A DNA stretch of 27,513 bases from a virus: positions 1-27,513 of IMG/VR virus record IMGVR_UViG_3300020000_000055; one strand, 5' to 3'. This document shows positions 1-27,513 of the stretch, piece by piece. The notes under the pieces are model-generated. The model searched no databases and was not told the origin of the DNA. It was given only the letters and a program-made list of their open reading frames with translations. Position 1 is the first letter of the stretch; every line of letters begins with the position of its first letter. The position numbers and the translations under genes were made by a program.

Positions 1-1132
1 CAGTAAAAATAGGAGAAGCTAAAGCAGCCTTAAGATCAAGTTCGGTCTTTATAGCTCCCTGTGTCATGCTGCCATCCGTATTGACACCTGTCACGTTATA
101 CAATCTCATTATACCTTTGATCGTTTCTGTAGCATCAGGAACAGTTGCACCAAAGGAAACCCAAACAATATTTGTGGCACCAATTACAACGGCATCGGTT
201 GATTGTCTCCAGGTAGTATCAGCATTACTTGTTCCTTCTTCAACGGGAACAATAGCGTTCTCTAATTTTGATCCACTATTAGAATCCGTTCTCCTTGTTG
301 GAGCTCCAGAAGCATTAACAGTATAAATTCCATTTGTTGTTTGATCAACCTGGTTCTTTATTAAAATGCTATCACCGGTTGCAATAACGATTCCATCAAC
401 CGTCTGACCATTTGCAAAAGAAGTAGCCAGTGTACCAGCTACAACAGTAGCAACACGAACGGAGTTTTTCCAAGATAGGCCAGCCTTAACAGCATCAGCA
501 TAGTTCTGGGCGGCAAGAAGAGTAGCTGCATCATCTGCAGCAATGCCTAAATCTGTTTTTACTTCTGCTGTTGTTCTTTTTATAAGAGAAGTTCCACTGA
601 ATTTTAAGAAATCTCCATTCAAAAAAGAAATACTAGAAAATTGAGTAAGATTTGTATGTAAAGGTTGTTTAGTATTTGGGTCCGGAAAATAATCCAATTG
701 AACCCAAGTTTGAACACCATCAGCTTTTTTATACTTCTGAAAATTTGTCCCGGTAAAAAGAACATCACTTGAAAAAAGGATGTAACCTTCTGCATAAACA
801 GTAGAATCTCCCATCCAGTCTGTTTGAGTTTTTACAATAGTAGGAAAACTTATTATTGGATTATTCGGATCGGTATTATCTACTCCATCACCATTTACAG
901 ACTGAATACCTGAACCTCCTCCGCTTCCAACTTCTTCAATTCCTAATTGAGACCTTTTAAACAACTTTCCATCAACTTCATTTAAAGCAAATTCGCCAAT
1001 TAAAATATCCGTAGTATCATTCCACCCATCATTTAATGGAGTTAATGTCGGTGGTGATGGAACAGTAGGAACCTGTCCTGCAGTCTTTAGGATTAAATTT
1101 TGAACATGGCCATTATATATAATTCCGCTCAT
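1..1132 (-). CDS. Tail fibre / tail-needle-like structural protein, partial (C-terminus beyond the left end)
   Basis: An open frame runs from an ATG at 1132 leftward to the window edge without a stop, so about 377 residues are visible and the C-terminus is missing. Around residues 240-330 it carries the repeat unit common in phage tail fibres: it opens with WKNSVRVATVVAGTL, continues through DGIVIATGDSILIKNQ and NGIYTV, and closes with a W-x-S-F segment. It is followed by a GIMRLYN...TDGSMTQGAIK element like those preceding repeat or trimer regions in fibres. The start overlaps the upstream stop as ATGA, implying translational coupling. Its probable role is host recognition at the tail tip or fibre. 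Family assignment is by motif resemblance only; a receptor-binding tip would lie outside this window. Confidence 0.75.
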   Translation of the reverse strand, partial: MSGIIYNGHVQNLILKTAGQVPTVPSPPTLTPLNDGWNDTTDILIGEFALNEVDGKLFKRSQLGIEEVGSGGGSGIQSVNGDGVDNTDPNNPIISFPTIVKTQTDWMGDSTVYAEGYILFSSDVLFTGTNFQKYKKADGVQTWVQLDYFPDPNTKQPLHTNLTQFSSISFLNGDFLKFSGTSLIKRTTAEVKTDLGIAADDAATLLAAQNYADAVKAGLSWKNSVRVATVVAGTLATSFANGQTVDGIVIATGDSILIKNQVDQTTNGIYTVNASGAPTRRTDSNSGSKLENAIVPVEEGTSNADTTWRQSTDAVVIGATNIVWVSFGATVPDATETIKGIMRLYNVTGVNTDGSMTQGAIKTELDLKAALASPIFT

Positions 1133-1788
1133 GATGTTACTAATGTGCTTTGTGCTGTTATTATTATTGCATCTATTGGAGGACTAGGGATATTATCTCC
1201 TGAAAAAATATACCCTTGTTCAGTTTCTCCAAGTTTAACTTGAGTATCATAACCTTCTATTAAAGGAGGAGTGGCTACCCATACACCTTCATCACATCTT
1301 ACATTAACTACTAATCGGCCCATTGAAACATTATCAACATCATCACTATCCGGAACAGCTATAGGCATTTCAGAAACTGTTCTATTACAAATAAAAGGAG
1401 CTTGGAAACCTAAAGTATCATATAATGGATTCATTATAATAGCACGACATATTCCAAGAAGCCTTTGAAGTTTTAATGAAGATAATGAATCTCCTCTCAA
1501 TGGCTTTGTAGTTTTAGCCTTGGTATAAACATCAATATTGATATTGTAAGTACCATCTGACGAAATAGCATCTTCATTTCCAAAACCTCCTCTTGCCAAA
1601 GAAACAATTATTCCTGGACATAATTCAGCATCTAGGTTTTTACTTCTCTCAAGAAACACATTAACTAAATAATCTGAATTGTAAGTTAAAAGATACTGGT
1701 TTAATATCTCATCCGTCAAGATTTCAGCAATCCTAGGAGCAAGAAATTCAAATTTTTGCTTTGGTATGACTTGTAATATTTTTGCCAT
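1129..1788 (-). CDS. Putative tail terminator / head-tail completion protein
   Basis: The protein has 219 aa if it starts at the ATG at 1788, which overlaps the upstream TAA as TAATG, the arrangement used by many gene pairs here. A longer frame with seven extra residues starts at 1809 but would overlap the previous gene by 22 bp. No signal peptide or membrane segment is seen. I do not recognise diagnostic motifs. Its position between a connector-like small protein and a tail fibre, after the capsid genes, is where many phages encode tail terminator or completion proteins, and the mixed alpha/beta composition is compatible. The function is inferred from position only. Confidence 0.5.
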   Translation of the reverse strand: MAKILQVIPKQKFEFLAPRIAEILTDEILNQYLLTYNSDYLVNVFLERSKNLDAELCPGIIVSLARGGFGNEDAISSDGTYNINIDVYTKAKTTKPLRGDSLSSLKLQRLLGICRAIIMNPLYDTLGFQAPFICNRTVSEMPIAVPDSDDVDNVSMGRLVVNVRCDEGVWVATPPLIEGYDTQVKLGETEQGYIFSGDNIPSPPIDAIIITAQSTLVTS

Positions 1789-2159
1789 TATGTTGCGCCT
1801 AAAATACAAACTATTAAACCAATAGTTTCATTTTGAAAATATTGTTCAATAACATATGTTACATCATTTCCCGTACTATCTTTTGCAGTTACTTGGTGAC
1901 CTTCTAAATTAACTTGACCATCTTTTCGAACCGGGTAACCCAAATCAGTTAAAAACTTTTCAGAAAAAGATATATGAGCATTTCTGCTATTTATTCTTTT
2001 GCCGATCTCAGTATTAAATCCCTGATGATGTTTTGAATGATAACCGGTTATTGCAGCAATTTGTCCTGTTGGAGCTGTTAAATTCAGTGGTATTGCAAAA
2101 TCTTCAAGATTACTTGTAAAATCTTCAATGTCTTCTTTTATTTGTTGTATAAGCCCCAT
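1788..2159 (-). CDS. Putative head completion / connector protein (123 aa)
   Basis: A 123-aa soluble protein lying just downstream of the capsid gene and its 91-aa neighbour. The length and position fit the small head-completion or connector proteins (lambda gpFII-like position), but no decisive motif is visible. Residues 57-85 form a polar stretch with GYPVRKDGQVNLEGHQV, and the C-terminal part looks beta-rich. The start codon at 2159 lies only a few bases beyond the T-tract of a strong minus-strand terminator hairpin (2171-2190), so most transcription from the capsid genes may stop before it. Its stop overlaps the next start as TAATG. The functional assignment is tentative. Confidence 0.45.
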   Translation of the reverse strand: MGLIQQIKEDIEDFTSNLEDFAIPLNLTAPTGQIAAITGYHSKHHQGFNTEIGKRINSRNAHISFSEKFLTDLGYPVRKDGQVNLEGHQVTAKDSTGNDVTYVIEQYFQNETIGLIVCILGAT

Positions 2160-2164
2160 TTTAC

Positions 2165-2190
2165 AAAAAAGGGAGGGCGCAAACCCTCCC
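2165..2190 (-). terminator. Rho-independent terminator between the capsid block and the completion genes
   Basis: Read on the minus strand there is a GGGAGGG / CCCTCCC stem of 7 G-C-rich pairs with a 6-nt loop (TTTGCG), followed directly by six T residues. The T-run ends about five bases before the ATG of the next gene (2159). In a sequence this AT-rich, a 7-bp stem of nearly pure G-C is conspicuous. It most likely causes partial termination downstream of the highly expressed capsid gene. Confidence 0.8.
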
Positions 2191-2214
2191 CATCATTAAT
2201 AAGTTAAAACTTAA

Positions 2215-2490
2215 TTATTTTTTGCTTTTATTCGCAGATTTTGTCTTTACTGCATCTGCTTCAGATTTTTCTTTTGCTATTAATTCTTCCAGCTCTCTTA
2301 ATTCTTTTTCTTCTGCAGTTTCCTCTTTCTTTTCTGGCTCAGGTTCGGTTGTTTCAAAAAGAAACCCTTGTGCAACTAATTCATTCGCATTACCAGGAGG
2401 AAAATTATTCTCCTGTACTATATCACCGCCTTGATAAACTTTATTATTAAGGCCACCTACAGAACTTGTAATTACTTTAAAGGTTCTCAT
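2215..2490 (-). CDS. Small capsid-adjacent protein with a charged tail (91 aa)
   Basis: A 91-aa protein directly downstream of the major capsid gene. Residues 1-45 form a small folded-looking part (VYQGGDIV...FPPGNANELVAQGFL); residues 48-91 are extremely charged, rich in Glu and Lys, and probably a helix or disordered tail. Similar small proteins occur after capsid genes in many phages, but I cannot name the family. It may be a head-associated or connector factor. A strong terminator follows it. Hypothetical, but well supported as a gene by its spacing (7 bp from the capsid stop) and clean codon structure. Confidence 0.6.
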   Translation of the reverse strand: MRTFKVITSSVGGLNNKVYQGGDIVQENNFPPGNANELVAQGFLFETTEPEPEKKEETAEEKELRELEELIAKEKSEADAVKTKSANKSKK

Positions 2491-2497
2491 GAAAAAT

Positions 2498-3556
2498 TTA
2501 TACTGCCGGTTTTGTTGTTATAGTAACAATTTGGTCAATTGATACTGGAACCGCAACCCCTCTTGAACGTACTATGATTTTATGAACAGCGTTTTCTTCA
2601 TCTCTGAATTCAGTTACTTTGTAAGCACCTCTTGGGTCAACACCTATTGCCATCAATTGAGGAACTGCTGCAAAACCTAACACAAAATCAGAAGGTATTT
2701 CAGGTAATACAACTACCTTATTTGCTTTCATATATGGTGTTCTAGTTTTAACGCCATTTACGATAGTTTCGTAAATGTCCGGATAACCCCAGAAAATATA
2801 TTTATAATTATCAATTGCAACTTCACCAAGTAAGCTTGCTCCAACTGAATTTCTTTGAGGCATTGGAACAACCATAATATCATACCTTCTTACATCAGCT
2901 CTTGATTTTACTTTTGCATTATTTAGATAATCAGACCAAGTTGTACCACCACAAATTACGTTGAATACAGCACCTCCTGATTTTCCTTCCTCAACAATGA
3001 ATTTTCCTGCAGCAGCTAATGAAATATTGGGGTCATTAGCATCATTTGTCCAAGGAGCACTTACTGAATTATCAATTAATGAACCTGCTTTTCTTCCAAA
3101 ATTGATATTTATACCTTTATTTAATGTAACAATACCAGTTTCAAAAACCTCTGCACATTGTTTTTCATAAGCTCTTTCTATCTTGTCTTGTAACATTCCA
3201 GCTTCTTCAGATAGAGCCCTAACAAACTCTGCTATTTGAACTTCATCTACCATTCCTGCACCCATGATTACATCATAAAGGTCAAGGTCTGTAGCATCAA
3301 ACCATTCCTTGTAAAAAGGAGGCTTAAATATTTTCTCAGTATTTTTACTTGCAGAATTCCTGTTACCGCTTGCACCAAGTTCAACATCAACAGCAATTAA
3401 TTCAGTACCTCTTCGAACAGCGATGCTTAAATATTTTGTTGATCTTTCTTCTGTTCTGAAGAATGAACGCAAAAAACTACTTGGACGTTTTCTCTCTTTA
3501 TATACTGCAATTAATGCTTTTGTATATAAGTCTCTGGCTTGAATTGCTGGAATCAT
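2498..3556 (-). CDS. Major capsid protein (lambda gpE-like)
   Basis: This 352-aa protein has the length of lambda gpE-family major capsid proteins (about 340-350 aa) and the expected pattern: an N-terminal region with SSFLRSFF around residue 26, then a strand-rich segment including YLSIAVRRGTELIAVDV, a central helix and loop region, and a C-terminal hydrophobic beta segment. It follows the protease and a decoration-like protein, the lambda C-D-E order. It should form the icosahedral shell with HK97 fold. The N-terminus has no long scaffold delta domain, fitting with scaffold supplied by the C-terminal part of the protease gene. Confidence 0.85.
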   Translation of the reverse strand: MIPAIQARDLYTKALIAVYKERKRPSSFLRSFFRTEERSTKYLSIAVRRGTELIAVDVELGASGNRNSASKNTEKIFKPPFYKEWFDATDLDLYDVIMGAGMVDEVQIAEFVRALSEEAGMLQDKIERAYEKQCAEVFETGIVTLNKGININFGRKAGSLIDNSVSAPWTNDANDPNISLAAAGKFIVEEGKSGGAVFNVICGGTTWSDYLNNAKVKSRADVRRYDIMVVPMPQRNSVGASLLGEVAIDNYKYIFWGYPDIYETIVNGVKTRTPYMKANKVVVLPEIPSDFVLGFAAVPQLMAIGVDPRGAYKVTEFRDEENAVHKIIVRSRGVAVPVSIDQIVTITTKPAV

Positions 3557-3577
3557 TTTGTATTTTTTTAGAGTTTA

Positions 3578-4024
3578 TTAATTATCGAATTCTGTAATTT
3601 CAGTACTTGGAACCAAAATAATTCCCATATAAGCTATCCTATCTCTCAATCTTTGAGATTCACCTGCTGAAGCAACTGTTGTATCAAGTGTATCACCAGT
3701 AGCTAAAATAACTTTTGGTTCAACCACCTGCCCAGAAATAACAAGAGAAACATTCCCTAAGAAACCAGGGCCAAATGTTCTTGTTTCATTTAAAATTCCT
3801 ATAGGAACTTGGCTACCATCTGAAGCAGAAGAAACTAAAGGTTTTACAAACCCTGTAGAAGTTACACGACCCATTAATGTTCCGGAATACAATGTAACAT
3901 CAGAATAAACTGAGTTATTGTAAAGCGCATCAATTGTTCTGTTATTCCAGATAAAAATCTTACTGTTATCATAATCAGTAGTTAATTGCTGCCCTGTGTT
4001 GTTACGTTGGTTGTATGTGCTCAT
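3578..4024 (-). CDS. Head decoration protein (lambda gpD-like)
   Basis: A 148-aa beta-rich protein between the capsid protease and the major capsid protein, exactly the position of lambda gpD. It has the Gly-rich layout of head decoration proteins: TLYSGTLMGRVTSTG, then DGSQVPIGIL, then SLVISGQVVE. It probably caps the expanded capsid at three-fold sites and stabilises it. The N-terminal ~30 residues are polar and likely flexible. One base separates its start from the protease stop. Confidence comes from position plus pattern, not from a single catalytic motif. Confidence 0.72.
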   Translation of the reverse strand: MSTYNQRNNTGQQLTTDYDNSKIFIWNNRTIDALYNNSVYSDVTLYSGTLMGRVTSTGFVKPLVSSASDGSQVPIGILNETRTFGPGFLGNVSLVISGQVVEPKVILATGDTLDTTVASAGESQRLRDRIAYMGIILVPSTEITEFDN

Positions 4025-4025
4025 A

Positions 4026-4997
4026 TTAATTAGGTTTAATATTTAAAAGTTCAAATAATTTCTTCTCTGAAGCTGCAACTTCTTCTACTGAAACTTTTCC
4101 ATCTAGAAGAGTTTTAGCCTCTATCTTTTCCTTACTTCCAGCAGGTAGTTCTGGGGTCTCAATTGATTTTGATTTATCAGCCTCTAATTTTTTTAGAGCT
4201 TCTGGAGAAAAGGATTTTCTTGTAAGTTCAACCATTTCAGTTTGGCTCATAATTTTTTTATCCTTTACACCTTTTACAACTGATTCAGGGTCAACATCCA
4301 CAAATGTCAGCCATGCACATACCCTATCATTTTCTTTAGCTTCTCCTTCTTTAAGAACTTGGGCATAAATTTCAGGGTGTTTTGTTTTTAATTCGTCTAA
4401 GGTCATAGTGATAGGTTTTGGTGTTATTGTTGGCGTTTGCTCTGCAGCAAGAGAATCCATTTTTTCGTAAAAGGATTCTAATTCTTTAGGATTTAAGGAA
4501 ATGATTGAATCAATAAGACCTACAGCTTTTGCTTGTTTTGCATCTAGCCATAAATCAATTCTTTTTTCAGCATCAAAAAGCTCATCAATAGTATAGCCTT
4601 TTAATTCTTTTAATTTATCATTATTAATCCTTGAATTTAATTTTTTTCTCATGTCGGCATTGATAGTAGCCAACAATTGTTTGTCTTCTTCTGATTCAAC
4701 AAACATGTCTCCCCTATGAATCATAAACTGGGTAACATCTAGTGCGGAAACTTTCCCGGGTGTAGCATACATAAGAAATGGAATACCCATCGATGCAACT
4801 AATCCTTCAGCCTTTATTGCAATTGAACCTTTATGTTCTTTCATTTTAGCAATCATACCCCAAGCAGCGAAAACACGACCTCCGCCGGTATTCATCCTGA
4901 TCGTTATATCTTCTGATTTATTTTCTTCCATTTTAGAAAGAAAACTTTCAGCGACAAAATCATAGATTCCTGAGTATATATAAAGTTCTTTTGCCAT
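4026..4997 (-). CDS. ClpP-like prohead protease with C-terminal scaffold domain
   Basis: A 323-aa protein whose first ~170 residues form a ClpP/S14-type serine protease: RMNTGGG at 34-40 (oxyanion glycine region), the nucleophile in LVASMG (Ser69), and MIHRG with His94 as general base; an Asp in the following helical region should complete the triad. Residues ~195-323 are helical, charged and repeat-like, as expected for an internal scaffold, and Met198 (ITMTLDELK) could be an internal start for a separate scaffold, as in lambda C/Nu3. It matures the prohead by cleaving scaffold. It sits upstream of decoration and capsid genes. The upstream divergent region (4998-5092) probably contains its promoter. 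Confidence 0.87.
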   Translation of the reverse strand: MAKELYIYSGIYDFVAESFLSKMEENKSEDITIRMNTGGGRVFAAWGMIAKMKEHKGSIAIKAEGLVASMGIPFLMYATPGKVSALDVTQFMIHRGDMFVESEEDKQLLATINADMRKKLNSRINNDKLKELKGYTIDELFDAEKRIDLWLDAKQAKAVGLIDSIISLNPKELESFYEKMDSLAAEQTPTITPKPITMTLDELKTKHPEIYAQVLKEGEAKENDRVCAWLTFVDVDPESVVKGVKDKKIMSQTEMVELTRKSFSPEALKKLEADKSKSIETPELPAGSKEKIEAKTLLDGKVSVEEVAASEKKLFELLNIKPN

Positions 4998-4999
4998 AA

Positions 5000-5016
5000 T
5001 ATTGAAGCAAATTTGT
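5000..5016 (-). promoter_or_regulatory. Promoter-like element shared with the sheath upstream region
   Basis: On the minus strand this reads ACAAATTTGCTTCAATA, two bases upstream of the protease ATG. An almost identical element (ACAAATTTGCTCAATA, one T fewer) lies at 19239-19254 upstream of the sheath gene. The CAAATTTG core differs by one base from the Bacteroidota -7 box TAnnTTTG. It could be a structural-gene promoter or an operator. No convincing -33 element was found. Confidence 0.4.
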
Positions 5017-5042
5017 TAATATATATTTCGTATAAAAAACAA

Positions 5043-5059
5043 TATGCATTTCATATGCA
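5043..5059 (-). promoter_or_regulatory. Candidate operator, copy 1 of a 17-bp shared motif
   Basis: The minus strand reads TGCATATGAAATGCATA. It consists of two ATGCAT palindromes whose centres are 11 bp apart, about one helical turn. The same 17 bases occur at 19283-19299. Here the motif lies 11 bp upstream of the TAAATTTG box of the plus-strand gene at 5093, so a bound protein would overlap the -33 position. Confidence 0.55.
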
Positions 5060-5070
5060 TAAAAAATTAT

Positions 5071-5078
5071 TAAATTTG
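5071..5078 (+). promoter_or_regulatory. Bacteroidota-type -7 promoter box for the tandem-RHH gene
   Basis: TAAATTTG matches TAnnTTTG exactly and lies 14 bases before the ATG at 5093. A -33 box is weak (TTTC at 5049-5052, spacing 18). The leader would be only a few bases long. Confidence 0.5.
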
Positions 5079-5092
5079 TTTAATCATTGGTT

Positions 5093-5449
5093 ATGACAAA
5101 ACAAAAATCTCAAAAAAGAAATAGGCCTTTAAGAATTGATAAAACACCCGATGTATTACTTACTCCATTGAATAATATTGCAGATAATATGGGGGTAACA
5201 ATGACAGATTTATTGAGGCCAGAAGTAAGAAATATTGTGGATAGTTATCCGGAATATTTAAAAAGAAAGCCATCACAAAAAAAATGTAAGCATTGTGCGA
5301 TATATGGAGTTCCTACAAAAGTTATTGATGAGCTTTTTAATATCGCGGATAACTTAGATATTTCTTATGCAGCTATATTAAAAATAGGATTTACTAAACT
5401 GGAACAAGGTTTTCCAGAAAAGATGAAAAAGCCTAAGCCTAAGTTTTAG
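5093..5449 (+). CDS. Tandem ribbon-helix-helix-like putative DNA-binding regulator
   Basis: A 118-aa protein if started at the ATG at 5093 (a TTG two codons upstream is also in frame). It contains two ungapped copies of one unit of about 40 residues: copy 1 about residues 18-57 (LNNIADNMGVTMTDLL ... YPE) and copy 2 about residues 75-114 (LFNIADNLDISYAAIL ... FPE). Each looks like strand-helix-helix with the shared NIADN turn, typical of ribbon-helix-helix DNA-binding folds, so one chain could act as a pseudodimer. A CKHC pair lies in the linker. It is antisense to the structural genes and inserted between portal and protease; its stop overlaps the portal stop by 11 bp. No terminator separates the convergent ends. 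Regulatory function is inference from fold-like pattern and the nearby motif. Confidence 0.65.
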   Translation: MTKQKSQKRNRPLRIDKTPDVLLTPLNNIADNMGVTMTDLLRPEVRNIVDSYPEYLKRKPSQKKCKHCAIYGVPTKVIDELFNIADNLDISYAAILKIGFTKLEQGFPEKMKKPKPKF

Positions 5450-7055
5450 GTGGAATTACTTTTTCAGGCTGTTGAACTATTTTAAGTTTTCTAGCTTGTT
5501 GCATTTCAAGAGCAAATTGTTCCATATTAGAATCAGAATCTCCATTAGCTAATTCCTCTGTCGCTTGTTCTATTGTTATTAATGGAATAGCTGCAGCACT
5601 TTCTCCTAATTTTCTTCTTATTGCTTCTACCTCTTTAACCGGGTCTATTTGTGGTACAGAAGGCCCAATAAAACGTGCATTGTGGTATGCACCTATAACC
5701 ATATCATTCTCCTTTGCTATAGCCTCTAAATAGCCAGGAGCTTGAATTTTATTTTTTAGAATTTCTATGTAAAGCCAAAAATTCCAAATTTCTTGGTAAA
5801 ATTGATCTGAAAAATATTTTCTTTTTACATCTAATGTATGGCCCCATTCCTTTATTGCTGCACGACTAGCAGAATAATTACTATTATACATTGCTTTTGC
5901 AACTTCGGGAGGAACTTCTACTGCAGAACAGAAAAAATTAAAATTAGTTTCAAAAAAATCTTTAAATGATAATTCATTTTTACTATCCAAAGAAGTCAAT
6001 TTGGAATCATTAGGCATATTAAAAGTAGTCTTATTGGTAGTAACTGCTATTTTATCGGCCAATTGAATACCATTTATATCAACCGGAACTTCTTTTTTAG
6101 CATCTGCATCATGAGCCTGGATAATTGCCTTGGTAACATTTCCAGTTCTAGGGTCTTCTCCAGTGGAATTAATACCATGCTCAATAGCATAAACTATCTT
6201 TTGTCTTTCTTCCGCACTTCCAACTGTTGCTTCTTTATATCGTTCTATTTTACTTAGAGATTCCAAAACCGTTGCCAATAAAGGAATACCTCTACAATTA
6301 TCTATTCTATGCTTTCTTCCATAAACTAAAAAAGCCATTTTTGCACCTGAGTTTTCTCCTCTTGCAGGAATTCTTTCATAAGACAGTGCAGAATTTCTTA
6401 CATAATAAGCAATATGTTCTCCTGTTTTGGAAAACTCTATTCCATGAAGAATTTTATTTCCGGTTAACGCCGCATCACCAAAAAAATTACTATTGCCAAG
6501 AGGTGAACAAACATTTGAACCGTCTATTAATTGTATCGATAAATTATTTTTATCATATCTCAGAATTACTAATAAATCTCCAGCAATCTCAGCATTTTTA
6601 TATGCAATATTTGCGATTTCACCCAACGTAGATTGTTTAGCATAATCACATTTTTTTGAATTACCATAAATTTTAAACCGTGCTTCTGAAACCCTATTAA
6701 AATCTTCTGAATTTAAAGTAATACCTTCTGATTTTAAAACCACTTTACTCGGTTCTGCTTGGACTTTTAATCCTGAACCGATAACCCAAGAAGTTAATTT
6801 TAATAATACTGTATTTGCTATATCACTTGTTAATACAGCTTCCCAGCTTCTAAGTCTTAAAGCTTCATAATTTAATAAATAATGTTTTAATGGCCCTATC
6901 TCTCCAAGATTCTTTTCTCCATCATATGAAATAGTAAAAAGGTGATTATGAAATCCACCCCTGATTTCTCCAGAATCCCAATCAGCATTAGGCTTTTTAG
7001 AAGAATCTACATTATTATTAGGCTTTTTAAGCCAATCTTTACCAAAAAATTTCAT
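5439..7055 (-). CDS. Portal protein (lambda gpB family)
   Basis: The 538-aa length nearly equals that of lambda gpB (533 aa). The lambda-family portal signature is visible: LRLRSWEAVLTSDIA near residues 86-100 followed by LTSWVIGSGLKVQ, then a central beta region (LIDGSNVCSPLGN), the GIPLLATVLESLSKIERYKEA helix segment, and a C-terminal part with PPEVAKAMYNSNYSASRAA. It forms the dodecameric portal ring at the capsid vertex through which DNA is packaged. The start directly abuts the stop of the gpW-like gene, matching lambda W-B order. The 3' end overlaps a convergent plus-strand gene by 11 bp. Confidence 0.92.
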   Translation of the reverse strand: MKFFGKDWLKKPNNNVDSSKKPNADWDSGEIRGGFHNHLFTISYDGEKNLGEIGPLKHYLLNYEALRLRSWEAVLTSDIANTVLLKLTSWVIGSGLKVQAEPSKVVLKSEGITLNSEDFNRVSEARFKIYGNSKKCDYAKQSTLGEIANIAYKNAEIAGDLLVILRYDKNNLSIQLIDGSNVCSPLGNSNFFGDAALTGNKILHGIEFSKTGEHIAYYVRNSALSYERIPARGENSGAKMAFLVYGRKHRIDNCRGIPLLATVLESLSKIERYKEATVGSAEERQKIVYAIEHGINSTGEDPRTGNVTKAIIQAHDADAKKEVPVDINGIQLADKIAVTTNKTTFNMPNDSKLTSLDSKNELSFKDFFETNFNFFCSAVEVPPEVAKAMYNSNYSASRAAIKEWGHTLDVKRKYFSDQFYQEIWNFWLYIEILKNKIQAPGYLEAIAKENDMVIGAYHNARFIGPSVPQIDPVKEVEAIRRKLGESAAAIPLITIEQATEELANGDSDSNMEQFALEMQQARKLKIVQQPEKVIPPKT

Positions 7056-7364
7056 TTAGCTCCTCCCTGGAAAATTTCTACTGTCGACTAATCTTACTTG
7101 ACGGCGATTTAATTGATTCAAATACATTTGTTTCATTTTTTCCATTGCAAGAATAGAATTACTCATCTCTTCAACAGACATTCTAACAATTTTAGTTCTT
7201 ATTTGCCCATCATCTAACCAATATTCTTTTTTCCCTTCTGCAAAAGCTGCTTTCAAAGCAGAATCCATAAGAGCTAAAATGATAACGTCTAATCTTCTAA
7301 CCTTCTCCTGTAAAGAAGAACAAGAAGAAACGTATTCATAAGTGCTATCAAAAACTACTGCCAT
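7056..7364 (-). CDS. gpW-like head-tail joining protein
   Basis: A 102-aa, mostly helical protein placed immediately before the portal gene, where lambda encodes gpW. Residues ~45-92 hold the family-like pattern: YWLDDGQ then RMSVEEMSNSILAMEKM and a C-terminal helix with basic residues. gpW-type proteins seal the portal after packaging and create the tail-binding surface. It is longer than lambda gpW (68 aa) because of a ~35-residue N-terminal helical part. A TAnnTTTG box (7369-7376) lies just upstream. Confidence 0.6.
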   Translation of the reverse strand: MAVVFDSTYEYVSSCSSLQEKVRRLDVIILALMDSALKAAFAEGKKEYWLDDGQIRTKIVRMSVEEMSNSILAMEKMKQMYLNQLNRRQVRLVDSRNFPGRS

Positions 7365-7368
7365 AATA

Positions 7369-7376
7369 CAAATATA
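7369..7376 (-). promoter_or_regulatory. Possible internal promoter (-7 box) before the head genes
   Basis: The minus strand reads TATATTTG, an exact TAnnTTTG, four bases before the ATG at 7364 and directly after the spike stop codon. No clear TTTG box lies about 20 bp upstream (that DNA is spike coding sequence), so it may be chance in AT-rich DNA. If real it would separate head from tail gene expression. Confidence 0.25.
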
Positions 7377-7913
7377 TTAAATAGTTTTGATTTCATCTAT
7401 TTTAGAATCATCAATTGACGCAGAGCTAGGTGTTACCGGTATAATGCTTGGTACTGCTGTTGGTGGTGATGGGGAGCCTGTTCCAGCTGTTAGATGTGTA
7501 TGTGAATTAAAGGCACTTACTAAATCATTGTAATCTGATTTTAATTGATCGAAACCAGTTTTTAATTTATTAAATCTTACCATAAAATCAGTATCTCCAC
7601 CTACCTCCATTGTTCCGTCAGCTTTCAACCAAATAAAAGTAGAAATTGAACCATCAGATTTTTGAGAAAAGATTCTCTTTTCTCCAACAGCAGCCAATTT
7701 ATTTTCTATAAGATAACCAACAATTACTGTCTTACCTTTAACACCGGTTTCCATAAATAAGGCCCTGGTGCCAGCCGGAGGATTTGAATCATCTCCGAAA
7801 TTAGAATATTCTTTTGCCGTTTGGAAATCACTTTTACCTTTAACCAATACCTTTACAATCCTTCTTTTAAGGTTATCAAAATCAGTTGATATTATTTTTG
7901 ATATAAAGTTCAT
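7377..7913 (-). CDS. Baseplate puncturing spike (Mu gp45 / P2 gpV-like)
   Basis: A 178-aa protein with an OB-fold-like N-terminal region (GDDSNPPAGTRALFMETG, residues 40-57), a beta-strand repeat ending in LKADGTMEVGG (residues 96-106), and a helical linker leading to NSHTHLTAGTG. His138 and His140 form the HxH motif which in P2/Mu-type spikes binds an iron atom at the trimer apex. A Pro/Ser-rich C-terminus follows, an unusual extension of ~30 residues beyond the HxH site. It is the trimeric membrane-piercing spike under the tail tube. The start overlaps the hub stop as TAATG. Confidence 0.82.
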   Translation of the reverse strand: MNFISKIISTDFDNLKRRIVKVLVKGKSDFQTAKEYSNFGDDSNPPAGTRALFMETGVKGKTVIVGYLIENKLAAVGEKRIFSQKSDGSISTFIWLKADGTMEVGGDTDFMVRFNKLKTGFDQLKSDYNDLVSAFNSHTHLTAGTGSPSPPTAVPSIIPVTPSSASIDDSKIDEIKTI

Positions 7914-8971
7914 TAGTGTAAATTAATTCCAGCAAAAATATATTTAGGTATTTCATTATTATAAACTTCAGGAAGTACGCAATTTAAAGTTGCAGTTAAT
8001 GACGTATTATCTCCTTTCAATGTAACGCTCTCAATAAAAAAATTGGTCTTTTTATATAAATAAACATTAGGATTTAATATAGAAACGATATTATTGGGTT
8101 TTATTACTTTACCAGCTATTTCCCATTTATCTGTTTCAATAACAATTTTTAAATTTTGAAGCTCTTCTGATAAAGCATTTCTTGCAGCCTTCTCTGTATC
8201 ATTATCGGTACCTGAATTTTGTGTTAAAACCTTTGGACGAAATACGTATGGAACATACGGATTTTTTATTGTGCTTTGTCCAGCATTATCATCCTCCTCA
8301 CTTGCTTGTTTTATAACCGTAATTTCACTATGCATTGCTTGACCATTAAAAGAAAGTTTCATATCAGTGAACCCAGTTTTACCGCTTTCAAAAGAAATAA
8401 TTGGAGCTTGTTTTGTTTTAGCACGTGTAAAAAATAAATCGCCTTCTGGAGTGTGGCTAATTATTATATTTTTCTGAGCACATAATTCTGATAGATAACT
8501 TTTTATTGTTTGTCCATCTTTAGCAGTAGTTTCATCTATTGCTTGATTCATAAGTGATGAAACTAAAGGGTCAATAACAATTTTAAAATCAAACTTCGAA
8601 CAAAATTTTGTTGCTATCTCTTTTAATGTCAATCCATCAGATTGTAAAGGATATAAAGATGGTGGAATTTGGCAATCTTCTAGAACTCCTGGTTTTGAAT
8701 ATCCAGAAAAAGAAGTAAACTCTTTTTTGGAAGAATCCGTAAAATCTTCACTTAATATATAGCCGGTTAATAATAATTCTCCATTATGTTTTATCCTACA
8801 AATATGATAATGCCCAATACATGCAAGTTCTTTCAGTTCAATATTATCTGAATTGAAATAAAAATTAAATCCAAAAGCAGACCCAACAGCATCATACTTT
8901 AAGTCTAAAGTAAAATTGTTGAAAAATTTTACTTTCCTGGTTCTTATTCTATCATCTATTTCAAGTTCCAT
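7913..8971 (-). CDS. Baseplate hub protein (Mu gpP / P2 gpD-like)
   Basis: A 352-aa protein of the length of Mu gpP (gp44) and P2 gpD hub proteins. It shows the expected succession: an N-terminal beta domain (GELLLTGYILSEDF around residues 63-76), then the FSGYSKPGVLEDCQIPPSLYP motif region (in this family a conserved Gly followed by an Asp and Pro), a helical insertion with IATKFCSKFDFKI, and a C-terminal beta domain. It should form the trimeric hub joining tail tube and spike. The next gene in the operon is the spike, as in Mu. Confidence 0.82.
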   Translation of the reverse strand: MELEIDDRIRTRKVKFFNNFTLDLKYDAVGSAFGFNFYFNSDNIELKELACIGHYHICRIKHNGELLLTGYILSEDFTDSSKKEFTSFSGYSKPGVLEDCQIPPSLYPLQSDGLTLKEIATKFCSKFDFKIVIDPLVSSLMNQAIDETTAKDGQTIKSYLSELCAQKNIIISHTPEGDLFFTRAKTKQAPIISFESGKTGFTDMKLSFNGQAMHSEITVIKQASEEDDNAGQSTIKNPYVPYVFRPKVLTQNSGTDNDTEKAARNALSEELQNLKIVIETDKWEIAGKVIKPNNIVSILNPNVYLYKKTNFFIESVTLKGDNTSLTATLNCVLPEVYNNEIPKYIFAGINLH

Positions 8972-9510
8972 TATACGTAATAGATTATTTTTCGGCCCTT
9001 TTTTATTATTAAATTTTCATTGAGGCCAATTGAATTATTTCTTATGAATTCTTCTATAGTACTATCATCTTCTTTTAACACATAAAATCTATGGGCCAAT
9101 AAAATAACATTACTATCATCTTCTAAATAGATTATTCTCTCTTGCCTAGCATTTAATGCTATTGAAAATAAATTTGAAATAGTAAATGTTATTAAATTGT
9201 TTAATGCCAATAATGAAGAAAAATCAGGAACAAAACTCTCAAGACCTCCACCATTCAAAGTTTGAAGTGAATCTAAATCAGAAACAAAGTCATCATATGA
9301 ATTTAATAACAACTCTATTACACTAAAAACATTATCTCTATTGCCATAATCAGTATTATAAAATGGTGTAGATGCAGTTAGTAACATAGCGGAAATTAAT
9401 AAGCCAGCATTATTCTCATATATTTTTTTAGATGAAGGTGTTAATAAGCTTATAACGCCTAAACGCAATAGTGCTAATTGCTGTGTGAAAACACCGAGCC
9501 TATTGTTCAC
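8971..9510 (-). CDS. Baseplate/tail protein with a LysM-like C-terminus; start probably further upstream
   Basis: The conventional start is a GTG at 9510 (179 aa), but coding-like sequence continues in frame to 9561: TTLNDLINYPALLQDSVNN follows an ATA codon (9561-9559) that overlaps the upstream TAA as ATAA. This is probably the original N-terminus (196 aa). Residues ~60-130 are helical and hydrophobic. The last ~45 residues resemble a LysM/gpX-like module (ILLAHRFYVLKED ... NSIGLNENLIIKKGRKI). In Mu-type phages the region between tape measure and hub encodes gpN; here a gpN-like N-part (9558-10205) and this C-part may divide that job. It likely connects the tail tube or hub with the baseplate. 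Confidence 0.6.
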   Translation of the reverse strand: MNNRLGVFTQQLALLRLGVISLLTPSSKKIYENNAGLLISAMLLTASTPFYNTDYGNRDNVFSVIELLLNSYDDFVSDLDSLQTLNGGGLESFVPDFSSLLALNNLITFTISNLFSIALNARQERIIYLEDDSNVILLAHRFYVLKEDDSTIEEFIRNNSIGLNENLIIKKGRKIIYYV

Positions 9511-9557
9511 TGAATCCTGTAATAATGCAGGGTAGTTAATTAGATCATTTAACGTTG

Positions 9558-10205
9558 TTATGGCAACAAAGGAGCTTCAGTAGCATTTAATATTGCGGCA
9601 TTGGCTGCCGTGAAAAAATTAAAATATTTTGATGTTTCTTCTTCATTAAATTTTATAACTGCTTTGGTTGCTTGATTGTATAATGAATTAGAATTTTGTG
9701 AAAGTAAATTTATATCAGCCGTCTTAGGCTGAACATTATTTGCAAATGATTGTGAAAATGTAGAATCTAAAGCTTCTTTATCAGCATTTATCTTATCGGC
9801 TGGTGAAATTGAACCCTTTGGATAATCCTCAGTAATCGTTTCAATAACGGTTCCGGTTATTTTAGTAACATTATGCTCTGAATTGTCAAAACTCAACGAA
9901 ATAGGCTGTACAATTAAATTGTCATAATACGGATGTGAAATAACCCAATTTCTATTATCATCTGCTGAAGTTTCGAAGGCTTTAGAAATATCAAGATTAT
10001 CATCCCCTTGAAAATAAATTTCAAGATTATATTTTGCCCCTCTTACTGTAGTTCTTCTTACAAGTGTCCCAGGAATATTTGGAAAATCAAATTCTGAAAT
10101 ATTATATTCTTTTGCTTTAGTAGCATTAAGCCAATTGGGAATGTATTTTTTCCCATCCCCAGTTTTGATAATAAAATCATTCCGTACTTTTTCTACCCAG
10201 CTCAT
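9558..10205 (-). CDS. gpN-like (Mu gp43 / 'DNA circularization') N-domain tail protein
   Basis: A 215-aa protein starting MSWVEKV. Its residues 35-130 fit the N-terminal domain of the Mu gpN family: FPNIPGTLVRRTTVRGAKY, a beta-strand with FQGDDNLD, then VISHPYYDNLIVQPISLSF, and a strand with TGTVIETI. The C-terminal ~70 residues are helical. It is much shorter than full gpN, whose C-terminal part may be supplied by the next gene. The family, despite its old name, is a baseplate hub-tube connector. The start overlaps the upstream stop by 4 bp (ATGA). The 3' end overlaps a possible ATA start codon. Confidence 0.65.
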   Translation of the reverse strand: MSWVEKVRNDFIIKTGDGKKYIPNWLNATKAKEYNISEFDFPNIPGTLVRRTTVRGAKYNLEIYFQGDDNLDISKAFETSADDNRNWVISHPYYDNLIVQPISLSFDNSEHNVTKITGTVIETITEDYPKGSISPADKINADKEALDSTFSQSFANNVQPKTADINLLSQNSNSLYNQATKAVIKFNEEETSKYFNFFTAANAAILNATEAPLLP

Positions 10206-10951
10206 TTTCTTAATTTCTCAACTTGTTTATTAGCTTCTGATCTAAAAAAGAATTCTAATTTACTTGCGCTTTTTAAGCTTGCTTCTTTCATAAAATGAGT
10301 TCCTATAACACTCACTTTCCTACCATCTTTAAAATCATAAAGAGGTGTTTTTTTAATTTCTGTTTTATTCCTTAATCTACCAAGTTTTATATTATCAATT
10401 TTCCAAAGAATTCTACTCTTACCATAATTACCTAGTACAAACCCGCCTTGTCCAGCTCTTAAAGCTGCTTTTATAAATCTTTGCTTTGCAGTTGAACCCT
10501 GTATTTTATTGACATCAACTATCCGATTGATATTACTTAACCTATTACCTGCTCTTACTAATTTTGTATATGATCGACCTGCACGAGCTGTTGTTAATGG
10601 TATAAAACCTCTTCTATTTATAGAACCTCCATGCTCTTGTTGCTCTAATTCTTTTACTGAATAATTATGTTGTCCTTTTAAGTTTTCAGAAATCATTCCT
10701 ACTTTTGATTGCATCCTATTTACATTAAATCCTGTAGCCATTTCTACACGGCTATTGGCTTTAAAAAAGTTTTTAGAACGCTGTATAAATTCTGATTTTG
10801 CTTGAGTTGGCATTGTCCTTTGTTTGACATCAAATGCAGCAGAGTTTAAAGCGGTTCTTACTGCAACTGGTAATGCGGATTTGTTAATCTTCTCCAAAGT
10901 ATTTGCAAAGACAACGCATGCATCAGTATTTATATTAATTTGATTGTTCAT
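10202..10951 (-). CDS. Basic tail/neck protein, HK97 gp10-like or morphogenesis-like (unresolved)
   Basis: A 249-aa, strongly basic protein. The N-terminus has the helix pattern ALPVAVRTALNSAAFDVKQR (residues ~27-46) typical of HK97 gp10 and phage virion-morphogenesis proteins, in which a helix with 'ALN..A...K' packs on a small beta domain. The middle has LEQQEHGGSINRRGFIPL. Lys/Arg dominate throughout. In canonical phages such proteins act at the head-tail joint; here it is embedded between fibre and gpN-like genes. The exact role is uncertain. Confidence 0.5.
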   Translation of the reverse strand: MNNQININTDACVVFANTLEKINKSALPVAVRTALNSAAFDVKQRTMPTQAKSEFIQRSKNFFKANSRVEMATGFNVNRMQSKVGMISENLKGQHNYSVKELEQQEHGGSINRRGFIPLTTARAGRSYTKLVRAGNRLSNINRIVDVNKIQGSTAKQRFIKAALRAGQGGFVLGNYGKSRILWKIDNIKLGRLRNKTEIKKTPLYDFKDGRKVSVIGTHFMKEASLKSASKLEFFFRSEANKQVEKLRK

Positions 10952-11679
10952 TATGAATTATAAAAATGCCCATTCAATGTCATTAATACAACAGTACCTC
11001 CCCCAGTAACAAATGGTTTTACATCTCCATTGGTTTCTATTGTTAAGAAGGAGCCAACTACACCAACTACAGAACCCGTAACAGTTATTGTAACTTGTTT
11101 GGTTGGCCTATAACCTACAGGTAAGGTAAAGGCAACGCTTCCACTTGCACCAGTATCTATAATACCATCTAAAGTTACTAGTCCAGAACTAGTTTTTCGA
11201 AATCTTGCAGGAGTAGCTACAGTAAGATTATCCCATGAATTTTGAAATGCAGGAGCACCTCCGCCAGACCCTACCTCAATCCATGCTAAAGGAACCCATC
11301 CAGCCATTATTTGGGAATATGCGCTATTGGCAGCATAATAAATATTCCCAGTATCTGTATCAATAAAATAACTACGGCCATTTACCGTACCTCCAGGAGG
11401 AGCACCCGCATCATGTAAAAAATTGCCAAGCCCATTTCTTTGGACATACAATGTAAAAGCAGAATAAAATTGAAAACCAGTGTATGCATTATCTGGTAAA
11501 TTATTATAAACTAATCCACTTACTGCAAATAATCTTGCAAAAAATTGGTGTATATCTCCATATACAGCTTCATTAACAGGTGTGCCTGTATTATCACCTG
11601 GATTGTCTTTTATACGCCCGTAAGGATATTGTGAATTTTGTACAATCACATTTTGCTGAGTTGCTAAATTCCTTGCCAT
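10951..11679 (-). CDS. Tail fibre-like / baseplate appendage protein
   Basis: A 242-aa protein immediately after the gp48-like gene, where Mu-type phages encode a tail fibre. Residues 1-55 form an adaptor-like region (PYGRIKDNPGDNTGTPVNEA). Residues ~75-150 include a Gly-rich segment and YFIDTDTGNIYYA. The C-terminal ~85 residues are a beta-sandwich-like domain of the type found in phage minor structural proteins (SGLVTLDGIIDTGASG, FTLPVGYRPTKQVT). Compact fibre or short appendage that may carry a receptor-binding head. The start lies 2 bp after the upstream stop. Confidence 0.65.
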   Translation of the reverse strand: MARNLATQQNVIVQNSQYPYGRIKDNPGDNTGTPVNEAVYGDIHQFFARLFAVSGLVYNNLPDNAYTGFQFYSAFTLYVQRNGLGNFLHDAGAPPGGTVNGRSYFIDTDTGNIYYAANSAYSQIMAGWVPLAWIEVGSGGGAPAFQNSWDNLTVATPARFRKTSSGLVTLDGIIDTGASGSVAFTLPVGYRPTKQVTITVTGSVVGVVGSFLTIETNGDVKPFVTGGGTVVLMTLNGHFYNS

Positions 11680-11681
11680 AA

Positions 11682-12392
11682 TTAGTTGTAATTTATAAAT
11701 AAAAATCCTATTGCTTGAACCGGCTTAATTTTTAAAATTAATTGCCTGAATTCTTTTTTCCTATCTTCATCAACATTTGCATATGTTCCCAATGAAGACC
11801 CACCAATAAAAAATGTACTCCTCATATTAGTTCCAAAATCAAAAAGCCAATCTAATTGTTCATCAATATGATTTGCTATAATATTTTGAAATCTATAGCC
11901 ACCTTGTATTGGATAACCATGCTGAATATCTCCATGTTGAATTTGAATTAATCCTTGCCCATATGCTAACAATCCAGGGTTCAAGGTTGTATATCCACCA
12001 ATTCCATCAGAAAATCTATTCTCATAGACATAAACATTAAAACCGGCTGCCTGTAATTGACCTTGCAGATAAAGATAATTTTGCCTGGCAGGTATATCTC
12101 CTGGATGATTCATTTTTCTCTTTATAGATAATTTTCTATCAACTAAAGAAACAGCATCATTAGTTATTAAACCTAGTCTTCTTTCCCAATCCGTTGCATC
12201 ATCTTCAGTAAATTCATCATTATCTGGTAAAATACTATTTAATATTGCACATGCATCTTGATATGCTTGTGTTTCGCTTATAGCAAGAGCTTTATGCATT
12301 GAATCAAGATATGCAGTATATGGCATTTTAAATGCTCTACCTTTAGGGTAAAATTGTCGTGTTAATTGTCTTATTTCATCTATTATACTCAT
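11682..12392 (-). CDS. Mu gp48 / YmfQ-like baseplate protein (DUF2313 type)
   Basis: The 236-aa protein carries the family pattern: LTRQFYPKGRAFKMP (residues ~9-23; family 'LLPxGRAW'), then INSILPDNDEFTEDDATDW and ERRLGL (residues ~47-75), and later helical and beta parts. It lies directly downstream of baseplate J in the order gp47-gp48 known from Mu. It attaches the tail fibre to the baseplate wedge. The stop and start overlap by 4 bp with its neighbours. Confidence 0.82.
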   Translation of the reverse strand: MSIIDEIRQLTRQFYPKGRAFKMPYTAYLDSMHKALAISETQAYQDACAILNSILPDNDEFTEDDATDWERRLGLITNDAVSLVDRKLSIKRKMNHPGDIPARQNYLYLQGQLQAAGFNVYVYENRFSDGIGGYTTLNPGLLAYGQGLIQIQHGDIQHGYPIQGGYRFQNIIANHIDEQLDWLFDFGTNMRSTFFIGGSSLGTYANVDEDRKKEFRQLILKIKPVQAIGFLFINYN

Positions 12393-13552
12393 GTATAACT
12401 TACTGTATCTAAATAAGGGATATTACCATTTATAAACTGATAAGTTGGTAAATCCACATTATCAATTTTTAAAATTACATTAGTGAAAATACTTCCTGGC
12501 CTAGCATTTAAAATGATTGAAATTATTTTATTTGTATTTAATATGTCATTCTTTTCTGATAAAATGTCGGCACCAGAAACAAAGGGTCTAATTAAATCAA
12601 TCTGTTCTTTTAATGCATTAAAAATTATAGTTTCAATTTCTGCCGTTAAATCTTGAAATCCTACTATTTTTATTGTTACAGGTAAATAATGTACTTGGAA
12701 AACAGCCAATGGCCTTCTTCCTCTTTCAGTAATTGGCTTAGATGTATCTGGGTCAAATTCAACTACATCTTGAACTTCAGTTAATATTGCATTGGTAGGT
12801 GTTCCTTTACCATCCAATGAATCTGCAATAGTTGCTTCTACAAATAAATTTATTTCATTAGAAGCACCAGATTTAGCATAAACATATGTTTCTTTTACGC
12901 CTTGTGCATCACCGGCCCATAACCTATAATCAGTAGCTGCACCTCCCTGTGGTTCCAATTGATAAGCTTCAATTCCTTTTCTCCTATATTCTTCTATGTC
13001 CTCTGCTGCTAATGGCTCAATGTTTTCTGCCATAACTGTTGCAAGAGAATCAACGTTTGCAATTGGAGCAGTTGAAGTCAACCCATCAGAAATAGAAAGT
13101 TGACTTCCTAATCCAGCTTCAAGAGCTCTTACTGTGATGCTATCAGTTTCTGCAACTAGAATATATTGAGCATCTAAAACAAATAATTTCCCGGGGTTTT
13201 GAGAATCATCATTGCTTTTAAATGTACTATTTGCAGGAATAGTGGCAGATATTTGCCCAGTTACTTGGATGGTATAACTTCCTGCAGTAGCAGGAAAAGG
13301 ATTACGGCCTAATTTTGTTCGTCCAAATCTTTCTAATGTACCACCAGCACTTTCTCTATCTGCAGTATCAATAAAAATATTTTTTTGTAAATGAGCTATT
13401 GCTTTGTAATATATCCACAACTTAGCGGCCTGAACAGAGGCTAAAGCTCTTAGAAAATTTTTACCAAATAAAGGTACATTAGTACCCATTTCAGTTTCTA
13501 AATTTGAAAGGATGCCTGTATATAATTGTGATATAGTTGGTATTGTTATCAT
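12389..13552 (-). CDS. Baseplate J-like wedge protein (Mu gp47)
   Basis: A 387-aa protein, close to Mu gp47 length. The J-family hallmark region is present: GTLERFGRTKLGRNPFPATAG (near residues 70-90), a beta-strand 'SYTIQVTG', and EDIEEYRRKGIEAYQLEPQGG followed by ATDYRLWAGDAQGVKETYVY (residues ~183-222). The C-terminal domain has PFVSGADIL. It forms the inner wedge of the contractile baseplate. Transcription order gp46-like, 229-aa unknown, J, gp48 is preserved apart from the extra gene. Confidence 0.9.
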   Translation of the reverse strand: MITIPTISQLYTGILSNLETEMGTNVPLFGKNFLRALASVQAAKLWIYYKAIAHLQKNIFIDTADRESAGGTLERFGRTKLGRNPFPATAGSYTIQVTGQISATIPANSTFKSNDDSQNPGKLFVLDAQYILVAETDSITVRALEAGLGSQLSISDGLTSTAPIANVDSLATVMAENIEPLAAEDIEEYRRKGIEAYQLEPQGGAATDYRLWAGDAQGVKETYVYAKSGASNEINLFVEATIADSLDGKGTPTNAILTEVQDVVEFDPDTSKPITERGRRPLAVFQVHYLPVTIKIVGFQDLTAEIETIIFNALKEQIDLIRPFVSGADILSEKNDILNTNKIISIILNARPGSIFTNVILKIDNVDLPTYQFINGNIPYLDTVSYT

Positions 13553-14238
13553 AAGGCTGTAGAACGGCTAATTTCTCTCCATTTATCATTAAAATATTTT
13601 ACTGTCAAGGTATCATTTGCATGACCTACAAAATCTACACTTCCTTTTAAAAGAAAAGCAAGAATTGTTGAATCGCCTCCTTGATTATGTTTTATTGTAA
13701 CATCTGAAGTGAAAATAAATGTTATTTCATATGATTCAGGAAATTTAGCATCTTCTGTATCTAATATATGCCTAGTCATTTGTGCAATATTACCGCTTCC
13801 GGTTAATTCTACTAAATCAACATATCCTACTTCTAAAATTGCTGATGCCTCAATTCTTACTGTTCCTCTTGGTTGAATAAATGAACCATCTTCTTCATTT
13901 CCAGTATCGGGCTCCCTTACATTTAATCTTGTTATCCCATTCGCATCTATCCAAAAATTCAAGATAGTTCCACTTTGTGTATGCATTATTTTGAATAAAC
14001 TAGTTTCTTCTGGAGTTAATGAATTAAACCCAGGAATAATTAAATGAGTGCCTTTTTCAGTCCCAATACCACCCTCATCCTCATATTGTACTAAAGCGAC
14101 TTCAAGAAGCGATAATATTGCATCTGCATGTAACGCAATCTCATTAAATACTGCACGTTCTTTTTCTGCAGTAGTACGCTTACCACCACTTAATATATTT
14201 TCTGCAACAAATTCTATAAACTGTTCTGTTGTTTTCAT
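13549..14238 (-). CDS. Unknown baseplate-operon protein (229 aa)
   Basis: A 229-aa protein with an N-terminal helical part (residues 1-50, including EFVAENILSGGKRTTAEKERAVF) and a beta-rich remainder: LIIPGFNSLTPEE, FWIDANGITRLNVRE, RIEASAILEVGYVDLVELTG, SYEITFIFTSD. It is inserted between the gp46-like and J-like genes, which are adjacent in Mu. I do not recognise the family. The strand-rich C-terminal two thirds could be a carbohydrate-binding-like or wedge-decorating domain. Its stop overlaps the J start by 4 bp, so it is made together with the wedge. Confidence 0.5.
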   Translation of the reverse strand: MKTTEQFIEFVAENILSGGKRTTAEKERAVFNEIALHADAILSLLEVALVQYEDEGGIGTEKGTHLIIPGFNSLTPEETSLFKIMHTQSGTILNFWIDANGITRLNVREPDTGNEEDGSFIQPRGTVRIEASAILEVGYVDLVELTGSGNIAQMTRHILDTEDAKFPESYEITFIFTSDVTIKHNQGGDSTILAFLLKGSVDFVGHANDTLTVKYFNDKWREISRSTAL

Positions 14239-14240
14239 AA

Positions 14241-14774
14241 TTAAAAATAATCAATTAGGTTAAAATCGTTTTCACTATGGTCACCGTCAACTGGTTTTGC
14301 AGTATAATCATTTACATCACTTACTAATTCCATTTTCGTTGAATCCCAAATAAAAACAAATGCTTTATCTTGTAGGTTATCTGGTTGTTTAACTAAAATA
14401 TTCATTCTAATTCTCGTATCAGAAATAATTTCAACACTTACTGAAACCTCAGCAAATGATGCCATAAATTTTAAATCTGAAATAATATCTTGCTCTATTA
14501 AAATTCTTCCAGCACTTGTTAAAGATACTTCCTGAAGTCTTTTTTCTGTTAATGAATTAAATTGCCGGCTTTCATCATTTGGCCAAAATAATTCATTAGC
14601 CCAATAATCAAATGCTTGTTCATTCTGTAGCTTAGGCCCATTACTTGGGAATCCTGGATTACCTCCAAATAAAGCCAAATAAACCATATTCTCCCAGCCA
14701 TAATATATGGCCATATCTCGGCCCTTAAGCTGTATATCACCACCATTTCCTGTTTCGTATAATGCTAAATCCAT
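14241..14774 (-). CDS. gp46/gp25-like baseplate wedge protein
   Basis: The 177-aa protein starts MDLALYETGNGGDIQLKGRD, matching the Mu gp46 family opening (short strand, GGD, then a polar strand), followed by GWENMVYLALFGGNPG and residues with EQAFDYWANELFWP. A central KRLQEVSLTSAGRILIEQDI gives the family's helix before the J gene. gp46/gp25-type proteins join baseplate to sheath. It starts as TAATG on the tape-measure stop, and the C-terminus is acidic and Asn-rich. Confidence 0.77.
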   Translation of the reverse strand: MDLALYETGNGGDIQLKGRDMAIYYGWENMVYLALFGGNPGFPSNGPKLQNEQAFDYWANELFWPNDESRQFNSLTEKRLQEVSLTSAGRILIEQDIISDLKFMASFAEVSVSVEIISDTRIRMNILVKQPDNLQDKAFVFIWDSTKMELVSDVNDYTAKPVDGDHSENDFNLIDYF

Positions 14775-16609
14775 TAGTTAAATCCTACTGTTGATGTCAT
14801 TTTTATTTTCATTGGGCCTACACCTGGGTCTAATTCAGCTCTACCTGTACCATCATTAATATTCAAAGTCGCATTTTGCATTATTCTCTTTTCAAAAGTC
14901 TGAGTTAATGCTTCATTTTGTGCAGCTTTAGGATTAACCAATTCTTTCTTATTTAGAGGTTGGCCACTTTCATCTGTGGTTGTATTAGCGCCAATAGAAC
15001 TTCTAAATTGACCTATACTATTCGCTGCACTAGAAGCCCATTCAAAACCAGTGAATTTCGCAATCAGCTTAAATACCTGTTGCAATGGCATTAATATGGC
15101 ATCTACTATAGTAGCACCTATTTTAAGAATTCCACCTAAAATATCTCCGTTTTTAAATGCTGAGATAATAGCATCCCAATTTCTTCTAAAGGACTGAATC
15201 AAAGAAATTATTAACCCAAGAGGGCCAGAAAATAAAGCTACGGCTGCACCCCATTCATTCCACTTGTTTACAACAATAACAACTGCTGCAATTAATGCAA
15301 GAATTCCAATAATTATTAAGCCAATTGGATTGGCTGCCATTGCTGCATTCCAAAGCCATTGAGCTTTTGTAACAATACCAACAACAAATGAAACTCCAGA
15401 AATAGCAAATGCTAATGCACTTAATCCTGCTGTAACATATACTATAGTTTTTGCTAATGCCGGATTTTGTTTTGTCCAATTAATTATATTACTAACAACA
15501 GGAATGACTTTATCTAAAAATTCATTTACTATTGGTAATAAAACTGTGCCTAATTTAACCCCTAAATTTTGTGTTTGTGCTTTTAATTGTTTAAACCGCT
15601 CATTCATAGTAGCAGAATTTATAGCTGCTTGTTTCTGAGCTTCTGAAGTCCCTGTTACTTGTTCTGTAAACTTTTTAAATGTATCAACATTACTTAATAG
15701 GATTCTTCCTGCAGTAATATTTTGTAACCCAAAAATTTTAGTCACAAAAGCATCTCTTTGTTTTGCAGTTTTTAAATGCTCCATCTTTTGAGTTGCTTGT
15801 TCTAAAGCATCGTTTATTTTAAATTGACCACTCTTATAACCTAATCCGGCTTTTTGTAATCTTACGATACTTCCTCTTAATGCAGTTCCTGCATCCGCTC
15901 CCAATAATGAAAATTTAGCTAATGTTTGAATTAATCCTACTGATTGTTCTAAAGTAATATTGGATGACGCTGCAGTAGAACCAAAATTTACAAATGCTTC
16001 TGCTGTTTGAGCGATTGTAGCCGCACCTACACCTTGACCGGCTGCTAACACATTAATAGTCCTATTTGCCTCTAAAGCTCCTAATGAAAATTGATTCATT
16101 ATACCAACTAAACTTTCTGCAGAAGGCCCAAGCTCCATTCTTGAAGCTTTAGATAATGTTATTGCAGCATCCGAAACAGCACCAATTCCCTCAGCCGTTT
16201 CTGCAAAAGTCGCATTTAATCCAGCTATCTTTTCAAAAGAAGCAGCAACATCATTATAAGATCGTTTCTGAGAATCTCCAATTTCTTGTATTTTGTCATT
16301 GAATTTTGCAAAATCTTTATCTGATAAATCACTTACAATAGTACGAAATGAAGCTAATGAATCTTCAAATGTTTTTGCCTCGTTTACAGCAAGAATAAGA
16401 GGAGTGGCTAGTGCTGCACCAATAAGAAAACTCTTCTTTGCAATATCCATTGCAGCAGTACTAATTCCTCTTAATTTTCTTTCAAACCTAGCAACTTCAG
16501 CTTCTCCTTTTTTAGCAAACTTACTTACAGCATCTCCCATACCTTTTACAGGGCCAGTGAATTTATCAATGGCTGTAAATATTGAAGGTATTGTAAAAGT
16601 TGTAGGCAT
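14774..16609 (-). CDS. Tail tape measure protein (TP901-type)
   Basis: A 611-aa protein with the TP901 tape-measure core at residues ~80-260: FEDSLASFRTIVSDLS, SYNDVAASFEKIAGLNA, AQTAEAFVNFGSTAAS and GADAGTALRGSIVRLQKAG. Hydrophobic, probable membrane-active segments lie at about 387-413 and 427-447, followed by helical and Lys/Gln-rich sequence. Its length determines tail length; at ~1.5 angstrom per residue a tail of roughly 90 nm is expected (estimate, minus processed parts). The start overlaps the stop of the frameshifted chaperone extension as TAATG. Confidence 0.93.
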   Translation of the reverse strand: MPTTFTIPSIFTAIDKFTGPVKGMGDAVSKFAKKGEAEVARFERKLRGISTAAMDIAKKSFLIGAALATPLILAVNEAKTFEDSLASFRTIVSDLSDKDFAKFNDKIQEIGDSQKRSYNDVAASFEKIAGLNATFAETAEGIGAVSDAAITLSKASRMELGPSAESLVGIMNQFSLGALEANRTINVLAAGQGVGAATIAQTAEAFVNFGSTAASSNITLEQSVGLIQTLAKFSLLGADAGTALRGSIVRLQKAGLGYKSGQFKINDALEQATQKMEHLKTAKQRDAFVTKIFGLQNITAGRILLSNVDTFKKFTEQVTGTSEAQKQAAINSATMNERFKQLKAQTQNLGVKLGTVLLPIVNEFLDKVIPVVSNIINWTKQNPALAKTIVYVTAGLSALAFAISGVSFVVGIVTKAQWLWNAAMAANPIGLIIIGILALIAAVVIVVNKWNEWGAAVALFSGPLGLIISLIQSFRRNWDAIISAFKNGDILGGILKIGATIVDAILMPLQQVFKLIAKFTGFEWASSAANSIGQFRSSIGANTTTDESGQPLNKKELVNPKAAQNEALTQTFEKRIMQNATLNINDGTGRAELDPGVGPMKIKMTSTVGFN

Positions 16610-17267
16610 TATGGGGTTGCTTTTTTGTTTATTGTTTTATTTACTTCTACCACATCATTATACCAAAATTCTAAGCCATGGTAATCGTTATCATCTAAAA
16701 AAAAAGCATCAATAACGGATGGCGTTAAATGATGCTCTCTTATTATACTTTTTATCATGTTATCTAATCCATCACCATCATGAATGAAAAATTGCGTTAT
16801 TGCTCTCGCTATATTGTAATCTTCTGTATCTAAGCAAAATATTTCTTCTATCCATTTTCTTTTTTGTTCTTTTTTCTTTTGAAAGAATTTCTTCTTTATT
16901 AGAGAAAAAAAACCGCTATAGATTGTGCTAAAGAATAATCTTCTGTATCTAATGCATTAATTATACCAGTAGCCTTTGAAGTTAAAGCAGCAACATATGC
17001 GCATATACGGCCATCTGCATCAGAAGCCGCTACTCCTTGTAAACAAGTTTTTACGACAGAAACTTTAAGCCTGGGAGAATATTCTAATACCTTAACCGGT
17101 ATTTCTCCTCCCGTATCAAATTTCAAAGTATGCACAAATGTTTTATCTTCCTTCAAAGATAAGGTACCTTCCATTATTGCTTCTCTCTTTCGGTCACCAA
17201 TTTGTTTAAAATTAAGCCACGATTCAACTTCTAATATGGCTAGTTCTCTTGTGAGTTTATTTTGCAT
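16609..17267 (-). CDS. Tail assembly chaperone, -1 frameshift fusion product (gpG-GT / E-E' type)
   Basis: The zero-frame product ends at 16899, but its last codons are GTT TTT TTT CTC TAA, giving a T-TTT-TTT slippery heptamer within an eight-T run (16905-16912). A -1 slip enters an open frame of 98 codons that ends with a TAA at 16609-16611 overlapping the tape-measure ATG (TAATG). The fusion would have about 219 aa: 121 from frame 0, then SLIKKKFF... to ...NKKATP. The extension is charged and helical. This is the conserved tail-chaperone arrangement between tube and tape-measure genes. It replaces what would otherwise be a 290-bp gap. Confidence 0.85.
16899..17267 (-). CDS. Tail assembly chaperone, zero-frame product (gpG/E-like)
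   Basis: A 122-aa protein between tail tube and tape measure, in the position of P2 gpE, lambda gpG and Mu gp41. It has MQNKLTRELAILEVESWLNFKQIGDRK at the N-terminus (helix), a beta-like middle (KFDTGGEIPVKVLEY) and a helix near the end with DTEDYSLAQSIAVFFL. The start overlaps the tube stop as TAATG. It coats the tape measure during tail assembly and is not expected in mature virions. Most ribosomes should end here; a minority slip back one base at the T-run. Confidence 0.75.
   Translation of the reverse strand: MQNKLTRELAILEVESWLNFKQIGDRKREAIMEGTLSLKEDKTFVHTLKFDTGGEIPVKVLEYSPRLKVSVVKTCLQGVAASDADGRICAYVAALTSKATGIINALDTEDYSLAQSIAVFFL
16905..16912 (-). other. Programmed -1 ribosomal frameshift site
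   Basis: Eight T residues on the coding (minus) strand in the context GCGG-T8-CTCTAA. The in-frame heptamer is T TTT TTT (canonical X XXY YYZ), four bases before the zero-frame TAA. No strong downstream hairpin was identified by eye. Confidence 0.8.
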
Positions 17268-17677
17268 TATCCTGTAATTTTAGCTAATTCTCCGCCACCT
17301 GAAATTTTTATGGAGATAGTTCCAGCATTACCATTTCCATTTATATCTCCTACTGGTCTTCCTGTGCCACCCCAAACCGTTCCATTAACATGGGTTAATG
17401 TATATTCTGCATCATCTGGATGAGCAGCTAAAGCATTTAAAAACTCCATTGTTCCGGCTATATTCATATCCCAGGCAATAGTCGTTTCAACAAACCAACG
17501 ATTAAAATTCATTTTATTAATCGGGTTTCTACCACCATCAATCATATTAGGGTCATCCTCAGAACGGAGGCCACCTAAATCCCAGTTACTATCTTCATTC
17601 GATTTTGGGAAAAATCGACCACTGCCAAGAACTTTATGGTTAACTGTTATTTCTCTTAAATCTCCTGAAGTTGCCAT
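17267..17677 (-). CDS. Tail tube protein (Mu gpM-like)
   Basis: The 136-aa protein starts MATSGDLREITVNHKVLGSG and continues FFPKSNEDSNWDLGG, the N-terminal pattern of the Mu gpM tube family (a hydrophilic strand then a D-rich loop). NRWFVETTIAWDMN follows, then a polar hairpin with YTLTHVNGTVWGG. The C-terminal strand is Gly-rich (ISIKISGGGELAKITG). It forms the hexameric rigid inner tube under the sheath. It is directly downstream of the sheath and upstream of the chaperone, the standard contractile-tail order. Confidence 0.85.
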   Translation of the reverse strand: MATSGDLREITVNHKVLGSGRFFPKSNEDSNWDLGGLRSEDDPNMIDGGRNPINKMNFNRWFVETTIAWDMNIAGTMEFLNALAAHPDDAEYTLTHVNGTVWGGTGRPVGDINGNGNAGTISIKISGGGELAKITG

Positions 17678-17695
17678 TATTGTTTTTTTAAAAAA

Positions 17696-19222
17696 TTAAG
17701 CTACGTTAAGTGAACCAAAACTGAATCCTGCAGTTGCTTCTGTATCAGATATTATTACATATCCACTTCTTTTATAACGGAATTTAGTTTGAAATCTATT
17801 TGGATTAGTAGTACTAGTTGATACTTTAATAGAAGATTTCATGAAAGCGGCATCTGTAATAAGTCCTCTTTGCTCTAAATCATCCGCATATTTTCTTAAA
17901 ATTTGAACCCATTGTTTTGGTTTTATTGTTTTCGGAACTACCACTGCAGCATTATCAGCAACAATAGCATGGTCAACAACATTTATTTGCTCCAATAAAT
18001 AATATCCAAATTTAACATTGAAATCAATATCTAAATTTCTTACATAATTGAATTGTGCTGGGTTTTCTCCTACCGGATGGTAAGTTGTAACTATTTCCTG
18101 AATCACATATCTTTCTGCTCCCAAATCAACAGTAGAACAACCTTTTTTAACAAAAGAATCTCTATTGTTATAGTCAGCCATTGAACCAATGTTTTTATCG
18201 ATTGGTATAGGCATATCAGGATATGACATTCCGGAAACATCCAAATGCGGATTATCTTGTGCTTGTCTTCCTTTTAACAATGCTACGTTTGCAGCAGCTT
18301 CCATTGCTAAACCAGGTGAAAGAGGTGCAGGACAAATTGAAATTGTTACTTGTGAAGATCGGCTATCAGTTATTGTTGTTGGGTCATCTAAAACAGAGCC
18401 AGTTAACGCAACAAAAGGTTTCATGATAATGCCAGTATATCTTCCAGTTGGATTTTCTGGACTTGGAATCCCATTAAATGCTTCAAGAGCATCCATAATA
18501 GAAGTAACTGCACCATATGTATTAACAACAATTGTGTTCCATTCATTTGCAAATAATGCTAATGCTGCTGCAATACTTGGAGTTGCAGACCCAGACTGAA
18601 TAGAAGTAACTGTATAAGTAATTCCGGCTGCATTATTTCCAGTATCAATTGATACCGTTAATCCTTCAGCAGTTAATCCTTTCCATTTACTTTCAAGTCT
18701 TGCCTCATATCCAAAATAAGTTCCGATCATTGGACAACCAAGAACATTATTTACAGCATCTCTTATTTTTGCAGATATTTGAGATGTCGTATCTCCACTT
18801 ACAATATTAATATCATAATTAGAGCCATCAACATTTTTCCTTCCAGCAATCCTTAAAGTATGTGTAACATTAGCTGTTGCTGTTCCAACAGGAGTAACTT
18901 TTATTATTTTTGATACGGCACCTGCTGCTTGTGCTTGCGCGACTACAATTGTGGGGATTCCTCCAATACCGGCACCTGAATTAGGTCTTAAAATTCTCGT
19001 TGCAATATGGATTGGAGAGCCATATCCATAAAGATCGCCAGCTTGCTTTGCTGAAGTAATTTCTTTTGCCGATATGTCTAAACTACCCTGATTAGCAAAA
19101 TTAGCTTCTCCTAAAATTACTATTCTTTGAGGTAGATTCGGTGAAGTTTCGCTGAAATCTCCTGTCGATAAGAGATAACCAACTATTCTTGATATTCTTT
19201 CAGAGCCAACAGCATTAGACAT
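17696..19222 (-). CDS. Contractile tail sheath protein (Mu gpL-like)
   Basis: A 508-aa protein, the length of Mu gpL sheath. Family motifs are visible: near the N-terminus NLPQRIVILGEANFANQG (residues ~29-46), then a Gly-rich stretch with YGYGSPIHIATRIL, a variable central domain (around residues 100-260), and the conserved C-terminal half with RYVIQEIVTTYH, NLDIDFNVKFGYYLLEQ and RGLITDAAFMKSS. It wraps the tube and contracts at infection. It is the first gene of the leftward tail operon and its start lies 16 bp from the shared ACAAATTTGCTCAATA element. Confidence 0.92.
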   Translation of the reverse strand: MSNAVGSERISRIVGYLLSTGDFSETSPNLPQRIVILGEANFANQGSLDISAKEITSAKQAGDLYGYGSPIHIATRILRPNSGAGIGGIPTIVVAQAQAAGAVSKIIKVTPVGTATANVTHTLRIAGRKNVDGSNYDINIVSGDTTSQISAKIRDAVNNVLGCPMIGTYFGYEARLESKWKGLTAEGLTVSIDTGNNAAGITYTVTSIQSGSATPSIAAALALFANEWNTIVVNTYGAVTSIMDALEAFNGIPSPENPTGRYTGIIMKPFVALTGSVLDDPTTITDSRSSQVTISICPAPLSPGLAMEAAANVALLKGRQAQDNPHLDVSGMSYPDMPIPIDKNIGSMADYNNRDSFVKKGCSTVDLGAERYVIQEIVTTYHPVGENPAQFNYVRNLDIDFNVKFGYYLLEQINVVDHAIVADNAAVVVPKTIKPKQWVQILRKYADDLEQRGLITDAAFMKSSIKVSTSTTNPNRFQTKFRYKRSGYVIISDTEATAGFSFGSLNVA

Positions 19223-19238
19223 AGGAATAAATTTATTT

Positions 19239-19254
19239 TATTGAGCAAATTTGT
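19239..19254 (-). promoter_or_regulatory. Promoter-like element upstream of the tail operon
   Basis: The minus strand reads ACAAATTTGCTCAATA; a copy with one extra T is at 5000-5016 before the protease gene. Because terL transcription is stopped by the bidirectional terminator at 24644-24681 and the region between is transcribed the other way, the tail genes need a promoter here. The CAAATTTG core is one base off TAnnTTTG. Confidence 0.4.
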
Positions 19255-19282
19255 ATTATTAAAAATAAAAATTATAAATTTG
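19250..19282 (+). promoter_or_regulatory. Bacteroidota-type promoter of the glycosylation cassette
   Basis: TTTG at 19250-19253, a 21-bp gap, then TAAATTTG (exact TAnnTTTG) at 19275-19282. The ATG of the first cassette gene at 19288 is only 6 bp downstream, so the transcript would be leaderless or nearly so. The 19250-19253 box overlaps the palindrome CAAATTTG that also belongs to the opposite-strand element. Confidence 0.65.
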
Positions 19283-19299
19283 TGCATATGAAATGCATA
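19283..19299 (+). promoter_or_regulatory. Candidate operator, copy 2 of the 17-bp shared motif
   Basis: TGCATATGAAATGCATA, identical to the inverse of 5043-5059. It directly abuts the -7 box and covers the probable transcription start and the ATG at 19288. Part of it is therefore also coding sequence (codons 1-4 of the first glycosyltransferase), but the match is longer than coding constraint with the distant copy could explain. Confidence 0.55.
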
Positions 19300-20043
19300 A
19301 AAAATATTCGGGTCGGTATTATAATTCCAGATAGAAATGATCGACCAGAACTATTAAAAAATTGTTTGCGGATGCTTGAGGCGCAAACTTTACAACCCGA
19401 AATTATTGAGCTTATAAATTTCCATCCTAATTCTCATGAAAAAGATATTACATTAAGATACAGAACTGGATATGAAAAATTAAGGAATAAGGGGCTCGAT
19501 ATAATCGCATTTTGGGAAAATGATGATTATTATTCTAAAGACTACCTAGAAATAATGGTTAATAAATGGTTAGAAAAAGGACAACCTGATATGTTAGGAA
19601 CCGATTATACTATTTATTATCATTTAAGAAAAATAGCTTATTTTGTTTTCCATCATATTGATCGGTCAAGTGCATTAAGCACTTTAATAAAACCAGATTT
19701 GAAATTTCCTTGGTGTCAAGATACTGACCCATATACTGATATGTATTTATGGAGCCAATGTCACGAAATAAAAAACAAAGTTATATTTCATCCGGAAAAG
19801 CATATTACTATTGGAATAAAACATGGTGTTGGTCTACCTGGGGGAATTGGGCACACTGATGAATTACAAATTTTCATTAATCCAGATTTAAAAATTGATG
19901 AGAATGGAAATATTAGACAATATGGATTTTTAGAAGAGCATATGGATGAAGAAAGTTTTAATTTCTATAAAAATTATTTACCACCATTCACAAAACAAAC
20001 TTTAAAAATAATTAACGGTACTCCTATGATGGTACCAGAATGA
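19288..20043 (+). CDS. GT-A type glycosyltransferase-like protein (cassette gene 1)
   Basis: A 251-aa protein from the ATG at 19288 (a GTG at 19282 is in frame but overlaps the -7 box). N-terminus VGIIIPDRNDRPELLKNCLRML is the beta1-loop-helix opening of GT2-type nucleotide-sugar-binding folds; IIAFWENDDYYSKDYLE (DD at residues 79-80) corresponds to the DxD-type metal/nucleotide site. The C-terminal half is unlike common GT2 proteins and includes a GVGLPGGIGHTDE stretch. No membrane segments, so it acts in the cytoplasm. It is the first gene of the cassette and overlaps gene 2 by ATGA. The sugar and acceptor are unknown. Confidence 0.7.
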   Translation: MKCIKNIRVGIIIPDRNDRPELLKNCLRMLEAQTLQPEIIELINFHPNSHEKDITLRYRTGYEKLRNKGLDIIAFWENDDYYSKDYLEIMVNKWLEKGQPDMLGTDYTIYYHLRKIAYFVFHHIDRSSALSTLIKPDLKFPWCQDTDPYTDMYLWSQCHEIKNKVIFHPEKHITIGIKHGVGLPGGIGHTDELQIFINPDLKIDENGNIRQYGFLEEHMDEESFNFYKNYLPPFTKQTLKIINGTPMMVPE

Positions 20044-20855
20044 AAATAAATTATATTATGGAAAATGGCTACTATTGGATAAAAAACGGCCCAACATGGG
20101 ATATTGCTTACCATATTGGTGGAAAAAAATTCTTATTTCCTGGTCAAGGCAATTCACAAGAAGTACAAGAAGAACATATAATAAACCCTAAATTAATTCC
20201 ACCTATGAAAATAACATTAATTCACCCATCAAGAGGAAGAGCTTTAAAAGCTAAACAAACATTAGACTATTGGATGGAAAGAGCCAGTGGCAACAATGAA
20301 ATTGAACACATTCTTTCACTTGATAAAGATGATAATCAAGTAGAACAGTATATTATTCAATTCAATGGAAAATCAAAAATTTTTATTGAAGAAAATGATT
20401 CAGTAGTTATGGCGGCAAATAGAATTGCACTAGAAGCCACCGGTGATATTTTTCTTTATCTTTCAGATGATTTTAAATGCCCATTGAACTGGGATAAATT
20501 AATTATTAATAAAATCGGTCTTCGTGAAATATGTATGTTAAGAGTAAATGATAAACTCCAGCCAATGGATAATTGCGTACTAACAATTCCAATAATGACA
20601 AAGGGTCTTTATAATCTCCTGGGATATTTCTTCTATCCTGAATACAAAAGTATGTGGGTGGATTGTGATCTTTATTTTGTTACAAAACCTCATATGATCG
20701 AAGCCCCTGAATTAGAATTTAGACATGAACATCAAAAAGACGGTAATGATGAAACATATGAAAGAAGTAATCTAAATTGGAATCAAGGAGTTGATATTTT
20801 TAATAGGAGAAGTGCAGAATTTGGATGGGGAAGAGCTTTTAATCGGATTCCTTAA
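20040..20855 (+). CDS. Glycosyltransferase-like protein with an N-terminal YYW extension (cassette gene 2)
   Basis: A 271-aa protein. The GT domain begins at Met56 (MKITLIHPSRGRALKAKQTL), reached by an internal ATG at 20205, and includes NRIALEATGDIFLYLSDDF (SDD at residues 142-144), the usual DxD-like end of the first Rossmann half. The first ~50 residues are a separate small module, ENGYYWIKNGPTWDIAY then FLFPGQGN, resembling the short W-rich domains found next to other phage genes. ATGA coupling supports the long start. No membrane segment. Acceptor unknown; a GT2-like role is inferred. Confidence 0.68.
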   Translation: MKINYIMENGYYWIKNGPTWDIAYHIGGKKFLFPGQGNSQEVQEEHIINPKLIPPMKITLIHPSRGRALKAKQTLDYWMERASGNNEIEHILSLDKDDNQVEQYIIQFNGKSKIFIEENDSVVMAANRIALEATGDIFLYLSDDFKCPLNWDKLIINKIGLREICMLRVNDKLQPMDNCVLTIPIMTKGLYNLLGYFFYPEYKSMWVDCDLYFVTKPHMIEAPELEFRHEHQKDGNDETYERSNLNWNQGVDIFNRRSAEFGWGRAFNRIP

Positions 20856-20863
20856 TAAAAAAT

Positions 20864-21421
20864 ATGATAAAACTATCCATTTTAATCCCAACGTTAACTG
20901 AAAGAAGCAATTACTTAGATTCTATGCTTCGTAATTTGAATGCCCAAAGGACATTTGAAATAGAAATACTGGTTGATAAAAGAGCAAGAGAAATAACAAC
21001 CGGAGAAAAAAGGAATGATTTATTACAAAAATCTGCTGGAAAATATACTGTTTTTGTAGATGATGATGATGAAGTGCCTCCTTATTATATTCAAGAAATA
21101 TTGATAGCCATTGAGCAGGAACCAGATGTTATAACTTTTAATGGATTTATGACCACCGATTCTTTTAATAGGATTGATTGGGAAATAAGAGTAGGGCATC
21201 CATATCAAGCTGTTCAAAGAAATGGAAAAGAGTTTTATGTAAGATTCCCAAATCATCTTTCACCAATGAAAAGAGAGCATGCGATTAAAATCCCATTCCC
21301 ACATATAACATTAGGAGAAGACTATGCCTGGGCAAATAAATTAAATGATCTAGGATTATGGAAAAAAGAAGTTATCATAGATAAACACATGTATCATTAT
21401 AAATTTACAACACATAAATAA
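20864..21421 (+). CDS. GT2-family glycosyltransferase (cassette gene 3)
   Basis: The 185-aa protein has the clearest GT2 signature in the cassette: LSILIPTLTERSNYLDSML (residues 4-22), then GEKRNDLLQKSAGKYTVFVDD and DDDE (residues 66-70), that is the KRN...AxGxYxxFxDDDD pattern with the metal-binding DxD. A catalytic-base-like LGEDYAW (GED) occurs near residue 157, as in GT2 'ED' motifs. It is short for GT2 enzymes and lacks C-terminal membrane helices, consistent with a soluble enzyme. 8 bp separate it from gene 2. Confidence 0.85.
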   Translation: MIKLSILIPTLTERSNYLDSMLRNLNAQRTFEIEILVDKRAREITTGEKRNDLLQKSAGKYTVFVDDDDEVPPYYIQEILIAIEQEPDVITFNGFMTTDSFNRIDWEIRVGHPYQAVQRNGKEFYVRFPNHLSPMKREHAIKIPFPHITLGEDYAWANKLNDLGLWKKEVIIDKHMYHYKFTTHK

Positions 21422-21424
21422 ATT

Positions 21425-22057
21425 ATGTATAGTCAAAATGAAGAAGAACAATTTATACTTGAATTCTTTAGAAAAAGAATTCAAGGAACACTGATAGATA
21501 TAGGTGCAAATGATGGAAAAACATTTTCTAATTCACTTGCCCTAATTGAAAAAGGATGGAATGCTGTATTAGTGGAGCCTTCAAAATATGCATTTTCAAA
21601 AATAATGGAGCTCCATAAAGGCAGAAATGAAGAAGTAATAGCAGTCAATTGTGCTATAGCAATGGTAAATAGTAAAGTTATTTTGCATGAATCTGGCCCG
21701 CATTTAAAAGATAATTCTGATTTTGCTTTATTAAGCACTTTAAAACCTGAAGAAACAACAAGGTGGAAAAATGCTGGAGTTCCATTTACAGAAGAAGTAG
21801 TTGATGCAATAACTTTTAAAGAGTTAACTAAATTAACCGGTAAAAAGAAGTTTGATTTTATAACTATTGATTGTGAAGGATTAGACTATGAGGTATTGAG
21901 CCAAATAAATTTAGAAGATACTGAATTAATTTGCATAGAATTTAATTCTAGCCAGGAGAAGAAGGCGCAAATTTTAAATTACTGTGCTAGATTTGGAATG
22001 GGAAAAATTATTTATGAAAACGCTGAAAATTTATTAATATGCAAAGAAGAACAGTAG
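21425..22057 (+). CDS. FkbM-family SAM-dependent methyltransferase (cassette gene 4)
   Basis: The 210-aa protein shows the FkbM layout: TLIDIGANDGKTFSNSLAL (SAM-binding loop DIGANDG at residues 25-31), AVLVEPS (acidic Glu51 after beta2), VNCAI, and near residue 149 FDFITIDCEGLDYEVL, the DCEG motif of the family. FkbM enzymes O-methylate sugars and related hydroxyls. Within this cassette the likely substrate is a sugar added by the neighbouring glycosyltransferases (inference). The 3' end overlaps the next gene by 19 bp. Confidence 0.88.
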   Translation: MYSQNEEEQFILEFFRKRIQGTLIDIGANDGKTFSNSLALIEKGWNAVLVEPSKYAFSKIMELHKGRNEEVIAVNCAIAMVNSKVILHESGPHLKDNSDFALLSTLKPEETTRWKNAGVPFTEEVVDAITFKELTKLTGKKKFDFITIDCEGLDYEVLSQINLEDTELICIEFNSSQEKKAQILNYCARFGMGKIIYENAENLLICKEEQ

Positions 22058-22749
22058 TTAGTTTTGCAGATGGTGTAGGCCATTATGCAAAGGCATTGAT
22101 GAGACTTGAATTATCGTTAAAACAAGTGAATTTTGATGGTAATTTTAAAGGAATAAATGATTACGGACACATAAATTCACCTTTACATAAGAATGTACCA
22201 GATGCAGTTCCTTATGCATTCAAAGCTTTATCCATAAAAAAAGCCATTGAAGAAGGTGCAGAAATCTTACTTTGGTGTGATTCCGTTGTATATGCCACTA
22301 AGAATTTAACTCCAATTTTTAATCATATTGAAAAATATGGATATATTTTCTTTGATAATATTGGTTTTTCAATCGGTGATTATACTTCTGATGCGTGTTT
22401 AAGAAAATTTGGGATGAGTAGAGAAGAAGCATTTAATAGTAAAATGTTAATGGCATGTGTTATGGGATTCGATATACGTAATCCAAAAGCAAAAGAATTT
22501 TTAAATCAATATATTGCAGCCGCTTCTGATGGAATTTCTTATTTAGGTGATTGGACAAATGAAAATTGCCAAGTTTCTCAAGATATGAGGGTGAAAGGTC
22601 ATAGGCATGACCAATCTGTTGCAAGTATTTTAGTTAAACAAATGAATTTACAAATTACAAGAGCCCAGGAAACATTTTTTGCATACGCATCGCATAAAGG
22701 AATTTTGCCGATTGCCGATAGTGTTTCTTTGTGGTCAGAAGGAATCTAA
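22039..22749 (+). CDS. GT-A-like putative glycosyltransferase with HRHDQS motif (cassette gene 5)
   Basis: A 236-aa protein starting inside the 3' end of the methyltransferase gene. Residues 75-82 (EILLWCDS, Asp81) look like the DxD-containing strand end of a GT-A fold, and KGHRHDQSVASILV (residues 187-199) resembles the conserved HDQ segment near the end of several GT-A families in which the His/Asp/Gln contact the nucleotide-sugar. FFDNIGFSIGDYTSD may form the acceptor loop. I am unsure of the exact family. No signal or membrane segment. Its position in the cassette supports a sugar-transfer role. Confidence 0.58.
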   Translation: MQRRTVVSFADGVGHYAKALMRLELSLKQVNFDGNFKGINDYGHINSPLHKNVPDAVPYAFKALSIKKAIEEGAEILLWCDSVVYATKNLTPIFNHIEKYGYIFFDNIGFSIGDYTSDACLRKFGMSREEAFNSKMLMACVMGFDIRNPKAKEFLNQYIAAASDGISYLGDWTNENCQVSQDMRVKGHRHDQSVASILVKQMNLQITRAQETFFAYASHKGILPIADSVSLWSEGI

Positions 22750-22768
22750 TAACATAAAAATATAAAAA

Positions 22769-23425
22769 ATGGGAGTTACAGCATTTGACATTGAGCTTTT
22801 AGAAAAAGCAATTTCATTTAGTAAAAATATTGAATCAGTTTGTGAATTAGGTTCTCAAAATTTATACATATCTAATGAAGAAAAACCTCCATTTGCTAGT
22901 ATATGGTATGAAAAAAAGAACATAAGGTATGCTTGCATAGATTTAGCTGGAGATAATAATTCAATAAGACTTGATTTAGCAAATCCAATAGAAGTAGAAA
23001 GGCAATTTGATTTAGTAACTGATTTTGGAACTTCGGAACATGTAGTTCAAATGGAAGGATTTGAATCAATATCATTTCATGAGGGCCATATAAATTCAAT
23101 ATACCCAAAGGGTAATATAAAAAGTATTGAAGAAGGTTATTATAACTGTTGGAAAAACAAACATAACCTTTTAAATATTGGTGGTTTAATGATAAATGTA
23201 AATCCAAAAACTGGCCATTGGCCAGGGCATGGTTATACATATTTAACGGATGATTTTTATTTGGGATTATGTAAAATTGCTGGGTATCAAATACAAGAAG
23301 TGGGGCAAAATTGTGCAATGGGAAATTGTGAAACCGGTATTAATATTTACAGTATTTTGAAAAAGACAAGCGAACTTTTTCCATCATTTGAAGAATTTAA
23401 AAAATTACCATTATTTAGAATATGA
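22769..23425 (+). CDS. Class I SAM methyltransferase-like protein (cassette gene 6)
   Basis: A 218-aa protein with a degenerate Rossmann methyltransferase pattern: VCELGSQN (residues 24-31) instead of a standard DxGxGxG, then RYACIDLAGDNNSIRLDLANP (beta2 acidic end and motif II; IDL at 57-59 and DL at 69-70), FDLVTDFGTSEHV (residues 80-92, post-motif strand) and later GLMINVNPKTGHWPGHGY as the beta5/beta6 region. It probably methylates a sugar or small acceptor. 20 bp separate it from gene 5 and it overlaps gene 7 by 4 bp (ATGA). Confidence 0.68.
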   Translation: MGVTAFDIELLEKAISFSKNIESVCELGSQNLYISNEEKPPFASIWYEKKNIRYACIDLAGDNNSIRLDLANPIEVERQFDLVTDFGTSEHVVQMEGFESISFHEGHINSIYPKGNIKSIEEGYYNCWKNKHNLLNIGGLMINVNPKTGHWPGHGYTYLTDDFYLGLCKIAGYQIQEVGQNCAMGNCETGINIYSILKKTSELFPSFEEFKKLPLFRI

Positions 23426-24228
23426 AATTAGCAGCTATTTATAATGTATGGGATGGAGATGAACTATTACCATACTCAATTGCAAGCATATTAGAATATG
23501 TTGATGTTATAATTATTATTTGGCAAGAACATTCTAATTATGGAGAATATTATTATCCTGAAGTTGGTCAATCTAATCTAAATTTTGATGCTTTCCATAG
23601 AAAAATTGCAGGAATAGCCAAAAAAGAAAAACCTGTCCAATTAATCACATCAGTTAAATATATTTATCAAGAATATAAGCCAGTTTCAAATAGTGGCGCA
23701 TCAAATGAAACAAGCAAAAGAAATATTGGTCTAGATATAGCTAAAGAAGAAGAATGTACCCATTTTCTTTTTATGGATTGCGATGAATCATATCAGGATT
23801 TCGGTAAAGCAAAAAAAGAATTTATTGATTCTGATGCAGATGGTTCAGTTTGTGAACTTTTCACGTATTGGGTGAACCCAACATACCAATTGGAGCCAAA
23901 AGAGGACTATTTTGTGCCATTTATTCATAAATTAAGGAAGAATACCTTAGCCGGTATGCAAGAATATCCTTGGTGGTGCGACCCTACAAGGAGAGTAAAT
24001 GAACAAAATGTAGTAAAAATCGCTTCTTGTATGCATCATTTTAGCTATGTTAGAAATGATATTGAGCGTAAATTAAGGAATTCTAGTGCAAAAATTAATA
24101 TAGAAAAATCTACTTATCTTGAAGATTACAAAGATTTAAAGAGAACTTTGGCTCCATCAGGTCATTATATTCCTTGTATGAAAAGAAATATTAAAATTGT
24201 TGATAACATTTTTAATATTTATATATAA
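23422..24228 (+). CDS. GT2-like glycosyltransferase (cassette gene 7)
   Basis: A 268-aa protein with LAAIYNVWDGDELLPYSIASIL at the N-terminus, of the kind seen in GT2-like enzymes with a 'DxxLPY' acceptor helix, and THFLFMDCDESY with a DxD motif at residues 119-121. EGxH-like catalytic elements are not clear; the C-terminal part has WWCDPTRRVNEQ and CMHHFSYVRNDIERKL. The last residues YI precede a gap without a terminator before the exported-protein gene. No transmembrane segments. Function inferred from fold pattern and cassette context. Confidence 0.7.
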   Translation: MKLAAIYNVWDGDELLPYSIASILEYVDVIIIIWQEHSNYGEYYYPEVGQSNLNFDAFHRKIAGIAKKEKPVQLITSVKYIYQEYKPVSNSGASNETSKRNIGLDIAKEEECTHFLFMDCDESYQDFGKAKKEFIDSDADGSVCELFTYWVNPTYQLEPKEDYFVPFIHKLRKNTLAGMQEYPWWCDPTRRVNEQNVVKIASCMHHFSYVRNDIERKLRNSSAKINIEKSTYLEDYKDLKRTLAPSGHYIPCMKRNIKIVDNIFNIYI

Positions 24229-24283
24229 ATTACTATATTAGTACTTTATATTTACAGTTAACTAAAAAACTTTTAAAAAAATT

Positions 24284-24622
24284 ATGCGAAAATTTCTAAT
24301 TTGCTTTATGATACCGTGTTGTACGTTTTCAACTGCCAGTTTCGCTTCTGACAGGGCACCAACTAAAAAAGCTGAATATGGTTATTCAATAACTATAATT
24401 GAAAATCAAAATCAGGAAATTCCTGAAATTCAAAACAACTTGTATTGCTTGAATGAATATATTGAGTGGCGGGAAAGTGAAAACTTATCTACTATAAAAA
24501 TAAATAAAATTCATTTTCAATTACATACAAGTAAAAATTTGCAAAAAGTCTCACATGAAAAAAAATTGATAAGAGCGACAATTAGGTATCTACCGTATTG
24601 CTCTAATCATAGTTTAAATTAA
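24284..24622 (+). CDS. Small secreted protein (moron-like), unknown function
   Basis: A 112-aa protein with an N-terminal signal peptide: MRKFLICFMIPCCTF then a small-residue end TASFA, so cleavage near residue 22-24 is likely. The mature part (~88 aa) is polar with two further Cys residues (LYCLNEY and YLPYCSN), compatible with a disulfide in the periplasm or outside. It is the only exported protein in the window, follows the glycosylation cassette by 55 bp and ends just before the bidirectional terminator. A TATATTTA sequence at 24247-24254 is a weak -7-like box, so it may be separately transcribed. No known family recognised. Confidence 0.55.
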   Translation: MRKFLICFMIPCCTFSTASFASDRAPTKKAEYGYSITIIENQNQEIPEIQNNLYCLNEYIEWRESENLSTIKINKIHFQLHTSKNLQKVSHEKKLIRATIRYLPYCSNHSLN

Positions 24623-24643
24623 AAAGTAAGACCTTTAAATTAT

Positions 24644-24681
24644 AAAAAATCCGATGTGAGATTACTTACATCGGATTTTTT
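24644..24681. terminator. Bidirectional rho-independent terminator
   Basis: Left arm AAAAAATCCGATGTGAG (24644-24660), loop ATTA, right arm CTTACATCGGATTTTTT (24665-24681). The core 12 bp pair with one G-T wobble, and an A-run on one side and a T-run on the other give each strand a terminator. It separates the plus-strand cassette from the minus-strand terL, whose stop TAA begins at 24683. Confidence 0.9.
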
Positions 24682-26729
24682 TATAATATTATTCTTCCTA
24701 CAGCAATATCTACATATTCCTTCCAAGTAAAATTACTTCTTTTTAATTTTTTTGCCAGGTCAAAAACTATAATATCTAATAAGACTTTTGAATAAATAAA
24801 ACAATCCCATAAGTGATTTTGCCTCATTGCATTTATCTTAACCCACCTCATTCCAGTAATTTGACCATCTGCTCCTTTTTCCTCAACTCTATGCTCTGCA
24901 GCAAAATGTTCATAAAAGTTCTCATACATATATAATCCTGATGAAGGAATTGGAAAATTCATAAACCAATGAGGCTGTTGTTCATCATTATTTTCATCCC
25001 ATCTTAGATTTATCATCTCAGCAACTTCATCTTTAACTTTATTTCCCATTACTAAATAGAGATTAGGTCTTTCTTTACCAACATTAAATGTTCGAATATT
25101 GGCATTTATTTTTAAAAATTTTTCTGAATCTCCTTTTAAGCATACTATATTTTGCCTAGTGTCAACATATTCATATGCATAATTAGTGTATTGACCAGTA
25201 TCAACACCGGTAATAGCTATTATCATTCTTCTATCAGTATCAGTAAAAAAATCCATGTTTCTGATTTTATCAAATTCTGGCCAAACACTATTTGGCCTAT
25301 TATGCTCATAAGTTGAACGAATTCTATCTATTTTATATTTCATCGCGTTCTCCATAGGAATAAAAGTCCCAATACTACCATGTGAAATGCTATAACTTGC
25401 TCCTGTTTCACTCCATGCGGTTATTAAATAATCCAATCTAGCATCTTCAACTTTACCATTCAAATCACAAGCACAGGTTAATAAAACAATTTTGCCATTT
25501 CCATCTTTTATAGATAAAGATTCTGGTATAGTTAATATTTGATAGGGCCTAGTGTTCTTTTGAAGTTTATTTGCATTAATTTCTTGCCCTTCATCTTTAA
25601 ATGTTTCTCCTAATACTAAATTTGTAAATGTTTTTGCCTTGGCAATTCTTATTGGTTGATTTTCAGGATATGCATCAATATATTGGTTAACATAATGTCT
25701 CCAACCAAACATACCTGGGGGAGCATATAAAGAAGATATTTGATAGGAATAATAGCCTTCATCTTTAGGTTCGGCGGTTGGCTCCCATCTACCAGCTAAG
25801 TTCATTTCAAATTTAGTTTCATCAGTAAAAAAATTAGAACATTTTTGACATATATAGCCAACACTACTCTGTATTAAACGACCTTTTTGATCTGTTTTCC
25901 AATAAATACCTGCCTTTTCTTTACTATCAATATCAACAGACCATAAAAGAATAATATATTCTTTACAAACTGGGCATGGAACATGATAGCGTCTTTGATC
26001 TCCCATTAAATAAACATCTTCAATGTTACTTCCATCTGCCAATTCGGGTGTAGATATAAAATATGCTTTCATTTTACTATCATATGCAGCATGTCTTTGT
26101 AATATCAATTCAAATATGCTTCCTGATTGTTTTGAACTAGATTTAGCCTTTTCATAATCATCATTAAAACTAAATTGAATCGAACGTTGTGCAAGTAATT
26201 TATGATTTGTAGCACTACCTGACACCATACTACCTCCTGGAAATTCTTTGCTTTTATTAGTATCACCAGTCCTCATATTTTTTTTTCGTATTACATTGGG
26301 CCTAATTAGTGGTCTTAATCCAGCACTATCAATCATTTGGTCAACTCTACCCATAGCTTCTTCAGATAATTCAGCGTGCCCCGTAAGAAACATTATATTA
26401 CCCGGGTTTTGAGATATTATCCAACCTTGTCCAGGATAAATAACTCCAGTACTAAAACCAATTTGGGCTCCCTTTTTACATGCAATAACTTTTGCTGGAT
26501 GATTTGGGCTTAAACAATCTATTATTTCTCTACAATATGGTGTTTTGTCATATGAAAATCTACCAGGAAAAGCACTTACTTCTGATGTAAGGATAATATT
26601 TTGTTCGGCCCATTGAGATGGGCTTATATTAGACAGATACAATAATGAGCTATCCAACAGTTCTTCCAACTGTTTCTCATAAAATATCTTATTCTCTTTC
26701 CCCAACTCCTTTAGTAGATGAGTATTCAT
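24681..26729 (-). CDS. Terminase large subunit (lambda gpA family)
   Basis: The 682-aa protein fits lambda gpA (641 aa). Walker A-like KKGAQIGFSTG at residues 85-95 and FSFNDDYEKA at 187-196 (D190/D191 Walker B) form the packaging ATPase; PCPVC (251-255) and CQKC (294-297) form the zinc ribbon of the GpA type. The nuclease half has CACDLNGKVEDARLDY (Asp422), ITGVDTGQ (Asp510) and NHLWDCFIYSKVLL (Asp642), the acidic metal-binding positions. It cuts concatemers at cos-like ends and pumps DNA. It overlaps the small subunit by 41 bp in another frame and ends at the shared terminator. Confidence 0.95.
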   Translation of the reverse strand: MNTHLLKELGKENKIFYEKQLEELLDSSLLYLSNISPSQWAEQNIILTSEVSAFPGRFSYDKTPYCREIIDCLSPNHPAKVIACKKGAQIGFSTGVIYPGQGWIISQNPGNIMFLTGHAELSEEAMGRVDQMIDSAGLRPLIRPNVIRKKNMRTGDTNKSKEFPGGSMVSGSATNHKLLAQRSIQFSFNDDYEKAKSSSKQSGSIFELILQRHAAYDSKMKAYFISTPELADGSNIEDVYLMGDQRRYHVPCPVCKEYIILLWSVDIDSKEKAGIYWKTDQKGRLIQSSVGYICQKCSNFFTDETKFEMNLAGRWEPTAEPKDEGYYSYQISSLYAPPGMFGWRHYVNQYIDAYPENQPIRIAKAKTFTNLVLGETFKDEGQEINANKLQKNTRPYQILTIPESLSIKDGNGKIVLLTCACDLNGKVEDARLDYLITAWSETGASYSISHGSIGTFIPMENAMKYKIDRIRSTYEHNRPNSVWPEFDKIRNMDFFTDTDRRMIIAITGVDTGQYTNYAYEYVDTRQNIVCLKGDSEKFLKINANIRTFNVGKERPNLYLVMGNKVKDEVAEMINLRWDENNDEQQPHWFMNFPIPSSGLYMYENFYEHFAAEHRVEEKGADGQITGMRWVKINAMRQNHLWDCFIYSKVLLDIIVFDLAKKLKRSNFTWKEYVDIAVGRIIL

Positions 26730-27351
26730 TTATAATGTTCTGTATGTTTTTTCTTGATTCATTAGCTCCATGCTTTATGGCTTCATTTACCATTAGAATA
26801 ATTTCACCCCTAAAATCAGCAACTTCAGCTCTTGTTAATCCCTTTTTAGCTGCTATTTTCACAAGTAAATTATCTGTAGCATGATGAAATGCCGTGCTAA
26901 TTGATTTAAAATGTTGAGCAAAAAGAGATTTAACTAAATCTGTTGGAATTACTTCACCTCTTTGCTTTTGCGCTTTTAATGTAAGTAAGGATGTTTCGGT
27001 TTCAATCTTGATATTTTGGAGCCGTAATCTTTTTTGGTCAAGCTCCCAATCTAAACTATCTGATTCCGGACCCGATATTTTTGGAGGTCTTGTTATTTCT
27101 TTAGGTAAAGATTTTTCTTTGATCGGTATATCATCCTCAACTTTAACTGATTTTTTTTTTGTTGGATTTGTCTTTTTTGATTTTTTCTCAAGGATTAATT
27201 TTCTCTTTTCTATGAATTTTTGATTTTGTGGCAATGAATCATCAATAAATTCACCTGAAAGTATAACGTTTTTTCTGGAAACGTATGTACTTAACTCCCT
27301 TGGCTTGATGCCACATTTGTCGCAAAAATCAGATTTTGAATGGAAAGGCAT
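26689..27351 (-). CDS. Terminase small subunit-like protein
   Basis: A 220-aa protein directly upstream of terL with a 41-bp overlap, the terS position. Residues 1-55 could form a winged-helix/HTH-type DNA-binding part (SDFCDKCGIKPRELSTYV). Residues 55-90 are a Lys-rich linker, and residues ~95-215 are a coiled-coil-like helical region with RLRLQNIKIETE and HHATDNLLVK that should oligomerise and bind the large subunit. The coding strand includes a ten-A run (27151-27160, reads as KKK) in the linker. Repeats upstream (27370-27466) could be its binding sites. Confidence 0.75.
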   Translation of the reverse strand: MPFHSKSDFCDKCGIKPRELSTYVSRKNVILSGEFIDDSLPQNQKFIEKRKLILEKKSKKTNPTKKKSVKVEDDIPIKEKSLPKEITRPPKISGPESDSLDWELDQKRLRLQNIKIETETSLLTLKAQKQRGEVIPTDLVKSLFAQHFKSISTAFHHATDNLLVKIAAKKGLTRAEVADFRGEIILMVNEAIKHGANESRKNIQNIINEYSSTKGVGERE

Positions 27352-27361
27352 ATGCTAATTA

Positions 27362-27396
27362 CAAAGATAGCAACAAAGCTTAAAAAAGGCAACAAA
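27362..27396 (-). promoter_or_regulatory. Promoter before the terminase genes
   Basis: Minus strand: TATCTTTG (exact TAnnTTTG; 27362-27369) lies 10 bp upstream of the terS ATG. A TTG lies 20 bp upstream of the box (27390-27392) and TTTG 23 bp upstream (27393-27396). The transcript leader would be very short. Confidence 0.5.
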
Positions 27397-27466
27397 AAGG
27401 CAACAAATATTTATAAATCGTTGTATTAAAGGCGTTTTATAATCTAGGCAACAAAAAGGTAACAAT
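27370..27466. repeat. Iteron-like GCAACAAA repeats upstream of terS
   Basis: Five GCAACAAA-like units start at 27370, 27389, 27400, 27448 and 27459 (the last is GTAACAAT). Two pairs have units exactly 11 bp apart, one helical turn, and the paired 19-bp segments GGCAACAAAAAGGCAACAA and GGCAACAAAAAGGTAACAA recur 59 bp apart. They could be a cosB-like terminase binding region or operator iterons. Confidence 0.55.
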
Positions 27467-27513
27467 AATTGAAATATGGGTATAGAGTAAAAATTTCGGG
27501 GCTTCGCATTTTT

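Follow-up and report, generated by a model that had tools for sequence, protein, structure and literature searches.

A recurrent modular locus of soluble glycosyltransferases and methyltransferases beside phage structural genes, with a proposed role in virion glycosylation

Investigation of a 27,513-nucleotide stretch of viral DNA (positions 1 to 27,513 of IMG/VR record IMGVR_UViG_3300020000_000055, hereafter the window) revealed seven close-packed plus-strand genes encoding enzymes (G1 to G7, 19282-24228) in a myophage, on the strand opposite to its late genes, with the tail sheath gene on one side and the gene encoding the terminase large subunit (terL) on the other (Table 1). A first-pass annotation of the DNA had described five glycosyltransferase-like and two methyltransferase-like proteins, one of them FkbM, inserted in reverse between terminase and tail genes. 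The placement is confirmed by the two flanking minus-strand genes, and the enzyme content (G1, G2, G3, G5 and G7 glycosyltransferase-like, G4 an FkbM methyltransferase, G6 methyltransferase-like) is borne out by family matches, structural models and the motifs of G6. The tight operon with overlaps of 4-19 bp stands in part, since three joints are overlaps (4, 19 and 4 bp) but the others are gaps of 8, 3 and 19 bp; the start of the cassette had been set at 19288, where an ATG is a possible start of G1, but a GTG at 19282 is possible too.

Table 1. Genes and sequence features of the cassette and its borders (window positions).
Feature	Position	Strand	Evidence
Tail sheath gene, site border	17696-19222	-	phrog_165, 6.6e-76
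Candidate Bacteroidota-type promoter, TTG-N21-TAAATTTG	19251-19282	+	pattern scan; chance expectation about 0.02 over 160 bases
G1, GT2-like glycosyltransferase, first cassette gene	19282-20043	+	family profile A11 against PDB glycosyltransferases 8viw and 3bcv, E about 5e-4
G2, GT-A-like glycosyltransferase	20040-20855	+	phrog_14945 glycosyltransferase, 1.3e-11; core family
G3, GT2 glycosyltransferase	20864-21421	+	PF00535 (glycosyltransferase family 2), 9.5e-10; phrog_8858, 2.2e-28
G4, FkbM-family methyltransferase	21425-22057	+	PF05050, 7.3e-14; TIGR01444, 6.4e-15
G5, retaining-type GT-A glycosyltransferase (GT6/GT8-like fold), no Pfam family	22039-22749	+	AlphaFold model, pLDDT 96.8
G6, methyltransferase-like, conserved family without Pfam entry	22769-23425	+	motifs only
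G7, GT-A glycosyltransferase, conserved last enzyme	23422-24228	+	model, pLDDT 92.4
Small ORF, hydrophobic N-terminus, orphan	24284-24622	+	homologues absent from the loci retrieved
Bidirectional intrinsic terminator, between cassette and terL	24651-24682		inverted repeat, A and T runs flanking stem
Terminase large subunit (GpA type), other border	24681-26729	-	PF05876, 2e-45; phrog_15, 2e-121

Regarding expression signals, a promoter of the cassette's own had been proposed, and a candidate of Bacteroidota type does precede G1 but is not conserved among relatives, while a sigma-70 scan gave no enrichment over shuffles. The bidirectional terminator proposed with it was recovered as an inverted repeat with T runs after the stem on either strand (folding z -9.9 on the plus and -8.1 on the minus strand). 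The small ORF that follows G7 after 55 bp had been taken as a secreted protein ending the cassette; it was rejected as a cassette part, having no relative in any fetched locus, and probably lies outside the conserved gene set.

Regarding the individual enzymes, G1 is a distant relative of G3 and occurs in nearly all phages of the window's type (window-type phages), and G4 exceeds the curated cut-offs for FkbM (PF05050, 52.7 bits against 22.7; TIGR01444, 55.9 bits against 37.7). Structural comparison of the enzymes, one of the checks suggested in the first-pass annotation, was informative for G5 and G7, which have no family match by sequence but both give high-confidence models of the GT-A glycosyltransferase fold. 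Foldseek matched the G5 model to LARGE1, XXYLT1 and alpha-1,3-galactosyltransferase (probability 1.0, E about 1e-6 to 1e-5) and that of G7, whose family alignment has 28 members, to SunS (E 3e-8) and COLGALT1, its best-matching folds acting on peptides or proteins. Relatives of G7 occur also in bacterial genomes outside a clear phage context. For G6 no Pfam match was found, and sequence-profile comparison with solved structures gave a best methyltransferase match of only E 0.5; the motifs (D/E)LG-QN-Y and DxGTSEH are kept across 16 diverse homologues, and profile comparison gave no tie to FkbM. The analysis supplies G5 and G7, on confident predicted folds, and G6, as a putative methyltransferase, as conserved families lacking Pfam entries.

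The cassette is not confined to the window. A scan for window-type phages by TerL alone returned none, and the profiles of G5, G6 and G7 were then used for the locus search. The search for the same gene set in other phages, also suggested earlier, recovered at least three cassette families in each of 121 loci after deduplication, in a profile search of environmental phage contigs; nearly all the cassette phages come from uncultivated sources and many of the contigs are fragmentary. At least seven arrangements, unrelated to each other, were distinguished, the commonest core order being G2-G3-G4-G5-G6. Recurrence of the genes and their order in numerous other phages makes the cassette more than a chance assembly. 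The view of it as a single unusual insertion is not supported, given these loci and the more than ten relatives that share the window's phage type; it is a recurrent, modular phage locus, new in this analysis. The site is nearly fixed in window-type phages, with constant end genes and swapped middle genes. Among 50,697 isolate phage records, tblastn gave no match for G5 or G6 and only a weak match for G7, in Lak megaphages. The myophages Cellulophaga phiSM and Flavobacterium FCV-1 have related TerL, sheath, tube, baseplate, portal and capsid proteins (28-49% identity), but the stretches of them that were examined hold no cassette homologue, and different genes separate their terL from the portal gene.

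Regarding genomic placement, 102 of the 120 loci with flanks have a gene for terminase, portal, head or tail at most two ORFs away. On unrelated backbones checked with PHROGs, the cassette lies upstream of terL (L003, L030), between terL and the portal gene (L038), between a head gene and the portal gene (L190) or next to the MCP gene (L027), while window-type phages carry it between terL and sheath; actinophage copies follow the MCP gene in Mycobacterium phage Lucky2013 and precede terL in Gordonia phage Yvonnetastic. The random-junction product for six lineages is 5e-5, an optimistic value as structural labels were seeded partly from cassette neighbours. As this interchangeable set of genes recurs next to packaging and head genes in more than 100 environmental contigs, the phages probably coat their particles with methylated sugars that vary, and a modular cytoplasmic glycosylation locus, decorating the phage's own virion proteins with a variable, partly methylated glycan, is regarded as the rather probable explanation. 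The earlier suggestion of a methylated oligosaccharide on the virion or another intracellular phage component is thereby supported in its direction, by the placement beside structural genes, homology to Che8 gp108, the lack of membrane and export enzymes and the lack of a thymidylate-synthase homologue. Virion proteins were screened for a substrate signature and none was convincing; a possible substrate site is the C-terminal tail of the sheath, which reads AGFNFGTLN in cassette phages and stops at AGF in two isolates that lack the cassette, but these isolates are also a separate lineage.

Glycosylated proteins are reported for the mycobacteriophages Che8, Corndog and Myrna, and Che8 gp110 and Corndog gp38 are described as essential for capsid glycosylation (PMC12363180). 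G3, which has homologues in actinophages, is homologous to the N-terminal domain of Che8 gp108 (profile match, E 6e-57), and the TylF methyltransferase of cassette relatives matches its C-terminal domain (E 6e-36), gp108 being a fusion of a G3-type glycosyltransferase with a TylF methyltransferase that is a separate gene in those relatives. The Che8 (gp108-gp110) and Corndog operons are likewise short and encode soluble glycosyltransferases, and some actinophage copies adjoin a capsid gene or terL, as the cassette adjoins structural genes. However, the Che8 operon has three genes, against seven to about a dozen in the cassettes, and lacks the FkbM, G5, G6 and G7 families, while the cassette is found with a Bacteroidota host and has polymorphic content at one site. 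The cassette also has no clear homologue of gp110 (the ORF holding gp110 gave a best profile match of E 0.2), which counts against glycosylation of the virion.

Soluble glycosyltransferases can also act on host lipid-linked intermediates, a further point against a virion substrate. The enzymes could modify lipid-linked intermediates of the host's O-antigen, capsule or general O-glycans through the host's priming transferase and flippase, in the lysogen or during infection, and so block superinfection. In most window-type phages the cassette opposes the late genes and ends in a terminator of its own, an arrangement that a moron active in the lysogen could have; at least one window-type relative is a prophage integrated with an integrase in a Bacteroidetes genome, and two further window-type records also have an integrase. 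The G7 relatives in bacterial genomes and a WbqC-like protein encoded in one cassette agree with such host conversion, and glycosyltransferases of pelagimyophages have been read as modifiers of the O-chain (PMC7029224). Against it, the lack of membrane segments in the seven enzymes, noted in the first-pass annotation, is upheld by a hydropathy scan, in which no convincing transmembrane helix was found and the single, barely above-threshold stretch of G7 falls in a confidently modelled globular GT-A fold; only five of 705 ORFs in the cassette spans have two or more hydrophobic stretches, and none belongs to a cassette family. Polyprenyl-phosphate sugar transferase (PF02397) and flippase (PF01943) were not found in 21-24 records, including the longer records of relatives, nor was GtrA (PF04138) in 21 records (controls positive in each case); a transferase or flippase of the same operon just outside the window had been named in the first-pass annotation as evidence that would refute its reading. 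Among the genes scanned, no polymerase or sugar-nucleotide enzyme was recognisable and hydropathy revealed no membrane-bound GtrB/GtrX-type glycosyltransferase, in line with the earlier remarks that nucleotide-sugar biosynthesis genes are missing and that the cassette differs from gtrA-gtrB-gtr modules. It resembles the Gtr serotype-conversion modules in being phage-borne, with glycosyltransferases often opposed to neighbouring phage genes. It resembles O-antigen and capsule loci in its constant ends, variable middle glycosyltransferases and methyltransferases and exchange between lineages, but lacks their Wzx-family flippase and initiating phosphotransferase and is set within phage head and tail gene blocks. 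This consistent position in several unrelated lineages, the location on the late-gene strand in the other lineages mapped, and the homology to the Che8 operon leave host conversion unlikely, though it is the foremost alternative.

Glycans might instead be built on modified bases of the phage DNA, which would then escape restriction; hypermodification of DNA with a variety of glycans is within the reach of phage glycosyltransferases (Pyle et al., 2024, cited in PMC12619734). The cassette adjoins structural rather than replication genes, except in the L104 group and some siphophages, where a primase is also near. One usual route of DNA glycosylation needs a thymidylate-synthase homologue, and PF00303 was not found in 21 records, which may be incomplete (controls positive); TET/JBP (PF12851) had no match in 24 records in a search run without a positive control. 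DNA hypermodification is regarded as very improbable. A target inside the cell other than the virion, such as a protein of the host or a peptide made by the phage, would suit the similarity of G7 to SunS, which glycosylates a secreted peptide, and the small orphan ORF could serve as substrate; but this ORF is missing from every relative, and many sequential enzymes and their exchange better fit an exposed, variable glycan, so that such a target has a slim chance.

Regarding virion glycosylation, the preferred explanation, we infer that the enzymes would be active and expressed late, one of them linking the initial sugar to an amino-acid side chain in one of the abundant proteins of the virion. 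The strongest candidate for this step is G7, since no end gene is more constant and the solved folds closest to its model are peptide or protein glycosyltransferases. The soluble G1, G2, G3 and G5 would then use nucleotide sugars of the host to lengthen a short glycan, which G4, and probably G6, would methylate. As middle genes are exchanged between phages, relatives with the same genome site would make differing glycans, like bacterial O-antigen variation, and selection by whatever agents recognise the particle would probably act on this variation.

To our knowledge, protein glycosylation of phage particles has been reported from only a handful of mycobacteriophages. The wider proposal, that many environmental phages of unrelated head and tail lineages share an interchangeable glycan locus within the block of structural genes, a viral counterpart of O-antigen and capsule loci in which exchange of the middle genes provides every phage with its own methylated sugar coat and so gives serotype variation of virions, has an even chance of being correct. 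If true, longer, methylated and variable glycans would be made by a common modular locus in Bacteroidota and other environmental phages, and virion sugar coats would be widespread and diversify like bacterial surface antigens. This would bear on the annotation of phage glycosyltransferases, which are often classed as auxiliary metabolic or host-surface genes, on adsorption, and on how hosts, grazers and immune systems recognise the particles.

The window spans the whole of an IMG/VR record of 27,513 bases, from a phage with a contractile tail, whose nearest TerL proteins, at about 37%, are those of the Cellulophaga phage phiSM and the Flavobacterium phage FCV-1. Regarding host and lifestyle, the related locus L238 lies inside a Bacteroidetes metagenome-assembled genome, adjoined by an integrase and then bacterial genes, which speaks for a Bacteroidota host and for a temperate lifestyle of this relative; the window record yielded no integrase. 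The G+C content of the cassette of seven enzyme genes (G1-G7, in gene order) is about 30%, compared with about 34% in the surroundings. A strong bidirectional terminator separates this block from terL, and a Bacteroidota-type promoter sequence, which is not conserved in relatives, precedes G1. Most relatives sharing the window's backbone (window-type phages) also have a short antisense ORF (62-131 aa) at the protease-portal spot, the likeness being one of position.

Features of the window and of related loci
Feature	Coordinates	Strand	Remark
TerS, TerL (GpA type), sheath, tube, tape measure, baseplate, hub, portal, protease, decoration, capsid	window	minus
Sheath	17696-19222	minus
G1-G7, seven enzyme genes	19282-24228	plus	between TerL and sheath
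G5	22039-22749	plus	most conserved gene against several relatives
One small ORF		plus	same TerL-sheath interval as G1-G7
Small ORF	5087-5449	plus	antisense to late genes, between protease and portal
L104 cassette	7063-11839		same five families, permuted order G2 G4 G6 G3 G5
L177 radical-SAM gene	6769-7575		inside variable middle of a window-type cassette
L002 G6 remnant	11844-12131		95 aa, apparent internal in-frame deletion

G2 belongs to the phage glycosyltransferase family phrog_14945, G3 to glycosyltransferase family 2 and G4 to the FkbM methyltransferases, while the G1 family profile matches solved glycosyltransferases (E 5e-4). G6 represents a conserved family with methyltransferase-like motifs, for which no solved relative was found. 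Pfam holds no family for G5 or G7, both of which AlphaFold models with confidence (pLDDT 96.8 and 92.4, respectively); the G5 model resembles retaining GT-A enzymes (LARGE1, XXYLT1, alpha-1,3-galactosyltransferase) and that of G7 GT-A enzymes, with SunS (a peptide glycosyltransferase) and COLGALT1 (a collagen galactosyltransferase) at the top. The TM-scores of these matches are moderate (0.4-0.6) and so indicate fold class, not specificity. In several pairs of phages G5 is 76-78% identical and the structural genes 29-61%, which suggests an unusually constrained donor or acceptor.

When viral contigs were scanned for G3, G5, G6 and G7, about 200 loci came up, or 162 once near-copies were removed; in 121 of these, profiles detected three or more cassette families, most commonly in the order G2-G3-G4-G5-G6. 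The backbones comprise siphophage types (phrog_2 terminase, phrog_12 portal), those whose portal is phrog_11226, and the window type. Of the 120 loci with flanks, 102 have a gene for packaging, head or tail no more than two ORFs away, the remainder mostly stopping at contig edges or sitting among unlabelled genes. With lineages rather than loci as independent units, the random-junction chance of such placement, multiplied over six records (complete or partial) from different lineages, is 5e-5, an optimistic value because the landmark set was partly seeded from cassette neighbours. Cassettes of the L104 group carry an extra phrog_7162 glycosyltransferase and lie between primase and terminase. 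G7 homologues also occur in Sphingobacteriales and Cytophagales genome contigs (L240, with L241), sharing a downstream pattern of ORFs of about 160, 101, 550, 66 and 875 aa that looks like another phage arrangement. No description of the cassette locus was found in the open-access literature searched.

In window-type phages the TerL-sheath site is nearly fixed (G001, G002, G005, G007-G009, G012, L163, L168, L175, L178, L238), the cassette being usually reversed there, and in G010 it is relocated beside the portal. These phages retain G7 and mostly G1; the middle varies, with GT1-like, GT47-like and GT10-like glycosyltransferases, FkbM, TylF and Methyltransf_24 methyltransferases, one WbqC-like and one radical-SAM protein, and numerous genes assigned to no family across loci. 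The L002 cassette, with its G6 remnant, has an added TylF methyltransferase, possibly a swap of methylation pattern. On a quick G3 tree, with one lineage label each, four or more switches between window-type phages and other lineages are needed, and cassette genes have therefore probably moved between phages. Except for G5, cassette genes diverge about as much as the backbone, and the cassette appears to have resided in these phages for a long time rather than to have been inserted recently.

The main rival to modification of the phage's own proteins is that the cassette modifies host surface glycans. The cassette families include no membrane protein, and the 21-24 records searched, with positive controls working, gave no match for polyprenyl-phosphate sugar transferases, GtrA or Wzx-type flippases; lipid-linked assembly and export encoded by the phage are thus unlikely. 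DNA glycosylation is not favoured either: thymidylate-synthase homologues were not found in the records searched, and TET/JBP gave zero matches there in a search run without a positive control. The sheath C-terminus in cassette-bearing phages is mostly AGFNFGTLN or similar; in the cassette-less phiSM and FCV-1 it ends at AGF.

One paper reports glycosylated proteins in the mycobacteriophages Che8, Corndog and Myrna and calls Che8 gp110 and Corndog gp38 essential for capsid glycosylation (PMC12363180), and another places the glycans on capsid and tail-tube C-termini (PMC12619734). In Che8 gp108 a G3-type glycosyltransferase is fused to the TylF methyltransferase that stands as a gene of its own in L002; gp110 has no clear homologue in the cassette, so that membership in a Che8-type system is partial. 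From sequence evidence, drawn nearly all from uncultivated phages, the best reading is that the cassette would glycosylate and methylate virion proteins in the cytoplasm.

Follow-up and report, generated by a model that had tools for sequence, protein, structure and literature searches.

Arc and Mnt of Salmonella phage P22 are small ribbon-helix-helix (RHH) proteins whose ribbon binds paired half-sites one helical turn apart, and they govern a single intergenic region in the immunity region of P22. Each chain of AvtR, from an Acidianus filamentous virus, contains two RHH units. Ogr/Delta, Mu C and lambda Q are phage activators of late genes. No earlier description of RHH late regulators of Bacteroidota phages was found in the open-access literature. 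Here we describe a 17-bp motif in a viral contig which, judging from sequence comparison, would be the site of the phage's own RHH protein, activating the structural operons and repressing the RHH gene itself; we regard this model as a whole as reasonably probable. In dozens of related Bacteroidota phages, a site at a fixed distance from the promoter most likely helps to switch on the virus-building genes.

The stretch of DNA analysed (the window) comprises 27,513 bases and is the whole contig of the record. The 17-mer TGCATATGAAATGCATA was found twice in it, as an earlier note had claimed, at 19283-19299 on the plus strand and in inverse orientation at 5043-5059, and a scan of the window gave no third exact copy. 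The count against shuffled sequence that the note had proposed, run at up to 3 mismatches, gave 3 matches versus 0.48 expected, and 2 of 100 shuffles reached 3; the sole extra match, at 5045-5061, is the other register of the palindrome at the first site. The note also held the match to be unlikely by chance. This stood for the two intergenic stretches, for which 5 of 5000 dinucleotide shuffles gave a common 17-base word; genome-wide, the pair is the top dispersed repeat by a narrow margin (score 18 versus several of 17). Therefore, the window taken alone is suggestive rather than firm; comparative evidence turns the pair into a firm observation.

Each of the two sites is a 17-bp near-palindrome made up of two 6-bp half-sites with centres 11 bp apart, which bears out the paired half-sites proposed in the note and makes the 17-mer the core of a putative RHH operator (Table 1). 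In operator 1 the palindrome has perfect 7-bp arms, a point that the note had missed. Operator 2 is the same palindrome with a single arm-base change, and overlaps the start codon of the glycosylation cassette.

Table 1. Operators, promoter elements and genes at the two sites in the window
Feature	Position	Strand	Description
Operator 1	5043-5061		19-bp palindrome TATGCAT-TTCAT-ATGCATA with 17-bp core 5044-5060; flanked by the RHH and ClpP-like protease genes
Operator 2	19282-19299		17-bp core 19282-19298 (GTGCATATGAAATGCAT); includes the 17-mer 19283-19299; between the sheath gene and the glycosylation cassette
Predicted -7 box CAAATTTG, protease/capsid operon	5008-5015	-	Exactly 28 bp from core
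T-tract (-33 region), protease promoter	5034-5039	-	Between core and -7 box
-7 box TAAATTTG, RHH gene	5071-5078	+	Core at about -39 to -23 (predicted occlusion)
Predicted -7 box CAAATTTG, sheath/tail operon	19246-19253	-	Exactly 28 bp from core
-7 box TAAATTTG, glycosylation cassette	19275-19282	+	Core at about -5 to +12 (predicted occlusion)
ClpP-like head maturation protease	4026-4997	-	Opens the protease/capsid operon; PHROG head maturation protease, E 8e-19
Regulator gene	5093-5449	+	118-aa protein, two predicted RHH units (residues about 13-58 and 68-110)
Portal	5439-7055	-	PHROG portal, E 3e-54; overlaps the end of the antisense RHH gene
Tail sheath	17696-19222	-	Opens the sheath-to-portal operon; PHROG tail sheath, E 7e-76
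Glycosylation cassette	19288-24228	+	GT2-like glycosyltransferases and FkbM-type methyltransferase; divergent from sheath

The plus-strand promoters had been described correctly in the note, with a -7 type box, TAAATTTG, ahead of both the RHH gene and the cassette. On this strand, the core lies 10 bp ahead of the -7 box of the RHH gene, but directly past that of the cassette. On the minus strand, the note had missed the 8-mer CAAATTTG, which occurs at just two places in the whole window, both at the same distance from a core. These two boxes deviate from the consensus by one base, and match the -7 peak seen at this offset in the relatives. The Bacteroidota -7 element has T at -12 and G at -5 (PMC6847099), and in the protease and sheath promoters alike this geometry puts the core at about -57 to -41. 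The first gene of the cassette is apparently leaderless, with a predicted start site at 19287 and the ATG at 19288; in several relatives, too, the ATG of the RHH gene is no more than about 10 bases from the -7 box.

Judged by its alignment and structural model, the product of the regulator gene is a tandem RHH protein. Both halves match the single-domain RHH protein of a related contig, and the alignment of 38 homologues has the RHH pattern of a ribbon strand followed by two helices (EIRIxGV...L.NIA.N.G...S.LLKP.LR.I). Folded without an alignment, the protein gave a poor model (pLDDT 47); with the 38 homologues, the pLDDT was 87 and two helix-helix units were seen, with the ribbon strands unassigned in this single-chain model (pTM 0.43). 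Pfam RHH_5 matched 5 of 28 members with a best E of 6e-4, member 1 being below the curated cut-off, and the profile matches in the PDB were weak (ORF56, E 0.0012; VapB12, E 0.0013). The top Foldseek matches were mostly RHH proteins (VapB12, CopG, ORF56 and Arc), again weak, with E above 0.2 and a probability of 0.80 at most, and the 'Arc-like repressor' models of PHROG matched some relatives weakly. No toxin gene adjoins the RHH gene in the window or in the relatives, its neighbours being the portal and head protease genes, which argues against a type II antitoxin.

A search of viral contigs with the 118-aa protein or the portal of the window gave no matches, and relatives were gathered via the sheath protein (38 contigs). 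One of them (G002, contig L011) has a 69-aa RHH gene in antisense orientation, flanked by portal and protease; the same two palindromes precede this gene and the sheath gene. RHH homologues were found antisense at this place in six of the sheath relatives, G002 included, and in most of 80 portal relatives, which were those compared of 231 matched; the order of portal and antisense RHH gene is kept. Genome-derived relatives with the RHH gene are mostly labelled Bacteroidota. One contig (L231) is binned as Phycisphaerales, yet has a Bacteroidota-type phage block, and its label is probably a binning error. The RHH protein of G002 had no match among 50,697 phage records, and no isolated phage carrying the RHH-operator system was found.

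For the first seven phages, every self score between the two upstream regions (18-68) was above all cross-phage scores (maximum 13). Twenty-five contigs had both ends, and in 19 of them the best match of the RHH upstream region, taken outside its own neighbourhood, lay within about 115 bp upstream of sheath; these matches scored 18-90 and the best elsewhere 12-21, save for one contig with 11-bp iterons. The element was also shared upstream of sheath in four of four further genome-derived cases outside the discovery set. It was not shared in six of the 25 contigs, of which two (G058 and G065) are near-duplicates of each other. The element is phage-specific and usually palindromic, its letters varying by phage, with TTCC-N9-GGAA as the commonest theme. 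As a control, six of seven relatives lacking the RHH gene shared nothing between the two regions. In the exception (G035; L222/L223), sheath and protease have an element in common (oriented positions 16099 and 29043), spaced from the promoter as in the other phages, and no RHH gene is detectable on the contig; the regulator of this phage is therefore located elsewhere or of another kind, and the element can outlive the neighbouring RHH gene.

Two further arrangements were noted among the relatives. G053 (L206/L207) has 11-bp direct repeats, ACGAGTACCTA, arrayed at the regulator, sheath and portal promoters (oriented positions 7390-7479, 19665-19709 and 22106 onward), an iteron-like form of operator. 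Each of the two promoters of G002 has a second palindrome, TTGTCTA...TAGACAA, in the stretch separating the RHH core from the -7 box (L046 2965-3003 and L011 9251-9292); it may be the site of another regulator.

The similarity of the two regions could be due to chance, or to an intergenic stretch of no regulatory significance that was recently duplicated or copied by gene conversion; taken by itself, the window has a 17-mer barely above its other repeats, and some relatives have 70-90 bp common to both regions. This is very improbable in view of the self versus cross control (7 of 7), the validation cases (4 of 4) and the covariation given below. Moreover, in G000 and G033 the sites at the two places have opposite orientations, and in G058 half-sites alone are common to both places, with the 28-bp spacing kept; simple duplication is therefore no explanation.

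When 30 sites of 15 phages were anchored on the core, the score for TAnnTTTG peaked at offset 28 on the structural side, at 4.43 of 6 versus 2.64 +/- 0.14 for the rotated null (0 of 5000), and the flank opposite the structural genes showed no comparable peak and no fixed spacing in the same sites. The distance from core to structural -7 box is fixed to about 1 bp; the intervening letters are unrelated and the distance to the start codon varies widely. At 52 RHH/protease junctions, analysed without use of the sheath regions, palindromicity was centred 37 bp upstream of the -7 box (0 of 2000 rotations), which is the same geometry as the 28-bp core spacing. The site stands at a fixed distance of 28 bp upstream of the -7 boxes of the protease and sheath promoters, as would that of a phage late-gene activator.

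A T-tract at offsets 2-8, the -33 region, is common to the relatives. In G004, G010, G029 and G031, a T-run comes after the palindrome in the structural sense, as would be expected if the palindromes were intrinsic terminators that are alike by coincidence. This reading, to which we give hardly any credence, was rejected on two grounds: the hairpins at the two sites of the window are weak (-3.6 to -6.6 kcal/mol, versus -21 for a hairpin at 24644-24681), and the T-run keeps to one place, the -33 region of the promoter. Terminators, moreover, require neither identical letters at two loci nor covariation with the ribbon. The hairpin at 24644-24681 is itself terminator-like, with 14-bp arms and T- and A-runs on both sides, and separates terL from the convergent gene 24284-24622; the product of the latter has 112 aa and a signal-peptide-like start, and belongs to no family in Pfam or PHROGs.

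In the note, the sites belong to gene starts lying antisense to the structural genes, and would form an operator pair that co-regulates the small regulator gene and the glycosylation cassette, both on the plus strand. Such a layout is true of the window and of roughly 12 of the 19 element-bearing contigs, and in G002 and G009 the similarity spans the -7 boxes of both divergent genes. As a general rule, however, it is not supported. Among the 19 sheath sites where the element is shared, 7 lack a divergent gene upstream, and in two of these seven the sheath gene follows immediately on the end of terL; the element thus does not need a glycosylation cassette on the divergent flank, and the cassette as the only target was rejected on these seven sites. 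In addition, two phages have third sites upstream of a small gene preceding portal, and no fixed spacing was seen on the divergent flank. Co-regulation of the two plus-strand genes as the purpose of the pair is thus improbable. With fixed spacing on the structural side alone, the third sites at portal and the non-divergent sheath sites, the structural operons are very probably the conserved target of the sites. The RHH gene and the cassette would be co-regulated from the other flank, the cassette being a passenger of the divergent flank.

Between terL and sheath, the cassette varies among the relatives: it is absent (as in G010), of other composition, or on the opposite strand, as in G024 and G007, where it lies on the sheath strand. 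The gene order of the window, terL - (cassette) - sheath/tail - portal - protease - capsid, places the tail genes between terminase and portal. Portal and capsid precede tail in the Flavobacterium columnare phage FCV-1, the one cultured relative examined, which has a contiguous structural block with no RHH gene.

The 5093-5449 protein, for which the note had proposed binding assays on both sites, is the likely ligand: it is predicted to be a tandem RHH protein, it has homologues at the same place, and in these the ribbon residues covary with operator bases. Covariation was analysed in 22 non-redundant single-domain cases, a small set uncorrected for relatedness, the window protein being tandem; the aligned proteins mostly have less than 50% identity to the first row of their own alignment. 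In this set, the first exposed ribbon residue (b1) covaried with core position 4 and, less strongly, with position 3; at position 4, Arg occurred with C in 16 of 16 cases and non-Arg in 1 of 6 (Fisher p 2.3e-4). The second exposed residue (b3) covaried with position 5 alone, as T with A, R or K with C, and Y with G (0 of 2000 permutations). In RHH proteins, alternate ribbon residues recognise DNA, and the covariation of the single-domain relatives suggests the same here. Covariation of b1 and b3 with operator bases is the trace expected of such recognition and is strong evidence for binding; the RHH protein very probably binds the sites.

We propose that the 17-bp motif would be bound by the RHH protein of the phage itself, with two RHH units lying next to each other on the same helix face, a placement that the 11-bp spacing of the half-sites would suit. 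Bound at -57 to -41, the protein would contact the host RNA polymerase and activate the late promoters of the protease/capsid operon and of the operon from sheath and tail to portal. In this position it would also lie over the -33 region of the RHH promoter and, in the phage of the window, over the start of the cassette promoter, so that both would be repressed. Activation with self-repression is proposed because the site is beyond -40 and keeps its spacing across unrelated letters and variable start-codon distances. An activator touching the polymerase would fit this geometry better than a roadblock; fixed spacing is in itself also compatible with a repressor blocking polymerase entry. That RHH proteins are able to activate is known from AmrZ, which is both activator and repressor (PMC3325190). 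Activation of the structural operons is probable on the present sequence comparisons; late timing and repression of the cassette are likewise proposed.

Alternatively, the RHH protein might repress all promoters at both sites, the structural ones included, as a timing brake or in prophage silencing. Most characterised RHH regulators (Arc, CopG and the antitoxins) are repressors, the core overlaps the promoters of the RHH gene and the cassette, and a tyrosine recombinase was found in 5 of 15 longer contigs. At the structural promoters, however, the core is upstream of -40 and so outside the usual polymerase footprint, and the spacing is kept to about 1 bp across unrelated promoter letters. No integrase of the tested families was found in several contigs with the RHH gene, including two with terminal direct repeats (G052 and G060), which speaks against a role restricted to lysogeny, and the long contigs had no transposition-type integrase (PF00665). 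Repression throughout is accordingly the less favoured reading, and we consider it unlikely.

A large undescribed clade of Bacteroidota phages would control its head and tail operons by a small antisense-encoded RHH activator whose specificity diverges phage by phage, which we think rather likely. Little is known of how Bacteroidota phages time their structural genes, as their hosts use an unusual sigma factor and no isolated carrier phage has been found; the present comparison supplies a specific candidate regulator with its sites, together with a fixed geometry of the promoters and a predicted code of recognition. If the model is true, each phage owns a private late-gene key, and, the DNA specificity of the RHH protein having diverged phage by phage, natural variation would spell out a readable code of two residues and two bases.

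Like Arc and Mnt, the window protein is a small RHH protein encoded by a phage, and Arc is among its nearest folds. Unlike them, it has sites that keep a fixed spacing from the promoters of two or three structural operons far apart; the sequence diverges strongly among phages, and in the window the protein is tandem. The same fold is indicated by weak profile and fold matches to CopG and ORF56 of plasmids and to antitoxins of the VapB/RelB type, with which it would also share autoregulation via an operator overlapping its own promoter; unlike these, it has no toxin or replication partner and is encoded antisense inside a structural block. AvtR (PDB 4hv0) is likewise a viral RHH regulator and gave a weak profile match (E 0.34), but comes from an archaeal virus with other promoters and another gene setting. 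AmrZ of Pseudomonas aeruginosa is an RHH protein that both activates and represses (PMC3325190), as proposed here, but is a cellular virulence regulator not concerned with phage late control, and no close sequence similarity was found. In their role, Ogr/Delta, Mu C and lambda Q come near to what is proposed, each being a phage protein that switches on head and tail operons by way of sites close to the promoters, but they are of other folds and mechanisms and none is an RHH protein. The diverging operator specificity resembles the private regulatory keys of phages, and would offer a natural series for the study of RHH-DNA recognition.
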